Source: Mucilaginibacter sp. L3T2-6
GTDB taxonomy: Bacteria > Bacteroidota > Bacteroidia > Sphingobacteriales > Sphingobacteriaceae
Direction of reading: 5' to 3'
Assembly: GCF_030519355.1 (NCBI RefSeq)
Contig: NZ_JAUMKC010000008.1
Span: forward strand, 62,001-126,000
DNA length: 64,000 bases
The notes beneath the pieces were generated by a model that was not told where the DNA came from, made no database searches, and saw only the letters and a list, made by a program, of their open reading frames with translations. This document shows, piece by piece, positions 1 through 64,000 of this stretch (its first letter is position 1; every line of letters starts with the position of its first letter). Made by a program: the position numbers and the translations under genes.

Positions 1-242
1 TGCGTAAGGTTCATTTCTTTGATTTTGTGCTGAACCACAGCGCTAATGGTTAAAGGCAATGGCATTATCTTTAAAACCTCATCTTCGTATTTTTCGGCTA
101 TAATGCTAAGTTGTGCCAGTTCTTCTTTCTCGTCTTCCGGCAAATAATTAAACCCGCCTTTATCTGTCGCATTAGCTATTATCTTTTCAATTAACGATAA
201 CACCTGGTTATATTGCGCTTCGTTTCTTATTTTGCCAATCAT
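1..242 (-). CDS. HigA-type antitoxin, N-terminal part (cut by left edge)
   Basis: The reading frame opens with ATG at 242 and runs off the left edge with no stop, giving about 80 residues beginning MIGKIRNEAQYNQVLSLIEK. The N-terminal pattern (short basic start, acidic helix, a YEDE stretch, then the beginning of a helix-turn-helix) matches HigA-type antitoxins of Bacteroidota. The DNA-binding domain itself lies mostly outside the window. It starts 9 bases after the stop of the HigB-type toxin gene, the toxin-first order typical of higBA. Expected role: neutralises the toxin and represses the operon. The family call rests on the N-terminal half and on context. Confidence 0.75.
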   Translation of the reverse strand, partial: MIGKIRNEAQYNQVLSLIEKIIANATDKGGFNYLPEDEKEELAQLSIIAEKYEDEVLKIMPLPLTISAVVQHKIKEMNLT

Positions 243-251
243 TGCCTTATT

Positions 252-545
252 TTAAATTTTAGAACAATCAATCTTATCATACTCGGCATGAGTACCCACA
301 AACCGTATGTACAATGTACGCTTGTCGAAAAATATCATGGCTACTAACCTGAAATCATTCCCTTTTATATTGAAAACGTAACGGTCATTACCGACATAAT
401 CTACATTGTTAAAATTCTTTTTTATATCTGATAACTTACTCCAATCAGCATCTTTTGCAATGTTGTACCAATTATTAAGCGGAGCGGCGGCGGTTGGGTG
501 ATGCGCAGCAAACTCCATAATGGTACGCTTGATAATGATTATCAT
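252..545 (-). CDS. HigB-family toxin (type II toxin-antitoxin)
   Basis: 97 residues. The start MIIIIKRTIMEFAAHHP followed by a NNWYNIAKDADW segment and a central NVDYVGNDRYVFNIKGNDFRL block is the usual layout of HigB-like mRNA interferases, whose order is basic N-terminus, W.. .AK.A.W helix, then a beta-rich RelE-like core ending in RFVGTHAEYD. Such toxins cleave mRNA on the ribosome and are held inactive by HigA. The length is normal for the family. The antitoxin gene follows after 9 bases, so the pair is one transcription unit. An imperfect AT-rich region and a 15-bp palindrome lie at the start codon. Function is inferred from family resemblance. Confidence 0.85.
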   Translation of the reverse strand: MIIIIKRTIMEFAAHHPTAAAPLNNWYNIAKDADWSKLSDIKKNFNNVDYVGNDRYVFNIKGNDFRLVAMIFFDKRTLYIRFVGTHAEYDKIDCSKI

Positions 546-547
546 TA
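533..547. promoter_or_regulatory. 15-bp palindrome over the toxin start, possible operator
   Basis: TAATGAT-T-ATCATTA is a perfect inverted repeat with a one-base centre. It overlaps the start codon of the HigB-type gene. Toxin-antitoxin operons are usually repressed by binding of the antitoxin to such palindromes near the start. AT-rich palindromes also occur by chance, so this is a candidate only. Confidence 0.4.
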
Positions 548-600
548 ATCAAAGATAAGGTTTATTTCAAAAAATTAAATAAATTTCAAATAATGAAATA

Positions 601-950
601 TTATACCAACAACGGCTGCACATTAGTAATTTTAAATATCTCCGCCATCAGATCGTCGCTTGGGTTTACTTTGAACGATTTTGAGGGCAGATCAACCAGC
701 ATGGCTTCTTCCCTGTCGCGCACCTGGAATCGTAAGGAGCAGTTTTTATTCTGATATTTTTCGCCGTGAACTTTCAGCATGGTATCCAGGTTATCCAGCA
801 GCTGTGAGCTTAAGGTATGCAGATCAAGTATTACCGTTATGGATTTGGTAAGCTTGTCGCGCATTTCGGATAGCAGGCTCATTACCGTGATCTTCATATC
901 CCAGTTGTCTTTCTGACGGAACTTTTCTTCAATGATCCCCCGCAGGTGTA
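601..950 (-). pseudogene. Detached copy of the dnaE 3' end
   Basis: Bases 632-950 match 2041-2359 of dnaE with one visible mismatch (at 730) and no gaps, at a constant offset of 1409. Bases 601-631 match 2010-2040 with about ten differences, nearly all synonymous or conservative, and keep the same stop position. The fragment encodes the last ~116 residues of the polymerase alpha subunit, after its OB fold. Upstream of base 951 the homology stops abruptly in GCAGGTGTA. An open frame continues to a TTG at 996 but has no credible start, so this is a remnant and not a gene. It lies downstream of the second toxin-antitoxin pair, so the pair is flanked by direct repeats of the dnaE end. Confidence 0.93.
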
Positions 951-1004
951 CACTGGTAGTTAACCAGGTATTTACTCGGCTGAGAAACTCAGGCAAGCTT
1001 ACCA

Positions 1005-1216
1005 GGTGTCCGTTTGTTTTATGCCAGGGTTATACCCGGACGAACGGACACCTATCCGTTAATTATGCTGATGCAGGCTATCGGTCATGAATACAGCGTG
1101 TCCGTTTGTTTTATGGGGATGTTTTATCCTTGACGGACGGACACCTTTCTGTTAATTATGCTGATGCAGGCTATCGGTCATGAATACAGCGTGTCCGTTT
1201 GTTTTGTGGGGATGTT
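1005..1216. repeat. Tandem ~92-bp repeat with internal palindrome (2.3 copies)
   Basis: The start GTGTCCGTTTGTTTT recurs at 1006, 1098 and 1191, a period of 92-93 bases. The unit continues through TTAATTATGCTGATGCAGGC and ATCGGTCATGAATACAGC. Each full unit begins with a long inverted repeat: in the first copy GGTGTCCGTT at 1005-1014 pairs with AACGGACACC at 1043-1052, and the loop holds a smaller GGGT/ACCC stem. The third copy is truncated after about 26 bases. It sits between the dnaE tail copy and the RelE/ParE-type pair. No protein-coding signal is visible in 997-1423. Confidence 0.85.
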
Positions 1217-1311
1217 AATATCGAATAATGAATTTCGACTATCCAACGCCGAAGTGTTTTTTCCTTCATTATCCGATATTCAAAATTCGATGTTCGATAT
1301 TTTTATTCCTT
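1217..1311. repeat. Degenerate TTCGATAT-type repeat with inverted arms
   Basis: AATATCGAATAATGAA at 1217-1232 is the inverted complement of TTCATTATCCGATATT at 1265-1280 with one mismatch. It is followed by further variants of the same words (ATTCAAAATTCGATGTTCG). The same vocabulary appears upstream of dnaE at 5641-5675. It could form a long hairpin downstream of the RelE/ParE-type pair and act as a transcript end. No gene is visible in 1312-1423. Confidence 0.7.
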
Positions 1312-1423
1312 AAAAGCCTAACTTAATGACATTGCTCGTGCGCCAGCAGCAGCGGGAATTAATGGTCAAGATACACATGTTTCCAGAGCGTAGACGCACT
1401 CCTTAACCTGAGGATAATAATCT

Positions 1424-1714
1424 TCAATATTTTCTCTTTGGATTCCTTTTGGTGTGGAAAATTGACACGACCTGTATCAGGTTTTTGGAAGAAGATATTC
1501 TATAAATGATTATAAAAGGAAATCCGCGGACTTTCTTTTCCCGTGTGTCATAGGCTTTACTTGGGTAAAACAGAGGATGCTTTGCTATCGAATTTATCTC
1601 TCTGAATATTGCAAATTCAAAACTGTCTCCTAAGCCCGGCTCTTGTTCTTCATACCATTCAAAGGCCTTAAAATAATCCTGGTAGGCCCTTTTCGAGATT
1701 TTAACATCCAACAT
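1424..1714 (-). CDS. RelE/ParE-family toxin
   Basis: 96 residues. It shows the RelE/ParE fold pattern: N-terminal MLDVKISKRAYQDYFKAFEW, an acidic helix WYEEQEPGLGDSFE, then a basic beta region with KAYDTREKKVRGFPFIIIYR and the closing IFHTKRNPKRKY. Such toxins cleave ribosome-bound mRNA or poison gyrase. The R/K-rich end and the VRGFPF..IYRI block are typical of Bacteroidota ParE-like toxins. Its ATG overlaps the stop codon of the upstream antitoxin by one base (TAATG), so the two are translationally coupled. The pair is enclosed by duplicated dnaE sequence. Confidence 0.85.
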   Translation of the reverse strand: MLDVKISKRAYQDYFKAFEWYEEQEPGLGDSFEFAIFREINSIAKHPLFYPSKAYDTREKKVRGFPFIIIYRISSSKNLIQVVSIFHTKRNPKRKY

Positions 1715-1959
1715 TATCGTTTGGCTGCTAATTCGCTGCGTGCTTTAGTTTTAACTTCATCCCAAGTCATTCCTTCGTCGATACCGCTGTCAATATCATC
1801 CAAGCGGCTTTTTAACTCTTCAAGAAAATCTTTATCCTGCCATAAATCTAATTCTTGCACAATCTCGTCTTCAACCATGGTATACATCGCTTGTACTTTT
1901 TTGTCGTCAGCAAAGCCTATATATTCACGTAATCTTTCCCTGATAGTCTCTGTGCTCAT
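1714..1959 (-). CDS. Antitoxin partner of RelE/ParE toxin
   Basis: 81 residues from the ATG at 1959 (MSTETIRERLREYIGFADD). An upstream in-frame extension to 2007 is hydrophobic and unlike an antitoxin, so the shorter start is chosen. The protein is highly acidic and helical, with a C-terminal DIDSGIDEGMTWDEVKTKAR segment resembling addiction-module antitoxins that wrap a RelE-like toxin. No clear DNA-binding domain is seen. It lies 50 bases downstream of dnaE on the same strand and may be partly transcribed by readthrough from it. Confidence 0.75.
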   Translation of the reverse strand: MSTETIRERLREYIGFADDKKVQAMYTMVEDEIVQELDLWQDKDFLEELKSRLDDIDSGIDEGMTWDEVKTKARSELAAKR

Positions 1960-2009
1960 AATGATAGCTATTTTAACAAATTTAATGCTATAAATCGAAA
2001 CATACAATT

Positions 2010-5000
2010 TTACGCCAGTACAGGTTGCACATTCGTGATATTAAATATCTCCGCCATCAGATCGTCGCTTGGGTTTACTTTGAACGATTTTGAGGGCAGA
2101 TCAACCAGCATGGCTTCTTCCCTGTCGCGCACCTGGAAGCGTAAGGAGCAGTTTTTATTCTGATATTTTTCGCCGTGAACTTTCAGCATGGTATCCAGGT
2201 TATCCAGCAGCTGTGAGCTTAAGGTATGCAGATCAAGTATTACCGTTATGGATTTGGTAAGCTTGTCGCGCATTTCGGATAGCAGGCTCATTACCGTGAT
2301 CTTCATATCCCAGTTGTCTTTCTGACGGAACTTTTCTTCAATGATCCCCCGCAGGTGTAAAAAATAGCCTTCCACCAACATGTTGCGGAATTTTACATAG
2401 TCATCGCCAAACAGGGCAAACTCGTATGTTTCGTTATAATCCTCCAAAACAAAGGTTCCAAATGGCTTACCGGTCTTGGTCATTTTATGCTGAACGCTGG
2501 ATACAAGGCCGCCGATGCAAATTTCGCCCCGCTTGCGCAGGTTGGCAAAGGCCGTCATGATCTCTTCGCCACCCTCGCCTGATCGTGCCTTCTGCATCAT
2601 CTTTAAATCACTGATCGTACTGTTGCAGAAACGTTCCAGCTCCACTTTGTAATTATCCAGCGGGTGACCGGTCAAATAAATACCGATAACTTCTTTTTCA
2701 TACTTCAAACGCTCAATCAACGCCCATTCCTCAGTTTCAGGCATTGGCGGCTCCGGGATATACGAAGCTACCGAACCGCCAAACAACGATGATTGGGAGC
2801 TGTTCTGTGTATTCTGATAATCGTTGGCGTATTTTATCAGGCGCTCTATGCCTGTAAGTGCCATCGTTTCCGTCTTTGCAAAAAACTGCGACCTCTTCAA
2901 TCCAAAGCAATCAAAACCGCCGCCGTAAACTAAGTTTTCATATGCTTTGCGGTTAACGCTGCGTGTGTTGCTTCGCTGTGCAAAATCGTAAACGTTTTGG
3001 TATGGGCCGCGCTCCCTGCGCTCGTCTATAATGCTTTCAACGGCCTTCTCGCCCACGCCCTTAACACCTGTTAAACCGAAGCGTATCTGCCCCTTACTGT
3101 TCACGGCGAACGACATATCACTCTCATTGATGCACGGGCCAAGCACCTGCACGCCCATGCGGCGGCATTCCTCCATAAAGAAGGTGATCTTATCCATGCT
3201 GTTCTGGTTGTTCAATACCGCAGCCATGTATTCCGACGGATAATGCGCCTTAAGATAAGCCGTTTGATAGGCCACAAAAGCATAACAGGTAGAGTGCGAT
3301 TTATTGAACGCATACTGGGCAAAGGCCTTCCAGTCATTCCATATCTTCGTGAGTTTATCTTTGGGGTGCCCTTTAGCTTCGGCCCCGGCCATAAACTGGG
3401 CTTCCATTTTGTTCAATACCTCAATCTGCTTCTTACCCATCGCCTTACGCAATACGTCGGCATCGCCCTTGCTGAAGCCAGCGAGTTTCTGCGATAAAAG
3501 CATCACCTGCTCCTGGTACACGGTAATACCATAGGTTTCGCCCAGGTATTCCTCCATATCGGGTAAATCGAAGGTTATGGGCTCGCGGCCATGTTTACGG
3601 GCGATAAAGTTGGGTATGTACTCAATCGGGCCCGGGCGGTACAGGGCGTTCATAGCAATCAAATCCTCAAACTTATCCGGCTTCAGATCGCGCAGATACA
3701 TTTGCATACCGTCACTTTCAAACTGAAACGTACCGTTGGTATCGCCACGCTGGTAAAGCTCGAATGTTTTCTGATCATTAAGCGGGATGTCATCAATAAC
3801 TATATCCACGCCGTGGTTTTGTTTGATCATGCGCAGGGCGTCCTTCAAAATGGTGAGGGTCTTTAATCCCAAAAAGTCCATCTTGATTACGCCTGCATCC
3901 TCAATTACACGGCCGTCATACTGGGTAACCAGCAGGTCGGAATCCTTTGCCGTAGCAACCGGGACGATATTGGTTAAATCATCCGGAGCGATAATGATCC
4001 CCGCAGCATGCACGCCGGTGTTACGCACCGAGCCTTCCAGCTTTTCAGCCTCACGAAGCACAATGCCCTTCAGGTCGTTACTTTTGTATATTTCCTGCAG
4101 TTCGGGTACCTGGTCTATGGCTTGTCGCAGGGTAATACCCAATGTTTCGGGTACCAGCTTTTTTAAGCCGTTAACATCAGACAGTGGCATATCCAGCACA
4201 CGGCCCACGTCCTGTATACTGGTACGGGCAGCCATTGAGCCATAGGTAATAATCTGGGCTACCTGATTTTTGCCGTATTTATCTACCACGTAATCGATAA
4301 CCTTCTGGCGACCGGCATCATCAAAATCCGTATCAATATCGGGCATCGACTTACGGTCGGGGTTCAGGAACCTCTCAAACAGCAGATTATATTTTATGGG
4401 GTCGATATTAGTGATACCAATGCAATATGCCACCACCGAACCGGCAGCCGAACCGCGACCCGGACCAATGAACACGCCCATATCGCGACCGGCCTTAATA
4501 AAGTCGGCTACGATCAGAAAGTATCCGGCAAAACCCATTGTTTTAATGGTGAACAACTCAAAGTTGATGCGTTCCTCTGCTTCGGGCGATATATCGATGT
4601 AGCGCTCTTTGGCGCCTGTAAACGTGAGGTGCTTCAGGTATTCCCATTGGTTAAGCACATCGGAATCAGGCACGCTGTCGCCATGTATCTTAAATTCCGG
4701 CGGAATCACGTAGTTGGGCAGCATGATGTCGCGCTTCAGTTTCAGCACCTCCACCTTATCTACTATCTCATTGGTATTATCCAGCGATTCAGGGATGTCA
4801 TGAAACAGCTTACCCATCTCGGCCTGTGTTTTAAAATAAAACTGGTCGTTAGGGAAACCGAAGCGATAACCTTTACCGCCTTCCTCATCGGTAGCGATAG
4901 GCGTGCTTTGCATGTCGCCTGTGTTTACGCAAAGCAAAATATCGTGGGCATTCGAGTCCTGCTGATCAACATAGTGTGAGTCGTTCGAGCAGATCACTTT

Positions 5001-5600
5001 AACGTTATATTTCTTCGCGAACTTCATCAGCACGGCATTCACAGTATTTTGCTCGGGGATGTCGTGGCGCTGCATTTCTATGTAATAGTCCTCGCCAAAC
5101 AGGTCGAGCCACCATTTAAACTCTTCCTCGGCTTCTGCCTCGCCTTTGTAAAGGATAGCCTGCGGCACCGAGGCACCCAAACAGCAGGTGGTGGCAATCA
5201 GGCCTTCGTGATATTTCAGGATAAGCTCCTTGTCTATACGGGGCCATTTGCTGTAAAGGCCCTCCATATAGCCCAGTGAGCATAGCTTCACCAGGTTCTT
5301 ATATCCCTGCGGATTTTTTGCCAGCATCAATTGGTGATAGCGCTTATCCTTATTCTCTTTGGTAAACTGCTTTTTATGGCGATCATCCACCACATAAAAC
5401 TCGCAGCCAACAATCGGCTTCACATTATGCTTGCCTGCTTCGGCCACGAACTTAAACACACCAAACATATTGCCATGGTCGGTAATAGCCAGGGCTTTCA
5501 TACCATCGGCAGCAGCTTTTTTATACAGTTTGCTGATATCGGCAGCACCGTCGAGCAGTGAAAATTGCGTGTGTACGTGTAAGTGAGAGAAATCAGGCAT
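2010..5600 (-). CDS. dnaE: DNA polymerase III subunit alpha
   Basis: 1196 residues. It is the replicative polymerase catalytic subunit. The N-terminal PHP domain opens with FSHLHVHTQFSLLDGAADIS and contains ITDHGNMFG. The palm carries PDIDTDFDD with the catalytic aspartates, followed by a finger region with YGSMAARTSIQDVGRV. The motif YRPGPIEYIPNFIARKHG and a helix-hairpin-helix region (VKGVGEKAVESI) follow. An OB fold (about residues 1010-1080) includes KTGKPFGTFVLEDY. The length suits Bacteroidota DnaE. A TAACTTTG box lies 29 bases upstream. The last ~116 codons are duplicated at 601-950, and the final ten codons differ between copies, so the present C-terminus may have been supplied by an inserted segment. 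Confidence 0.98.
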   Translation of the reverse strand: MPDFSHLHVHTQFSLLDGAADISKLYKKAAADGMKALAITDHGNMFGVFKFVAEAGKHNVKPIVGCEFYVVDDRHKKQFTKENKDKRYHQLMLAKNPQGYKNLVKLCSLGYMEGLYSKWPRIDKELILKYHEGLIATTCCLGASVPQAILYKGEAEAEEEFKWWLDLFGEDYYIEMQRHDIPEQNTVNAVLMKFAKKYNVKVICSNDSHYVDQQDSNAHDILLCVNTGDMQSTPIATDEEGGKGYRFGFPNDQFYFKTQAEMGKLFHDIPESLDNTNEIVDKVEVLKLKRDIMLPNYVIPPEFKIHGDSVPDSDVLNQWEYLKHLTFTGAKERYIDISPEAEERINFELFTIKTMGFAGYFLIVADFIKAGRDMGVFIGPGRGSAAGSVVAYCIGITNIDPIKYNLLFERFLNPDRKSMPDIDTDFDDAGRQKVIDYVVDKYGKNQVAQIITYGSMAARTSIQDVGRVLDMPLSDVNGLKKLVPETLGITLRQAIDQVPELQEIYKSNDLKGIVLREAEKLEGSVRNTGVHAAGIIIAPDDLTNIVPVATAKDSDLLVTQYDGRVIEDAGVIKMDFLGLKTLTILKDALRMIKQNHGVDIVIDDIPLNDQKTFELYQRGDTNGTFQFESDGMQMYLRDLKPDKFEDLIAMNALYRPGPIEYIPNFIARKHGREPITFDLPDMEEYLGETYGITVYQEQVMLLSQKLAGFSKGDADVLRKAMGKKQIEVLNKMEAQFMAGAEAKGHPKDKLTKIWNDWKAFAQYAFNKSHSTCYAFVAYQTAYLKAHYPSEYMAAVLNNQNSMDKITFFMEECRRMGVQVLGPCINESDMSFAVNSKGQIRFGLTGVKGVGEKAVESIIDERRERGPYQNVYDFAQRSNTRSVNRKAYENLVYGGGFDCFGLKRSQFFAKTETMALTGIERLIKYANDYQNTQNSSQSSLFGGSVASYIPEPPMPETEEWALIERLKYEKEVIGIYLTGHPLDNYKVELERFCNSTISDLKMMQKARSGEGGEEIMTAFANLRKRGEICIGGLVSSVQHKMTKTGKPFGTFVLEDYNETYEFALFGDDYVKFRNMLVEGYFLHLRGIIEEKFRQKDNWDMKITVMSLLSEMRDKLTKSITVILDLHTLSSQLLDNLDTMLKVHGEKYQNKNCSLRFQVRDREEAMLVDLPSKSFKVNPSDDLMAEIFNITNVQPVLA

Positions 5601-5628
5601 CGTCTATACTTTTCCTAAATGAAGATAA

Positions 5629-5636
5629 CAAAGTTA
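5629..5636 (-). promoter_or_regulatory. -7 promoter box of dnaE
   Basis: Read on the minus strand the bases are TAACTTTG, an exact fit to the Bacteroidota TAnnTTTG -7 element. It lies 28 bases before the dnaE ATG. No clear -33 TTG is claimed. Confidence 0.6.
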
Positions 5637-5640
5637 GGCT

Positions 5641-5675
5641 GAATTTCGAATATCGGATATTCGATTTCTGATTTG
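5641..5675. repeat. Degenerate TTCGAATATCG repeat
   Basis: GAATTTCGAATATCGGATAT and the following TCGATTTCTGATTTG are built from variants of one ~7-9-nt word and are partly self-complementary. It is the same vocabulary as at 1217-1311. It lies between the divergent dnaE and thioesterase genes. Confidence 0.55.
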
Positions 5676-5770
5676 TGGAGAAAATTGCCAGGGGTTGATA
5701 AATCGCCTGATTTGAGCTATCGAAGTTTCTATCCGGATTTTTCTTCCATTTATAAAAGCATTTCCTTTTC

Positions 5771-5806
5771 GTCTTTACCGGCTTTCCGGACTTTACCGAC
5801 TTTTCA
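5771..5806. repeat. Four 9-nt tandem units next to a promoter box
   Basis: GTCTTTACC, GGCTTTCCG, GACTTTACC and GACTTTTCA follow one another with an exact 9-base period. The array ends 10 bases before the TATCTTTG box of the thioesterase gene. A matching array stands at 30560-30589 in the same position relative to another promoter box. Confidence 0.75.
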
Positions 5807-5816
5807 CCTCAAACCG

Positions 5817-5824
5817 TATCTTTG
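5817..5824 (+). promoter_or_regulatory. -7 promoter box of thioesterase gene
   Basis: TATCTTTG fits TAnnTTTG exactly. It ends only four bases before the ATG at 5829, so the transcript may start at or very near the start codon (leaderless or nearly so). Confidence 0.6.
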
Positions 5825-5828
5825 CCGC

Positions 5829-6353
5829 ATGAAAGGAAAATCGCCAAAAGAATCGCTTACTATAATGAACGAACTGGTATTGCCCAACGATACCAACACA
5901 TTGAACAACCTGATGGGTGGCCGCCTGCTGCACTGGATGGATATTGCCGCTGCCATTGCCGCCCAAAAGCATTGTAACCGCATTGTAGTAACCGCATCGG
6001 TGGATAACGTTTCCTTTAAGCATTCTATCAAACTGGGCGATGTGATCACCATCGAGGCAAAAGTTTCGCGCTCATTCAATACGTCGGTTGAGGTAAGGTT
6101 AGACGTATGGGCTGAAAATATTCCTACCGGCAGCCGCATCAAAAGCAACGAAGCCTATTACACCTTCGTAGCGCTCGACCAAAATAACCGCACTATTCCC
6201 GTTCCTGAACTAATTCCCGAAACTCCGGAAGATATGATACTGTATGATGGCGCATTGCGCCGCCGCCAGTTGCGCCTTATATTAGCCGGCAAAATGAAGC
6301 CGGACGATGCTACGGAGTTAAAAGCTTTGTTTTTTGGAGAAGCAAACGCATAA
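5829..6353 (+). CDS. Acyl-CoA thioesterase, hotdog fold
   Basis: 174 residues from the ATG at 5829 (MKGKSPKESLTIMNELVLPN). An open frame extends further upstream but runs through the repeat and promoter box, so the internal ATG is chosen. The hotdog signature NTLNNLMGGRLLHWMDIAAA and the following KHCNRIVVTASVDNVSFKH strand match the YciA/ACOT group, which hydrolyses acyl-CoA to free acid and CoA in the cytoplasm. The N/D-containing GG.LLHWMD helix carries the expected catalytic aspartate. The C-terminal ~45 residues (PETPEDMILYDGALRRRQ) form a tail common in Bacteroidota members. It is convergent with the CBM9-like gene, 15 bases away. Confidence 0.92.
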   Translation: MKGKSPKESLTIMNELVLPNDTNTLNNLMGGRLLHWMDIAAAIAAQKHCNRIVVTASVDNVSFKHSIKLGDVITIEAKVSRSFNTSVEVRLDVWAENIPTGSRIKSNEAYYTFVALDQNNRTIPVPELIPETPEDMILYDGALRRRQLRLILAGKMKPDDATELKALFFGEANA

Positions 6354-6368
6354 TTATCTGCGTTCCCA

Positions 6369-7484
6369 TTACCCTAAAATGCTCACCAACCCTTCATCAT
6401 TAATGGTGTACGTGATGTTATTTTCCTTATCGGTTATAAAGCCTATAAACTGGTGAGGGGTAGCTTCCATTTTCAGTTCGTTTGGCTTTCCATCAATGGT
6501 AATTTCACGGGGCATTTCAAGGTCTTTCAGATCAGTTTTATAGCGTTCGTGGCTTTCAAACCATTGTTTTTGCCGGTAATACAGTGCCCACAAATACTTC
6601 TTCTGTTTTTCGGCATAAGGCAGTACAAACTCTTCACCGGCGGCCCTGCCTTTTGCAAATTGTACGTATCCCCAGCGTTCGGGGTAGTGCATATTTATCA
6701 AACCCTGCGGGCTCCATACCCAGTTATGCTCAGGTAAGTTATGTCCATTGCTATCTTTTAGCTTTTCGTATTTGCCATCCACTGCCTTTGTATCCCATTC
6801 CACGCGCGAAAAATTCATCCGCCAAACAGTTCCCGCTTTGGGTAGCCTGGGCCGAACCCCAATATTTAAGGCGCTGAATGGTATAGCCATCTCCATCGTC
6901 CAGCCTTTATCTTTGTCTGCAGGATTATTTAGTGTACCTGTAATTTTTACAGCAGAGCGCATGCCCCTGGCATCCCAGGTACTTAGCGGGTTGCCAAGGT
7001 TGCGGTAGGGTTTTGGCAGGTAAAGGTCGAAGATGGTATTGAGCGCATTGCACTCTATCTCGAAGTACTGGTGTGTAGTGCCGGTGGGGCTGATAAACAG
7101 CTCCACGTCATTATCCATGAAAATAATATCGTCATGCCGCTTAAGCGTACCCCAAACATTGGGCTCCATAACCTGCGCAGCTATATACAGGCAGGTATCG
7201 TCCCAAAGCATTTTAAAATTAGTGCGCAGCAGAGGGGCAGGTTTGTCCGCACCTTCTATGTCTGCAAAATCGTCTGTCCACGGGGCTTGCTGCCAGGTGG
7301 CATCGCTAATGTCTCCGTCAATGACCGGAACTACGCTTGTGTGACCAACAATGTATGATTTAGGCGTGGTCAGCAGGTTTTCCAGGCCCTTAAATTCGGG
7401 TTGTGCGCAGGCAACTGCTGTATAAAATGAAAAAGCGGTAACCAGGGCAAGCCTTAAAAAACCACCTTGTAAACTATCCGTCAT
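6369..7484 (-). CDS. Secreted CBM9-like carbohydrate-binding protein
   Basis: 371 residues from the ATG at 7484. A cleavable signal peptide is visible (MTDSLQGGFLRLALVTAFSF...VACAQ). The longer frame to 7610 overlaps the upstream gene and lacks a signal sequence at its start. The body is a family-9-like sugar-binding fold: VIDGDISDATWQQAPWTDDF, then LWDDTCLYIAAQVMEPNVWG, DNDVELFISPTGTTHQYFEI and GWTMEMAIPFSALN. Such proteins in Bacteroidota are periplasmic or surface proteins of carbohydrate metabolism; the ligand cannot be read from sequence. The ATG follows the EVE gene stop by four bases, suggesting co-transcription. The C-terminal ~80 residues (TIDGKPNELKMEATPHQFIG) look like a separate small domain. 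Confidence 0.88.
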   Translation of the reverse strand: MTDSLQGGFLRLALVTAFSFYTAVACAQPEFKGLENLLTTPKSYIVGHTSVVPVIDGDISDATWQQAPWTDDFADIEGADKPAPLLRTNFKMLWDDTCLYIAAQVMEPNVWGTLKRHDDIIFMDNDVELFISPTGTTHQYFEIECNALNTIFDLYLPKPYRNLGNPLSTWDARGMRSAVKITGTLNNPADKDKGWTMEMAIPFSALNIGVRPRLPKAGTVWRMNFSRVEWDTKAVDGKYEKLKDSNGHNLPEHNWVWSPQGLINMHYPERWGYVQFAKGRAAGEEFVLPYAEKQKKYLWALYYRQKQWFESHERYKTDLKDLEMPREITIDGKPNELKMEATPHQFIGFITDKENNITYTINDEGLVSILG

Positions 7485-7488
7485 CTGG

Positions 7489-7896
7489 TTATTTGCTGCC
7501 CAACTCCACAATGCGGTCGAACTCTTCGTGCTTAAGGCCCATAACCGAAAGCCTGCCCTGCCGTACCAAATGAATGTTTTGCAGCATCGGGTCGGCTTTA
7601 ATGGTTTCAAGGGTGACCGGGGTCTTCAGGCTTTCGTGCGGCGCCAGATCTACAACCACCCAGTTCGGGTCGGTAGTAGTAGGATCCTGGTAGGCTTCTT
7701 TGACCACTTTGGCTATGCCAACAACCTCTTTGCCTTCGTTACTGTGATAAAACAGAACCAGGTCGCCCTCGCGCATATCACGCAGGTTATTACGCGCCTG
7801 GTAATTGCGAACACCGTCCCAAAAGGTACGGCCATCCTGGTTAAATTTTTCCCAACTGTATTTATGCGGTTCCGATTTTACGAGCCAATAGTTCAT
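7489..7896 (-). CDS. EVE domain protein
   Basis: 135 residues from the ATG at 7896 (MNYWLVKSEPHKYSWEKF). An upstream in-frame ATG would add 30 residues not seen in the family. The EVE (PUA-like) hallmarks are present: NYWLVKSEP at the start, WDGVRNYQARNNLRDM, GDLVLFYHSN and a closing GRLSVMGLKHEEFDRI. EVE proteins bind modified bases in DNA or RNA; Thy28 is the eukaryotic relative. No restriction partner is adjacent, so a defence role is not supported here. It is followed within four bases by the CBM9-like gene. Confidence 0.93.
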   Translation of the reverse strand: MNYWLVKSEPHKYSWEKFNQDGRTFWDGVRNYQARNNLRDMREGDLVLFYHSNEGKEVVGIAKVVKEAYQDPTTTDPNWVVVDLAPHESLKTPVTLETIKADPMLQNIHLVRQGRLSVMGLKHEEFDRIVELGSK

Positions 7897-8191
7897 TGTG
7901 TAAAGTGTTTCGCCAAATGTAATGAAATTGCCGAAAATGGAAATGGAGTGTGGCAAATGAGAGGAAATCTCCAGGGCCTGCATCATCCTTTAATCCTCAT
8001 TTGTTCCGGATATTAAATCGTCCAATTGAGGCTGTAATGGTATATAGTCCAATATCTGCCGCTGGCTGTTTCTTTTTCTGAACAAAACGCCAAAATTTCG
8101 TCCGGAATATTATTTCTTACACAGTCAATAATCTTTTGGCACGATTTTATAGCATTAGTTAATACATTATACTTATAAAACATAAACAACT

Positions 8192-8347
8192 ATGAGATCA
8201 CTATTGTACATTATCGCAGTTATCCTGATTATAGGATGGGCGATAGGAGTATTTGCATACTCTGCCGGAGGTTTAATTCACGCTTTATTAATTATAGCCA
8301 TTATTTCATTCCTGATAGGTATTATCAGGAGTCCGTCAACTGTCTAA
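8192..8347 (+). CDS. Small lmo0937-family membrane protein
   Basis: 51 residues starting MRSLLYIIAVILIIGWAIGV and ending in IRSPSTV. It has two hydrophobic segments with a central FAYSAGGLIH loop. This is the pattern of the lmo0937 family of tiny membrane proteins, which are widespread and stress-associated in many bacteria but without an established function. The gene stands alone, with a good hairpin terminator 29 bases after the stop. It was too short for usual length filters. Confidence 0.85.
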   Translation: MRSLLYIIAVILIIGWAIGVFAYSAGGLIHALLIIAIISFLIGIIRSPSTV

Positions 8348-8375
8348 GCCACGCTCACAAATAGTTGATAATGCC

Positions 8376-8401
8376 AAAGGCGATCTTTACGGGTCGCCTT
8401 T
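8376..8401 (+). terminator. Rho-independent terminator after the small membrane protein
   Basis: AAAGGCGA at 8376-8383 pairs perfectly with TCGCCTTT at 8394-8401 across a 10-base loop and is followed by TGTTATTTTA. It may also serve the convergent sensor gene ending at 8434. Confidence 0.8.
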
Positions 8402-8433
8402 GTTATTTTAATTCAAGGCCCCGGGGTTGTTTA

Positions 8434-9576
8434 TCAATCGTAGTGCGATACAAACGGACTTACAACCATGTTATCAATATCCGCTACTATCGATTTTATT
8501 TTATCGTCCAGCGCATAAACAGCCTCGCCCAGCATTTCCAGGTATTCGCGCGGGGCGTTGTAATCTGCGTCCTTTATCAGTCCCATCAAGCCCATAATTG
8601 AAGTTAACGGAGCGCGAAATTCATGCGCCTGGATATGGGCTATCTTTAATAATGATTTATTTTGCTCGATTATTTTTTGCTCTTTTAATTTTCTCTCCGT
8701 TACATTACGGATGAGGTAGGATACGCCAATAATCTCGTCGTCGTTATTCCGGGCAGCCTCAAATGCAGCCTCCCACCAGATTGTACCCATATCTTCATAA
8801 TATGTTGAGCCTTCCTCGAATGATTTCTTTCCCTCAAGCGCCTCGTTATAGCGCTTTAAAAAAGTACTTACAAAGGCCGGATGCAGGTATTTTATAAACT
8901 GGTCATCGCGCACTAGCACTGCTTTGTGCACAGTACGGATAAAGCCGACAGCCGTTTTATTAAAGTCGATTACTTCGCCGCTTTTACCCAGCAGAACGTG
9001 AAAGTTTGTAGAGCTTTCAAAAAAAGAGCGCAGCCTTATTGAAGCATCTGTATTAAATTGTCTCTGTTCTTCCAATTCTTTTTGCTTAGTCCGTAAAATC
9101 TCTGCACCTGCCTTTAATTCGATTATTTTAATAGCCTGCCCAGCCAGAATTTTAAGCACAAGCGCCTGGTGTTCATCAAGAATTTTAGGAATCACGTCAT
9201 AAACGCCTAAAACGCCAACCGGTATGCCTGCAGCGGTTATTAGCGGCATGCCCGCAAAAAAACGAATACCCGGCCCGCCGCATACGTTCAGATTATTACC
9301 ATAAAGCTTATCCTTAAAGGTATCCGCTACTACCGTTAGGCCCGGCTGATTCAGTGCGTGAGCACATAAGCTTGAATAAGCCTCTACCTGCTCAACATCA
9401 ATACCTCTTCTCACCTTCAGATGTAATATGCCGTCGTGCTGAAGCGCTATAGTTATAAAGGGGGAGTTTGTTATAGCAGAAGCAAGCCCGACAATATCAA
9501 GCAATTCATGGTCATTTTCCAGGTCAAAATCAATAAAAAGGGTAGCATCCGAAAGATGCTTTTCTTCAACAATCAT
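8434..9576 (-). CDS. GAF-PAS protein with histidine-kinase H-box but no ATPase domain
   Basis: 380 residues, no membrane segment. A GAF domain (about 15-155, with FFAGMPLITAAGIPVGVLGV and HQALVLKILAGQA) is followed by a coiled linker and a PAS domain (about 180-295, ending GVSYLIRNVTERK). A HisKA-like dimerisation helix then carries HEFRAPLTSIMGLM, with the phospho-acceptor-type histidine near residue 318. The protein ends 62 residues later with no HATPase_c domain, and there is no remnant of one downstream before the terminator at 8376-8401. It therefore cannot autophosphorylate alone. It may be phosphorylated by, or titrate, another kinase. Monocistronic. Confidence 0.88.
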   Translation of the reverse strand: MIVEEKHLSDATLFIDFDLENDHELLDIVGLASAITNSPFITIALQHDGILHLKVRRGIDVEQVEAYSSLCAHALNQPGLTVVADTFKDKLYGNNLNVCGGPGIRFFAGMPLITAAGIPVGVLGVYDVIPKILDEHQALVLKILAGQAIKIIELKAGAEILRTKQKELEEQRQFNTDASIRLRSFFESSTNFHVLLGKSGEVIDFNKTAVGFIRTVHKAVLVRDDQFIKYLHPAFVSTFLKRYNEALEGKKSFEEGSTYYEDMGTIWWEAAFEAARNNDDEIIGVSYLIRNVTERKLKEQKIIEQNKSLLKIAHIQAHEFRAPLTSIMGLMGLIKDADYNAPREYLEMLGEAVYALDDKIKSIVADIDNMVVSPFVSHYD

Positions 9577-9970
9577 TAAATAAGTTATGGTTGAGGTGTA
9601 ACCGCAGCCTGAGGAAAAACTGCCAGGCCGGCAATTATCAATATTGTACGCGATATTTCTAAGTTTAGTTTGATTTTACCGCACCGGGTGTAATTGTAAA
9701 CCAACGGAAAGCAACCTTCATAGGCTCTCAAACCTTGCTTTCAGCAGGATCAATACAAGAATCGTGCTGAAAAGTTTCTTTAAAATTTTTACGACATCAA
9801 ATTATTTAACTCATTATCAAGTATTTAATAAAATATTAAATTATTTACAGAACTATGTATTGCATATTACTGTATTAAGCATATATCTTTGTAACATATT
9901 ACAATAAAAAGCATTCTCATAAGGAATACCCACACAGGCAAAATATCAATCATGTCAAAATATTAAACAA
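9577..9970. other. Intergenic region, 394 bases
   Basis: AT-rich spacer between the divergent sensor gene and the small exported protein trio. Apart from the promoter box at 9884-9891 no gene, tRNA or repeat was recognised. Confidence 0.6.
9884..9891 (+). promoter_or_regulatory. -7 promoter box of the small exported protein trio
   Basis: TATCTTTG, an exact TAnnTTTG. A TTG at 9860-9862 stands 21 bases upstream, the expected place of the -33 element. The first ATG follows at 9971, leaving about 70 bases of leader. Confidence 0.65.
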
Positions 9971-10378
9971 ATGAAAGCAAGCTTCTTTTTAGCACTACTC
10001 TGCCTCGCTTCGTTGAGCATTTTTGTAGGCTGGATGAAATTTCAGCACAATAACGATAATCTCTCCATTTCGGTAACAGACACGGACGACACTTATGCAC
10101 TGTCTGCAAAATTTGACGAAAATTATACCGGAAGAGTGCAGGACTATATCAATCACAGTATCAAGCCTACCGATTTATTCAGGTCCGCTCGCGACTACTT
10201 TAATGTAATTACCAGGCTTAAAGACAACACCGAATTTCATATTAAAGAGTCCCCCGGCGAACTGGAAGTAGAATTCGACAAGAAGAAAAATTCCTACGCC
10301 TCATACCAGCGCATCAGGAAAATGTGCGAAGGCATATCGAACTTGCTGAAGGGAGAGAAAACCGATAATAAAAAATAA
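9971..10378 (+). CDS. Small membrane-anchored protein of unknown function
   Basis: 135 residues. An N-terminal hydrophobic segment (ASFFLALLCLASLSIFVGW) looks like an uncleaved anchor, so the rest should face the periplasm. The soluble part is charged (NYTGRVQDYINHSIKPTDLF, then a DYFNVITRLKDNTEFHIKES segment) and has no recognised domain. It heads a probable three-gene operon with two paralogous exported proteins 29 bases downstream. No function can be assigned. Confidence 0.7.
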   Translation: MKASFFLALLCLASLSIFVGWMKFQHNNDNLSISVTDTDDTYALSAKFDENYTGRVQDYINHSIKPTDLFRSARDYFNVITRLKDNTEFHIKESPGELEVEFDKKKNSYASYQRIRKMCEGISNLLKGEKTDNKK

Positions 10379-10407
10379 CCCATAAAATAATAATCAAAAC
10401 AATTCAC

Positions 10408-10830
10408 ATGAAAAAAATCATTTTAACACTATCGCTGCTGATCGGGATCAGTGCGGTAACATTTGCACAATGCGATAAAACAATTGTGCTCAATTCGTCC
10501 CATACCAATCATATAGATGAGTCGGGCGCAATCACCAGGACCGACGACGAAACCGCGGAAATTGCGATAGACAAGTCAGCGGTAAATATTGCTGTAAACG
10601 GCGAGCATAAAATTACCGCCAACATTACTTCGAATACCTGTAACTGGAGCCTTCCGTTTAAGGAGGGTAAATCGGTAATTAAAGCTGTGGCAGACCATGA
10701 TGGGCAGGACAAGAAAATGACCATCACTATTGAAGGCAAAGACGGTAAGGTTACACTATTATTTGAGCTGGAGGATGAGCCAGGCGACAGGATAAAAGTG
10801 GCGATAGACAAATTTGTTGAAAAAGCCTAA
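10408..10830 (+). CDS. Small exported protein, paralogue 1
   Basis: 140 residues with a clear signal peptide (KKIILTLSLLIGISAVTFAQ) and cleavage predicted after AQ. The mature protein is about 120 residues, probably beta-rich. It shares with the next gene the pattern QC.KT.V..SS.T.H at the N-terminus, a second cysteine in a CNW..PFK.GKSVI.AV block, TIEGK.GK and PGD near the end. The two conserved cysteines suggest a disulfide. No known family was recognised. It is the middle gene of the trio. Confidence 0.75.
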   Translation: MKKIILTLSLLIGISAVTFAQCDKTIVLNSSHTNHIDESGAITRTDDETAEIAIDKSAVNIAVNGEHKITANITSNTCNWSLPFKEGKSVIKAVADHDGQDKKMTITIEGKDGKVTLLFELEDEPGDRIKVAIDKFVEKA

Positions 10831-10842
10831 GCATTGAAACTG

Positions 10843-11265
10843 ATGAGAACGATTATTATCGGTCTGGCCATATTGCTTGCACTCGTAACAGCGGTTTTCG
10901 GCCAATGCGGCAAAACCGTTGTGATAACCTCGTCGAAAACTGATCATGTTGACGCCAAAGGCAAGCTTACAAAATCATTTAACGAAAAAGTTGTGATTGA
11001 GATAAGCCAGGCCACTATCGGTATTTCAGTAGATGGTCAGCAAAAAATGACCGGTAAGGTAACCTCTTACAAATGCAATTGGAAAACGCCGTTTAAAAAA
11101 GGAAAGTCAGTTATTGACGCCGTAATGACTAACCGCGAAGGCGACCGGAAAGCCATCATGACCATTGAGGGAAAAAGCGGCAAAATCAGGGTTCATTTTA
11201 TGATGCCTGACAAGCCCGGCGACCAGGTAAGCATTGTTGCCGACAGATTTGAGGCAAAAAGTTAA
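10843..11265 (+). CDS. Small exported protein, paralogue 2
   Basis: 140 residues from the ATG at 10843. A TTG three codons earlier (10834) is possible but less likely. Signal peptide MRTIIIGLAILLALVTAVFG. The mature part aligns along its length with the preceding gene, keeping both cysteines, the CNWKTPFKKGKSVIDAV block, TIEGKSGK and DKPGDQ. It begins 12 bases after the preceding stop, so the pair looks like a tandem duplication within one operon. A strong terminator follows 7 bases after the stop. Function unknown. Confidence 0.75.
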   Translation: MRTIIIGLAILLALVTAVFGQCGKTVVITSSKTDHVDAKGKLTKSFNEKVVIEISQATIGISVDGQQKMTGKVTSYKCNWKTPFKKGKSVIDAVMTNREGDRKAIMTIEGKSGKIRVHFMMPDKPGDQVSIVADRFEAKS

Positions 11266-11272
11266 TAAAATG

Positions 11273-11306
11273 AAGCTTACGGAGTTTATCAAAGTTCCGT
11301 AAGCTT
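11273..11306 (+). terminator. Terminator of the exported-protein operon
   Basis: AAGCTTACGGA at 11273-11283 and TCCGTAAGCTT at 11296-11306 form a perfect 11-bp stem with a 12-base loop, followed by TCTCTGTATTGTTATTTG. It sits between convergent genes and may work in both directions. Confidence 0.8.
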
Positions 11307-11317
11307 TCTCTGTATTG

Positions 11318-12019
11318 TTATTTGGTGCTAACAACCTTCCCATTCTCATCCAGCGTCTCAATAACCGGCTGATTGTGTTTATTTATGTAGATGTTGAGCC
11401 TGGGTTTCCCTGTGGCGTCATTCAAAAACAGCCCTACTTCGCCTTTGTCATTCATCCCTGCAAAAAATCGCTGATGGGTGTGGCCGGCAGCCTTTAGTTT
11501 TTTGATACCGGCATTAAGCGCTGCTGTGTCATGCAGGTGCTGCAATGAATCGTAATAAGTCAATTACCTGGTTAAGCCAAAATCGTCCCTGTCCCAAATA
11601 TTCAGGCCGTAGCTCCGGTATAACTTATCGCCCTGTTTTTCCTGCTCATACCTCAGTTGCATTATCTGATCGTTTTTGTATTGGTCGAAAGAATACACCA
11701 TGCTGGCGCCATTTTTATTGCCGTCATATACCAGGCCTCCGTCTTCATCACCTTCGTCGTTAAAAAATATGATACCAGGCGGACGGCTGCGCTTTGGCAG
11801 ATCTTTATTGTCCATGCGGCCCGGGTGCTGCCGTTCACTGTTGCTGATCACCATTTTTAACGTACCGTCCTTTTCAACAATATTAATGCGCTCGGCAGTA
11901 ATTTCTTTGAAATGGCCGCCGTTAAGCGTAAAAACATAAACTACGAGCGCCAATACAACCAGTGTAAGCACGGCTGCATAGGTCTTCAGAATTTTAACTT
12001 GCTTCGTCAGGCTTTCCAT
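11318..12019 (-). pseudogene. Membrane-anchored conserved protein split by an in-frame stop
   Basis: The two parts are in one frame: codons 1-151 (MESLTKQVKILKTYAAVLTL...DRDDFGLTR), a TAA at 11564-11566, then 81 sense codons (LTYYDSLQHLHDTAALNAGI...) to the stop at 11318. The N-terminal part has one hydrophobic anchor followed by EITAERINIVEKDGTLKMVI and PPGIIFFNDEGDEDGGLVYD. The downstream part continues in the same style (GEVGLFLNDATGKPRLNIYI). From memory, related Bacteroidota proteins are single chains with this order, so a nonsense change is the simplest reading. A short start for the second part would be TTG, which is not convincing. Function unknown. Confidence 0.75.
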
Positions 12020-12161
12020 AGAGATCGGTTTTGATTGAAATAAAATTACAAAATCACTTCAGAGACACAACATTTGTGTTCCCGCGACAGGATTCATTAA
12101 AACAAGGATCAATTACAAGGCAGGTACGCAGGTAATATTAGTCTGCGCTGTAAGATTGTTA

Positions 12162-13184
12162 TTAATGCAAAATCTTGAACACCAGCTCTTTCATCAACCC
12201 GCCGTTATCAGTGTTCGAATCCACGCCTTTACTTTTTAAATCGCATTCGCGCAGGTAGCTGATGATCTGCATGGTTTTGGCATAATTGAAACTGCGGGCG
12301 GCCTGCTCATAATCCTTTACAAAATAGGGGCTGATGCCTATCTCGCGGGCCACATTTTGAGGCGATTTATCCTTAACATAATGGTAGGTAAGCACTTTGC
12401 TGAAAAAAGAGAACAAGTTCCCTAAAACCAGCACCAAAGGGTTAGCTTTGGGATTAGCTTCAAAATAGTTGATTATCTGGTTGGCCTTAAATGCATCTCT
12501 GCGGCTAAGCGCTGTTTGCAGCTCAAATACGTTATATTCCTTACTAATTCCGATGTTATCATGGATATGCTTTAAGGTAATTTCCTGCCCGGCCTGGATA
12601 TTCAGCATCAGTTTTTCCAGCTCGTTGGATATTTTGGAAAGGTCATTGCCTAAATACTCGGAGAGCATCATGCTGGCCTGCGGATTAATCTTATAACCTT
12701 TTTCAGTAATAAAACCTTCTATCCATGCAGGTATCTTACTGTCGTACAAAGCAGCCGATTCAAAAATAAGTCCGCTCTTTTCAATGGCTTTATAGGTTTT
12801 TTTTCGTTTATCGAATTTGCCGTATTTGTAACAAAACACTAAAATGGTACTTGGCAACGGATTTTCAAGGTAGCTTAGCAGCGGGTTCATTCCTTTTTTA
12901 TCGGCATCATCACTGCCCCACTTCATATCCTGCGCCTCTTTTACCAATACCACCTGGTAGTCTGCCATCATGGGATATCGTTTGGAGGCGTTCAACACAG
13001 TCATCACGTCGGTATCCTTGCCGTATAACACAGTTTGGTTAAAGCCTCTTTCGGCTTCAGGCAGCAGCTTCCGCTCCACAAAATCGCTTATCAGGTCGAT
13101 AAAATAAGGTTCCTCACCGTGCAGCATGTACACGGGTTTGTATTTCCTGTTCTTTAAATCCTTTAAGATATCCTGAGCTGTCAT
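12162..13184 (-). CDS. holA: DNA polymerase III subunit delta
   Basis: 340 residues from the ATG at 13184 (MTAQDILKDLKNRKYKPVYM). The longer frame to 13322 adds 46 residues that overlap the divergent gene region and are unlike HolA. The first domain has LHGEEPYFIDLISDF, where a nucleotide-binding loop would be, and then the AAA+-like fold (PMMADYQVVLVKEAQDM, LVFCYKYGKFDKRKK). The C-terminal collar follows (NIGISKEYNVFELQTALSRR). HolA is part of the clamp loader that places the sliding clamp on DNA. The divergent HsdR-N gene is its usual neighbour in Bacteroidota. Confidence 0.95.
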   Translation of the reverse strand: MTAQDILKDLKNRKYKPVYMLHGEEPYFIDLISDFVERKLLPEAERGFNQTVLYGKDTDVMTVLNASKRYPMMADYQVVLVKEAQDMKWGSDDADKKGMNPLLSYLENPLPSTILVFCYKYGKFDKRKKTYKAIEKSGLIFESAALYDSKIPAWIEGFITEKGYKINPQASMMLSEYLGNDLSKISNELEKLMLNIQAGQEITLKHIHDNIGISKEYNVFELQTALSRRDAFKANQIINYFEANPKANPLVLVLGNLFSFFSKVLTYHYVKDKSPQNVAREIGISPYFVKDYEQAARSFNYAKTMQIISYLRECDLKSKGVDSNTDNGGLMKELVFKILH

Positions 13185-13332
13185 TTCAGGGACAAAGTAA
13201 TGAATTTTTGCTGAATAGTGCAGGTAGGAGTGGCAGTAGCAGACCGGAATAGCGGTCACCTTGAAACATGAGTTCATACTGTTACTATTCTCAACAGCTT
13301 GCATATCACTCCTAAAATCCACACCTTCGCAA

Positions 13333-13791
13333 ATGGATTTGCTGCTGCCGCTTAACCTTCCGCCCTATCCCTTTAAGATAAGTGACCATAACGGGCAGCT
13401 ATCTCTTTTTGACATTATCCGTAAACGAAATATCATCATCACGCCTGAGGAATGGGTAAGGCAGCATTTTGTACAATATCTTATCAATCAAAAAAAATAT
13501 CCAAAGACACTTATTAAGCTGGAAGGCGGGCACCGGCTGCATGGGATGGCCAAACGGACAGACATTATCGTTTACAATTCTTTAGGGGAAAAAATTCTGT
13601 TGATTGAATGCAAAGCCCCCTCAGTCACTATTGATCAGAAAACTTTCGACCAGGTAGCGCGGTACAACATGGTACATAAAGTGAAACTACTGGCTGTTAC
13701 CAACGGACTGCAACATTATTACTGTAATATCGATTTTGAGAAAAGCCAGTACCGTTTTATTGAAGATCTGCCGGGTTACGCTACAATTTGA
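13333..13791 (+). CDS. Stand-alone HsdR N-terminal-like nuclease-fold protein
   Basis: 152 residues from the ATG at 13333; an upstream TTG start at 13261 would add an unrelated stretch. The PD-(D/E)XK pattern of type I restriction R-subunit N-termini is visible: EEWVRQHFVQYLI, then RTDIIVYNSLGEKILLIECK, with D and E-x-K in the right order. No helicase, specificity or methylase gene is adjacent, so this is not a restriction system. From general knowledge such orphan proteins commonly sit beside holA in Bacteroidota; their role is unknown. Its 3' end overlaps the convergent kinase gene by 16 bases. Confidence 0.85.
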   Translation: MDLLLPLNLPPYPFKISDHNGQLSLFDIIRKRNIIITPEEWVRQHFVQYLINQKKYPKTLIKLEGGHRLHGMAKRTDIIVYNSLGEKILLIECKAPSVTIDQKTFDQVARYNMVHKVKLLAVTNGLQHYYCNIDFEKSQYRFIEDLPGYATI

Positions 13792-15593
13792 TTACTTCCG
13801 GCAAAAATCAGAGTTTGAATTTTTTCCATCAGTTGCTCGGGCTTAAATGGTTTTGATACATAATCATTCATGCCCGCATTCAGCACCTGTTCTTCAATAT
13901 CAAGCAGTGCAGCAGCCGTAAGCGCTATTATAGGCACGTTTGCCTTGCCGGCATCAGGCAGCTTACGTATCTCCATAGCGGCATCGAAACCATTCATCAC
14001 GGGCATCTGCAGGTCCATTAATATGATATCAAAATCGCCATTTTTAAAGGTTTCAATTGCTTTCTCTCCATTTTCGGCAATAGTTGGTACTATTTTCCAT
14101 TTAGAAAGCAGCTTTTTCATCAGCAGCACATTTACAGGATTATCTTCAGCAATTAAAACACGCAGACTGCTTAAAGCTCCGGCGTTATGCAATAATGGAT
14201 GATTCTCGCCAATTTCGTTGATACTGGCTTCTGATACGGGGAATTCCATATTGAACGAGAACTCAGAGCCCTCCCCCAGTTTGCTGGAAACATGCATCTG
14301 CAAGCCCTGCAGCTCAAGCAACCGCTTTACTATGGCAAGGCCCATGCCAGTGCCGCCATACTGCCGCGTTGTAGTAATAGATTCCTGTGTAAATGGCTCG
14401 AAAATACTTTGCAGGTTATCTTTATCTATACCGATACCCGTATCCTTTACCGTAAAAGTAATTCGTAACTTGTTATTGCGGTCTTCATAACAAAATGCCT
14501 TTACATACACATTACCCTGGCGGGTGAACTTGATAGCGTTGCTCACCAGGTTAAACAGCACCTGGTTTAACCGTGTTGGGTCGCCGTAAAGCACCCGCCC
14601 TTTCAGCATAGGGTCAACTTTTAAAGTAAAATTAAGGCCCTTGGCTTCGGCTTTTGCTTTTTGGGAAGTACAAAGATTTTCTAAAAGATCGTCAAGGTTA
14701 AACTTGATCGACTCGAACATTACCTTGCCAGCCTCTATTTTATTAAAATCAAGCACGTCATTTACAATCGACTGCAGGTTGTTTGCCGATGATTTTAAAA
14801 CATTCAGGTTTTCTTTCTGATCAGGCCGCGGGTTAGCCATGATCATCAGGTTACTCATGCCGACTATGGCATTTAAAGGCGTTCTTATTTCATGCGACAT
14901 TGTCGCTAAAAATTCAGACTTCACCTGCGATGATTTTTCAGCCTTTTCAATTGCAAGTTCAAGCTTGCTGTTTAATATCGCCTGGTCTTCGCTGGTTTGC
15001 CTAAGCTCCTTTATGTTTTTTATAAATGCACTGTAGAAATGACTGTGTATATAAATTATAATGATGAAGTTGGCAAACATACTGATGATAACTGTCGATT
15101 GGTCAAGCTCTTCAGGCTTTAGCGAGATAAAATAGGCCTGGTTATAGGTTATCACATAAAATGCCAGTACAGGGATAATGTTAATTAACGAATAAAACAG
15201 CCCCCAGCGCTGGCCCAGCATATAATAGCTGAACAAAACTGCCAGCAATATAACCTGTATGGCAATGATATCAACCTTCTGGATTATTATAAAAACGTTG
15301 CTCAGGTTAATTAATGTCGCTATTGCGAGCAGCGCATGTGACACGCCACGCCAGTCGGGCCGGTAAGTAAGGTATTTATATAAAACGATGATGGCGCCAA
15401 GTGTAATTGCTGACGTAATTGAAAGCAATGGCAAATGCTGAAGATATACGCTAAAGAACAAGCCGGATACCGTTACGAGCAGGATAAAGAAACCGTAATA
15501 TAACAAACGGATGCGGGCCTGATCAAGGGCCGACTGTTCATCTGAAAGTATATTGGATAAGGAAAAATTAAAAAAGCCCGCGTCCTTGCTCAT
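13776..15593 (-). CDS. Hybrid sensor histidine kinase/response regulator
   Basis: 605 residues. About six membrane helices fill residues 25-200 (LLYYGFFILLVTVSGLFFSV onward) with little periplasmic sequence. A short coiled coil leads to a HisKA domain with FLATMSHEIRTPLNAIVGM. A HATPase_c domain (LVSNAIKFT, KDTGIGIDKDNLQSIFEPF, YGGTGMGLAIVKRL) and a receiver domain follow. The receiver has RVLIAEDNPVNVLL, the phospho-accepting D in DIILMDLQMP, and a KPF lysine. No output domain is attached, so an Hpt or partner regulator elsewhere is expected. The input signal is unknown; membrane-embedded sensing is likely. It overlaps the convergent neighbour by 16 bases. Confidence 0.95.
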   Translation of the reverse strand: MSKDAGFFNFSLSNILSDEQSALDQARIRLLYYGFFILLVTVSGLFFSVYLQHLPLLSITSAITLGAIIVLYKYLTYRPDWRGVSHALLAIATLINLSNVFIIIQKVDIIAIQVILLAVLFSYYMLGQRWGLFYSLINIIPVLAFYVITYNQAYFISLKPEELDQSTVIISMFANFIIIIYIHSHFYSAFIKNIKELRQTSEDQAILNSKLELAIEKAEKSSQVKSEFLATMSHEIRTPLNAIVGMSNLMIMANPRPDQKENLNVLKSSANNLQSIVNDVLDFNKIEAGKVMFESIKFNLDDLLENLCTSQKAKAEAKGLNFTLKVDPMLKGRVLYGDPTRLNQVLFNLVSNAIKFTRQGNVYVKAFCYEDRNNKLRITFTVKDTGIGIDKDNLQSIFEPFTQESITTTRQYGGTGMGLAIVKRLLELQGLQMHVSSKLGEGSEFSFNMEFPVSEASINEIGENHPLLHNAGALSSLRVLIAEDNPVNVLLMKKLLSKWKIVPTIAENGEKAIETFKNGDFDIILMDLQMPVMNGFDAAMEIRKLPDAGKANVPIIALTAAALLDIEEQVLNAGMNDYVSKPFKPEQLMEKIQTLIFAGSNQIVA

Positions 15594-15701
15594 TTAAATG
15601 CACTATCTGTTAAAGTTGATTATAAAAATCAATAATAGCAAGGAGGTGTAGAAAATTCTAAGCCCCCTGCTCACCATAATTTATCACAGACAGTTATACA
15701 A

Positions 15702-18347
15702 TTAGCAAGCCAAAGCTGCCAGGCTTTCTTCCAGTATCTTTAGCTTGGCTTCTGTGTCGGCCTTCTTTTTTAACTCTACTTCAATAATTTCAGGTTTCGC
15801 ATTCGCCATAAAGCGCTCGTTACCTAACTTAGAGTTAACAGAATTTAAAAATCCGGTTAAATAAACTTTCTCTTTTTGCAGCCTGGCGCACTCTTCAACC
15901 GGGTCGGTATTTAGCTCCAAAGGCACGTAAAACTCATCTGTTGAGACCATAAAGCCTGCTGCACCCGCCGGCTTTTCAACAATAAAATTAAATGTGCCGA
16001 TGTTAGCGAGTTTAGTTATAATTAACTCGTAATATTTGTAAGATACCTCAGAATTTACTTTAGCCGACAGGTTCAGTTTTTCCTTTGGCGCAATCTGTTT
16101 TGCATTACGAATATTCCTGACATTAGCGATTACTTGTTTTACCAATTCAACATCCGCCAACAGGCGTGTATTTATTTTCCCAACTTCCGGTAATTGGGCA
16201 ACTATGCAACAATCCAGTTCGGGGCGCTCGCCAAAAAGTTCGTCGTGCCACAGCTCCTCGGTAAGGAACGGCATAAACGGATGCAATATCTTCAGGATAT
16301 TTTCGAAGAATGAAATGGTGGCTTTAAATGTTTCCGTATCTACGCGCTGCTTTTCAACGCCTTGCTGATAAGCGGGTTTCACCATCTCGAGGTACCATGC
16401 GCAGAAATCGTCCCATACCAGTTTGTAAGTGCTCATCAACGCCTCCGACAAGCGGAATTGCGCAAAGTTACTTTCTATCTCGGCAAGCGACTGGTTAAAC
16501 CTGCTTTCGAACCATTCAATAGCAATGGCATTTTTAGGCGCAATGCTTTCGTCGGCTTCCCAACCTTTTACCAGTTTAAATGCGTTCCATATCTTGTTGG
16601 CAAAGTTACGACCCTGCTCACAATAGCTTTCGTCGAACATCAGGTCGTTACCGGCAGGCGAGCACAGCAACATCCCCACCCTAACGCCATCGGCGCCGTA
16701 TTTTTCTATCAGCTCCAGTGGATCGGGTGAGTTGCCTAATGACTTCGACATCTTACGGCCGAGCTTGTCGCGTACGATACCTGTAAGGTACACATTCTTA
16801 AACGGCGCTTCTCCCCTAAACTCATGCCCGGCCATAATCATCCTGGCTACCCAAAAGAAAAGTATCTCCGGTGCAGTTACCAGGTCGTTTGTTGGATAAT
16901 AATAGTTTATATCCGCATTATTAGGATCCTTAAATCCGTCGAAAACTGATATTGGCCACAGCCATGATGAGAACCAGGTATCAACAACGTCAGGGTCTTG
17001 AGTTAAGTCCGTAGCCGTCAGTCCCAGGTTCTGAGTTTTTTCTTTTGCTAATTTCAGCGCTTCTTCAACTGTTTTGGCAATAACATATTCACCATCAGGT
17101 AAGTACCAGGCCGGTATTTGCTGTCCCCACCAAAGCTGGCGGCTTATCGTCCAGTCGTGCACATTCTCCATCCAGTGCCTGTAAGTATTCACAAACTTAT
17201 CCGGGATAAGCTTTATCTCGCCCTTTAGCACATAATCCAGCGCAGGCTTAGCCATCTCATCCATTTTACAAAACCACTGCATCGATAGCTTTGGCTCGAT
17301 AACCGCATCGGTACGCTCTGAAAAACCTACCTGCGATTTATATTCTTCTATTTTCTCCAGGTAACCATCAGCTTCCAGCAAAACCGCAATTTTTTTACGG
17401 GCAGCAAAGCGGTCTTCGCCAACAAGTATTTGTGCGTTTTCATTTAAAGTACCGTCATCGTTCAAGATATCGATAACCGGCAGGTGATGTTTCTGCCCAA
17501 GCTGGTAGTCATTCAAATCATGCGCAGGGGTAACCTTCAGGCAGCCGGTACCAAAATCCATTGTTACATAGTCATCCAATATGATAGGAACCTCGCGGTT
17601 AATCAAAGGGATTAATACCTTTTTCCCATGCAGGTGGGTATAACGTTCGTCATTCGGGTTAATACAAACAGCGGTATCTGCCATGATCGTTTCCGGACGG
17701 GTAGTAGCAATAGTTACATAGCCTGATCCATCAGCCAGGTTATACCTGATGTAGTATAATTTCTGGTTTACTTCTTTACGGTTTACTTCCTCGTCAGATA
17801 CTGCGGTCTTCCCTTGCGGATCCCAGTTAACCATACGTATGCCGCGATATATCCAGCCTTTTTTATATAGGTGGATAAAAGTATCGATAACAGCTTCAGA
17901 AAGTCCTTCCTCCATGGTAAACCGGGTACGTTCCCAATCGCACGATGCACCCAGCTTTTTAAGCTGATCGAGGATGATGCCGCCGTATTTTTCCTTCCAT
18001 TCCCAGGCATATTTTAAAAACTCATCGCGCGTAAGGTCTTTTTTACTGATGCGGCGCTCTTTAAGCATGTTGACCACCTTTGCTTCCGTGGCAATACTGG
18101 CATGGTCGGTACCGGGAACCCAGCATGCATTTTTACCTTTCATACGGGCGCGGCGCACTAAAACATCCTGTATGGTATTGTTCAGCATGTGGCCCATGTG
18201 CAGCACACCGGTAACGTTTGGCGGAGGAATTACAACGGTATAAGGCTCGCGTTCATCAGGCACCGATTTAAAGAAATCATGTTCGAGCCAGTAGCTGTAC
18301 CACTTGTCTTCAATATCTTTTGGCAGGTATGTTTTGGAAGTACTCAT
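15702..18347 (-). CDS. valS: Valyl-tRNA synthetase
   Basis: 881 residues. The class I signatures are present: PPPNVTGVLHMGHML (HIGH) near residue 45 and KMSKSLGNSPDPLELIEKYG (KMSKS) in the second half. The editing domain (TTRPETIMADTAVCI) and the anticodon-binding helix region (DDFCAWYLEMVKPAY) are also present. The C-terminal ~70 residues form the coiled-coil arm typical of ValRS (AKPEIIEVELKKKADTEAKL). Length is normal. It charges tRNA-Val in the cytoplasm. No T-box or other leader is recognised upstream. Confidence 0.98.
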   Translation of the reverse strand: MSTSKTYLPKDIEDKWYSYWLEHDFFKSVPDEREPYTVVIPPPNVTGVLHMGHMLNNTIQDVLVRRARMKGKNACWVPGTDHASIATEAKVVNMLKERRISKKDLTRDEFLKYAWEWKEKYGGIILDQLKKLGASCDWERTRFTMEEGLSEAVIDTFIHLYKKGWIYRGIRMVNWDPQGKTAVSDEEVNRKEVNQKLYYIRYNLADGSGYVTIATTRPETIMADTAVCINPNDERYTHLHGKKVLIPLINREVPIILDDYVTMDFGTGCLKVTPAHDLNDYQLGQKHHLPVIDILNDDGTLNENAQILVGEDRFAARKKIAVLLEADGYLEKIEEYKSQVGFSERTDAVIEPKLSMQWFCKMDEMAKPALDYVLKGEIKLIPDKFVNTYRHWMENVHDWTISRQLWWGQQIPAWYLPDGEYVIAKTVEEALKLAKEKTQNLGLTATDLTQDPDVVDTWFSSWLWPISVFDGFKDPNNADINYYYPTNDLVTAPEILFFWVARMIMAGHEFRGEAPFKNVYLTGIVRDKLGRKMSKSLGNSPDPLELIEKYGADGVRVGMLLCSPAGNDLMFDESYCEQGRNFANKIWNAFKLVKGWEADESIAPKNAIAIEWFESRFNQSLAEIESNFAQFRLSEALMSTYKLVWDDFCAWYLEMVKPAYQQGVEKQRVDTETFKATISFFENILKILHPFMPFLTEELWHDELFGERPELDCCIVAQLPEVGKINTRLLADVELVKQVIANVRNIRNAKQIAPKEKLNLSAKVNSEVSYKYYELIITKLANIGTFNFIVEKPAGAAGFMVSTDEFYVPLELNTDPVEECARLQKEKVYLTGFLNSVNSKLGNERFMANAKPEIIEVELKKKADTEAKLKILEESLAALAC

Positions 18348-18729
18348 AAGCCTGCAAATTTAACTTTTTTAGTTCATGGTTCATGGTTTTTTGAGAAAGT
18401 CCATGGCCGATAGACCATCGGCCATGGTTTTTGCAGATGATTCATACAGGATGTACAACAATCTTCGGCTTTTGTACCTTTTTCCTCCATTTCTATGGTC
18501 CATCGTCCATGGATTATAGACTTCCTTCCCTCCGCCACAATATTTTTACAATTGCAAAGTTTAATAGCATATGGACATCAGAACATTGCATCTGCACCGT
18601 TTTTTGCTCGAAATGCTTAAAAGAGCACGCTCCTCTTTCCTGGTAAAGTGGTTTAACCGCTAACCCTTAATACCCCATCTACTTGCACCCTTGCACTGTA
18701 ATTTATTAACTTTAGTTTTTAAGTAACTG
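18348..18729. other. Intergenic region with CATGG-word repeats
   Basis: 382 bases between divergent valS and the M13 peptidase gene. It holds variants of CCATGGTC/CGATGGAC words at 18371-18427 and 18491-18520 (TATGGTCCATCGTCCATGG) and the strong hairpin listed separately. A TAACTTTA near-match to the -7 box precedes the peptidase gene at about 18706. No gene was recognised. Confidence 0.6.
18401..18427. repeat. Perfect 11-bp inverted repeat hairpin
   Basis: CCATGGCCGAT at 18401-18411 and ATCGGCCATGG at 18417-18427 form a perfect stem around AGACC, followed on the plus strand by TTTTTGC. It looks like a terminator, but no plus-strand gene precedes it. It is built from the same words as the surrounding degenerate repeats. 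Confidence 0.75.
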
Positions 18730-20802
18730 ATGATGATGTTTAATACCAAAAATTTCATGCTGATGGGCTTACTATGCCTTTCAGCAGGCGCCTTCGCGCA
18801 AAACGGCAAGGACAAGCCGAAAACTCCCAATGTATCCCTTAACCTTAAAAAGTATATCGACCCGGCCAATATGGACCCGTCTGCCAAGCCGGGCGATGAT
18901 TTTTTTGAATATGCCAACGGCGCATGGGTTAAAAACAACCCGATCCCCGCGAAAGAAACCCGCTGGGGAAGCTTCGGCATATTGCACCAGGAAAACACCG
19001 ACAGGCTTAAAAGCATCCTCACTGATGTAAGCAAAACGCCGGGCCAGCCAAAAGGCAGCCTGAAACAGCGCGTAGGCGACCTATACGCCAGCGGCATAGA
19101 TAGCGTGGCTATTGAAAAGCGCGGCTATGACCCGATCAAGCCGGATTTGGAGCGCGTTTCAAAAATAAATAATCTTGACGGCGTGGTGAACGAAGCCATT
19201 TACGAGCGCACCCATGGAATAGGCAGCCCGCTGTTTGGTTTTGGGGTCGGGCAGGATTCCAAGCATCCCACCGTTAATATACTAAACTTTGGCCAGGGCG
19301 GCACCAGCTTGCCCGACAGGGATAATTACCTGAAAAACGACGAGCGGACTAAAAAGATCCAGGCTGCTTACAAAAACTATATTGTAACTTTATTTAAGCT
19401 TACCGGTACCAGTGATGCTGATGCGGCTAAAAATGCGGAAACTATTTTCAACATTGAAACTGCTTTTGCGAAAGCCCAGCTGAGCCGCGTTGCCATGCGC
19501 GACCCCAACAAAACTTATAATAAGTTTGCCGTAAAAGATTTCCAGTCGCTTACTCCGCATTTAAAGTGGGATGAGTTACTTCCGCTGATGGAAGTTAAAG
19601 GACAGGATACGATTCTGGTATCTAATCCTGCTTTTTATAAAGCAACCGATGCGTTGCTGGCTTCAACACCGGTAGATGACTGGAAAACCTATCTTACCTG
19701 GAACGTATTGAAAGGCTCGGCATCTTCGCTAAGCTCGCCGTTCGAAAAAGCAAGCTTTGCATTCAGCAGCGCCCTGAGCGGCCAAAAGGTACAAGCGCCG
19801 CGCGACGAGCGTGCGGCAAACCTGGTAGACGGCAGCCTTGGCGAGTTACTGGGCCAGATTTACGTAGAGAAGTATTTTAAACCGGCAGCAAAGGAATACA
19901 TGGTAAAGCTGGTGAATAACCTGAAAGAGACTCTTGGCGAACGCATACAGGGCCTTAGCTGGATGAGCGCCGAAACCAAAGCACGGGCGCTTAAGAAATT
20001 GGCGGCATTTACGGTTAAGATCGGTTATCCTGATAAGTGGCAAAACTACGACGGACTGGAAATAGACCGAAATGATTATGCCGGCAATCTTCGCCGGATT
20101 TCTGAATGGCGTTACAATTACAATGTAAGTCAGCTGGGTAAACCGGTTGATAAAACCCGCTGGGGCATGAGTCCGCCGACTGTTAATGCTTATTATAGTC
20201 CCACCAATAACGAGATCGTGTTCCCCGCAGGGATATTGCAGTTCCCATTCTTCGACTTCAATGCGGATGATGCGGTAAATTATGGCGGTATCGGCTCGGT
20301 AATCGGACACGAAATGACGCACGGTTTTGACGACCAGGGCCGCCAGTATGACGCCGACGGTACCTTGCGCGACTGGTGGACAAAAGATGATGCTGACAAA
20401 TTTAAGTCGCGTGCAGACCAGGTAGTTAATCAATACAATAAATTTACCGTTGTAGACACCATCCACGTGAACGGCAAGCTTACGCTTGGCGAGAACCTTG
20501 CAGATTTAGGCGGCTTGAACGTAGCTTATGCAGCGTTTAAGAAGACCAAAGAAGGTCATTCCAACCAAAAAATTGACGGCTTTACACCCGACCAGCGTTT
20601 CTTCCTTTCATGGGCACAGGTTTGGAGAAGTTCACAACGCCCCGAAGCCGCCGCACAGCGCATCCTGACCGACCCGCACTCACCGGAGCAATACCGCACC
20701 AATGCCCCGATAACCAATATCGATGCATGGTATAAAGCATTTAATGTTAAGCCGGGCGATAAAATGTACAAGAAACCGGAAGATAGAACGAAGGTTTGGT
20801 AA
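18730..20802 (+). CDS. M13 family zinc metallopeptidase (neprilysin-like)
   Basis: 690 residues with a signal peptide (FMLMGLLCLSAGAFAQ). Three adjacent ATGs (18730, 18733, 18736) make the exact start uncertain. The M13 N-domain begins PGDDFFEYANGAWVKNNPIP. The catalytic domain has NAYYSPTNNEIVFPAGILQ, the zinc site GHEMTHGFDDQGRQYD (HExxH) and the third ligand in GENLADLGGLNVAY, and closes with YRTNAPITNIDAWYKAFNVK. Length and all key residues are normal. It is probably a periplasmic or secreted oligopeptidase. It is monocistronic with a terminator 45 bases downstream. Confidence 0.96.
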   Translation: MMMFNTKNFMLMGLLCLSAGAFAQNGKDKPKTPNVSLNLKKYIDPANMDPSAKPGDDFFEYANGAWVKNNPIPAKETRWGSFGILHQENTDRLKSILTDVSKTPGQPKGSLKQRVGDLYASGIDSVAIEKRGYDPIKPDLERVSKINNLDGVVNEAIYERTHGIGSPLFGFGVGQDSKHPTVNILNFGQGGTSLPDRDNYLKNDERTKKIQAAYKNYIVTLFKLTGTSDADAAKNAETIFNIETAFAKAQLSRVAMRDPNKTYNKFAVKDFQSLTPHLKWDELLPLMEVKGQDTILVSNPAFYKATDALLASTPVDDWKTYLTWNVLKGSASSLSSPFEKASFAFSSALSGQKVQAPRDERAANLVDGSLGELLGQIYVEKYFKPAAKEYMVKLVNNLKETLGERIQGLSWMSAETKARALKKLAAFTVKIGYPDKWQNYDGLEIDRNDYAGNLRRISEWRYNYNVSQLGKPVDKTRWGMSPPTVNAYYSPTNNEIVFPAGILQFPFFDFNADDAVNYGGIGSVIGHEMTHGFDDQGRQYDADGTLRDWWTKDDADKFKSRADQVVNQYNKFTVVDTIHVNGKLTLGENLADLGGLNVAYAAFKKTKEGHSNQKIDGFTPDQRFFLSWAQVWRSSQRPEAAAQRILTDPHSPEQYRTNAPITNIDAWYKAFNVKPGDKMYKKPEDRTKVW

Positions 20803-20847
20803 TTTTTGAGTGCATAGGCGATGGACGATAAACCATAGAAATGTACC

Positions 20848-20877
20848 GCCGGCTGTGGAAACATGGCCGGCTTTTTT
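20848..20877 (+). terminator. Terminator of the M13 peptidase gene
   Basis: GCCGGC at 20848-20853 pairs with GCCGGC at 20866-20871 across a 12-base loop, with TTTTTT directly after at 20872-20877. The preceding CGATGGACGATAAACCATAG at 20819-20838 belongs to the CATGG-word repeat family. Confidence 0.85.
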
Positions 20878-20927
20878 ATTTTCACTTGTGGCTGTGTCTG
20901 CACAACCGCTGTAGCAAACTTGGCTGT

Positions 20928-22061
20928 TCAATACCAAAGCCTGTACCTCAACCTCAAATAAACTCTTCGCAAAAAACCAATCTTCGGCAATGGATAACCC
21001 AGCTTGTCAGAAAGTTTACCAACGGCGGCTGACAAAAGTGCCAATTCCTTTTTACTCAGTTCTGCGCTTCGCTTATGCTCACTTTGTTTGAGGACTTGAC
21101 CTGGCCCGGTATCTTGTTTGAAGGAACTGTTGGCGCCCGCCGGCATACCGGCGACAGTTGGGATGTTCAAAATATCAGAATATTCAATTTCGAGAAACGA
21201 CACCAATTGCCGTATCACAGTCTCCGGCGTTTCGCTGAGTTCTTCATAACGAACCAGGAGAAATCCCGCGTCATCTGCCGCTAATTGTTCAATAGCGACC
21301 TTAAAAGATCTCCTCAAATCACGCAATGCCTTGCGCAAATTCAAACCCGGTTCCATTTTTTTGCGGGAGGCGAGAACAGCTATTGGGTTGCGTACCGGGA
21401 GTATGATTTTGGCATTGGGCATTTCCTCCCGGATCCGTTCGAGGAAGTGTTCATTGGTGGGTGTCTTATCTACCCATAATTCTGCATTGCCATTAAAACA
21501 TGAAGCGTAAGCGAGCAAAATAGCGGTATGTGGCCATTGGGTGTCTGAATCAGAAGCCACATTATCCCACCAGGCCATTAAATATCTGGCAAAATCAACA
21601 TAACGCGAATTTTCAATACTACTGCGCCCCAACAACCAATATGGCGGCTGATTGATAGGATTAGCCAAGCGACGAAGCCACTCCATGCCTAAAAATGCAA
21701 CCTGATAAGCTACAGGCGCCGATCTTAGTTTGCGCTCCAGGTTGGTATAATAAGTCCCTTCTGATGGCAGTACCGCGAGCCGGGGATGGGCATCTAATAA
21801 ATTCCTGACCAGCGTGGTGCCGCTGCGATGAACGCCGCATACAAATACAGAGTTCCGGGCAAGATTGAAACCATGTTCTAACTGTTCGTGGCTTAAAGGC
21901 ATAGCTCCTTGCCGCTCGGCTTCTGCCCAAACTAATTGCGACCATTGGACAGCCGCGGCAATCAGCTCACCTGGAGGATTCTGCTGCGCCCGGCGTAACG
22001 GCAGGAGTTCATCAAGGCTGCATTCAGCTTCAATTATTGGAGATAAGCCGGGATTTTGCAA
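20928..22061 (-). CDS. PAPS-type sulfotransferase family protein
   Basis: 377 residues. The 5'-phosphosulfate loop is seen as VCGVHRSGTTLVRNLLDAHP, followed by FNGNAELWVDKTPTNEHFL. The second nucleotide-binding motif is ILPVRNPIAVLASRK. The family transfers sulfate from PAPS to hydroxyl groups of glycans, lipids or peptides, but the acceptor cannot be inferred. The frame begins with TTG at 22061. An in-frame stop lies four codons further upstream and the first in-frame ATG would cut into the protein at GAMPLS, so the true start is uncertain. It is not obviously co-transcribed with metF, whose stop precedes it by 63 bases. Confidence 0.85.
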   Translation of the reverse strand: MQNPGLSPIIEAECSLDELLPLRRAQQNPPGELIAAAVQWSQLVWAEAERQGAMPLSHEQLEHGFNLARNSVFVCGVHRSGTTLVRNLLDAHPRLAVLPSEGTYYTNLERKLRSAPVAYQVAFLGMEWLRRLANPINQPPYWLLGRSSIENSRYVDFARYLMAWWDNVASDSDTQWPHTAILLAYASCFNGNAELWVDKTPTNEHFLERIREEMPNAKIILPVRNPIAVLASRKKMEPGLNLRKALRDLRRSFKVAIEQLAADDAGFLLVRYEELSETPETVIRQLVSFLEIEYSDILNIPTVAGMPAGANSSFKQDTGPGQVLKQSEHKRSAELSKKELALLSAAVGKLSDKLGYPLPKIGFLRRVYLRLRYRLWY

Positions 22062-22124
22062 GACGCTTTTTTACAACCATGTACGTACGGTTATCTGAAT
22101 TGGCTGCCTGCCGTTTCCGAAATA

Positions 22125-23081
22125 TTAAAATATTGCTTCGGCAATTTTTTTAGTGGGCCCGGCGTTGCTCATGGTATAGAAATGAAGCACCGGAACGCCA
22201 AAAGCCATCAGCTCCCTGCACTGGTTTATCATCCACTCGATGCCTGCCTCCTTAACATGTTTCTCATCCTTACAGCTTGTAATCGCATCGCACAGATCAT
22301 CGGGCATATCGATATGGAACGTTTTGGCCAGGCTTACCAGTTGTTTAGAATTGGTGATAGGCTTTAGTCCGGGTATAATAGGCACGTTGATGCCGTTAGC
22401 GCGGCAAGTGTTTACAAAATCAAAGTATTTCTGGTTGTCGAAAAACATTTGTGTAACTATAAAACTCGCGCCCATGTCAACCTTTTGTTTCAGGTACTTA
22501 AAGTCCGACTTCAGGCTTGGCGCCTCAAAATGCTTTTCAGGGTAACCGGCTACACCGATGCAAAAATTGGTTTTCAGGTTGTCGCCACTGTTGTCATGCA
22601 GGTAAATGCCATTGTTCATATTTACTACCTGCTGCAATAAGTCGGTAGCGTAGCAATGACCGTTAGGTGTAGGAACAAATGAGGCGTCCCCCAAACGAGC
22701 GTCACCTCGCAACACCAGTACGTTCTCGATGCCTAAAAACTCAAGATCAATAAGGCCGTTTTCAGTTTCGTCTTTAGTGAATCCTCCGCATAACAAGTGG
22801 GGTACAGTATCTACCTTGTATTTATTCATTATGGCTGCGCAGATGGCGATGGTGCCGGGGCGCTTGCGGTAGCTTAACTTTTCCAGCAAACCGTTTTCGT
22901 GCTGCTTATAAATAAAATCCTCGCGCAACGACGTTACATCAATAAAGGGTGGTTTAAACTCCATCAAGGGGTCAATGGCATCATAAATGCCCTGGATGCT
23001 GTGGCCTTTTAATGGCGGAATAAGTTCGAAAGAGAAAAGTGTTTTGCCGTTTGCGTTAGCTATATGTTCTGTAATCTTCAT
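22125..23081 (-). CDS. metF: Methylenetetrahydrofolate reductase
   Basis: 318 residues from the ATG at 23081 (MKITEHIANANGKTLFSFEL). It reduces 5,10-methylene-THF to 5-methyl-THF, the methyl donor for MetH. The flavin TIM-barrel pattern is visible: FSFELIPPLKGHS with the catalytic glutamate, FIDVTSLRED, VPHLLCGGFTKDE, VLVLRGDARLGD and a GASFIVTQMFFDNQKYFDF strand. It lies downstream of metH on the same strand, separated by 226 bases containing a palindromic repeat. Both genes may be served by the SAM riboswitch ahead of metH. It ends with HFYTMSNAGPTKKIAEAIF, typical of Bacteroidota MetF. Confidence 0.96.
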   Translation of the reverse strand: MKITEHIANANGKTLFSFELIPPLKGHSIQGIYDAIDPLMEFKPPFIDVTSLREDFIYKQHENGLLEKLSYRKRPGTIAICAAIMNKYKVDTVPHLLCGGFTKDETENGLIDLEFLGIENVLVLRGDARLGDASFVPTPNGHCYATDLLQQVVNMNNGIYLHDNSGDNLKTNFCIGVAGYPEKHFEAPSLKSDFKYLKQKVDMGASFIVTQMFFDNQKYFDFVNTCRANGINVPIIPGLKPITNSKQLVSLAKTFHIDMPDDLCDAITSCKDEKHVKEAGIEWMINQCRELMAFGVPVLHFYTMSNAGPTKKIAEAIF

Positions 23082-23180
23082 TTGCAATCCTGTCCAGGAT
23101 GAATATCTCGTTACTTAATCGTGAAGTTTAGATTTGTCCACTTTCAAAGAGTTGACAAATCTTCTGTACCTAAAATCAAT

Positions 23181-23289
23181 TTTGTCATTGCGAGGAACGA
23201 AGCAACCTCGTCGCCATGCCTATTCGTTGTGCATATTTGTCAGCATAGGGACGAGATTGCCGCGCTCGTTCCTCGCTCGCAATGACAAA
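23181..23289. repeat. Palindromic TGTCATTGCGAGG intergenic repeat
   Basis: TTTGTCATTGCGAGGAACGA at 23181-23200 is answered by CTCGCAATGACAAA at 23276-23289, preceded by CGTTCCTCG. Internally, ACCTCGTC/GACGAGATTG words extend the inverted symmetry over 109 bases. This vocabulary is known as a dispersed intergenic repeat in many bacteria. It lies between metH and metF and has no coding capacity. Confidence 0.85.
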
Positions 23290-23307
23290 GCTCTATAGTT
23301 TATCGTT

Positions 23308-26300
23308 TCAATAGTTCAGGTTAGGCCCCAGCCATCTTTCAGCTTCCTCGAGTGCCATGCCTTTACGCTTTGCGTAATCTTCCACCTGATCCTTACTTAT
23401 CTTACCCAAGCCAAAATACCTTGCTTGCGGATGGGCGAAATAAAAACCGCTCACCGAAGCAGCCGGTGTCATCGCCAGGCTTTCCGTAAGATGCATACCC
23501 ACACTGTCTTCGGCTTTTAGCAGGTTAAACAGCGTAGTTTTTTCCGTATGGTCAGGACAAGCCGGATATCCTGGCGCAGGACGAATACCCTGGTATTCCT
23601 CCTTGATCAGCTCCTCGTTGCTTAGCTGCTCGCCGTTGGCATAGCCCCAATATTTTTTACGGACCAGCTCATGCATTTTTTCCGCAAAAGCTTCTGCGAG
23701 ACGGTCGGCAAGAGCTTTGGTCATGATGCTGTTATAGTCATCATAATCTTTTTCGAACTTTGCCACCAGCGCATCGCAGCCCAAACCAGCAGTAACCGCA
23801 AACCCTCCGAAGTAATCCGGCACTTCGCTTTCTTTAGTTGCGATGAAATCTGACAAAGCATAATACGGTTCACCTTTCACCTTTTCAGCCTGCTGGCGTA
23901 AGGTATGGATTTTGGTGAGTACGGTTTTGCGGCTTTCATCAGTGTATAGCTCAATATCGTCCCCTACACTATTCGCCGGCCAGAAGCCGATAACACCCGA
24001 CGCTTTCAATAACTTCCCGTCAATAATTTTTTTAAGCAGCTTTTGTGCATCGCCGAAAAGCTTTTTGGCTTCATCGCCCACAAATTTATCATCAAATATC
24101 TTAGGATAGCTGCCACGCAGTTCCCATGTATGGAAAAACGGTGTCCAGTCGATATAGGGCAGCAGTTCTTCCAGCGGGAAATCATCAATAACTTTTGTTC
24201 CCGTAAAAGATGGCTTTACAGCAACATCGCCGTCAAGACTGATCTGGAAGCCTCCCTTACGCGCTTCCTCAATAGTTACGAAACGCTTGTCCGAGCGCTT
24301 ATTCAAATGCGCTTCACGGGCCTTGGCATATTCGTCCTTTATTCCCTGTATATAACCTTCCCTCGTCTCTTTATTCATCAGGCTGCTGCAAACGGTTACA
24401 CTGCGCGATGCATCGAGCACATGTATAGCCGCCCCGGAATAATTTGGCGCAACCTTAACAGCGGCATGAATGCGCGAAGTGGTAGCCCCGCCGATGATCA
24501 ATGGTATGGTAAATCCTTCGCGTTCCATCTCTTTGGCAAAGTGCACCATTTCGTCGAGCGATGGGGTAATCAGCCCGCTCAAGCCAATAATGTCTACATT
24601 CTGCTTTTTGGCTTCTTCGATTATTCGCTGCGCCGGCACCATCACTCCGAGATCAATCACTTCGAAGTTGTTACAGGCCAGTACAACGCCCACTATATTC
24701 TTGCCGATGTCGTGTACGTCTCCTTTAACCGTAGCCATCAGTACTTTGCCTGCACTGCTCGATGCACCTTCCTCACCGGCAGGTAATAATTTCTTTTCCT
24801 CTTCAATGAATGGCAGCAGGTAAGCCACGGCTTTTTTCATTACACGGGCTGATTTAACCACCTGCGGCAAAAACATCTTACCGGCGCCAAACAGGTCGCC
24901 CACTATGTTCATACCATCCATTAGCGGGCCTTCTATCACTTCCAGCGGACGAGCATATTGCTGCCTCGCCTCTTCCACGTCATCATCAAGGTATTCAATA
25001 ATGCCTTTTACCAATGCATGCGACAAGCGTTGCTGCACGGTACCGCGTCGCCATTCCTCATCCTTCTCGATAGTTTTGCCTTTGCTCTTAATGGTTTCGG
25101 CAAACTCAACCAGCCTTTCAGTAGCGTCGGGACGGCGGTTCAACAACACGTCTTCCACCATTTCGAGCAGGTCTTTTGGTATTTCTTCGTAAACTTCCAG
25201 CATACCAGCGTTTACAATACCCATATCCATACCTGCTTTAATAGCGTGATACAGAAACGCCGAGTGCATAGCCTCACGCACTACGTTATTGCCACGGAAA
25301 GAGAACGAGATGTTACTTACACCACCGCTCACCTTGGCCAAAGGCAGGTTTTGCTTAATCCAGCGCGTAGCCTCAATAAAATCTACTGCGTAATTGTTAT
25401 GTTCTTCCAAACCCGTTGCAACGGTTAGAATGTTTGGGTCGAAGATGATATCCTGCGGCGGAAAACCGACCTCATTTACCAAAATATCATACGAGCGTTT
25501 GCATATTTCAATCCGGCGCTGCAATGAATCGGCCTGGCCGGTTTCATCAAAAGCCATCACTACCGTAGCCGCACCATAGCTTAATATTTTATGGGCCTGC
25601 TCTTTAAACTTCTCCTCGCCCTCTTTAAGCGAGATAGAGTTTACGATGCCCTTGCCCTGTATACATTTCAGACCCGCCTCGATAACTGTCCATTTGGAAG
25701 AATCGATCATTATCGGCAGTTTGGCAATATCCGGTTCAGAAGCTACAAGATTCAAAAACTTTACCATCACCGCTTCTGAATCGATCATGCCTTCATCCAT
25801 GTTGATATCGATCACCTGGGCGCCACCCTCAACCTGCTGACGGGCAACGGTAAGAGCTTCCTCATAGTTTTCAGCCAATATAAGCTTGCTGAACTTGGGC
25901 GAACCCGTAATGTTAGTGCGCTCACCCACATTCACAAAAATGCTTTCAGGCGTTATGGTTACGGCTTCGAGGCCGCTTAGCCGCATATATGGCTCTACCT
26001 GCGGGATTAACCGTGGTGGATATTTAGCAGCCCTTTCAGCAATACATTTAATATGCTCAGGCGTGGTACCGCAGCAGCCCCCTACAATGTTTACGAGCCC
26101 GGCCTTCATAAAATCGTCAACCTGGTGGGCCGTCTCGTGCGCAGTTTCGTCATATTGGCCGAACTCATTTGGCAAACCGGCATTCGGATAAGCCGAAATA
26201 AAAACATCAGCCTTTACAGAAAGTTCTTCAATATGCGGGCGCATTTCCTTAGCTCCTAAAGCACAGTTCAAACCAACTGATAATAAATTAGCATGACGAA

Positions 26301-27018
26301 CAGAGTTCCAGAACGCTTCAACTGTTTGTCCGGATAGTGTACGGCCCGAAGCATCCGTAATGGTGCCCGAGATCATAATAGCGCCCTCACCTCTGAAAGG
26401 TGCGAAATCTTTACCTGCCTGCTTGCTTTCTTTTTGATAACGGTCGATCGCAAACAGCGCTGCCTTAGCGTTTAAGGTATCGAAAATAGTTTCAACAATC
26501 AGCAGGTCGGCGCCGCCATCAACCAATCCGCGAACCTGGTCGTAATAGGCTTCAGCGAGGTCGTCAAATGTAACGGCACGGTAACCCGGGTCGTTAACGT
26601 CAGGCGATAATGAAGCCGTACGGTTAGTCGGGCCGATTGCACCAGCCACAAAGCGCGGTTTATGAGGTGTCCTGGCATTATATTCATCAGCAACTTCCCG
26701 GGCGATACGGGCGCCTTCGTAACTTAGCTCATAGGCCAAGTCTTCCATCTGGTAATCAGCCAGCGAGATGCGCTGCGTGCTAAACGTGTTTGTTTCAATG
26801 ATATCCGCACCTGCGTCCAGGTATTCGGCATGGATCGCCTTGATAATATCCGGCCGTGTAATATTTAGCAAGTCGTTATTACCCTGCAGGTCTGTAGGGT
26901 GGTTACGGAAACGCTCACCGCGGAAGTCGGCCTCCTTCAGCTGGTAACGCTGAATCATGGTGCCCATTGCTCCGTCAATAACCAGTATGCGTTTTTCTAG
27001 TTCTTTTCTAATATCCAT
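23308..27018 (-). CDS. metH: Cobalamin-dependent methionine synthase
   Basis: 1236 residues, full length. Domain order: homocysteine-binding barrel ([22 protein letters not shown] and the zinc cysteines of [10 protein letters not shown]), pterin-binding barrel ([20 protein letters not shown]), cobalamin cap and B12 domain ([19 protein letters not shown], with the cobalt-ligand histidine) and AdoMet-binding reactivation domain ([17 protein letters not shown]). It transfers the methyl group of 5-methyl-THF to homocysteine. A SAM-I riboswitch precedes it by about 135 bases, so expression should fall when SAM is plentiful. metF follows on the same strand. Confidence 0.98.
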
Positions 27019-27024
27019 TTTGTT

Positions 27025-27112
27025 GAATCAGGTGATTGCGCTGATTTTAATGATTACATTGAGTTTTGATGGAAGAATCAGTGAAATCAAATAATCAGTG
27101 AAATCAAAAAAT
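27025..27112. repeat. Degenerate AATCAGTGAAATCA repeat in the metH leader
   Basis: AATCAGTGAAATCAA occurs twice at 27077-27105 with a 15-base period, preceded by weaker variants (GGTGATTGCGCTGATTTTAA, ATGATTACATTGA). It lies between the riboswitch and the metH start codon, so it is part of the transcript leader. Confidence 0.65.
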
Positions 27113-27152
27113 TAATGCTTATCTCGAAAAGTCCGGTGTTAGTTTGACTTTC

Positions 27153-27259
27153 GCTTATCTTTCCAGGGGCCATTTGGCCGCCGGGTAGAATGTAGCACCT
27201 TGTAAGCACAGGTTGCTAAGACATCGCAGGGTCTAATCCCTCCGTCTTTCTCCATAAGC
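27153..27259 (-). promoter_or_regulatory. SAM-I (S-box) riboswitch upstream of metH
   Basis: On the minus strand the outer helix is GCTTAT at the 5' end and GATAAGC at the 3' end. Between them stand the S-box core elements in order: GACGGAGGGATTAGACCCTG, GTCTTAGCAACCTGTGC, AAGGTGCTACATTCTACCC and the closing GGAAAGATAAGC. Order and spacing match SAM-I aptamers. No intrinsic terminator is obvious between the aptamer and metH, so control may act on translation or by an unseen structure. Confidence 0.93.
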
Positions 27260-27263
27260 AGCA

Positions 27264-27271
27264 CAAAGATG
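27264..27271 (-). promoter_or_regulatory. Probable -7 box ahead of the SAM riboswitch
   Basis: Minus strand CATCTTTG is one base from TAnnTTTG and ends five bases before the first helix of the aptamer, exactly where a transcript start would give a complete riboswitch. Confidence 0.5.
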
Positions 27272-27434
27272 AGTATAAATGCGGTTACATGCAATAGGGA
27301 GAAGTTGCCATAGGATAAGAAAGAAAGCCTGAAGCCGCGGGTTTTTAGTCGTGAATATGGACTTGCTACGATTGACTATTTACATAGCTATAGCATCGAT
27401 GTGCGGAAGTGTGTTCGAAATAATTAAGGCCAAT

Positions 27435-27484
27435 AAAAAAGCCGGTGAGAGCACCAATAAAAATTATTGGGACTTCTCACCGGC
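27435..27484 (-). terminator. Terminator of the Bax inhibitor-1 gene
   Basis: Minus strand: GCCGGTGAGA pairs with TCTCACCGGC (27475-27484 with 27441-27450). An inner CCAATAA/TTATTGG stem extends the hairpin, and TTTTTT follows at 27440-27435. A plus-strand open frame over this region is a shadow of the hairpin. Confidence 0.9.
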
Positions 27485-27505
27485 TGATGGTAAAACTTAT
27501 GCTGA

Positions 27506-28237
27506 TTATTTCCTTCTGCCGAAAATACGGAGTAAGAAAATGAAAAGGTTGATGAAGTCAAGATATAGTGTTAGGCCACCCATCAACGCCATCTTTGAAG
27601 CAGATGCATCGCCGTACTCTAACCCCTGACCAATACGTTTTAATTTCTGAACGTCGTAAGCAGTCAAGCCTACAAATACAGCAACTCCGATATAGCTTAT
27701 GATCATGTCCAAACCTGTACTATGCAAGAAATAGTTAACAAATGAAGCTATAATAATACCTATTAAAAACATGATGAGTATCGAGCCAAATTTTGTTAAA
27801 TCTTGTCTTGTAGTATATCCTGCTATAGCCATCACCCCAAATAAAACGGAGGTGGTTAAAAAAACACCAAGGACTGAGCTTGCAGTAAATAGCCAAAGAA
27901 GATAGCTGAGGCTAATGCCCATTATAACCGAAAATGCTATGTATAACAAAGCTAACACGCCGTAGGACAGCCTGTTGAAACCGAAAGATATGATTAAAAC
28001 AAAGGCAAGCGGAGCGAACATCACAATAGTTCCCAACCCAGTGTTACGCCCTGTATTTTGATCTATTAACATGTTGAACAGACTGTGATCGTTTGCGAAA
28101 ATGTAAGCAAACGCTGCAGAAAGCCCTAACGCGACGAACATCCACAAGAATACGTTAGCAAGAAACTTACGGGTTGTGTCTGCTTCATTAATTTGTATTA
28201 CGTTGTCATAAACGTAATCAGGTTTATTATTTTCCAT
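27506..28237 (-). CDS. Bax inhibitor-1/YccA family membrane protein
   Basis: 243 residues with about seven membrane helices after a 25-residue cytoplasmic start (MENNKPDYVYDNVIQINEAD). Family marks include TTRKFLANVFLWMFVALGLS, a short loop, VFLTTSVLFGVMAIAGYTTRQDL and the C-terminal GLTAYDVQKLKRIGQ segment, then LYLDFINLFIFLLRIFGRRK. The family includes YccA and YetJ, implicated in membrane-protein quality control or pH-sensitive calcium leak; which applies here is unknown. Monocistronic, with a strong terminator. Confidence 0.95.
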   Translation of the reverse strand: MENNKPDYVYDNVIQINEADTTRKFLANVFLWMFVALGLSAAFAYIFANDHSLFNMLIDQNTGRNTGLGTIVMFAPLAFVLIISFGFNRLSYGVLALLYIAFSVIMGISLSYLLWLFTASSVLGVFLTTSVLFGVMAIAGYTTRQDLTKFGSILIMFLIGIIIASFVNYFLHSTGLDMIISYIGVAVFVGLTAYDVQKLKRIGQGLEYGDASASKMALMGGLTLYLDFINLFIFLLRIFGRRK

Positions 28238-28384
28238 TTCTTTATTTTAAAATTTGTTGTTCAAATGTAATTAGTAGATATGTAATTTAAGATATGAGAC
28301 ATAAGATTTTTTTCAAGGTTTATTCCCGCAGCATCCTAAATACTCACCTATAACGCAAATACATCAATTCTCGTACCCTTGCGC

Positions 28385-28951
28385 TTAATTCAGCCGTTTT
28401 GTCAGTTGTTCCTCAACTTTTTTAAATACCTGTAAAGGTTTAAGTGTACGCCAGGCCAGGTTGTCAAGTTCGCCGCCGAAATTAATGTAATAGTCAATAT
28501 TGTTTTGCTTAAATTCATCAATCACATGCTCCCTGAAGTTGATCCCTGCTATCCAGCCGTCTTCAACATCCTGGAACCATTCCTCATAATAACAATCGTC
28601 GGATGAATGGAAATTCAACACATTCTCGCCTATCAGGATGAAATGATTGATGCCATTGTCCATCATCAGCTCCAGTATTTCACGCTTTAACATCATGATA
28701 TCATTATTTATAGCATCGTTCCATTCGCCGATAAACTCTATGATGGTATAGCCACGGTCATAATCGGCAAACAGCACTTTCATATATAAAGTATTTGACC
28801 CGAATGAGTCCCACTGCGGGTGCAGCAGGTAATTGTAAACTTGTTTGTCGTATTCAAACTCACTGTATTGCGTAGCATAAAATGGCGAATACTCATCCTC
28901 CGATGCCACATAGTCATCACGCCATTTATAATATGGTTCTATCTCGTGCAT
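28385..28951 (-). CDS. Conserved Bacteroidota protein of unknown function
   Basis: 188 residues from the ATG at 28951 (MHEIEPYYKWRDDYVASEDE). The longer frame to 29053 overlaps the upstream gene. The protein is acidic and aromatic-rich, with no signal peptide. Blocks such as YNYLLHPQWDSFGSNTLYMK, EFIGEWNDAINNDIMMLKR, LIGENVLNFHSSDDCYYEEW and AWRTLKPLQVF look strongly conserved in style with proteins of related genomes, but no function is known to me. It starts 10 bases after the DUF4240-like gene and is likely the third gene of the murQ operon. Confidence 0.8.
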   Translation of the reverse strand: MHEIEPYYKWRDDYVASEDEYSPFYATQYSEFEYDKQVYNYLLHPQWDSFGSNTLYMKVLFADYDRGYTIIEFIGEWNDAINNDIMMLKREILELMMDNGINHFILIGENVLNFHSSDDCYYEEWFQDVEDGWIAGINFREHVIDEFKQNNIDYYINFGGELDNLAWRTLKPLQVFKKVEEQLTKRLN

Positions 28952-28961
28952 AAATATTCTC

Positions 28962-29639
28962 TCAGTTAAACTTATTCCAAAGTTTAGGGTATAAACCCGG
29001 CAACTCGCTTTCTTTCCAATCTTTACCCTTAGTTTTGGGGCCTCCAAAATCATAGTTCAACCCTTTATCAAAGGCCACATTCCGGGGGAAAGTATCATCT
29101 TCCTTCTTTTTCCCCGTTTTATTCTGATATGCCGTTGTAGAAACAAATAACAGATCTTCAAAATCCGGCACAACGCCTTTTTCAATAACATCGGCTAATG
29201 AATCGGGATCCTTAATTGTTTGTTCAAAAGTTTTTTGGCCCAAACCGATTAACCAGCAACGGAAATATAAATAGGTATCATCAGAGACGGAACCGTCAAT
29301 GATTTTATCGATAGCTACAATTTTATAATCGTCGGCTGCAATAATCTTTTTACACAAAATCACCTCAAAATCCACTATTTGCTCCGGCGTATATTGCGAT
29401 AGTTTTTGAATTATTATTTCTCCCTCTGCTTTTGTATTACCCTCCGAGGTATAAAAAGCATAATCTATTATTTTCCAAAATTCTTTCTCATCCATGTTAT
29501 TGCCTTTTTTAAATTCGGCAAATATCGTTTGTTTGCTTCGTTCCCCCGTGCGTGAACATGCAACTACAACAGCCATTGTTAACAATAAAAGAACTATGGA
29601 AAACATTATTTGTAAAAGTCTCGCTTTGGTAATTTTCAC
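28962..29639 (-). CDS. DUF4240-like protein, possible lipoprotein form
   Basis: 225 residues if translation begins at the GTG (29639), four bases after the murQ stop. The first ~30 residues form a lipoprotein-type signal (QIMFSIVLLLLTMAVVVACS). The core from MDEKEFWKIIDYAFYTSEGN resembles DUF4240 proteins, which normally begin at that methionine. An ATG at 29495 with AAGG seven bases upstream would give the cytoplasmic 177-residue form. Both starts are possible and would place the protein in different compartments. Other blocks: YLYFRCWLIGLGQKTFEQTI and FEDLLFVSTTAYQNKTGKK. Function unknown. Confidence 0.75.
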   Translation of the reverse strand: MKITKARLLQIMFSIVLLLLTMAVVVACSRTGERSKQTIFAEFKKGNNMDEKEFWKIIDYAFYTSEGNTKAEGEIIIQKLSQYTPEQIVDFEVILCKKIIAADDYKIVAIDKIIDGSVSDDTYLYFRCWLIGLGQKTFEQTIKDPDSLADVIEKGVVPDFEDLLFVSTTAYQNKTGKKKEDDTFPRNVAFDKGLNYDFGGPKTKGKDWKESELPGLYPKLWNKFN

Positions 29640-29643
29640 GGAG

Positions 29644-30453
29644 TTATTTCGTTAAAATTGCATCAACAGCTTTCCTGACGCTGCCATGTTTCAGCAACAA
29701 CTCATTGGCAGCCTTTTCATCCAGGCCCGTTTCGTTCATCACCATGCGCGTACCGCGGTCCACCAGCTTATTGTTGGTTAACGACATGTCGACCATCTTA
29801 TTTCCCTTTACCCGGCCCAGCTGTATCATTACACTGGTGCTCAGCATGTTTAACACCAATTTTTGTGCTGTCCCGGCCTTCATCCGGGTCGAGCCTGTTA
29901 AAAATTCCGGTCCGGTAACCACTTCTACCGGGTATTTTGCCTCCGCAGCTATGGGGCTTCCCGTATTACAAACTATACAACCCGTTAGCACATTGTTTTC
30001 ATTAGCTTTTTTTAACCCGCCAACCACATAGGGCGTAGTGCCGGATGCTGCAATACCTACCAAAATGTCCTTCTCGTTGATATCATATTCCTGCAGGTCG
30101 ATCCAGGCCTGTTCTGTGTCATCTTCAGCAAATTCAACAGCTTTACGAATAGCACCGTCACCGCCGGCTATAATACCTACCACCCAATCAAACGGAACGC
30201 CAAACGTGGGCGGGCATTCAGAAGCATCCACCACTCCCAGCCTGCCGCTCGTGCCGGCGCCGATATAAAATAACCGGCCGCCCTCCTTCATCTTTGCTGC
30301 TGTAACAGATGACAGCCGCTCAATCTGCGGCAACGCCTTTTCTACGGCCAGCGGCACACTTTGGTCCTCCCGGTTTATACTTTCAAGAATCTGCATAACC
30401 GGCATTTGCTCCAGGTGATTGTAGTGCGATTCCTTTTCAGTGATTCTTTCCAT
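29644..30453 (-). CDS. murQ: N-acetylmuramic acid 6-phosphate etherase
   Basis: 269 residues from the ATG at 30453 (MERITEKESHYNHLEQMPVM). The open frame extends to 30705, but those 84 residues cover the divergent promoter region. It is a SIS-fold lyase that cleaves the lactyl ether of MurNAc-6-phosphate to GlcNAc-6-phosphate in cell-wall recycling. Marks: YIGAGTSGRLGVVDASECPPTFG region, AEDDTEQAWIDLQ, GIAASGTTPYVVGGL and GPEFLTGSTRMKAGTAQKLV. It heads a probable operon with the DUF4240-like and unknown genes, and is divergent from the S41 protease gene. Confidence 0.96.
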   Translation of the reverse strand: MERITEKESHYNHLEQMPVMQILESINREDQSVPLAVEKALPQIERLSSVTAAKMKEGGRLFYIGAGTSGRLGVVDASECPPTFGVPFDWVVGIIAGGDGAIRKAVEFAEDDTEQAWIDLQEYDINEKDILVGIAASGTTPYVVGGLKKANENNVLTGCIVCNTGSPIAAEAKYPVEVVTGPEFLTGSTRMKAGTAQKLVLNMLSTSVMIQLGRVKGNKMVDMSLTNNKLVDRGTRMVMNETGLDEKAANELLLKHGSVRKAVDAILTK

Positions 30454-30559
30454 TAGCACAAAATTGGAGAAAAGATGTGAGATTTTAATCCGGAAACTCA
30501 GTAAAGAGTTTTTTTGACTAAGTGCGCTTATCGTTTTAGCTGTTTGTAACAATCTTTTG

Positions 30560-30589
30560 GACTTTACTGACTTTCCGGACTTTACGACT
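30560..30589. repeat. 9-nt tandem array next to the S41 promoter
   Basis: GACTTTACT, GACTTTCCG, GACTTTAC, GACT: about 3.3 units with a 9-base period, ending eight bases before the TAACTTTG box. It is the same unit and layout as at 5771-5806. Confidence 0.75.
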
Positions 30590-30597
30590 AAAAATCT

Positions 30598-30605
30598 TAA
30601 CTTTG
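30598..30605 (+). promoter_or_regulatory. -7 promoter box of the S41 peptidase gene
   Basis: TAACTTTG, an exact TAnnTTTG match, 14 bases before the ATG at 30620. Confidence 0.65.
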
Positions 30606-30619
30606 TACTAATACGATAA

Positions 30620-32215
30620 ATGAAACGAGCTGCAGGGATAATTTTCAGAACGGCGCTATTGGTAACGCTGGGTGTTGTTATTGGCGTTTTCATCAGCAAC
30701 CGCAACCTGATGAATCAAAGCCTTGGCTTTTCGCTGGAGGAAAATGACAAAATATCCAAAGTTCTTAACCTGGTGCAGCAGAGATATGTAGATTCTATTA
30801 ATGTTGACAGTATTGAGGGCGTTACCGTTAACAATATGCTGCAGCACCTCGACCCGCACTCAATTTACCTGCCCGAACAAAAAGCCACATCAATTAATGA
30901 GGGATTATCCGGCGGTTTTACAGGGATTGGCATTGAATACCAATTACTGCGCGACACCATGGTGATCACACAAATCTATCCCGGCGGACCTGCCGCGAAA
31001 GCTGGCCTGGTCTCTGGCGACAGGATCATAGATGTTGACGGCAAAAAGTTTTCGGGAACACACTTGACCGTAAAAAAGGTCAATACAATACTTCACGGCC
31101 AAAACAATTCGCCGATGGTGCTTGCGGTTAGTCCGCCTGGCTCTTACATCAAAAAATCGTTTACATTAAAACGCGGCCATGTGCCCAACAGCACTATAGA
31201 TGCTGCTTACATGGCAGGCCCGATGGTAGGCTATATAAAAATCAGCAAATTTGGCCTTACTACAGATGCCGATTTCAGGGAGGCTATCGCAAAACTTAAG
31301 ACCGAAGGATTACAAAAGCTGGTGCTCGATTTACGCGGAAACGGGGGCGGATACCTGAATACCGCTACTGCCCTCGCCGACGAATTTTTAACCAAAGGCA
31401 AATTGATAGTTTATACGCAGGGAGCACACGAAGAACGACGGGATTATTTTGCCACAGATTCAGGCTCGTTTCAGACTGGTAAAGTTGCCGTTATGATAGA
31501 TGAGTATTCTGCTTCGGCCAGCGAGATATTAGCGGGAGCCCTGCAGGATTTAGACCGGGCGGTTATTGTTGGGCGGCGCTCATTTGGCAAAGGATTGGTG
31601 CAGCAGCAGTTTGCCTTCGGCGATGGTTCAGCCGTAAATTTAACTATCGCAAGGTATTACACACCATCGGGGCGGTCCATTCAAAAATCATATAAGGGCG
31701 GTATCGAAAGCTATCACAACGAAATAGCCGAGCGGATGCGCAAAGGCGAGTTATTTTCGGCCCAAAGCAATCTTAACGACAGCATCTTTAAAAAGCCATC
31801 GCCTTACCATACCGCCAGCGGCCGTAAAGTGTTCAGCGGCGGCGGTATTATGCCTGATGTTTTTGTACCCGCCGATACGACCGGTGAAACTTATCTTTTG
31901 GAAGACCTAAGCGACCAGCAGCTTTTCACCGCCTACACCATAGATACCTTACAACCTGTGTTGAATTCCTTCAGTTCGTCAGATGATTTTATAAAGAAGT
32001 ATGAAGTAAGTGATGATGATTTCCGTAAGTTTATGCTTTATGCATCGCAGACTATAAAAGAAGTAAATCCGCAGGAAGCGCTGGACTCAAAATCAGCCAT
32101 AAAAGCTATGCTGAAAGCATCGGCCGCCCGGTTTAAATGGGGCGATAATGCTTATTTTGAGGCTATGAACGTTGGCGACGAAACGCTATTAAAAGCAATA
32201 CAAGCTGTTGACTAA
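30620..32215 (+). CDS. S41 family C-terminal processing peptidase (CtpA-like)
   Basis: 531 residues. An N-terminal membrane anchor (GIIFRTALLVTLGVVIGVFI) precedes a helical S41 N-domain (NKISKVLNLVQQRYVDSI-like). A PDZ domain (TGIGIEYQLLRDTMVITQIY, GDRIIDVDGKKFSG) comes next, then the catalytic core. The nucleophile is the serine in EYSASASEILAGALQD and the general-base lysine is in RRSFGKGLVQQQF. A C-terminal ~130 residues (SDDFIKKYEVSDDDFRKFML) match Bacteroidota members. It is a periplasmic protease that acts on C-termini of exported proteins. Divergent from murQ. Confidence 0.95.
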   Translation: MKRAAGIIFRTALLVTLGVVIGVFISNRNLMNQSLGFSLEENDKISKVLNLVQQRYVDSINVDSIEGVTVNNMLQHLDPHSIYLPEQKATSINEGLSGGFTGIGIEYQLLRDTMVITQIYPGGPAAKAGLVSGDRIIDVDGKKFSGTHLTVKKVNTILHGQNNSPMVLAVSPPGSYIKKSFTLKRGHVPNSTIDAAYMAGPMVGYIKISKFGLTTDADFREAIAKLKTEGLQKLVLDLRGNGGGYLNTATALADEFLTKGKLIVYTQGAHEERRDYFATDSGSFQTGKVAVMIDEYSASASEILAGALQDLDRAVIVGRRSFGKGLVQQQFAFGDGSAVNLTIARYYTPSGRSIQKSYKGGIESYHNEIAERMRKGELFSAQSNLNDSIFKKPSPYHTASGRKVFSGGGIMPDVFVPADTTGETYLLEDLSDQQLFTAYTIDTLQPVLNSFSSSDDFIKKYEVSDDDFRKFMLYASQTIKEVNPQEALDSKSAIKAMLKASAARFKWGDNAYFEAMNVGDETLLKAIQAVD

Positions 32216-32313
32216 GTCTTGAGTCATCGGGCTGAGGTCAGGATGTAAGGCCGTCGTAATAGTTGAAAATTCAGTTTCATCAACGTTAAAATACCTATGA
32301 TTCAAACGCTATA

Positions 32314-32329
32314 AAGCCGGTATCGGCTT
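32314..32329 (-). terminator. Possible terminator of the amine oxidase gene
   Basis: AAGCCG at 32314-32319 and CGGCTT at 32324-32329 form a short hairpin just beyond the stop of the minus-strand gene, with TTTATA after it on that strand. The stem is short and the T run weak. Confidence 0.4.
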
Positions 32330-32339
32330 AATCACACCG

Positions 32340-33647
32340 TTATGCCAGGCTGATTATTTTTTTCGCTGTATTGAGCCCACTGGTCAGGGCCGCTTCTACC
32401 GTGCCCATGGCAGGCCCTTCGTATAAATATTCCCCTGCGAAGAAGATCGTGTTATCAACAGGCTCACTTAAAATTTTTCTTGCGCCCGCGGCGTCAACAG
32501 TATCATAGGCGTATGAGCCCCGTGTGAACGGGTCGGCGGTCCAGTTGGCTACCTCAAACGCAATCAGTTTATTTTTCAATTCATCCCGAGACAATTTAAA
32601 AATGTTTGCAATTGATTGCAGGCATAGCTGTAATATTTCCTCCGGCGGCGTATCTTTTTGTTTTGCGGCAGGTAATCCGCCAAGCCAGCCGGTTAAAACC
32701 GGACTTTGTTGCGGCGATTGTGTCCACCAGGTGGGGATAATTTCCCCGGATAATATAAAACCCATGTCCTTAAGGTTGGCGCCCACACGTTTTGCGGTTT
32801 CCCCATCTTCCCAAAATGGCGCACTAAATTCAAGCAGGATCTTTAATATGGAACCAAAACCCATTTGCTTTAAGGCACTGCTATAGCCAGGAATCGCGGG
32901 AGAAAAAGTAACCGCCCCCCGTTCATTTTTGTTGGCCTGCAAAACGCCCAGTGGCATTGCGGCCAGCAATTGGCTGGCTTCATAAAGCGCCCCGTCATCA
33001 GTCGCGACCCTTACATTACCGGGCTGCCATGATACCTCCTTCACCACGGCGTTCAGATATATCTTGGCTCCTGCCCGTCTGCTCATGTCTTCCAGGTGCT
33101 TAATCATTTTGCCGTACCCGCCTTTTACACGATGCTGCGCTTCAAAATCTTCGCCTTGCCATTCATCGCGCAAAGCGAATGAACTGGCTCTCGCCGGGTC
33201 GGCAGTGTCATAGCCAGATACAAAACCGATCACCGATGCCCGCAATTCATCAAATTCTCCCGTGGGAAATTCCCTGTCCAGGAAATCCTGAATGCTTATG
33301 TCTTTTTTAAGCCGGGCGAGTTTATCAACTACCTTATCCCAATCTTCAAAGCCGCTGTCTTCTGTAAATTTTCCATCACGGTAACGCATCATTTGTTCGA
33401 CAGCGGACTGGTATTCGATATCAGCTTCTTTTAACAAATTCAGCGTTACCGGTAAATCGCCATGAATAAACTCGGCGCCAAGTTCAGCATTCTTAGAAAA
33501 CAATTGATTATGCAGCGTATGGATGCGTCCGCCGCAGCGGTTACGGGCCTCCAATACAGCTACTTTCTTTCCTGCGCTGCTTAATACATGTGCAGCCATC
33601 AGGCCTGTTGCACCCGCACCTATGATGAGAATATCAGCTTTGCTCAT
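32340..33647 (-). CDS. Flavin-dependent amine oxidase family protein
   Basis: 435 residues, no signal peptide. The FAD-binding start is ADILIIGAGATGLMAAHVLS followed by EARNRCGGRIHTL. It ends with the second flavin motif FFAGEYLYEGPAMGTVEAAL. The GYGKMIKHLEDMSRRAGAKI and EVANWTADPFTRGSYAYDTV blocks are typical of the monoamine oxidase superfamily. Members oxidise primary or polyamines, or desaturate other substrates; the substrate here is not readable. It lies 91 bases downstream of the GH2 gene on the same strand and could be transcribed with it. Cytoplasmic. Confidence 0.92.
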   Translation of the reverse strand: MSKADILIIGAGATGLMAAHVLSSAGKKVAVLEARNRCGGRIHTLHNQLFSKNAELGAEFIHGDLPVTLNLLKEADIEYQSAVEQMMRYRDGKFTEDSGFEDWDKVVDKLARLKKDISIQDFLDREFPTGEFDELRASVIGFVSGYDTADPARASSFALRDEWQGEDFEAQHRVKGGYGKMIKHLEDMSRRAGAKIYLNAVVKEVSWQPGNVRVATDDGALYEASQLLAAMPLGVLQANKNERGAVTFSPAIPGYSSALKQMGFGSILKILLEFSAPFWEDGETAKRVGANLKDMGFILSGEIIPTWWTQSPQQSPVLTGWLGGLPAAKQKDTPPEEILQLCLQSIANIFKLSRDELKNKLIAFEVANWTADPFTRGSYAYDTVDAAGARKILSEPVDNTIFFAGEYLYEGPAMGTVEAALTSGLNTAKKIISLA

Positions 33648-33738
33648 TGAAATTTATAAGCAGATTTTGCGGGTATTGTTTAGATGATTTTGCAACCTGT
33701 CGGCTACGCTGCTCTACCCTTTCTAACCTTATCAGCCT

Positions 33739-36537
33739 TTATTTAACTCCGAGGCCAACCCATTGTTTGTCCAGATTCCAGCCTTCCACCAAAACGTTTG
33801 GCTGTACGCCACCGAGCTTTGCAACCGGCGCACTGACCGATACCGTGATACGCTCACGCGGAGCAAGGGTGAAGTAATTTGCGGTCCAGTAGCTTGGCAT
33901 TACCTCTTCGCCGTTTTTCATCAATTGCGGCCGGACAAAAAAGGCAATTTTATCGGTATTATTAGCCAGCTGTATCGTCCATTTATGTTCGGAGGCGCCT
34001 TTTTCAGCTTTTAATACTTTTACATCAACCCGGGTTCGCGGCATGTTGTTCAGGTCGGTTAAATTGTTGTCCGGCGCCATCCAGTAAACATTATGCGATA
34101 CGGTTTTACCCGCGGCATCCGTTAAGTTCAGCACCACAAAACTTACACCCCTTGCATCCTTTAATGCCTCCTTTAGCTGGATGACTTCCTGAGTACCTTC
34201 GTCGGCAAAACCGATATGATTAATGGTGAATGCGTTTAAACGTTTGCTGTCGATGTTATAGAGTTCGGCCTTAGCACTTAAAACCCCAGTAGCGTGGTGC
34301 ATACGGTTTATTACTGCGGCGGTAGAATCGTTTTGGTTAAACTGGATATGTAATGGCTCTACTGCATTCTGCATAGCATAATAACCGGCGTTGGGCTCAA
34401 GGTACCAGTCGTATATCTGCCAAACAACGCTCGGGAGCGCAGCGTTCAGCTTCCACAGCATTACACCGCCGGTCTCTGTTAACTTATGCCCGGCCGCTTC
34501 AAAAATACCCTGGTATCCTACCGCGTTCATCAATTGCATTTTATCCGAAAAGTTCTCCATAGTTGACGGCTGCCCATATCGCTTCACCATCTCCTGGATA
34601 TAGTTATCGTATTGTGCTGCCCCGGTTGCTGCGTCGTGGTAACCCCAGCTATCATTAAGCGGAAAGGGCAGTTTTGTGTCCCAAACCAGGTTGGGGATTG
34701 TTTTGGCAAGTGTTGTATAAGGAGGTTGAGATGGCAGGCCTGTTTCATCTTTGAACACCCAGTCGCCCCCAAAATCAGCCTTTTTGTAATAAACTTTAGG
34801 ATCCTGCCAACTGTAAGGGCCGCCGCTGTAAACGCCGGAAGCCTGGTCATCTGGCCATGAGCCTTTCCATCCTGCCGGTAGTTTTGCAAAGCCCGATGAG
34901 CTTGGAATATATGGACGCGTGCCATCAAGGTTGATGATATTATCACGCATTACATCGTAAAGTTCCTTACGCGCATGCCCTTCGTTACCACCTGTCCAAA
35001 CCAGCAGACTGGGGTGATTGCGAATGCGATATATAGTGCTTACCACATTTTTCACAAACACATTGCCTTCCAGCGGCCAATCAGGCGAACCCTTAAATTC
35101 GCCCTGTGTATCGCCGGTTATCCAAAAGTCCGACCACACCATCTCGCCATATTTATCAGCTGCATTCCAAAAGGCGTCTGGCGGCGTAACCCCGCCGCCC
35201 CAGATGCGTACCAGGTTTACGTTGGCATTACGGCAAAGATGCATCTCATAATCATAGCGTGCCGAGTCCCGGTTTAGCATCATATCAGGCACCCACGCGC
35301 CACCGTTAAGATGTACGCGTTTTCCGTTTACGTAAAACTCGCGGCGTAGAAATTTGCCGACCATAGTGGCCTTCGAGCTAACCGTACGTATACCGAACAC
35401 AAATGAAGTGTCGTCAGCAAGTCCTTTGCCGTCCGTATACTGCAGACGTATGCGGTACAGGTTGGCGCGGCCGTAGCCATTAGGCCACCACAAATGCGGT
35501 TTGCTGATAGTAAGCTGCTTTACTTTTTCAGCGTCCAAATCAATAACCGACGTCCCGTTTGCAGCAATACTCACATTGTTAGTGAACTGTACAGGTAATC
35601 CGGTAAAGTTTTCAGGTTTAATAGTTACTATTAATTTTCCACTATTAGCGGCATTACTATGGTTGGACAAAGTTAAATTTAAAGACAGCTTTGCCACGCC
35701 TGTGTCGGGCAGCGCCGGTAAATTGGTAACGAGTTTGGGATGCCCGATTGTTACCGCCCCAGTTGTGCGCAGGTAAACCGGCTGCCATATACCCATATTG
35801 CGGTCGCGGACCGGAGGGATCCAGTCCCAACCAGCAGAGCACAACATAGTAACGTTTTTACCGATATCGCCCGTTGGGCCGCCATTTTCATAAAAAGGGC
35901 CCAGGGCTTTCAGTTGTTCTTTTGCAGGATAGCCAGGATAATCAAGCGGGTATATCTTAACGGCCAGCGCATTTTCGCCACCTGCGTTAATCGCGTTGGT
36001 TACATCAAGGTTATAATCTGCAAACATTCCGGCCACTTGTGTCGAGTCGGCTATCTGCTTGCCGTTAACCCATACCGACGCCCTGTAATTAATACCTTTA
36101 AATATCAGCTGGAAAACTTTTCCCTTGTCTGCTGCGTCAACTTTAAATGTGGTGCGGTACCAGTACGGTTTTTTCCACGGATTTGGCTCGCCAGGCAAGT
36201 GGCTGTACTGCTCAAGATTATATTCCTTGTTAAACTGATCTGACGCATCGGGAATAAGCATGTTATTCAGCCCCTGGTATGGGTCAGGATAAATATGATT
36301 TGCAACCAGTCCGGTCAATACCGTCGACGGCACTTTAACCGGCATCCAGTACACCGGCGATTTGTATTGCACTTTGGATAATGCAGCACCATCGGCTTTT
36401 ATCACTGCAGAAGACTGCAAATCAAAATTGGTCAACTTAACCTGCTTTACACGGGTGTTTTGAGCGTGCAACAGCAAAGGGGTTAATGCGGCAGAAAGGC
36501 TAAGCGTTGCCAGGCAGATTATTTTTTTCATCTTCAT
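33739..36537 (-). CDS. GH2 glycosidase, exo-beta-D-glucosaminidase-like
   Basis: 932 residues with a signal peptide (IICLATLSLSAALTPLLLHA). A jelly-roll sugar-binding domain (YWYRTTFKVDAADKGKVFQL, INYRASVWVNGKQIADSTQ) and immunoglobulin-like domain precede the TIM barrel (HLNGGAWVPDMMLNRDSARY, VNLVRIWGGGVTPPD). The acid/base glutamate is in VWTGGNEGHARKE. The C-terminal Ig-like region (PRTRVDVKVLKAEKGASEHK, FFVRPQLM) is the arrangement of CsxA-type exo-glucosaminidases, which remove glucosamine from chitosan ends; some relatives are beta-mannosidases. The precise substrate is therefore inferred. It follows a cytochrome c-VCBS gene by 122 bases on the same strand. Two ATGs (36537, 36531) are possible starts. 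Confidence 0.88.
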   Translation of the reverse strand: MKMKKIICLATLSLSAALTPLLLHAQNTRVKQVKLTNFDLQSSAVIKADGAALSKVQYKSPVYWMPVKVPSTVLTGLVANHIYPDPYQGLNNMLIPDASDQFNKEYNLEQYSHLPGEPNPWKKPYWYRTTFKVDAADKGKVFQLIFKGINYRASVWVNGKQIADSTQVAGMFADYNLDVTNAINAGGENALAVKIYPLDYPGYPAKEQLKALGPFYENGGPTGDIGKNVTMLCSAGWDWIPPVRDRNMGIWQPVYLRTTGAVTIGHPKLVTNLPALPDTGVAKLSLNLTLSNHSNAANSGKLIVTIKPENFTGLPVQFTNNVSIAANGTSVIDLDAEKVKQLTISKPHLWWPNGYGRANLYRIRLQYTDGKGLADDTSFVFGIRTVSSKATMVGKFLRREFYVNGKRVHLNGGAWVPDMMLNRDSARYDYEMHLCRNANVNLVRIWGGGVTPPDAFWNAADKYGEMVWSDFWITGDTQGEFKGSPDWPLEGNVFVKNVVSTIYRIRNHPSLLVWTGGNEGHARKELYDVMRDNIINLDGTRPYIPSSSGFAKLPAGWKGSWPDDQASGVYSGGPYSWQDPKVYYKKADFGGDWVFKDETGLPSQPPYTTLAKTIPNLVWDTKLPFPLNDSWGYHDAATGAAQYDNYIQEMVKRYGQPSTMENFSDKMQLMNAVGYQGIFEAAGHKLTETGGVMLWKLNAALPSVVWQIYDWYLEPNAGYYAMQNAVEPLHIQFNQNDSTAAVINRMHHATGVLSAKAELYNIDSKRLNAFTINHIGFADEGTQEVIQLKEALKDARGVSFVVLNLTDAAGKTVSHNVYWMAPDNNLTDLNNMPRTRVDVKVLKAEKGASEHKWTIQLANNTDKIAFFVRPQLMKNGEEVMPSYWTANYFTLAPRERITVSVSAPVAKLGGVQPNVLVEGWNLDKQWVGLGVK

Positions 36538-36579
36538 TGGTTTAAGCCGGCATAACTGTGCATCAAGTAATTATGAGAC

Positions 36580-36593
36580 TTTTGCCGGCAAAA
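36580..36593. promoter_or_regulatory. 14-bp perfect palindrome between GH2 and VCBS genes
   Basis: TTTTGCCGGCAAAA reads the same on both strands. A second GCCGGC stands at 36546-36551, so the two can also pair with each other. It may be an operator for the GH2 gene or part of a transcript end for the gene at 36660. Confidence 0.4.
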
Positions 36594-36659
36594 TTCACAG
36601 CGGTAAATCTAACTAACTTAGCGTATGGATAAATTGTACTAATTTATCTTTTTATTATA

Positions 36660-38240
36660 TTATTTTGAATTGGCCGGGGCTTGCCTGGCTGATTTACCGG
36701 CCTCATTCTTCAAAACAATCAAAGGCATAAATTTATCCCAGTCCTGCTTAACGCCTTTTTGATTAATAAGCCCCCGTCCGGCTACTGAGAAATTGCCCAA
36801 TGCGATATCGGGATAACCATCGTTGTTAATATCTGCAACTTCCATGGCTATCCAGCGCCCGTATTTATTCACGGGCACCTCGTGTGCTTTAAACTTAGCA
36901 GGGCCAGTTTGTTCAAGATAGGTAAAGCCCTGCTGCGGATGATCCAAAAAGTCAGGAAAATAAGAAATTGCGGCTATGTCAAGGTCGCCGTCATGGTCAA
37001 AATCCGCCGCAACCGCTTTAGATGCGCCATTCAAATGATAAAAGTAGCTTTGTTTAAACTTCCAGTCTCCCACATTGGTAAAAATGTAAATTCCATGGTA
37101 TGGTTTTAATATGGGCGAGAGGTCGCTGTTATCGCCGCAGGTATACAAGATATCCAGCTTCCCATCATGGTTAAAATCGACTAATTGAAAACTGCTTGAT
37201 CCGTAAACAGGCGGAAAATGAAGAATGTTCTTTTCGATGAAGCCGCCTTTTTTATTATTTAAAAACATCCAGATACCCTCATCTGCCTGTGCAAACAGGC
37301 ACATTAAATCGGTAAAACCATCGTTGTTAAAATCGCCCGTCACCAAGCCTTCACTGCCTGGCATAGCTCTTATAACCGATTTCTTATAATTGTGATCAGC
37401 CTGTTGGGTAAACAGGTATAAATTACCCTGGTTATTGCCAAAGCCACAAGTTGCGTAGTCCAGCAGACCATCCTTATTAAAATCAGCCGTGACAGTTTGT
37501 ACAGGCCGCGAAAGGTTTTCAGCGATTGGCATAGGCTTCTGACCTGCTTTATCGAGCGTAAGAGCAGTAATAGAGCCCTTTAACAAATCATTGGGATTTA
37601 AAATTCCGATACAGGTGACAACCGCCATATTCTTTCCCCCTGACTGATAAAAATTTGCGTGCACCGCCGGGGATGGCATTTTTGCAACGAGGGCCGGTTT
37701 AAGATCAGCATCCCAGCTGTAAACCTCGTTTTGCATATCACCGGTATACAGCCTTCCATCTGCCGGGTTATAGTTAAGCATCAAGGTGTTGGCCTCATTG
37801 CCTGACTTATTGCTAAGGCCAGCAGGCTTCTGCAGGCTGAATATCGACCAATCAATGCTGGCAGTATCAGCAGGGATTGGAAGTCGTTGCGGAGCGCTAT
37901 TTTTATAAAATGCAACTATGGCTTCAAAATCCGTAACGGAGATTGCCGATTGTACTGTAACTCCGTATTTGGCATGAAAATTTTCGAGTTTTAGCCTGGT
38001 AGCCATGGCAGGCAACACCCTATCTTCCCACGTCTTTTTGTCCAATAATGAAGGCTTGGGGTATTGATGGCAGTTCGAGCAATATACAGGTGCAAGCGCT
38101 GCACCCCGGTCAACTTGTTTTTCTTTTTCGGTTCTTAGATCAACAACGCCGGAAAGCATTGAAATTGCTATAATGACAATAGCGAAGGCTAGTACACCTG
38201 GAAAAAGGTACTTTTTTACCGGGAGATGAAAGTTGCTCAT
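36660..38240 (-). CDS. Cytochrome c-VCBS fusion protein 1
   Basis: 526 residues. An N-terminal membrane anchor (YLFPGVLAFAIVIIAISMLS) is followed by a small c-type heme domain: CSNCH near residue 54, with a candidate axial methionine in VLPAM about 25 residues later. The remainder is a VCBS/FG-GAP beta-propeller with calcium-loop repeats such as DFNKDGLLDYATCG, DFNNDGFTDLMCLF, DFNHDGKLDILYTC, DFDHDGDLDIAAIS and DINNDGYPDIALGN. The propeller is probably an extracytoplasmic binding platform and the heme an electron carrier; no partner is proven. It aligns end to end with the gene at 40046-41590. It is divergent from the seven-heme cytochrome gene. Confidence 0.9.
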   Translation of the reverse strand: MSNFHLPVKKYLFPGVLAFAIVIIAISMLSGVVDLRTEKEKQVDRGAALAPVYCSNCHQYPKPSLLDKKTWEDRVLPAMATRLKLENFHAKYGVTVQSAISVTDFEAIVAFYKNSAPQRLPIPADTASIDWSIFSLQKPAGLSNKSGNEANTLMLNYNPADGRLYTGDMQNEVYSWDADLKPALVAKMPSPAVHANFYQSGGKNMAVVTCIGILNPNDLLKGSITALTLDKAGQKPMPIAENLSRPVQTVTADFNKDGLLDYATCGFGNNQGNLYLFTQQADHNYKKSVIRAMPGSEGLVTGDFNNDGFTDLMCLFAQADEGIWMFLNNKKGGFIEKNILHFPPVYGSSSFQLVDFNHDGKLDILYTCGDNSDLSPILKPYHGIYIFTNVGDWKFKQSYFYHLNGASKAVAADFDHDGDLDIAAISYFPDFLDHPQQGFTYLEQTGPAKFKAHEVPVNKYGRWIAMEVADINNDGYPDIALGNFSVAGRGLINQKGVKQDWDKFMPLIVLKNEAGKSARQAPANSK

Positions 38241-38766
38241 CGATGTTAGACCAAATGTTTCCTACTATAAAAACCTTTCAAATAAACAGTTGCGTTTTAA
38301 AGCTCATATAATCTGTTTGCAGATCTTAAAACGGTACTCCTTTCTGTTCTGCTTTTTCATGAAGCCAGCAGCACCTTCAAGGGTATTATTATTTAATCTT
38401 AAAATACATACGACAATATAATTTAATAAGTTTTTCAATAAGACAACATTTTTAATGATAGCGAAATTTTTACAAAGTATCGCGAATGTTACCCAAGCCC
38501 TCTTTTTATACTAATCCACTGTAAATATTGATGTTATAACATCGATTGACTTTGATGTGGTAACGCCGCCGTTGTCCCCACCACTCCAATTCGTAAGGGC
38601 TTTAAATAGATTTATTATAGGGTTTATACAGGGCTCATTTAAAATGAAATGAAGGATTGTGACTGGATTTATAGATTATATGGGGCGTATTACTCCACTT
38701 AAAAATAACACCTTTTATAAACTAAAAACATAGTAATATCAAGATAATACCAACTATTGAATATAA
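38241..38766. other. Intergenic region between divergent redox genes
   Basis: 526 AT-rich bases. It contains the 14-bp palindrome GATGTTATAACATC at 38530-38543, listed separately. No exact TAnnTTTG box, gene or RNA was recognised. Confidence 0.6.
38530..38543. promoter_or_regulatory. 14-bp perfect palindrome, possible shared operator
   Basis: GATGTTATAACATC is perfectly symmetric and lies in the gap between the divergent cytochrome c-VCBS and seven-heme cytochrome genes, about 290 and 224 bases from their starts. Candidate only. Confidence 0.4.
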
Positions 38767-39993
38767 ATGGCCAGACATAAAATACTTAGATTTCTTATTT
38801 TTCTGATTCCATTACCGTTCTTACTCACTCAGTGCTTAACGGAATCAGCTCCCCCGCCTGATCCGCGCGGACAATTGTATGCAGGCCCGGCTTCATGTGT
38901 AAGCTGCCATAAAGATATTTATCAATCTTATCTCCATACTGCTCACTTTCTGGCATCAAGTGAGGCTTCTGATAGCCTTGTAAAAGGTAGTTTCAGAAAA
39001 GGGCTTAACGAGTTTGCCTTCACCCCTAATACTAAGGTTGTGATGACTAAAGCCGACAGTGGCTTGTATCAAACCAGCTATGTAAATGGTAAACCTGAAC
39101 TAACACGCCGTTTCGACGTAATTTTTGGCGGCGTTAAAGGGCAGACTTATGCTTACTGGCTGGCAAATGAACTCTTCCAGCTGCCAATTTCATACGTCGC
39201 CAACAAACATAGCTGGATAAACAGCCCCGGATATGATTCTACCCGTGCAGTATTCGAACGTGCCGTAAATACGCGATGCCTTGATTGTCACATGTCATAC
39301 GCCAAACAAGAGGCGCCTGAACTTCCGAATTTTTACTCCGGGGTAGAGGGGTTTGAGAAAAACTCACTTGTATTCGGTGTAGATTGCGAGCGCTGCCACG
39401 GGCCTGCAGCACAGCATGTTAAATTCCATACCGATAATCCAACCGAAAAAAAAGCGAAATTTATTGTACCGTTTAGTTCACTTAGCCGTGAGCAAAAGAT
39501 CAATATGTGTGCCGTATGTCATTCTGGGTCGGGCAGCCCTATTATAAAACCTACTTTTGGCTTTAAACCGGGCGATACGTTATCGAAGTTTATAGCCGAA
39601 AACAGGACTTCAGCCCATATAAATTATAAATTTCTTGATGTACATGGCAATCAAAAAGCATTGCTCGAAAGCAGCAAATGCTTTATCAATTCAAACCTGG
39701 ATTGCTCCACCTGCCATAATGCGCATGTTAATGACCGGGACAAGCTTACATTGTATGCATTAAAATGTATGACCTGCCACAGCAAGCGATCGCATACTTA
39801 CTGCACCCTGACGGGCAAATTTACTGAAACTATGCTGACGAATAATTGCATATCATGCCATATGCCTGCCTTTCCTTCTCATACAATCGTAGCAGGCCAG
39901 CAAGGCGCATTAGTACACACCCATCATATTGGCGTGTACCCGGAAGAAACTCAAAAGATATTGGCGTATATAAAAGCCAAAAAGGCATATTGA
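38767..39993 (+). CDS. Seven-heme c-type cytochrome lipoprotein
   Basis: 408 residues. A lipoprotein signal (FLIFLIPLPFLLTQC) puts the lipidated cysteine near residue 23. Seven CxxCH heme sites are present in order: CVSCH, CLDCH, CERCH, CAVCH, CSTCH, CMTCH and CISCH. Several distant histidines (LHTAHF, AAQHVKFH, VHTHHIG) could be axial ligands. The pattern resembles multiheme cytochromes of the c554/doubled-CXXCH kind. It should carry electrons at the outer face of a membrane. It is flanked on both sides by cytochrome c-VCBS genes and is convergent with the 3' end of the SusCD operon. The electron donor and acceptor are unknown. Confidence 0.92.
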   Translation: MARHKILRFLIFLIPLPFLLTQCLTESAPPPDPRGQLYAGPASCVSCHKDIYQSYLHTAHFLASSEASDSLVKGSFRKGLNEFAFTPNTKVVMTKADSGLYQTSYVNGKPELTRRFDVIFGGVKGQTYAYWLANELFQLPISYVANKHSWINSPGYDSTRAVFERAVNTRCLDCHMSYAKQEAPELPNFYSGVEGFEKNSLVFGVDCERCHGPAAQHVKFHTDNPTEKKAKFIVPFSSLSREQKINMCAVCHSGSGSPIIKPTFGFKPGDTLSKFIAENRTSAHINYKFLDVHGNQKALLESSKCFINSNLDCSTCHNAHVNDRDKLTLYALKCMTCHSKRSHTYCTLTGKFTETMLTNNCISCHMPAFPSHTIVAGQQGALVHTHHIGVYPEETQKILAYIKAKKAY

Positions 39994-40045
39994 ACTTCGT
40001 GTCAATCTGCCTTCGACTAAACCGTGACTTTAAATAACAAGTAAG

Positions 40046-41590
40046 CTATCTTTTAAAATTGTTTTGCAGTAGTATAAATGGCGTATTTTTATCCCAGAAT
40101 TGCTTCAACCCATTCTGAAAATTAAATCCGGTGGAGTAATTGGCCAATATAACATCAGGCCTGCCGTCATTATTGTAGTCGCCAACGTCCATATTCATCC
40201 AGCGGCCGTATTTGCTCACCGGTATATTATGCGGTTTAAAACTGAATGGCTTATCCTGCTCAAAATAAATGCAGCTCTCTGCGGGATTATTTTTTAAATC
40301 AGCAAAAAATGCCGAGGTCATAATGTCGAGCTTGCCATCGCCATTAAAGTCGGCGGTCACCAATTTCGTGCAGCCGTTAACCGGATAAAACCATTCCTGC
40401 TTAAAGTTCCAATTACCGGTATTGCGGTATACATAAAGGCCATGGTATGGCTTTAATATTCTTGATTCGTTGTAATTAAAACCACAAGTATAAACCAGGT
40501 CTGGATTACCGTCTTTATCCAAATCGGTGAGTGCAAAATCAGTTGAGCCATAGACCGGCTGAAAACGCAGTAATTGTCTTTCGGTGAAATTTCCATGCTG
40601 ATCATTCAAAAACAATATAAGGCTTTCATCGCCCCTGCCGAATAGTACCATCAGGTCAGTCCACCCGTCATTATTAAAATCGCCCGTAACTTCCTTTACC
40701 GCACCTGGTTTGTTACTTACATTGATTGTTTGATAAGACTTGTCTTTGTTTTGGCGGAATAATGTCACTCCGCCTTTCAGATATCCTTGTCCCAAAACTA
40801 TCCAGTCTACTAAACCATCCTTATTAAAATCGGCTTGTACAGCCTGTACCGCCCGCGGCACTTCGGACGCCAAAACACCAGGTGTAAGCTTATCTCCCTC
40901 GAATTTAAGGTTGATAACCTTACCATTCGGAAAATCAACCGGGTCAAGCTGCCCAATACAAGATATTGTCATACTGGTGCTTCCCTTCTCATCCTTAGCA
41001 AAGCTTGCATTTACGGCCGGTGATGGTAAATTTATCGATCTCTCAGGTTTTAAATCAGCGCCCCACTCCTGCAGCATATGCGAAACGCCGTCGGCCGTAT
41101 AAATTTTATGATTAAATGGATCAATTGTGGCTAATGTAGTATAGGCAACATCTTTTACCGGCCCTGGTTTTTTTAATAAAAAGCCAGCCCAATCGTTCTG
41201 CGCCTCAATTGGCTTTTTTGCTTTAGGGAGCGAATCGGGAGCTACTTTCTGGTAGTAAGATTGAATGTTTTGCCACTCAAGCAAGGTCAATCCACTCGAG
41301 TCTCTCTTGTAATAGCCGTTCATGTAATAGGTTATCCCTACATATTTACTCATTAATGGCAGTGTATGAAATTTCCAGACATCCTTAGTCAGGGCATTCA
41401 CCGGTACCAGGCTATGACATTTGGCGCAGTTTTGCTGCACCAGGTTTTTCCCGTCAACAATCGTATCGCCGGTCAAAACATACCTCGTGCCTGCCGGATG
41501 ACCTTTACAGCCATCCAAAATTACACTGCACGTTACAGCAATAATTATTAAAAATGAAAATACTGTAAGAAAATATGCTTTACGCGTCAT
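40046..41590 (-). CDS. Cytochrome c-VCBS fusion protein 2
   Basis: 514 residues from the ATG at 41590; a TTG three codons earlier is less likely. The N-terminal signal (AYFLTVFSFLIIIAVTCSVI) is followed by LDGC, so it may be a lipoprotein. A heme site CAKCH lies near residue 57 with a candidate ligand methionine in LPLM. The VCBS propeller follows with DFNKDGLVDWIVLG, DFNNDGWTDLMVLF, DLDKDGNPDLVYTC, DFNGDGKLDIMTSA and DYNNDGRPDVILAN. It is a paralogue of 36660-38240, keeping the order and the LKPYHGLYVYRNTG and VSKYGRW blocks. It is last in the apparent susC operon, 24 bases after the haloperoxidase-like gene. Confidence 0.9.
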   Translation of the reverse strand: MTRKAYFLTVFSFLIIIAVTCSVILDGCKGHPAGTRYVLTGDTIVDGKNLVQQNCAKCHSLVPVNALTKDVWKFHTLPLMSKYVGITYYMNGYYKRDSSGLTLLEWQNIQSYYQKVAPDSLPKAKKPIEAQNDWAGFLLKKPGPVKDVAYTTLATIDPFNHKIYTADGVSHMLQEWGADLKPERSINLPSPAVNASFAKDEKGSTSMTISCIGQLDPVDFPNGKVINLKFEGDKLTPGVLASEVPRAVQAVQADFNKDGLVDWIVLGQGYLKGGVTLFRQNKDKSYQTINVSNKPGAVKEVTGDFNNDGWTDLMVLFGRGDESLILFLNDQHGNFTERQLLRFQPVYGSTDFALTDLDKDGNPDLVYTCGFNYNESRILKPYHGLYVYRNTGNWNFKQEWFYPVNGCTKLVTADFNGDGKLDIMTSAFFADLKNNPAESCIYFEQDKPFSFKPHNIPVSKYGRWMNMDVGDYNNDGRPDVILANYSTGFNFQNGLKQFWDKNTPFILLQNNFKR

Positions 41591-41614
41591 AGTAAACAAG
41601 TCAGTAATAACCTA

Positions 41615-42937
41615 TCAATTAGTTAGTTTTAATTTATTCCAAATAAATTCGGCCATTTCCCTGCCCTGCTTTGCACCTAAAAGCGAGCTGTTCAGGTAGT
41701 GGATCCCTCCGTAGTAGCGGCTCATCGCCGTTTCCTGTGCAGCAAGATCAAATGACTTAAAATGACGCTGCATGCCTATATATCTTAAATCGCTTGTATC
41801 CTGAAAATCAAAGTTGTCTCCGAACAAATGAGTCAGCATCACTGCTGATGCGGCGCTGATAGTCGAGTGCCCGGCAGTATATTCAGGGAAAGGCGGCGTT
41901 TGCAGTAACGGCAGCCAGGTATGATCTATTTTTTCATTGATATTGGTAACCGGCCTGGCATAACTATATTTATATTTCACTTCCCAGCAGCAAATAAATG
42001 CGTCATAAAGTGCAATTGAAGTGAGCGCATATGCCTGTGCTGTTTTTATGCCGTCAGCATGTGTTTTTCTGCACGCAATTTCAGTGATGCCAATCCAATG
42101 CCCCCCGGGAGTGATTTTCTTATCAGCAAACATCAGGTGGCCATTGTGCTGTATCACAAAGGGATTATCATCCCAAAATTTTGCTATTTCAATTTGTTCT
42201 TTTGTTAAATTCTTGTTGGTATTATATACATCTGTATACTGTTTCACGTAGGCACTATTCTTGTCCTCGCTGTAGGGTGGCGGCGGCGGCGGCGAAAACT
42301 GAGAAGATGTATCCAAGGCGAACGACTTGATCTCGCCCCAGCAAAATTCAACGCCATCCATATAGTCTGGCGGTGTAGGGCGCCATCTTCCCGGGCCATT
42401 ATCGCCAAGATATTTAGGCTTCCCCCTGGTTTGCGGATAGTTATCCGTCATTGATCTTTTTACCACAAATTTGCCGATTTGCTCGCCAAAAGCAACCGAG
42501 CGTGCAAATGTTGAATCATCGAGGTTGTCTTTATACATCGCATAAACCTTATCCTCGTACTTCTTCAGCGTATCAACGGAAAAAGTAATTTTATGGGCAA
42601 CGGTAAAAAAGGCCTTGGTGGCAGCCAATGCGAAGTTATATTGCTTCCCTTTTTCAGGCGCAGGGGGCGTACCAAACCACTTGAGCTGACTGACTATTGA
42701 ATTGTACTTGGGATCGGCATAACGCATCGCCTCATACGATGCCAATGCAGTATACCCATAAATTCGCGCGGCAACCGGAGGCGTAAACACATCATAAATA
42801 ATTACAGTTGTTAGCTGATTTTCGTTATTGTGCAGCACATCAGCATCACTTAGCATCTTGATCTTATCCTGATGCTTACAGCCAGCAATAACGAATACGA
42901 TGCTTGTAAAAGCGGCTAGTAATTTTAAGTATCTCAT
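41615..42937 (-). CDS. Vanadium haloperoxidase-like (PAP2 superfamily) lipoprotein
   Basis: 440 residues from the ATG at 42937. A lipoprotein signal (LKLLAAFTSIVFVIAGC) is followed by a mostly helical body. All three pieces of the vanadate/phosphate site are seen: KYKYSYARP (K-x6-RP), EYTAGHS (the xGH element) and SRYYGGIHY (SR-x5-H). This layout is shared by vanadium haloperoxidases, which use peroxide to oxidise halides, and PAP2 phosphatases, so catalysis is not settled. Size and the GGIHY ending favour the vanadium-peroxidase branch. An odd SPPPPPPYSEDKN linker stands mid-protein. It lies between two VCBS genes, 17 and 24 bases from them, in the susC operon. Confidence 0.88.
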   Translation of the reverse strand: MRYLKLLAAFTSIVFVIAGCKHQDKIKMLSDADVLHNNENQLTTVIIYDVFTPPVAARIYGYTALASYEAMRYADPKYNSIVSQLKWFGTPPAPEKGKQYNFALAATKAFFTVAHKITFSVDTLKKYEDKVYAMYKDNLDDSTFARSVAFGEQIGKFVVKRSMTDNYPQTRGKPKYLGDNGPGRWRPTPPDYMDGVEFCWGEIKSFALDTSSQFSPPPPPPYSEDKNSAYVKQYTDVYNTNKNLTKEQIEIAKFWDDNPFVIQHNGHLMFADKKITPGGHWIGITEIACRKTHADGIKTAQAYALTSIALYDAFICCWEVKYKYSYARPVTNINEKIDHTWLPLLQTPPFPEYTAGHSTISAASAVMLTHLFGDNFDFQDTSDLRYIGMQRHFKSFDLAAQETAMSRYYGGIHYLNSSLLGAKQGREMAEFIWNKLKLTN

Positions 42938-42954
42938 AATAATAAACAATAGTA

Positions 42955-45900
42955 TTAATTCAGGGGAATATTTCTCGTGTGTCCAAAGCTATCAGTTACG
43001 CTTACCGATTGCATAGTCTGGTCAATATTAAAAAATCTGCCCGATTGCGACAAAAACGATGTACCATTATAAAACTCCATCTTTCCTGTTTTGCCGTTCT
43101 TATATCTTATCGTGGCAAACATATCAAGAGGTTTCAGGGCGACACTTTTAACATTACGTTTCAGTTCAAAAACCTTCATAGCGTCCCGGTTTTGGGTTGC
43201 TGCTATCATATAATTGCCCTTCGCTCCCCGTAGCTTAACCAAAGCCTTTCCATCGCCCGGAATGTATAAGCCGCTCTTTTGCAATGAAAGTGCCTTAAAA
43301 CCGCCCCTTCCGTCGCCTTTCAATAAAAGCCCGTTAAATGCATCATATCTGCCGGTAGACACGTCGGTACCAAAATCATTCCCGCTTATTGCCACGTCAA
43401 GGTTGCCATCGCCATCAAAATCGTCAACCACTATCCCGTCGAGCTGAGACATTTGCGCTTCTATAGGTAATGGTGTTATTTTGAATTTTCCGTTGCCTTC
43501 GTTCTGGAGATAACAGGATTGCAGGATATTAGCTTTTAACCTTACTGCCCCCTCGCGCATTGCAGGGGTGATCACTGAGTCCATCGTTGCGGTAGCAAAC
43601 GATTTATAATTCTGAAACTTTACGCGCATACTGATCATTTGTTTCACAATATCATCGCGTGTGTAGGCCGGAAATTCCTTTAGCTTTCCATCCTGATCTT
43701 TCAGAAAAACAGATGGGAAAGCATCATAACTGCCATTTTTATCAAAATCTTTGGCAGTAATATAAACCGGGTATTGCTCTGACGCCTTAAAAAAGGTGTT
43801 TAACCCTGTATTACCAACAATGTAGTCTGTTTTGCCATCATGATTAAAATCACCGGCAGCAATGGTATTCCACCAGCCAAGCTTATCGCTTATGCCTGTA
43901 CCGGAGGTAACGTTTTTAAATACGCCGCGGTCATTTTTCAGAAAAGTTATCGGCATCCATTCTCCGGTAAGAATTAAATCCGGCCAGCCATCGTTATCAA
44001 AGTCCGAAAAGGTGGCATCGCATACCAAACCTATGTTTTTCAAATCTTTTGCTACAGTGGCGGTAACATCGGTAAACTTCACATGTCCATCCTTGCTGTC
44101 GTTGCGCAATATAATGCTCGAAACAGGCTTAGGATAACTCCATGGCTCTACCCTGCCCGATACAAATAAGTCAAGCCTGCCATCTTTATTAAAGTCGATA
44201 GCCTTTACACAAAGCTTGCTGGTTGTATTTGAAGGCAGCGCGTCTTCCTGTAATTTAAAATTACCTTTACCGTCATTTAAGTAAAGCCTGTCCTGGTAAA
44301 AAGCTGAATTGGGTGTCTTCTCGTAACCGCCGCTGGCAACGTAAAGATCCAGGTCGCCATCACCGTCGGCATCAAAAAGCAGCAATCCTTCGTCCTTAAA
44401 TTGTTCTGTATTTACCGTTAAGCCCATACTTAAATTCGGCTGTGCCGAAACCTGTTTCTGTTCAGGTGCAAGCGGCCTTTGTACAAATTTGCCATTTGCC
44501 TGCTGCAATAGCAGCTGAGCCGGATATTTGGTAGTACCGCCCACAACCATATCGTCGAACCCGTTACCATCAACATCGCCAACGGCCACAGCCGGAGTAT
44601 ATTGAGACAGTTTATGTGGTAAAAGCTTCTGAATATTAAAGTCGGCAAGATCGTCCTCTTTGTGTCTGTAAGTAACCCCAACAGAACGTGTTACTTCTCG
44701 AAACAATGATTGGCTGTTTAACGTGGGTTCCTTAAAACTGTAATTTTCATGTGCATCAGCAATAGATACCGTTAATACTCTATCAGCTTTAACATGCTTC
44801 AACGTCTGTTTTTTGCCATTTTCCCATCTTATTACTACAGAGTCGAGCAATGAATCGCGGCCTAAGCCAAAATGTGCTATATTTTGAATGGTTGATAAAT
44901 ACCCCCTGAATGGTGTATTTTCATAAACCTGGTGTTTTCCTTTATCATAATAAATATCAGCCCAGGCGCCTATGCCGTTAATATTTTGCGGCCCGCCCTT
45001 AAACTGTATCTGCAGGTAATGGTTTCCTGCCTTATCTTTATCGCGCAAGGTATTTTTATAGACAAATGCCTCGTCGTCGATGTTGTTGATAACCATATCC
45101 ATATCGCCATCGCCATCAAGATCAGCGTATGCAGCGCCGTTTGAAAATGACGGCTCGGTTAACCCCCAATTTTTGCTTACATCAGCAAACTCAAGGTTTC
45201 CGCCGTTTTTGAAGGCATAATTCGGAATTTTAACAATTGGTATTTGGTCGAGAATTTGCTTTTTACTGGCAATTAAATATGCCTCCGCCCTAAACGTAGT
45301 AAAATCGTGATCAGTTACATCGCGGGGATAACCATTAGTTATCACAATATCGCGGTATCCATCGTTATCAAAATCGGTAATTAAAGGGCACCAGCTCCAA
45401 TCAGTTTGGGCTGTGCCGCTTAAAAAAGAAGTTTCGCTGAAAGCGGGGGCGCCTACAGAGTCATTCTGACCCGGCCTTGGCCCCTGGTTAATTTGTAATG
45501 TATTACGGTTATACTGGTATTGATAGCCATAATAATCAAAGTTTTGGTATAACTGGTAAGTGTTTGAACTCATGAACATTTTGCGCCGGTAATTGTCTTC
45601 CGGGCTCATATCCAGCTCAAAAACATCCGCCAGGCCATCATTATTAATGTCCTCTATATCCTGCCCCATTGCACTATTGGCGGTGTGCTTAAAGTATTCT
45701 CTTGTCCTATCGGTAAAAGTACCGTCGTGATTGTTAATGTAAAGAATGTTATTGCTTAAAAAATCGTTGGTCACATAAATATCCTTCCAGCCGTCGCGGT
45801 TTATATCTGCAATACTTGCTGCATGACCATAGCCTTCTATAAGTATACCCGCCTGTTTGGAAACATTATGATAAACACCATGCTTTAAAACCGGGTCCCA

Positions 45901-46572
45901 ATCATTCCGGTATAACCTGCCTGTACTTCTCCTGGATCCGTCAGTACTTATTGGCCTGAAACTACTCGTATTTTCGTTGGGAGCGGCTTCGTTTACCGTA
46001 AGGTACATATCCAGGTCGCCGTCGTTATCATAATCAAAAAACGAGGCCATGGTTGAGTGCACATTTATATCCAGGCCATATTCTTTTCCCATCTCTTTAA
46101 AATGAGGTATTCCCTGTTTATCTATTCCCTGGTTTACATATAACAGGTTACGCCTTTTAACAGAATCATTCAGCAACGTATAGCACACGTAAATATCCAA
46201 CAAACCATCATTGTTGATATCAACTACAGCAACACCCCTGCCCCAGCCGCTGGAACCTTCTGCGCCTGCTTCTTTGGTGACATCCTGAAATTTTAGTTCG
46301 CCTTTATTCAGATAGAGCTTATTTGAAACAGCATTGCCTACAAAGTACAGGTCAGGTCTCCCATCGTTGTTAAAATCGCCTATCCCAACCCCACCACCGT
46401 TGTAAATATTTAACTTATCCAGTGGATTGATCGTGTCATTTTCAATTATAGTATTTGCGAAAGTCACGCCGGAATAAGAGGAGGGTATTTTTTCAAATAA
46501 AGTATCTTTATGCTTACATGAAAAAAGGAATACAGGAATGCAAAAAAGAATAATAAAACGCAGCAATCTCAT
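42955..46572 (-). CDS. Giant VCBS-repeat lipoprotein with ASPIC/UnbV domain
   Basis: 1205 residues. A lipoprotein signal (RFIILFCIPVFLFSC) opens the protein. A first VCBS propeller (VGIGDFNNDGRPDLYFVGN, VDINNDGLLDIYVC, DYDNDGDLDMYLTV, DINRDGWKDIYVTN) leads to an ASPIC/UnbV domain at about residues 520-610 (NINGIGAWADIYYDKGKHQV, STIQNIAHFGLG, VVIRWENGKKQTLKHV). A second set of VCBS repeats follows (DVDGNGFDDMVVGG, DADGDGDLDLYVAS, DFNHDGKTDYIVGN, DFDGDGNLDVAISG). It probably acts as a surface binding scaffold. It follows susD by 80 bases containing a hairpin, and precedes the haloperoxidase-like gene by 17. Confidence 0.93.
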   Translation of the reverse strand: MRLLRFIILFCIPVFLFSCKHKDTLFEKIPSSYSGVTFANTIIENDTINPLDKLNIYNGGGVGIGDFNNDGRPDLYFVGNAVSNKLYLNKGELKFQDVTKEAGAEGSSGWGRGVAVVDINNDGLLDIYVCYTLLNDSVKRRNLLYVNQGIDKQGIPHFKEMGKEYGLDINVHSTMASFFDYDNDGDLDMYLTVNEAAPNENTSSFRPISTDGSRRSTGRLYRNDWDPVLKHGVYHNVSKQAGILIEGYGHAASIADINRDGWKDIYVTNDFLSNNILYINNHDGTFTDRTREYFKHTANSAMGQDIEDINNDGLADVFELDMSPEDNYRRKMFMSSNTYQLYQNFDYYGYQYQYNRNTLQINQGPRPGQNDSVGAPAFSETSFLSGTAQTDWSWCPLITDFDNDGYRDIVITNGYPRDVTDHDFTTFRAEAYLIASKKQILDQIPIVKIPNYAFKNGGNLEFADVSKNWGLTEPSFSNGAAYADLDGDGDMDMVINNIDDEAFVYKNTLRDKDKAGNHYLQIQFKGGPQNINGIGAWADIYYDKGKHQVYENTPFRGYLSTIQNIAHFGLGRDSLLDSVVIRWENGKKQTLKHVKADRVLTVSIADAHENYSFKEPTLNSQSLFREVTRSVGVTYRHKEDDLADFNIQKLLPHKLSQYTPAVAVGDVDGNGFDDMVVGGTTKYPAQLLLQQANGKFVQRPLAPEQKQVSAQPNLSMGLTVNTEQFKDEGLLLFDADGDGDLDLYVASGGYEKTPNSAFYQDRLYLNDGKGNFKLQEDALPSNTTSKLCVKAIDFNKDGRLDLFVSGRVEPWSYPKPVSSIILRNDSKDGHVKFTDVTATVAKDLKNIGLVCDATFSDFDNDGWPDLILTGEWMPITFLKNDRGVFKNVTSGTGISDKLGWWNTIAAGDFNHDGKTDYIVGNTGLNTFFKASEQYPVYITAKDFDKNGSYDAFPSVFLKDQDGKLKEFPAYTRDDIVKQMISMRVKFQNYKSFATATMDSVITPAMREGAVRLKANILQSCYLQNEGNGKFKITPLPIEAQMSQLDGIVVDDFDGDGNLDVAISGNDFGTDVSTGRYDAFNGLLLKGDGRGGFKALSLQKSGLYIPGDGKALVKLRGAKGNYMIAATQNRDAMKVFELKRNVKSVALKPLDMFATIRYKNGKTGKMEFYNGTSFLSQSGRFFNIDQTMQSVSVTDSFGHTRNIPLN

Positions 46573-46600
46573 AGTTTTAAATCACGCTAATGTATAAAAT

Positions 46601-46637
46601 AAAAAAGAGGCGAAGATATCATCCTCACCTCTTTTTT
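46601..46637 (-). terminator. Hairpin between susD and the VCBS lipoprotein gene
   Basis: AAAAAAGAGG at 46601-46610 pairs with CCTCTTTTTT at 46628-46637 around a 17-base loop, ending in a T run on either strand. On the minus strand it comes right after the susD stop and 28 bases before the next ATG. It would lower expression of the three downstream genes relative to susCD rather than end the operon. Confidence 0.75.
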
Positions 46638-46652
46638 ATTAAAATTTCAGGA

Positions 46653-48518
46653 TCAATTGTAACCGGCGTTTTGTTTAATTGCGCCGTTGGTTAAGTTGAT
46701 TTGTGAAATCGGAACAGGGAACACTTCGCTCTTTCCTTGTACAAAGTGAGCACTATTCAATAATGCTGAAGGGAAGTTTGGCACATGAATTTCATGGTTA
46801 AGATAGCTATTTAAAACATTAGCCATAAAACCTGCACCCATAGGGCCACCGAAACGGCCATCCCAACGCTGAAGGTCGAAGAAACGGTGTCCTTCCATAC
46901 CAAGCTCAATCCTGCGCTCAAACTGAACCGCCTTGCGTGCGAAGTCTTTACCCTGCAATGCAAAACTCATTGTGGGATTCTGTTTGCCGCCGTGGGCTGC
47001 TGCCGCATAAGTGCCATAGTAACCAACTTTGTAGTTAGCAGCAGGCACATCGGTAAAGCCACCAAGCGGTTTAGAGTCATCCTTGTAAGTATGTACCCAG
47101 CCGGTTGGGTCCGCAGCACGATCCCTTACCATATTAACATAATTCTGTGCTTTATCCAGGCTACCTATTTCAATTTCACACTCAGCTGCCCACAAAAGCA
47201 CATCAGCAAAGCGGATAGCGTTGTAACCGTTAGCAACAGACTGGTTTGGAGCCCAACCTTCGTATGTTTCGCTGGTTGATGCCTGAGCAGCCTGGTAGTA
47301 AGTATTTTTGATAGGAACGTACGGACCACCGTCTGTTTGGTCACGGGCCCAAGATGCACCCGGCATTACACCCCAATCCAGGTAAGGAATACCACGACGA
47401 CCTACAGACCAGTCTAAACGAGGGTCAAGTGTGCCGGTATAAGGTGTAAATGGCTTATCAGCAGCTATGTTCTGGTCATTTTTGATGTCACTGTCATTGT
47501 AGGTATCTAACAATGGCAAGCCAGTTGTTGCATCAACCTTAAATGCGTTAGCAAAGCTAAATGATGGCTGGAAGAAACCGCAGCAAGTAGCAGGACCGGC
47601 TGAAGGGAAGTTCAAGGTACCGCCCGAAGATCCGTTATCGCCGTTTGAACCGTCATGTACAGAAGCCTGGATAACAAAAACGCCTTCAGAGTTATTTTTT
47701 GTTTGAGCGTTAAAGTTGTCAGCATAATGAACCAAGGCATATTTAGCGCCGCTTGACGTAACGCCGTTAGCAATCAGGTCATTCAATGCAGCCAGCGCCT
47801 TGTCATACTTATGGTCGAACATATACGCCTTGGCTAAAAATGCTTCAGCAGCGTATTTGTTTACACGGCCTTTTTCAGCTTGTGTAGCAGGCAGGTCCGC
47901 CATTGCTGCTGTCAAATCAGCCTCAATCTTGTCCCACACCTGGGTTGGGTTACCTATATTGTAGTTACCGTTGTCATAGGTGATGGTTTCATCAGCATAT
48001 GGTACATACTGCCATAATTTAGCAAGGTCAAACTCATAAAATGCGCGCAGAAATTTGGCTTCTGCCGTTACTTCTTTTGCATAAGCAGCAGATACTGAAC
48101 CGTCTTTTACCAGCGGCAGCTCGCGCAATACATCATTGGCGCGCTGAACGCCGTTAAACATTACGCGCCATTTCGGATCAAGGTAACCGTTGCCCGATGT
48201 AGCGATGTATGCTTCGATTTTACCGGCATCAGCCTGGTCATCAGGGGTAGAGCCTTTATGCGCATCATCGGCTGCAACACTGCCATAAATCCAGTTGTCG
48301 GTACCGGTCATCCAGGTGTTTCCGGGCTGACCTCCGTAGGTGCCATCCAATAAGGAGTACGCACCGATTAACAATCCGTCAACGCCGGCCTTATTGGCCA
48401 GGATGATGGTGTTCAATGATCCCGTAGGTGTTCTGTTAAGGTAATCCTTGCACGAATAGCTGAGTGCAAGTACCGCCATAGCACCGGGGACGATTAGTTT
48501 GCTATTAAATTTTTTCAT
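46653..48518 (-). CDS. SusD/RagB-family glycan-binding lipoprotein
   Basis: 621 residues. A lipoprotein signal (LIVPGAMAVLALSYSC) is followed by KDYLNRTPTGSLN, the usual start of mature SusD proteins. Tetratricopeptide-like helices follow (EVTAEAKFLRAFYEFDLAKL, KYAAEAFLAKAYMFDHKYDK). The C-terminal RagB region includes YNAIRFADVLLWAAECEIEI and ERRIELGMEGHRFFDLQRW. SusD sits on top of the TonB-dependent SusC channel at the cell surface and captures the ligand. The start lies 24 bases after the susC stop. The ligand is unknown; nearby GH2 and GH3 genes suggest beta-linked sugars. Confidence 0.97.
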   Translation of the reverse strand: MKKFNSKLIVPGAMAVLALSYSCKDYLNRTPTGSLNTIILANKAGVDGLLIGAYSLLDGTYGGQPGNTWMTGTDNWIYGSVAADDAHKGSTPDDQADAGKIEAYIATSGNGYLDPKWRVMFNGVQRANDVLRELPLVKDGSVSAAYAKEVTAEAKFLRAFYEFDLAKLWQYVPYADETITYDNGNYNIGNPTQVWDKIEADLTAAMADLPATQAEKGRVNKYAAEAFLAKAYMFDHKYDKALAALNDLIANGVTSSGAKYALVHYADNFNAQTKNNSEGVFVIQASVHDGSNGDNGSSGGTLNFPSAGPATCCGFFQPSFSFANAFKVDATTGLPLLDTYNDSDIKNDQNIAADKPFTPYTGTLDPRLDWSVGRRGIPYLDWGVMPGASWARDQTDGGPYVPIKNTYYQAAQASTSETYEGWAPNQSVANGYNAIRFADVLLWAAECEIEIGSLDKAQNYVNMVRDRAADPTGWVHTYKDDSKPLGGFTDVPAANYKVGYYGTYAAAAHGGKQNPTMSFALQGKDFARKAVQFERRIELGMEGHRFFDLQRWDGRFGGPMGAGFMANVLNSYLNHEIHVPNFPSALLNSAHFVQGKSEVFPVPISQINLTNGAIKQNAGYN

Positions 48519-48542
48519 AACTATATTATTTTGTCTTAGTCA

Positions 48543-51500
48543 TTAAAATGATAAGTTAACACCAAAAATGTATTTCTTCTCGTTGTTTGGATATGCACCT
48601 ATGTCGGTACCCAAACCGTTGCTTCCTACAGCTGGTAATTCCGGATCGAGCCCTTTGTATTTAGTAGCTGTGAACAAGTTAATGCCTTGAGCATAAATGC
48701 GCAGCTTATCAACGCCGATAGATTTAAGCAGATTTGCTTTAAATGTATAGCCGAGTGATAATGAACGCATTTTAAGGAATGAGCCGCCAGATACATACCA
48801 CGAGTTGATGGTGCTGCTGGTACCGAATCCACCTATCGCGGCTGCTTTTGGAGTTGCTGCATTAGGGTTGCTTGGGGTCCATGAGTTAAATAACAGGTCG
48901 TTGCTCTTGTTGCCCGCAAATGTATCACCAAAATCTACCCAATATTTGGTATAGTTGTATATTTTGGCGCCATAAGAACCGTACAATACTGTTGACAGAT
49001 CGAAGCCTTTCCAGGTTGCACTTAAGTTAATACCATAAGTGAATTTAGGGTTCGGGTTACCGATAAATGTACGGTCGGCATCAGTTATTACACCGTCGCC
49101 ATTAACATCACGGTATTTAAAGTCACCCAATGATTCACCACCATTATTCAAACCGTTTTGATAAACTGCACCGGCCTGGCCTGTTTTAGCAGCCGCATTG
49201 GCATTAGCAGCGTCAATTTCTGCCTGGGTATTCCAGTAACCATCAACCTGGTAGCCGAAAAACTCTCCGATCGGGTGACCAACCTGGTTTTTTACCAGCG
49301 CGTCCTGACGCTGATAGTTAGAATAGAAATAGTCGTTCTTTACGTCGTTAGAGATCTTGTCGATATTACTGTGGTAAGTAGTAATGTTTGCGCCTGCGTT
49401 AAAGCTCACTTCGCTGCTTAGCTTTCCATGGTAATTTGCCGATATCTCAATACCTCTATTGGAAACCTGGCCTACGTTAACTACCGGTGGATTAGCACCC
49501 CCTACTGTTGCAGGCAAAGTAACAGCGTACAGCAAATCTTTACTGATCTTATTAAACCATTCTACTGACACATCCAAATGATTGAACAATGATGCATCTA
49601 AACCTACGTTGGCTATCGCGTCAGATTCCCAGCTTGTTTTCCTGTTACCGATCTGCGAGGCATAGAAACCACCGGTTGCGGAGTTGATACCGCCGCCTAT
49701 CGCATAAGAGGCCGGGCCTATACCTGACCTGAATGCTGAATAGGGGTTGCCATCACCAATATTACCGTCATAACCTAATTCACCATAGCTTCCGCGAAGT
49801 TTCAAGTCATTGATCCATGACACGCCTTTTAAGAAATCTTCCTGAGAAAGGCGCCATGCTAACGACACTGATGGGAATGTACCCCACTGCCTGCCAGGAT
49901 AGAAACGTGAAGCACCGTCTCGGCGGATAGTTGCAGCTAAGATATAGCGGTCATTGAATATGTAATCTAAACGGCCGAAGAATGACAACTGTGAATAACG
50001 TGGGCCCGGGCCGCCGCTTGCAAGTATTGAAGAAGCAGTACCATTACCAATGCTCACATAAGCAGGATCAAGTGAAAACAGGTTGTTAACAGAAGCGCTT
50101 ACATTTTGTGAAAGCTCATCTTTCGCCTCAAAGCCTGCGAATGCCTTTATGTTGTGCTTACCGAATACCTGGCTGTACTGAACAGTGTTGGTCCAGTTAT
50201 AAGCGCTGCCATAACCTGCGCCAGTATTATAACCGTTTGCCCCGGCATGACCTTCACCAGACCAGTAAGGGTTAAGCACAGTGTTATTATAATAGTAGTT
50301 ATAAATAGTGGTACCTACCTGCGTTTTAGCAGTAAAATGTTTCAGGAAGTCAACTTCGGCATAAGTAGATCCAACTATGTTCCAGGTGCGGCTTAAATCA
50401 AGGCCGTTTTGATATTGCGTTGCTACGGGGTTGTTACCGTTACCCAATTGGGTTAAACCGTCGTAAGTACCACCGAAGTTACCTTTAATATCATACACTG
50501 GTATCTGAGGTTCCATGCGGTAGCTGTATGATATCGCATTACCTTCACCCTGGTTACCGCCCGGGATATTTCCGCTACCCTGAGGACTTTCGTCAAAATA
50601 AACGTTTAATGTTTCACCTACCCGTATCGAGTTGCTTAATGAGAAGTTGGTATTTATACGGGCCTGATACTTTTTGTAGAAAGTATTAATCAGCGTACCC
50701 TGTTGATTCAAATACCCTAAAGAGAAATAGTAATTATTCTTCTCATTAGCGCCGCTAGCAGATACCGTGTGCGACTGAACAGGTGCATTTTTGAACAAAG
50801 CATGGAACCAATCGGTACCCTGGCCTTTAACAAATTTTTGAATCAGGTAGTCGTTACCCGGGTTGTTAGGATCCAGGTTATATTTAGCCGGATCTACAGC
50901 AGGATCGCCTTCATTAGCCTGTCCTTTTGCACCCGGGCCCTGGTAACCATAATCGTAAAAATGGCCTCCGTTGTCTTTAATTAAAAGGTTGTCCGGTTGG
51001 ATCTGACGCAATAAGGCTTCAAAATTATCAGCGGTTAACACGTTGAACGGATTGCCTCCCAGTGCGATCTGATCACCGTAATAAGCGTCATAAGTAAACC
51101 TGGTTTTGCCCTGTTTACCTTTTTTAGTGGTAATAACCACCACACCGTTACCACCCGCAACACCGTAGATAGCCGCAGAACCTGCATCCTTTAACACGTT
51201 GATTGACTCAATGTCGTTCGGGTTCAAGTCGCCCATGCCACTGCGCTGTACACCGTCGATTACATATAAGGGACTCGAATTGTCGAAGTTACTTATACCA
51301 CGAATATAAACGTTAGCGCCGGCGCCAGGAGCACCCTGCTCAACAACGGTAACACCAGCTGCCTGACCCTGCAGTAACGACTCTGCGTTGGTAGTTGGCA
51401 CAACCTTAGCCGCAGCCACGTCTACCGTTGCTACCGCACCGGAGATGTCTTTTTTGCGCTGGGTTTGGTAACCTGTAACAATTACCTCGTTCAGCGTGTT

Positions 51501-51812
51501 GCTGGCCGGAGTTAAAGTGATTGTAAGATACTGATCGTTCTGAACAGTAACTTCTTTTGTTTGATAGGTAAGATAACTTACAACAAGTACGTTACCCGGA
51601 CTCAGGTTAAGGCTAAATTCGCCGTTAACGTCCGTAACAGCGCCGGTATTGGTGCCTTTAATCCTTACGGATGCACCAACCACAGGTTGCTTGTCATCGC
51701 TGCCGATAACCTTACCTGTGTGTTTTGTTTGCGCTGTAACTACCAATGAAGAAATCATGCAGCATAGCAGCAGACACAATGTTCTTCCCCTTAGGAGTAA
51801 ACTTTTAAACAT
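48543..51812 (-). CDS. SusC/RagA-family TonB-dependent outer membrane receptor
   Basis: 1089 residues. Signal peptide (LCLLLCCMISSLVVTAQ). A carboxypeptidase-like regulatory domain follows (GKVIGSDDKQPVVGASVRIK, TDVNGEFSLNLSPG), then the plug (NEVIVTGYQTQRKKDISGAV, GVTVVEQGAPGAGANVYIRG, SPLYVIDGVQRSGMGDLNPN). The barrel ends in KKYIFGVNLSF with a terminal aromatic. SusC forms the channel that imports glycan fragments with TonB energy. There is no N-terminal signalling domain for an anti-sigma factor, so regulation is elsewhere; the Nudix-type regulator is a candidate. It heads the five-gene operon. The ~800-base upstream region holds a GC-rich leader hairpin and a repeat-like motif. Confidence 0.97.
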   Translation of the reverse strand: MFKSLLLRGRTLCLLLCCMISSLVVTAQTKHTGKVIGSDDKQPVVGASVRIKGTNTGAVTDVNGEFSLNLSPGNVLVVSYLTYQTKEVTVQNDQYLTITLTPASNTLNEVIVTGYQTQRKKDISGAVATVDVAAAKVVPTTNAESLLQGQAAGVTVVEQGAPGAGANVYIRGISNFDNSSPLYVIDGVQRSGMGDLNPNDIESINVLKDAGSAAIYGVAGGNGVVVITTKKGKQGKTRFTYDAYYGDQIALGGNPFNVLTADNFEALLRQIQPDNLLIKDNGGHFYDYGYQGPGAKGQANEGDPAVDPAKYNLDPNNPGNDYLIQKFVKGQGTDWFHALFKNAPVQSHTVSASGANEKNNYYFSLGYLNQQGTLINTFYKKYQARINTNFSLSNSIRVGETLNVYFDESPQGSGNIPGGNQGEGNAISYSYRMEPQIPVYDIKGNFGGTYDGLTQLGNGNNPVATQYQNGLDLSRTWNIVGSTYAEVDFLKHFTAKTQVGTTIYNYYYNNTVLNPYWSGEGHAGANGYNTGAGYGSAYNWTNTVQYSQVFGKHNIKAFAGFEAKDELSQNVSASVNNLFSLDPAYVSIGNGTASSILASGGPGPRYSQLSFFGRLDYIFNDRYILAATIRRDGASRFYPGRQWGTFPSVSLAWRLSQEDFLKGVSWINDLKLRGSYGELGYDGNIGDGNPYSAFRSGIGPASYAIGGGINSATGGFYASQIGNRKTSWESDAIANVGLDASLFNHLDVSVEWFNKISKDLLYAVTLPATVGGANPPVVNVGQVSNRGIEISANYHGKLSSEVSFNAGANITTYHSNIDKISNDVKNDYFYSNYQRQDALVKNQVGHPIGEFFGYQVDGYWNTQAEIDAANANAAAKTGQAGAVYQNGLNNGGESLGDFKYRDVNGDGVITDADRTFIGNPNPKFTYGINLSATWKGFDLSTVLYGSYGAKIYNYTKYWVDFGDTFAGNKSNDLLFNSWTPSNPNAATPKAAAIGGFGTSSTINSWYVSGGSFLKMRSLSLGYTFKANLLKSIGVDKLRIYAQGINLFTATKYKGLDPELPAVGSNGLGTDIGAYPNNEKKYIFGVNLSF

Positions 51813-51892
51813 GAGATTGAGATTTAGTTGATTAATTTATTTGATTTAAGATCGTTGTTCTGATTGGGTATATAATATTATGAAGGGGCCGG

Positions 51893-51955
51893 TAATTTAC
51901 CCGGCGCCAAAAAGGCCCGGCGCACCCATTTACGGGAGGGTCCGCTTTCTGTGAG
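51893..51955 (-). promoter_or_regulatory. GC-rich structured leader before susC
   Basis: Within AT-rich flanks, GGCCGGTAATTTACCCGGCG and the following GCCAAAAAGGCCCGGCGCAC contain overlapping self-complementary words (GGTAA-T-TTACC, GGCGCC, GGCCCGG). On the minus strand this would be in the susC transcript 80-145 bases before the start. It could be an attenuator or sRNA target; the fold was not computed. Confidence 0.4.
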
Positions 51956-52145
51956 ATTGAGAAAATGGGAAAAATGTAAAAGTTTTATCATCTAAAGTAT
52001 ATTAATAAACATACCATGTTATTGATACTTAATTTATCTGCCACAAAAAGGGCACTAATTCAATAAATGTTATAATTCTATCAGGTCTTGTATAATTTTT
52101 TGTTGGCGCAAAAAATTACATTGGCATTGATACTAATGTAAACAG

Positions 52146-52167
52146 AGTGTATTGTTTACACAAGTAA
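52146..52167. promoter_or_regulatory. Shared motif copy upstream of susC
   Basis: GTGTATTGTTTACAC at 52147-52161 is an inverted repeat (GTGTA/TACAC) and agrees with 55058-55072 at 13 of 15 bases; the flanking ACAAG and TAA are shared too. A second overlapping inverted repeat is TGTAAAC (52137-52143) with GTTTACA (52154-52160). It lies about 335 bases before susC. Confidence 0.5.
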
Positions 52168-52551
52168 GAAAATAAGATTTATAAATTAATTATTCGGGAG
52201 CATATATTTATAAAATATCAATACTAAAAAATCAAATTTTATAAATTTTCAATAATTAAGTCACTATTTTATTATCAAAATAACAATGTAACATTCCGGT
52301 TATATTAGTGTTTAATTTGGTTGTGATTCTTTTTTATCACTGTGAAGCGCTTAAAACCCCACAATCCCGGCAATTTTAGCCATAACATAAGCCTGGATTA
52401 GCACCTTAATTTAACACTGGCCTGATGTTAAAAAAATATCACTTTATGGTAAAAATGTCACTTTTACACTTAATTTACAGGTTTTTAAAGATTTGGGGAG
52501 ACACATTTCGCGGGACCGGAAACATCAAAATCAGGCGTTGAGCCGGGCCAT

Positions 52552-52588
52552 AAAAAAGGCATCCTATAGTTACATAGAACGCCCTTTT
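52552..52588 (-). terminator. Terminator of the GH3 gene
   Basis: On the minus strand AAAAGGGCGTTCTAT pairs with ATAGGATGCCTTTTTT, a long imperfect stem around GTAACT ending in a T run, 22 bases after the GH3 stop. Confidence 0.75.
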
Positions 52589-52609
52589 ATAATGAATTTT
52601 TAACTTATT

Positions 52610-54937
52610 TTACTTTTTAAGCCATTGAAGAGAGGCTGATTGCACATCGCTGGAGTTAGTACCGATTTGCACGATAAACTGACCGGGTTCCCAATCATAA
52701 ACCAGCTTTTCATTATAAAATTTCAGATCATTAGTAGTAATATTAAATGATACTACTTTGCTCTCGCCGGGCTGCAGGTATATCTTCTTAAAGTTCTTCA
52801 ATTCCTTTACCGAACGGCTGATGCTTGCTACCGGGTCTGCTATATATAACTGTACCACTTCTTCCCCGGCATACTTCCCGGTATTGGTTACCGTTACCGA
52901 AGCTTTTACCGTTGTATTACCAACGGGGTTAGTTTTATCCAGCTGCACGGCGCTGTAACTAAACGTAGTGTAACTTAAACCGTAACCGAATGGATACAAC
53001 GGATCGTTTGAGATATCAAGGTAATCCGACTTAAATTTTGCGCCGCCTTTCCCGTCGAACGGACGCCCGGTATTTTTATGTGCGTAATATAAAGGTATTT
53101 GCCCAACACTGCGGGGGAAGGTTGCAGTAATTTTGCCTCCGGGATTGTAGTTTCCAAATAACACATCAGCGATAGCATTTCCGGCTTCAGTCCCCGGCGC
53201 CCAGGCATCAAGTATTGCAGCGGCGTGTTTGTCTTCCCAGGTTAAAGTAAGCGGACGGCCATTAAATAATACAATAACCAAAGGCTTTCCTGTTGCCGAC
53301 AAGGCCTTCAATAAATTTTTCTGACTTTCGGGGATGTCAATATCTGCACGGCTTGACGATTCGCCCGACATATTAGCGGACTCCCCTACTACCGCGACAA
53401 CAACGTCAGCTTTTTTTGCAGTTTCAACAGCTTCGTCAATCATCTCTTGCGGCGTACGCTTGTCTTTTGCTTCAGGAGCAGTTAGTGCGAACGCCCGGGC
53501 GCTAAGCAGCGAATCATCAGTAATATTTGAGCCACGGGCATAAAGTACTTTTACATCATTGCCTGCTATATTCTTAATACCCTCTGCAACGCTTACCGAT
53601 TTATTGGGGTCGCCAGCAATTACCCAGGTACCCAGCATTTCGGAATGATTATCAGCCAGCGGACCAACCAAAGCTATGGTGCCTGATTTTTTAAGGGGCA
53701 ATGTTTCATTGCTGTTTTTTAAAAGTACAAAGGAATGCTCAGCAATCTTCCTGGCAAACTTGCGGGTTTCATCATTAAACACATCCTGTTTTTCGCGGTC
53801 CGGGTTTATCGATTTATAGGCATTATTAAATAGGCCCAGTTTATATTTTGCCTCCAGCACGCGGCGGCAAGCCATGTCAATTTCCTGCTGAGTTATCTTT
53901 CCTTCTTTCAGCGATTTTTTTAAAGTGGTTAAAAAACCTTCGCCTACCATATCCATATCCAGTCCGGCTTTTAGCGCCAAAGCTGCTACTGTTTGCAGGT
54001 CGCCCAGGCCGTGGTTGGTAACTTCATTAAGCGCAGTATAATCAGATACAACAAAACCTTTAAAGCCCCATTGCTTCCGGAGCAGGTCGGTCAGCAGCCA
54101 TTTATTAACGGTAGCAGGTATGCCGTTAATCGTATTAAACGAGCTCATAAAGCTACCTGCACCCGCATCAATTGCAGCTTTGTAGGGCGGCAGGTAATCC
54201 TGGTACATTTTAATCAGGCTCATATCAACGGTATTGTATTCCCGGCCTGCTTCTGCACCTCCGTACAAAGCAAAGTGTTTAACACAGGCCATAACGGCAT
54301 CTGCATCGCTCATGCTTTTTCCCTGGTAGCCACGTACCATTGCTTTTGCTACCTGTGATCCGTACCAGGGGTCTTCGCCCGAGCCTTCCGAAATGCGGCC
54401 CCAGCGTGGGTCGCGGGCGATATCAACCATTGGCGAGAACACCCAGTTTAAGCCTTCGGCGGTGGCTTCCTTAGCAGCCGTCCTCGCTGATTGCTCAATC
54501 AGTCCCATATCCCAGGTTGCTGATACACCCAATGGAATAGGGAATATGGTGCGGTGGCCGTGAATAACATCGAGGCCAAATATTAAAGGTATATGCAGGC
54601 GCGAATTCTTTACGGCCACGTCCTGGAATCGTTTTATGCTTTCGGTGCCCCAGGTTCCAAATAATCCGCCAATCTCTCCTTTCTTCAATTTTTCTTCGAT
54701 GCCCTTGCTCATGGTGGTACCCGTCGCCACATTACCTGTTACGACAAGGTTAAGCTGACCGATTTTTTCATCAACCGTCATTTTGCTCATCAGCTTAGTA
54801 ACAAAAGGCTCCATGCCAAGGGTTACCGAACCACCCATGCCATCTTTTGATTGTGCCGACGCTTGTTGCAAAGGCGCAGCGATGGCAAAAAGAACCGCAG
54901 CCGCAAATGCGGTTTTTAGCGAAAGATATTTATTCAT
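52610..54937 (-). CDS. GH3 beta-glucosidase
   Basis: 775 residues from the ATG at 54937; a GTG two codons earlier is less likely. A signal peptide is visible (LKTAFAAAVLFAIAAPLQQASA). The GH3 barrel carries the catalytic aspartate in GFVSDYTALNEV, with KHFALYGGAEAGREYNTVDM and FSPMVDIARDPRWGRISEGSG upstream. The second domain has the LALVGPLADN-type strand and the PLYPFGYGLSYTTF sugar-site loop. The fibronectin-III-like end (GEEVVQLYIADPVASISRSV) completes the BglX layout. It is periplasmic and removes terminal beta-linked glucose. It is divergent from the Nudix regulator and upstream of, but separated by a terminator from, the susC operon. Confidence 0.96.
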   Translation of the reverse strand: MNKYLSLKTAFAAAVLFAIAAPLQQASAQSKDGMGGSVTLGMEPFVTKLMSKMTVDEKIGQLNLVVTGNVATGTTMSKGIEEKLKKGEIGGLFGTWGTESIKRFQDVAVKNSRLHIPLIFGLDVIHGHRTIFPIPLGVSATWDMGLIEQSARTAAKEATAEGLNWVFSPMVDIARDPRWGRISEGSGEDPWYGSQVAKAMVRGYQGKSMSDADAVMACVKHFALYGGAEAGREYNTVDMSLIKMYQDYLPPYKAAIDAGAGSFMSSFNTINGIPATVNKWLLTDLLRKQWGFKGFVVSDYTALNEVTNHGLGDLQTVAALALKAGLDMDMVGEGFLTTLKKSLKEGKITQQEIDMACRRVLEAKYKLGLFNNAYKSINPDREKQDVFNDETRKFARKIAEHSFVLLKNSNETLPLKKSGTIALVGPLADNHSEMLGTWVIAGDPNKSVSVAEGIKNIAGNDVKVLYARGSNITDDSLLSARAFALTAPEAKDKRTPQEMIDEAVETAKKADVVVAVVGESANMSGESSSRADIDIPESQKNLLKALSATGKPLVIVLFNGRPLTLTWEDKHAAAILDAWAPGTEAGNAIADVLFGNYNPGGKITATFPRSVGQIPLYYAHKNTGRPFDGKGGAKFKSDYLDISNDPLYPFGYGLSYTTFSYSAVQLDKTNPVGNTTVKASVTVTNTGKYAGEEVVQLYIADPVASISRSVKELKNFKKIYLQPGESKVVSFNITTNDLKFYNEKLVYDWEPGQFIVQIGTNSSDVQSASLQWLKK

Positions 54938-55040
54938 TATCACGAATTATAAATTTTAATATGAGTGCACCAGCTACCGGTATCTATAAGATTATCAGTG
55001 CCATTACCCGAAATTCTATCTTAACAAAATATAATTGGCT

Positions 55041-55080
55041 TACACTATAAATCGATAGTGTATTATTGACACAAGAGTAA
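55041..55080. promoter_or_regulatory. Operator-like region between GH3 and the Nudix regulator
   Basis: TACACTAT at 55041-55048 and ATAGTGTA at 55055-55062 form an 8-bp inverted repeat. The second arm overlaps GTGTATTATTGACAC (55058-55072), the copy of the motif found upstream of susC. The region lies 104 bases from the GH3 start and 45-84 bases from the regulator start, a good place for one protein to control both. Confidence 0.55.
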
Positions 55081-55124
55081 TATTATAATTTTAATAATCA
55101 AAGTATTTTTGTAGAATAGCGCAA

Positions 55125-55886
55125 ATGTTAACCGAAAAAGAGCTTAAGGAATACAGTGATAACGCACGCGCAAGCTATTTGCCCCACATATCAATAGATT
55201 GTGTGGTATTCGGCTTTCACGAAGGAATGCTCAAAGTATTGCTGCTGCACATGAAAAATGAAAACGGCTGGTATCTGCCGGGCGGCTTTGTGCTGAAAGA
55301 TGAACCTATTGAATTATCTGCCAACCGTATATTAAAGGAACGCACGGGCCTTGATGAAATATTTTTGCAGCAGTTCCATGTATTTGGCGACCCGCAGCGC
55401 TCAAAAGACCATTTTGAGATGTATAAGGATATGCTGCCCCGGGCCGAAAATTGGTTTACTGACAGGTTTCTGACTATCGGTTACTACGCCCTGGTGGACT
55501 TTTGCGACGCTATCCCGCAGCCCGATATTTTTTCGGCAGACTGCATCTGGCGCGACCTGGATGATTTACCAGAATTAAAGCTCGATCACGCTCTTATCCT
55601 TAAAACGGCGCTGGACACTTTGAGACTACAGCTTAACTATCAGCCTATCGGCTATAACCTTATGCCCAAAGAGTTCACCATGCCCGAACTGCAAAAACTT
55701 TACGAAACCATACTGGATAAAAAGCTCGACCGCCGGAATTTTCAGCGGCGAATGCTGGGCTTTGGCATATTAAAACGATCGGAAAAACCGCGTAAGGGTG
55801 GCGCCCATAAGGCGCCGTATTTATATTCGTTTGATTTAGAAAATTACCAGGCCGCATTGACTGAAGGGTTTAAAGGCGGATGGTAA
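55125..55886 (+). CDS. Nudix-domain transcriptional regulator (NrtR/AraR type)
   Basis: 253 residues. An N-terminal Nudix fold (SIDCVVFGFHEGMLKVLLLH, WYLPGGFVLKDEPIELSANR) has a degenerate Nudix box: the expected REUXEE core reads NRILKERTG, so hydrolysis is unlikely. The C-terminal ~80 residues (MPEFTMPELQKLYETI-like helix, then NFQRRMLGFGILKRSEKPR) form a winged helix for DNA binding. Known relatives in Bacteroidota are sugar-responsive repressors of carbohydrate genes. It is divergent from the GH3 gene with an operator-like repeat between. A TATTTTTG promoter box lies at about 55105. The effector is unknown. Confidence 0.88.
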   Translation: MLTEKELKEYSDNARASYLPHISIDCVVFGFHEGMLKVLLLHMKNENGWYLPGGFVLKDEPIELSANRILKERTGLDEIFLQQFHVFGDPQRSKDHFEMYKDMLPRAENWFTDRFLTIGYYALVDFCDAIPQPDIFSADCIWRDLDDLPELKLDHALILKTALDTLRLQLNYQPIGYNLMPKEFTMPELQKLYETILDKKLDRRNFQRRMLGFGILKRSEKPRKGGAHKAPYLYSFDLENYQAALTEGFKGGW

Positions 55887-56373
55887 TTTTATCAGAATTC
55901 AGGTTTCAGTTACGGGATTTGTATATGCCGGTGCGATAGACCCCGATGTTAGCCTATGTTTTTTGTGGATATTATGCCCTTAAACCGGCTATAGATCCAG
56001 GACTTCGGCATGGTTTCCAGAACCTTTACAGTTTAAAGCACCTGTAAACATTTAACAACCTTATTACCAATATCGTACAGCAGGGTTACAGTGAAATTCT
56101 GTAAAGTACCCGTAAACCTTACTTTTGCAGGCGGATCACTGCTAACCTGTAGCTATAAGTTAATGGGAATTACATTATACCGTAAACCCTGACATATAAA
56201 CTTTATGTATTTCCCCCTCTAAATAGTGAATTTCTCTTATGATAGAGTAATTTGTATCGCACGTGCAGTCAGCACCATATCCTGCATGAATCCCCTTTTT
56301 GAGGTGAGGAAATAATCGATCTAAATTTTGCACCTTTGAGCGGATAAGTTATCAACCATTACAACATTTTTAA
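55887..56373. other. Intergenic region, 487 bases
   Basis: Between two plus-strand genes. It holds five variants of a CCTGTAAAC/CCCGTAAACC word at 56040-56190 without strict period, and a CACCTTTG near-match to the -7 box at about 56329. No gene was recognised. Confidence 0.5.
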
Positions 56374-58242
56374 ATGACCCTATTTTATAAACTTCTGATA
56401 ACCGCAGTTTTGCTGCAGGGCGCCTATGGCTACGCGCAAACTACCCTGCCCATGGCAGCAAATCTGAAAGCCACTTATAGCAATGGCACACGCACAGAGA
56501 GCGGCGCCCCGGGGAAAAATTACTGGCAAAATACAGCTGATTACAACATCGCGATTAATTTCAATCCTGCCAGCCGCGTTTTGGATGGAAAAGTATCAGT
56601 GGATTATGTCAATAACAGTCCAGACACGCTGAGCGAAGTCGACCTGAAACTATATCCGAATATTTATAAAAAAGGCGCTATCCGTAACATGCCTGTTTCG
56701 GCTGCGGATTTGACGGATGGCGTACAGATAAAAAAGCTGGCTATTAACAATACAGATCAGCAAACATCAGCCTGGCGTATCGACGGCACTAATATGACGT
56801 TGAAAACACCGGCTGTGCTGCCGAAACAGAAGATACACCTGGATATTGCTTATTCATACACTTTAAATAAAACGTCACATATTCGCACAGGCCAGGTAGA
56901 TTCGGGGGCGTTCTTTATCGCCTACTTTTTCCCGCGAATTGCTGTCTATGATGATATAGATGGCTGGAATCTTGCCCATTACCGTGGCAGCGAAGAGTTT
57001 TATAATGATTTTTGCCATTTTAACTTATCGGTAACTGTTCCGGGCGATTATAAAGTGTGGGCAACCGGTAATTTGAAAAACGCGCAGGAAGTGTATGCAC
57101 CTAAAATTGTGCAGCGCATTCATGAGGCAGAACTTAGCGATAAAGTGACCGACATTATTCCGCAATCCGAGCTTGGCGAACGGGTTACCGCCAACAATAA
57201 ATATAACACCTGGAAATTCGAGGCCGACAGCATTACCGACATCGCTTTCGCTACCAGCAACCACTACATGTGGCAGGCCAGCAGCCTGGTGGTTGACCCA
57301 AAAACGGGCAGACGTACACGCGTGGATGCGGTATTTAACCCTGCTCATAAAGATTATTTTGAGGTAATAAACTACGCCCGCAAAACGGTCGAAGCCATGA
57401 GCTATACTTTCCCGAAATGGCCTTACCCCTACCCTCACGAGACTGTGTTTGACGGCCTTGACCAGATGGAATATCCCATGATGGTGAATGATAATCCGAC
57501 GCAAACGTCTGAAGATGGAATTGAGCTGACAACCCACGAAATTTTTCACACTATGTTCCCTTTTTACATGGGCACCAACGAAACCAAATACGGCTGGATG
57601 GATGAAGGCTGGGCTACCATAGGCGAGTGGACCATAAGCCCGATAATAGACCCGAAAATTGCAGATACGTTTGGTGTGGAAGCGTATGCGCGAACAGCCG
57701 GAAAAGAGGAAGATTCGCCGATAATGACCTTAACTACACAGCTCACCGGAGCAGGTGGTTTTACCGACTCTTATCCCAAACCTGGCCTGGGCTATCTTTA
57801 TATAAAAGACATGCTTGGAGACGAACTGTTTACCCGAGCGCTGCACAACTACATCAAGCAATGGCATGGCAAACACCCCATGCCCTTTGACTTCTTTAAC
57901 TGTATGAACACGGGTGCAGGCTTGAATATGAACTGGTTTTGGAAAAGCTGGTTTATTGATCATGGCTTACCCGACCTGGGCATTACAAAAGTAACTAACA
58001 ACCAAAACGATTATTCAGTTGTGATTAGCCGCATCGGCAGCAAACCTATACCTATCGACCTGACCATAACTTATAATGATGGCAGCACGCAGGCAATTCA
58101 CCAAAGCATAAAGGTTTGGGCGAACGGCGAAAAGAAATTTACCGTTAAATTTACTGCAAAAGGCAAAGTAACAAAATTAGTCCTTGGCGGAATTTATGAT
58201 CCGGACTCGAAAAAATCGGATAATGTTTGGGAGGCAAAGTAA
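56374..58242 (+). CDS. M1-like zinc aminopeptidase
   Basis: 622 residues with a signal peptide (FYKLLITAVLLQGAYGYAQ). The N-terminal beta domain (YNIAINFNPASRVLDGKVSV) is typical of M1 peptidases. The exopeptidase motif appears as GLDQMEYPMM in place of GAMEN. The zinc site is TTHEIFHTMFPF, with the third ligand in WMDEGWATIGEW 18 residues later. A helical C-domain follows (GLGYLYIKDMLGDELFTRAL, WFWKSWFIDHGLPDLGITKV) and a small beta domain closes the protein. It is probably a periplasmic peptidase; the shortened C-terminal region differs from classical PepN. Monocistronic. Confidence 0.92.
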   Translation: MTLFYKLLITAVLLQGAYGYAQTTLPMAANLKATYSNGTRTESGAPGKNYWQNTADYNIAINFNPASRVLDGKVSVDYVNNSPDTLSEVDLKLYPNIYKKGAIRNMPVSAADLTDGVQIKKLAINNTDQQTSAWRIDGTNMTLKTPAVLPKQKIHLDIAYSYTLNKTSHIRTGQVDSGAFFIAYFFPRIAVYDDIDGWNLAHYRGSEEFYNDFCHFNLSVTVPGDYKVWATGNLKNAQEVYAPKIVQRIHEAELSDKVTDIIPQSELGERVTANNKYNTWKFEADSITDIAFATSNHYMWQASSLVVDPKTGRRTRVDAVFNPAHKDYFEVINYARKTVEAMSYTFPKWPYPYPHETVFDGLDQMEYPMMVNDNPTQTSEDGIELTTHEIFHTMFPFYMGTNETKYGWMDEGWATIGEWTISPIIDPKIADTFGVEAYARTAGKEEDSPIMTLTTQLTGAGGFTDSYPKPGLGYLYIKDMLGDELFTRALHNYIKQWHGKHPMPFDFFNCMNTGAGLNMNWFWKSWFIDHGLPDLGITKVTNNQNDYSVVISRIGSKPIPIDLTITYNDGSTQAIHQSIKVWANGEKKFTVKFTAKGKVTKLVLGGIYDPDSKKSDNVWEAK

Positions 58243-58428
58243 CTTCCGCAGCGTTAAGATTGCTTTTTGTTCGCTGAATATATTCAACTAGCCATACTCA
58301 ACCTGTCGATTTGACTACCCCGCGGTTGCCACATTATGGGCGACGGCACTTCGCGTACATGCTACATCAAAACTTTTACGCTTCAATTACCTTTCCTTTT
58401 ATAACTTGCATCAGCTAATTTATTATTA

Positions 58429-59712
58429 ATGCACAAAGGCGGCTTTCTGCGGGTAATTTTAATCATGGCGGCAATAAGCCTGTTGCTGGATTGGTATGTT
58501 TACAGTGGCCTGAGAACACTTGTTGCCGATTGGCAGTCGTCCAGATTACGGTATGTGGTAACTTTTGGATACCTGGTGATTTCTGTAGGGATAACCGTAA
58601 CTTTTTTAGCCGGACTTAGCAGCTTCAGTACAGCACGCGGCATGACGCCATTTCATGAATGGGTGTTAAGCCTTTTTCTTACTTTCTTAATCACGAAAAT
58701 ATTTTTTACGGTGATATTGTTTTTGGGTGATTTGGGCAGATTTTTTTATGGGATTTTTACCCGCTTAAATATGACAAAGGCTGCTAACGGACCGTTTTTA
58801 CCCGCCCGCCGCAAGTTCATAAGCGAAATCGCCATACTGGTAGCGGCGGTTCCTTTCGGTGGCTTGCTTTATGGCATGTTGAGAGGCAAATATGATTACA
58901 GGGTAAATCATGAAATTCTTTATTTTGATAGCTTACCTGAAGCCTTTGATGGCTTTACCATTACGCAACTGTCCGACATCCATTCCGGTAGTTTTGATGA
59001 TGAAAAAGCTGTGCAGCGTGGCATCGATTTGGCTAAAGAGCAAAAAAGTGACCTGTTTGTTTTTACAGGTGATTTGGTAAACAATGCCGCCTGGGAGATT
59101 GAACCTTACATCAAAGGTTTTAGCGGGTTAAAGGCGCCATACGGACAGTTTTCCATCCTCGGCAACCACGATTATGGCGACTACATTGAATGGAAAAGCG
59201 AAGCCGAAAAAGCCGCAAATCTTGATAAACTGAAAGCGCACCATGCCGCCTTAGGTTACCGGTTAATGCTCGATGAAAATATAGAAATAGAAAAAGGCGG
59301 CCAAAAAATATCGCTAATAGGGGTGCAGAACTGGGGCCGTGGATTTATACAGGCAGGCGACTTAAACAAAGCTTTAAAAGGTGTTGATGAAAACGCCTTT
59401 AAAATTCTGCTTTCTCACGACCCTACGCACTGGGAAGACCAGGTCAGGTTTCACCCGACCACCATACATTTAACACTTTCGGGCCACACCCACGGTGCAC
59501 AATTCGGCGTGGAGACAGCTGGCTTCCGCTGGAGCCCGGTACAATACCGCTACCTGGACTGGGCTGGTCTCGCCAATGAAAAAGACCGTTACTTGTATGT
59601 TAACCGGGGCTTTGGTTTCCTCGCTTTTTCAGGCAGGCTGGGAATTTGGCCGGAGATTACCGTGATAACTTTGAAAAAAGGAATTAGAGATCAGAGGTCA
59701 GAGATTAGTTGA
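58429..59712 (+). CDS. Membrane-bound metallophosphoesterase
   Basis: 427 residues. About four to five membrane helices occupy the first 150 residues. The calcineurin-type phosphoesterase domain has the metal motifs in order: LSDIHSGSFDD, FTGDLVNN, LGNHDYGDY, LLSHDPTHW and LSGHTHGAQFG. Relatives (YkuE-like) act on phospholipid or nucleotide substrates at the membrane; the substrate is not known. The last codons (KGIRDQRSEIS) are made of the AGAGGTCAG-type intergenic repeat, so the C-terminus appears to have been extended or overwritten by repeat DNA. Confidence 0.93.
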   Translation: MHKGGFLRVILIMAAISLLLDWYVYSGLRTLVADWQSSRLRYVVTFGYLVISVGITVTFLAGLSSFSTARGMTPFHEWVLSLFLTFLITKIFFTVILFLGDLGRFFYGIFTRLNMTKAANGPFLPARRKFISEIAILVAAVPFGGLLYGMLRGKYDYRVNHEILYFDSLPEAFDGFTITQLSDIHSGSFDDEKAVQRGIDLAKEQKSDLFVFTGDLVNNAAWEIEPYIKGFSGLKAPYGQFSILGNHDYGDYIEWKSEAEKAANLDKLKAHHAALGYRLMLDENIEIEKGGQKISLIGVQNWGRGFIQAGDLNKALKGVDENAFKILLSHDPTHWEDQVRFHPTTIHLTLSGHTHGAQFGVETAGFRWSPVQYRYLDWAGLANEKDRYLYVNRGFGFLAFSGRLGIWPEITVITLKKGIRDQRSEIS

Positions 59713-59750
59713 CTCAAGCTGACCTCTAGTCTCTGATTAACTGATCACCG
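59686..59750. repeat. Degenerate GAGGTCAGAG repeat, inverted
   Basis: AGAGGTCAG at 59693-59701 and CTGACCTCT at 59719-59727 form a perfect 9-bp stem, with AGAGA and TCTCT variants beside them. It spans the stop codon of the metallophosphoesterase gene and reaches the 3' end of the convergent carboxylesterase gene. A related word (TTGAGTCATCGGGCTGAGGTCAGG) stands after the S41 gene near 32219-32242. Confidence 0.7.
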
Positions 59751-61286
59751 CTCCAATCTAAACACCGCTGACGGAAAATCCTTATCATTAAAAACTTCTT
59801 TTAAATTTTCAACCCTGGTTGATTTATCGAAAATCATTACCCGCCGTGTATCACTTTTATAGAGTGGCCAAGCAGGCAGGCCGGCAGTATTGGGATTGCC
59901 AGTTTTAATAAAGGCTACCCAGGCGGCGTGCATTCGTGCCGCTAACTGAGCCTTTTCGCCACCGGCTGCGATTATTTTTTTTGTATCCCATAAGTATTTT
60001 AGCTCTTCGGCATGCGCTGCGCCGTATTTTTTACCATCTTCAAAATCAAAACGATACATATAAACGGGAATACGATTTGCTGCAAGCGCTTTTGCAAAAC
60101 GGTAGCTATGCATCTGGTACATGTATTGAGTAACCACGCCGATAGCCGCAGCATAAGGCGAATCCGTTTTCAGTTTGGCTTGATAGGTGCGGTTAACAAA
60201 AGGCTCATTATCCCTAAATAGTGGTTTAAGTATATTTTCATCAGGCTGGTTGCTCCAGGCCTGTTCGCTTACAAAAGCCCGCGCCTCGGATTTATTGGTG
60301 CCGATAAGCGCCCTTATGCGAGGCATATTGGCGCCAGAAGCGTATTTATAGCCATCTTCAGCAATTACCTGCCCGTCATATACCGGGCCAAAAAATGAGT
60401 TCCCGCCAATACCCTGGCAAACTATGGCCTGCGCATGCATTATCGTATCAGCGGGCATAGTAAGCAATTTGGCAGCATCTGTCGGCTTTAAGCGCAGTTG
60501 TTTTAATATCAATGCGCGCTCATTTTTTGCGGTAGTAATATCCCTGATGCATTGCACAGAACCGCTTTCGGGAATTATTTGCTGAAACAAGCCTTTTGAT
60601 CGCGGCGATACGGCTACTGCGCTCAACAGTTTCGCCCCGGCCGATTCGCCCATTAAAGTCACGCGGCCAGGGTCGCCACCAAACGAAGCAATATTCTGTT
60701 TAATCCACGTCAGCGCCGCTATTACATCCAGCAAACCGTTGTTGCCTGATTGGGCATACCGTTTGTCAATATCGCCCAGATACAGAAAGCCAAAAACACC
60801 CAGCCGATAGTTGATAGTAACGGTTACAATATCATCATTATCAGAAAATGCATGCCCGTTCATGCTTCGGCCGGAGCCTCCTGTCATGCTGCCGCCATGT
60901 ATCCATACTACCACTGCGCGTTTTTGATTGTCGGTTTTTGGGGTGTATAAATTCAATGTCAGGCAATCTTCATTACCCCTCGCTGATTTTCCATCCGGTT
61001 GGGTAGCTATTTCACCAAATTTCCGGGTGGATAAAGTATCTTTCCATGCAGCGTGTTCTGTTGGTGGCATATACCTTAAAGTGCCAACCGGCGGAGCTGC
61101 ATAAGGCACGCCTTTAAATACCGCAATATTATTTTCAAGGTCGCCTTTAATGTAGCCTTTGTTTGTTTTAACGACGGGATTAAGTCCCTGCGCATAACTT
61201 GAACAGGCGATAGCAACAAAGAAGAAAATTATGTTAATTGATTTTACCGGCTTACAAAAGGAGTCACTGATTTTAGATAGTTGCAT
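59745..61286 (-). CDS. Type B carboxylesterase
   Basis: 513 residues with a signal peptide (INIIFFFVAIACSSYAQG). Alpha/beta-hydrolase marks of the carboxylesterase family: IAVFKGVPYAAPPVGTLRYM, NEDCLTLNLYTPK, VVVWIHGGSMTGGSGRSMNG for the oxyanion loop and the nucleophile serine in GRVTLMGESAGAKLL. The catalytic histidine is likely in GAAHAEELKYLWDTK. It hydrolyses carboxylic esters outside the cytoplasm; the substrate could be an esterified glycan or a small ester. It is convergent with the metallophosphoesterase gene with a shared repeat between. Confidence 0.94.
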   Translation of the reverse strand: MQLSKISDSFCKPVKSINIIFFFVAIACSSYAQGLNPVVKTNKGYIKGDLENNIAVFKGVPYAAPPVGTLRYMPPTEHAAWKDTLSTRKFGEIATQPDGKSARGNEDCLTLNLYTPKTDNQKRAVVVWIHGGSMTGGSGRSMNGHAFSDNDDIVTVTINYRLGVFGFLYLGDIDKRYAQSGNNGLLDVIAALTWIKQNIASFGGDPGRVTLMGESAGAKLLSAVAVSPRSKGLFQQIIPESGSVQCIRDITTAKNERALILKQLRLKPTDAAKLLTMPADTIMHAQAIVCQGIGGNSFFGPVYDGQVIAEDGYKYASGANMPRIRALIGTNKSEARAFVSEQAWSNQPDENILKPLFRDNEPFVNRTYQAKLKTDSPYAAAIGVVTQYMYQMHSYRFAKALAANRIPVYMYRFDFEDGKKYGAAHAEELKYLWDTKKIIAAGGEKAQLAARMHAAWVAFIKTGNPNTAGLPAWPLYKSDTRRVMIFDKSTRVENLKEVFNDKDFPSAVFRLER

Positions 61287-61395
61287 AGGAATAATTGACT
61301 TAGCGATGCAAATTAGCGATTAAATGTTTTAAACCATGCATAACAGCCATACTGGCACGGTTTAGGCTTACATTGTTACATTTACCACAAACAAC

Positions 61396-61617
61396 ATGGC
61401 AACTCAGCATACAAAGCGGATAGGCAATCAGTCGGAAGAAAAAACGGTTAGTACAATGGACACCCTGCATGATACATGGATGGTAATGAAGCCATTTGTG
61501 CATTTTTCTGTTAAAGCAATGAAATTATTGGCGCATGCGCTTATTTATATCGTTAAGCATGTGCCAAAGCCAGAAGGGCAAAAAACGGGGAAAAGTAATA
61601 AGGTAATTAAGATTTAA
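61396..61617 (+). CDS. Small protein of unknown function
   Basis: 73 residues from the ATG at 61396. It has a polar start (MATQHTKRIGNQSEEKTVST), an amphipathic to hydrophobic middle (WMVMKPFVHFSVKAMKLLAH then ALIYIVKHV) and a lysine-rich end. It may be membrane-associated. No family was recognised. The composition is protein-like and a plus-strand start suits the gap, but the minus strand is also open over part of it, so the call is moderate. Confidence 0.5.
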   Translation: MATQHTKRIGNQSEEKTVSTMDTLHDTWMVMKPFVHFSVKAMKLLAHALIYIVKHVPKPEGQKTGKSNKVIKI

Positions 61618-61742
61618 AATAAGACGTACCGTGGATAAAACTTGCATCATTGCTATGCGTAACGGCCGGGTATGCCGTAAGGTATTCCTTCCGGCGCTCT
61701 GAATATGCTTAGAAGTTTAAACACATAAATACAAGTTTTGTC

Positions 61743-61784
61743 GAATTAAATTCATATTTTATTTTATTATTTTGAATTTAATTC
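61743..61784. promoter_or_regulatory. Paired AT-rich operator-like repeats before the Lrp gene
   Basis: GAATTAAATTC at 61743-61753 and GAATTTAATTC at 61774-61784 are exact inverted complements and are each near-palindromes. Their spacing is 31 bases, three helix turns. Lrp-family regulators bind such phased AT-rich sites, so autoregulation is likely. Confidence 0.55.
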
Positions 61785-61806
61785 AATAAATATCTAAATT
61801 TACCGT

Positions 61807-62286
61807 ATGATTAACGAAACAGAAATCATACTGGATAAAACAGATCTGCACATTTTACGATTGATGCAGGAGAATGCCCGTATCAGCAATGCCGACCTAG
61901 CCCGCGAGCTGGGAATGGCTCCGTCGGGCATACTGGAGCGCGTTAAAAAGCTGGAGCAAAAAAACGTTATTCTGCAATACACCACACGCATTGATCCCGA
62001 CGTTTTGCAGCAAAAAATGCTGGCTTTTATCTTTATGAAAGCTTCAGACGGGCCAGGTTGCAACGATACAGCCCAGGCTCTGGCCAAAATCCCGGAAGTA
62101 CAGGAGGTGCATCACATAGCCGGCGACGACTGCTACCTGGTAAAAGTGCGTACTTATGATTCGGCCTCTTTAGTTAACATGATGCGTAACGAGTTCAGCA
62201 AAATCCCAAAACTGATCAGTACCCGCACCACCATCGTCCTGGAAACAGTTAAGGAACAACAGCAGTTAGTAATACCCGAGAAATAA
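61807..62286 (+). CDS. Lrp/AsnC-family transcriptional regulator
   Basis: 159 residues. An N-terminal helix-turn-helix (LDKTDLHILRLMQENARISN, ADLARELGMAPSGILERVKK) is followed by the ligand-binding RAM domain (HHIAGDDCYLVKVRTYDSAS, ISTRTTIVLETVKEQQQ). The family senses amino acids or related metabolites and binds DNA as multimers. The EamA transporter gene follows after 8 bases, a common arrangement in which an Lrp regulator controls an amino-acid exporter. Phased repeats upstream suggest autoregulation. Confidence 0.96.
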   Translation: MINETEIILDKTDLHILRLMQENARISNADLARELGMAPSGILERVKKLEQKNVILQYTTRIDPDVLQQKMLAFIFMKASDGPGCNDTAQALAKIPEVQEVHHIAGDDCYLVKVRTYDSASLVNMMRNEFSKIPKLISTRTTIVLETVKEQQQLVIPEK

Positions 62287-62294
62287 TTTATATC

Positions 62295-63245
62295 ATGGCT
62301 ATCATGTCACAAAAGTCAGCATCGCCCCTATTGGTTGTACTTGCCTTTGCAACCGTTTACATTGTTTGGGGCTCTACCTATTTCTTTATCCGCATGAGCG
62401 AGCAGGGCGGCATGCCTCCGTTTTTGCTCGGCGCCATACGGTTTACTACAGCAGGGGCATTACTAATGGGATGGTGTATATTTAAAGGCGAAAAGATCTT
62501 CGTGAAGCGCGACATTATAAACGCCGCTGTTACAGGCCTGCTGTTGTTACTGGTTGGCAATGGAATTGTTATATGGGCAGAAAAAACCCTGCCAAGCGCT
62601 ATGGTGGCCATTATGGTATCCTCTGCCCCTATCTGGTTTGTTTTACTCGATAAACCAAACTGGGCCGTCAACCTAAAAAATAAATCAACTATAATCGGTC
62701 TGATAATCGGCTTTGCAGGTGTGATATTGCTATTCAGTGAACAGCTTCAGGTAATGTTTACCGGGGGTGGCGCCTCAATGCTGCCGTGGATGCTGCTGTT
62801 GCTTTTAGGGTCTATGTCATGGTCGTACGGCTCACTCTATGCTAAACACAGGCCATCAACAGGCTCTGCTTCTGTAAGTACGGCCTGGCAAATGCTTGTT
62901 GCAGGAATTGCTTACCTCCCGGTAAGCTTGTTTCATGGCGAATTTAGCGGTTTAAACCTTGCTGATATCCAATTAGGCGGGTGGCTGTCGGTATTATATC
63001 TTATTCTTTTCGGGTCAATAGCTGCCTACAATGCCTATGTGTGGCTACTGCAGGTAAGGCCGGCTACACAAGTGAGCACTTATGCATATGTAAACCCCGT
63101 AATAGCTGTAATATTAGGTGTAGTATTCGCGCATGAGAATATCTCCGTAATACAGTTAACGGGACTATTTGTGATATTAGCGAGTGTGCTGTTAATTAAT
63201 CTGGCAAAATACCGCAAGGAAAAAATGGCTTTGGCAAGCGCCTGA
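62295..63245 (+). CDS. EamA/DMT-family transporter
   Basis: 316 residues with ten predicted membrane helices in two EamA repeats. The first starts TVYIVWGSTYFFIRMSEQGG and the second includes MSWSYGSLYAKHRPSTGSAS. The conserved WAEKTLPSAMVAIMVSSAPI and NAYVWLLQVRPATQVSTYAY blocks are typical of RhtA/YdcZ-like exporters of amino acids or metabolites. It is co-transcribed with the Lrp regulator. Substrate inferred only from that context. Confidence 0.94.
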   Translation: MAIMSQKSASPLLVVLAFATVYIVWGSTYFFIRMSEQGGMPPFLLGAIRFTTAGALLMGWCIFKGEKIFVKRDIINAAVTGLLLLLVGNGIVIWAEKTLPSAMVAIMVSSAPIWFVLLDKPNWAVNLKNKSTIIGLIIGFAGVILLFSEQLQVMFTGGGASMLPWMLLLLLGSMSWSYGSLYAKHRPSTGSASVSTAWQMLVAGIAYLPVSLFHGEFSGLNLADIQLGGWLSVLYLILFGSIAAYNAYVWLLQVRPATQVSTYAYVNPVIAVILGVVFAHENISVIQLTGLFVILASVLLINLAKYRKEKMALASA

Positions 63246-63298
63246 TACTTCCGGTGCCGAGATGCAACGCTTTACGTCTCTGCATTTTCCATTTATTA

Positions 63299-64000
63299 TT
63301 ACAAATCCTTGGGCAGGGATCTTGCTGGTGTTTCCCATTTGCCGAATTCAAAATAATCTTCGATACTGATGCTGATTTTGCTGCCGATTTGATATTTACC
63401 TTTGCTGTAGTTGTTGGCGCGAAGAATCACGCCATCGCGCTCAATCAGCAGCTCTTCAAAAAAGCCTTTAAAAAGTATTTGTTTTACCGTCCATTTAGCG
63501 CCCAGGCCTTTGCTTATCTTAACGTGTTCGGCATAAATTATCACTGTTCCGCGCTTGCTTTTTATGCCGCAGCTTTTCGCCTCTTCCGACGTTAGCTGGC
63601 TGCCGCTGGCCAATATCTGGGCGGTATACAAAAGCTTGGGAGAATTGTAAAGCTCTTCCGGGCGTCCGCTTTCTACTATCTCGCCCTCTTTTAGTACTAT
63701 CAGTTCATCCGCCATAGAGAGTATCTCAGCAGGGTCGTGCGATACCAGTACAATGGTTACCCCCCATTCTTTTACAATATAGCGAATATCGTGCTGCAGG
63801 CCTTCCCGGTAAGTAGCATCAACCTGGTTGAAGGGTTCGTCGAGCAATATCACTTCAGGCTTGCTTATCAGGGCTTTGGCTATGGTAACGCGCTGCTTTT
63901 CTCCGCCGCTCAACTTGCCGAATGGTTGATCTTTAAGCTGGAAGATATCAAGCATATTGAGCGAATCAGTTATTTTTTTCTCTTCCGATTCCAAACCCAA
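63299..64000 (-). CDS. ABC transporter ATP-binding protein, C-terminal part (cut by right edge)
   Basis: 233 residues visible; the N-terminus with the Walker A motif lies beyond the window. The signature LSGGEKQRVTIAKAL, Walker B VILLDEPFNQVD and the H-loop SHDPAEILSMADEL are present. A ~90-residue C-terminal domain (RGTVIIYAEHVKISKGLGAK, LLIERDGVILRANNYSKGKY) resembles the TOBE-like extension of PotA/CysA/FbpC-type importers. The substrate is unknown. It is convergent with the transporter gene. Confidence 0.9.
   Translation of the reverse strand: MGLESEEKKITDSLNMLDIFQLKDQPFGKLSGGEKQRVTIAKALISKPEVILLDEPFNQVDATYREGLQHDIRYIVKEWGVTIVLVSHDPAEILSMADELIVLKEGEIVESGRPEELYNSPKLLYTAQILASGSQLTSEEAKSCGIKSKRGTVIIYAEHVKISKGLGAKWTVKQILFKGFFEELLIERDGVILRANNYSKGKYQIGSKISISIEDYFEFGKWETPARSLPKDL

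Follow-up and report, generated by a model that had tools for sequence, protein, structure and literature searches.

The nutrient-uptake loci of Bacteroidota known as PULs have a SusC-SusD pair at the head, followed by surface lipoproteins, and glycoside hydrolase (GH) genes and a sugar-type regulator lie nearby. Vanadium haloperoxidases (VHPO) of the phylum have been described in other settings. In Zobellia, vIPO3 was induced on the brown alga A. nodosum, together with responses to reactive oxygen species and halocarbon stress (PMC9296495), and in Arenibacter C-21, which has at least five VHPO homologues, a peroxide source is coupled to haloperoxidase-dependent iodine uptake (PMC5064120). The VCBS propellers include dehydratases, such as aldos-2-ulose dehydratase, and lectins (PMC8023676). 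Here we compare with these systems a locus of the soil bacterium Mucilaginibacter sp. L3T2-6, found within a 64,000-nt stretch of DNA (the window), in which a SusC-SusD pair stands next to a VHPO-family lipoprotein, an UnbV_ASPIC protein and c-type heme proteins.

Gene content and sugar context of the locus

The open reading frame listing and the family scans placed all seven genes named by the initial annotation in the window. Five of them run head to tail on the minus strand. The first operon gene encodes a SusC/RagA TonB-dependent outer-membrane receptor (48543..51812; TIGR04056, 821 bits) and the second a SusD/RagB surface lipoprotein (46653..48518; PF07980, E value of 1.3e-35), whose best solved relatives are the entries 5t3r (E value of 5.9e-48), 6z8i and 5lx8 (named SusD homolog). 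These are followed by a 1205-aa lipoprotein that combines an FG-GAP (VCBS) beta-propeller with UnbV_ASPIC (42955..46572; PF13517, PF07593) and has CRTAC1 (9etn) as a PDB relative (E value of 2.6e-13), by the VHPO (PAP2) lipoprotein (41615..42937), and by heme-FGGAP-A, in which a monoheme c domain is fused ahead of an FG-GAP propeller (40046..41590; one CxxCH). The initial annotation gave the gaps between these genes as 24, 80, 17 and 24 bases, which is right if ATG starts are assumed for VHPO (42937) and heme-FGGAP-A (41590); the longer TTG starts proposed for these two genes by the ORF finder yield gaps of 5 and 15 instead. The two further heme proteins reported alongside were also present, namely, a heptaheme c-type lipoprotein with seven CxxCH motifs (38767..39993, plus strand) and heme-FGGAP-B, a second monoheme c domain joined to an FG-GAP propeller (36660..38240, minus strand; PF13517, E value of 1.2e-30). 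A lipobox-like Cys is visible in SusD, the ASPIC protein, VHPO, heme-FGGAP-A and the heptaheme protein; heme-FGGAP-B has an N-terminal hydrophobic segment in which no lipobox is visible.

The locus extends beyond these seven genes. A GH2 glycosidase gene (33739..36537, minus strand; PF18368, PF22666) follows heme-FGGAP-B after 122 bp, and another 91 bp further downstream comes a FAD amine oxidase gene (32340..33647, minus strand; PF01593, E value of 4.4e-60). Since the heptaheme gene separates the two heme-FGGAP genes and runs in the other direction, heme-FGGAP-B and GH2 probably form a second transcription unit; a promoter and terminator scan returned counts no different from the shuffled level and was uninformative. 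Upstream of susC, we found a GH3 BglX-type beta-glucosidase gene (52610..54943, minus strand; NF011678, 1000 bits, above cut-off), matched at this place in many relatives, and a gene for a NUDIX and NrtR/AraR winged-helix regulator (55125..55886, plus strand; PF21906, PF19368, PF00293), which was also found in a relative's locus (L010). With GH2, GH3 and the regulator flanking the genes, the originally proposed extent of seven genes and about 15 kb is too short. The remark that the operon contains no glycoside hydrolase was likewise misleading, as both GH2 and GH3 recur as parts of the locus, and GH65, GH130, GH43 or LacZ is present in paralogous loci. Judged by its testable defining features, that is, adjacent susC and susD genes (24-bp gap) and linked carbohydrate-active enzymes conserved with them (GH2 and GH3 recurring in relatives), the locus is a predicted PUL.

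The closest solved relative of GH2 is the exo-beta-D-glucosaminidase CsxA (PDB 2vzo, E value of 2.4e-74), and PF18368 is a glucosaminidase Ig domain. GH2 has Asn-Glu where the acid/base residue of CsxA aligns, which we take to be Asp, D469; the aligned CsxA chain also has Glu at this position and may be a mutant. The same genome has sister loci with other genes beside SusCD-ASPIC. In C24 these are GH65 and GH130; C33 has a hybrid two-component regulator together with a GH2 of the LacZ type; C28 has a Reg_prop sensor kinase and GH43, but no VHPO in the part of it that was read; and C6 has FecR and a third gene for heme-FGGAP. In other families, VHPO has GH65 (one of them a kojibiose hydrolase), trehalase, GH30, fucosidase and sodium:solute symporters as neighbors. 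Because the sugar genes vary in this way, VHPO-ASPIC is a module set into several different sugar loci and is not bound to one glycan.

It should be noted that the FAD amine oxidase, in which no signal peptide was seen, is a possible source of peroxide. Its gene is a variable member that adjoins 14 of 53 loci, the window included, and as an obligate peroxide source it was therefore ruled out; the locus has no conserved gene for a dedicated peroxide producer.

Conservation in Mucilaginibacter and across the phylum

A VHPO scan of GTDB genomes yielded 64 loci, nearly all from Mucilaginibacter, and the 54 with enough flanking sequence were used for counting. The ASPIC gene lies immediately upstream of VHPO in 51/54, at a spacing of -38 to 22 bp. 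SusC was found in 48 of these 54 loci, SusC or SusD in 50, heme-FGGAP in 47, GH2 in 28 and the heptaheme gene in 17. In a phylum sample of 392 genomes, 99 had a VHPO match, and 77 Zobellia-type VHPO loci were read to about 9 kb. Within that distance, an ASPIC-type gene accompanies VHPO in the same orientation in 57/77 (immediately upstream in 39), against a chance expectation of about 0.8/77, given 4.7 ASPIC genes per genome. The adjacency in relatives and the phylum-wide count together rule out a chance neighborhood and bear out the initial view of the five genes as a conserved unit. UnbV_ASPIC is present in 71/71 genomes with Zobellia-type VHPO versus 126/321 others (Fisher test, 4e-25); neither this value nor the phylum-wide counts take kinship into account. 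The genome of strain L3T2-6 itself has no more than five ASPIC genes; each is close to a SusC gene, and a VHPO adjoins four of them.

The pattern is simpler outside the genus. SusC or SusD was detected in 34/77 phylum-wide loci, a conservative detection with some loci cut, and heme-FGGAP in only 4/77, most of the loci having no heme genes. The conserved co-occurrence that the initial annotation proposed to look for across Bacteroidota held for most of the Mucilaginibacter loci examined, in which the gene order is retained, but gave way to simpler forms, mostly without heme genes, across the phylum. Relatives with susCD and no redox genes nearby had been named as evidence against the proposal. 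SusCD-ASPIC loci without VHPO do exist, both in this genome (C28) and in relatives (L247-L249), yet the orthologous locus has kept its redox genes in almost every Mucilaginibacter genome examined. Collectively, the genome comparisons indicate that the redox-bearing sugar-uptake locus is real and conserved, recurring across the genus and in simpler forms across Bacteroidota.

The VHPO lipoprotein and the heme proteins

The VHPO lipoprotein matches the Zobellia iodoperoxidase ZgVIPO1 (PDB 4CIT/4USZ) over its full length (E value of 8.9e-124), with 44.7% identity over 432 aligned positions. In what we take to be the native ZgVIPO1 numbering, offset by 8 from the PDB chain, the vanadate ligands K324, R331, G359, H360, R410 and H416 are all present in the window protein. 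W321 is kept in 147/147 and F353 in 146/147 VHPO homologues; by analogy with the related chloroperoxidase, both residues presumably line the halide pocket. The vanadate-contact residue Ser358, in turn, is Ala in the window protein and its whole clade (27/63 loci of the close set), a replacement that arose as a single event on the tree. The sister clade has Ser at position 358, as do nearly all other sequences, and Cys occurs there in other lineages. The alignments firmly assign the protein to the homology group of the Zobellia iodoperoxidase, a family with a proven haloperoxidase, which supports the initial call of a haloperoxidase-like protein and replaces the unspecific alternative of 'haloperoxidase-like or phosphatase' with a more definite family placement. 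Since Ser358 is replaced, we claim homology to this group and not haloperoxidase activity.

In heme-FGGAP-A, the CxxCH at residue 58 is invariant in 56 homologues, as is Met83, which may be the distal heme ligand. In the model of this protein (pLDDT 90), the heme domain is small and helical and sits on a propeller, for which the best superposition is with aldos-2-ulose dehydratase (Z 30.7, 352 residues, 3.2 A), followed by integrins (Z about 28) and CRTAC1 (Z 26.3, 349 residues, 3.0 A); such fold likeness alone gives no function. Heme-FGGAP-B shares 41% with heme-FGGAP-A. The heptaheme protein is encoded by a single copy in this genome, and all seven of its CxxCH motifs are conserved; its model, poor overall (pLDDT 57), has a beta domain inserted after the first CxxCH and before the second.

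The two additional heme genes replace each other. Among 46 orthologous loci, 25 have the second heme-FGGAP without the heptaheme gene, 17 have the reverse, one (the window) has both and three have neither, and at least eight swaps between heme-FGGAP-B and the heptaheme gene were counted on the VHPO tree. In an independent-pairs test, the two were always opposite where the loci differed; strongly supported branches provide only five pairs (median p 0.125), so a Fisher test on the locus counts overstates the exclusion. Mutual replacement is expected if the heptaheme protein and heme-FGGAP-B fill one electron-transfer slot, as we infer they may. The heptaheme family also occurs apart from VHPO. 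Some SusCD loci combine it with a laminin-G lectin, ASPIC and GH30 enzymes akin to endo-beta-1,6-glucanase (below the family cut-off), others with GH30 and GH5-CBM6. In several further families, heme-FGGAP genes adjoin both SusCD and ASPIC. In the relatives' loci L247-L249, SusCD-ASPIC and the heptaheme gene are kept in the absence of VHPO, so that peroxide chemistry need not belong to the system.

Possible functions and comparison with known systems

From the observed gene content, order and conservation, the family assignments and the replacement of the second heme gene, our preferred reading is that the locus is a carbohydrate-utilization PUL with an added surface redox module, in which VHPO would oxidize halide and the heme proteins would carry electrons; we rate this just short of an even chance. 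SusC and SusD would capture and import a sugar-containing molecule, a role implied by their families as the initial annotation had stated, with the ASPIC/FG-GAP lipoprotein probably serving as a surface binding scaffold and GH2 and GH3 trimming the glycoside. The VHPO lipoprotein, located at the outer surface beside the scaffold, would use H2O2 to oxidize halide (iodide or bromide, by homology), and the reactive halogen, or the peroxide used in making it, might act on the captured material or on surrounding peroxide. The heme c-FG-GAP proteins and the heptaheme cytochrome would carry electrons in the same compartment, either heme-FGGAP-B or the heptaheme protein occupying the second heme slot. 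The conserved order, the ASPIC-VHPO pairing, the GH, Reg_prop and two-component regulator genes of the sister loci, the recurrence and exclusion of the heme genes and the homology to ZgVIPO1 all argue for the PUL with a redox module. Against it count the Ala at position 358 in the window clade, the heptaheme gene on the other strand, the heme genes missing from most phylum-wide VHPO loci, the lack of a conserved peroxide producer and the SusCD-ASPIC-heptaheme loci devoid of VHPO (L247-L249). Oxidation of the captured substrate ahead of its import is plausible, if speculative, and the idea is weakened by the same Ala at the vanadate contact. The full form of this proposal is a class of oxidative PULs, with electron transfer and peroxide chemistry at the surface of Bacteroidota coupled to glycan uptake: on an ASPIC scaffold, a vanadium peroxidase and cytochromes with one or several hemes, which can replace each other, would oxidize a SusCD-held glycoconjugate and so enable its import. 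We regard this as doubtful.

The same genes could serve defense. VHPO and the cytochromes might be co-expressed with feeding and never touch the imported substrate, either destroying peroxide or making hypohalite against competitors and against plant, lichen or algal defenses. The induction of Zobellia vIPO3 on an alga, the Arenibacter coupling of peroxide to haloperoxidase and the amine oxidase downstream in the window, which would make peroxide, fit such a role, which nonetheless leaves unexplained why an ASPIC scaffold partner stands beside SusCD and why the ASPIC-VHPO pair is surrounded by such a variety of PUL types, and we find it rather unlikely on the whole. We judge it unlikely, too, that VHPO is a PAP2-type phosphatase that dephosphorylates a glycan held by SusCD-ASPIC, the cytochromes having a separate function in respiration or protection. 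PAP2 acid phosphatases have the same fold and ligands as VHPO, the Pfam assignment is PAP2, and a kojibiose hydrolase (NF053734, 1209 bits) is encoded in some related loci; kojibiose is found in teichoic acids, which are rich in phosphate. The sole close solved relative, however, is an iodoperoxidase, W321 and F353 are almost invariably kept, and the replacement of Ser358 by Ala is expected to weaken phosphate binding as well.

That replacement might instead mean that catalysis was lost in the window clade and that VHPO became a binding lipoprotein of the SusCD-ASPIC complex. Ala358 is common in the close set, includes the whole window clade and has one origin on the tree, but every other vanadate ligand is kept, as is the catalytic His360, the sister clade with Ser358 retains the same locus and Cys is also found at this position in other lineages, which makes the loss of catalysis improbable in our view. 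Least credible of all is that the redox genes only travel with the PUL without any joint function: the rarity of heme genes in phylum-wide VHPO loci and the varying GH families nearby would agree with this, but the close spacing and order were retained across about 50 loci and the second heme gene was swapped repeatedly.

In the open-access literature, with most subscription journals outside this scope, we found no description of the VHPO-ASPIC-cytochrome combination, nothing on haloperoxidase with SusD in Bacteroidetes and nothing relevant on UnbV with SusD, and the locus type is apparently an undescribed variant of the known SusCD nutrient-uptake system. It ties bacterial vanadium iodoperoxidases, including those of non-marine genera, to a constant ASPIC/FG-GAP partner and, throughout the phylum, to SusCD uptake, and this linkage offers a concrete place for testing the physiological role of these enzymes. 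The recurrent heme proteins suggest that outer-surface electron transfer may be an overlooked aspect of how aerobic Bacteroidota use glycans.

Component by component, VHPO resembles ZgVIPO1 in its full-length homology and in keeping W321, F353 and the vanadate ligands other than Ser358, and differs from it as a lipoprotein within a PUL that has, besides Ser358 to Ala, the changes Tyr263 to Phe and Asp322 to Glu. The modeled heme-FGGAP-A propeller appears to share the overall fold of the CRTAC1, integrin and aldos-2-ulose dehydratase VCBS propellers, at about 12-15% identity and with an added N-terminal heme c domain. Like the multiheme c-type cytochromes (c554/c7 and the decaheme GSU2203-like proteins), to which Pfam and sub-cut-off NCBIfam matches connect it, the heptaheme protein has several CxxCH motifs, whereas its number of seven hemes, its inserted beta domain and its location in a PUL set it apart. 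The locus as a whole has the SusC-SusD head, the surface lipoproteins and the nearby GH genes and sugar-type regulator of a Bacteroidota SusCD PUL; unlike such PULs, it has an ASPIC/FG-GAP giant where surface binding proteins usually stand, and it adds VHPO and c-type cytochromes to few GH genes.

Genes adjoining the haloperoxidase-family gene cluster

In the window, a FAD amine oxidase gene (32340-33647, minus strand) lies 91 bp downstream of the GH2 gene. Of 53 orthologous clusters, the window's included, 14 have such an oxidase alongside. The enzyme is a possible source of peroxide, though it appears to be cytoplasmic. At L168, a locus whose genome belongs to the same genus as the window, a PVC-type heme-binding CxxCH protein (4777-7443; TIGR02604/TIGR02603) adjoins the SusCD-ASPIC-VHPO-heme-FGGAP genes.

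Other features of the window

A SAM riboswitch (RF00162, 62 bits) was located at 27152-27260 on the minus strand, upstream of a metH-like gene (23308-27018). The 3′ end of a dnaE-like gene (2010-5600) is partly duplicated (approximately 563-950 versus 1969-2359; 93% identity over 391 bp), and this partial duplicate gives rise to a truncated 131-aa ORF (601-996).

Related loci in other Bacteroidota

A second VHPO arrangement recurs at L139, L141, L161-L164 and L166, in which a GH65-sized gene (a kojibiose hydrolase in L163) is followed by a small ORF of ~185 aa, the VHPO and unknown proteins of ~360 and ~312 aa. An additional divergent VHPO is often present, and several VHPOs of these loci carry Cys at position 358 (ZgVIPO1 numbering).

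Six SusCD loci (L247, L248, L249, L266, L250, L251) encode heptaheme cytochromes together with lectin, ASPIC and GH30/GH5 genes; no VHPO was found in the stretch read at each. These loci are probably beta-glucan PULs.
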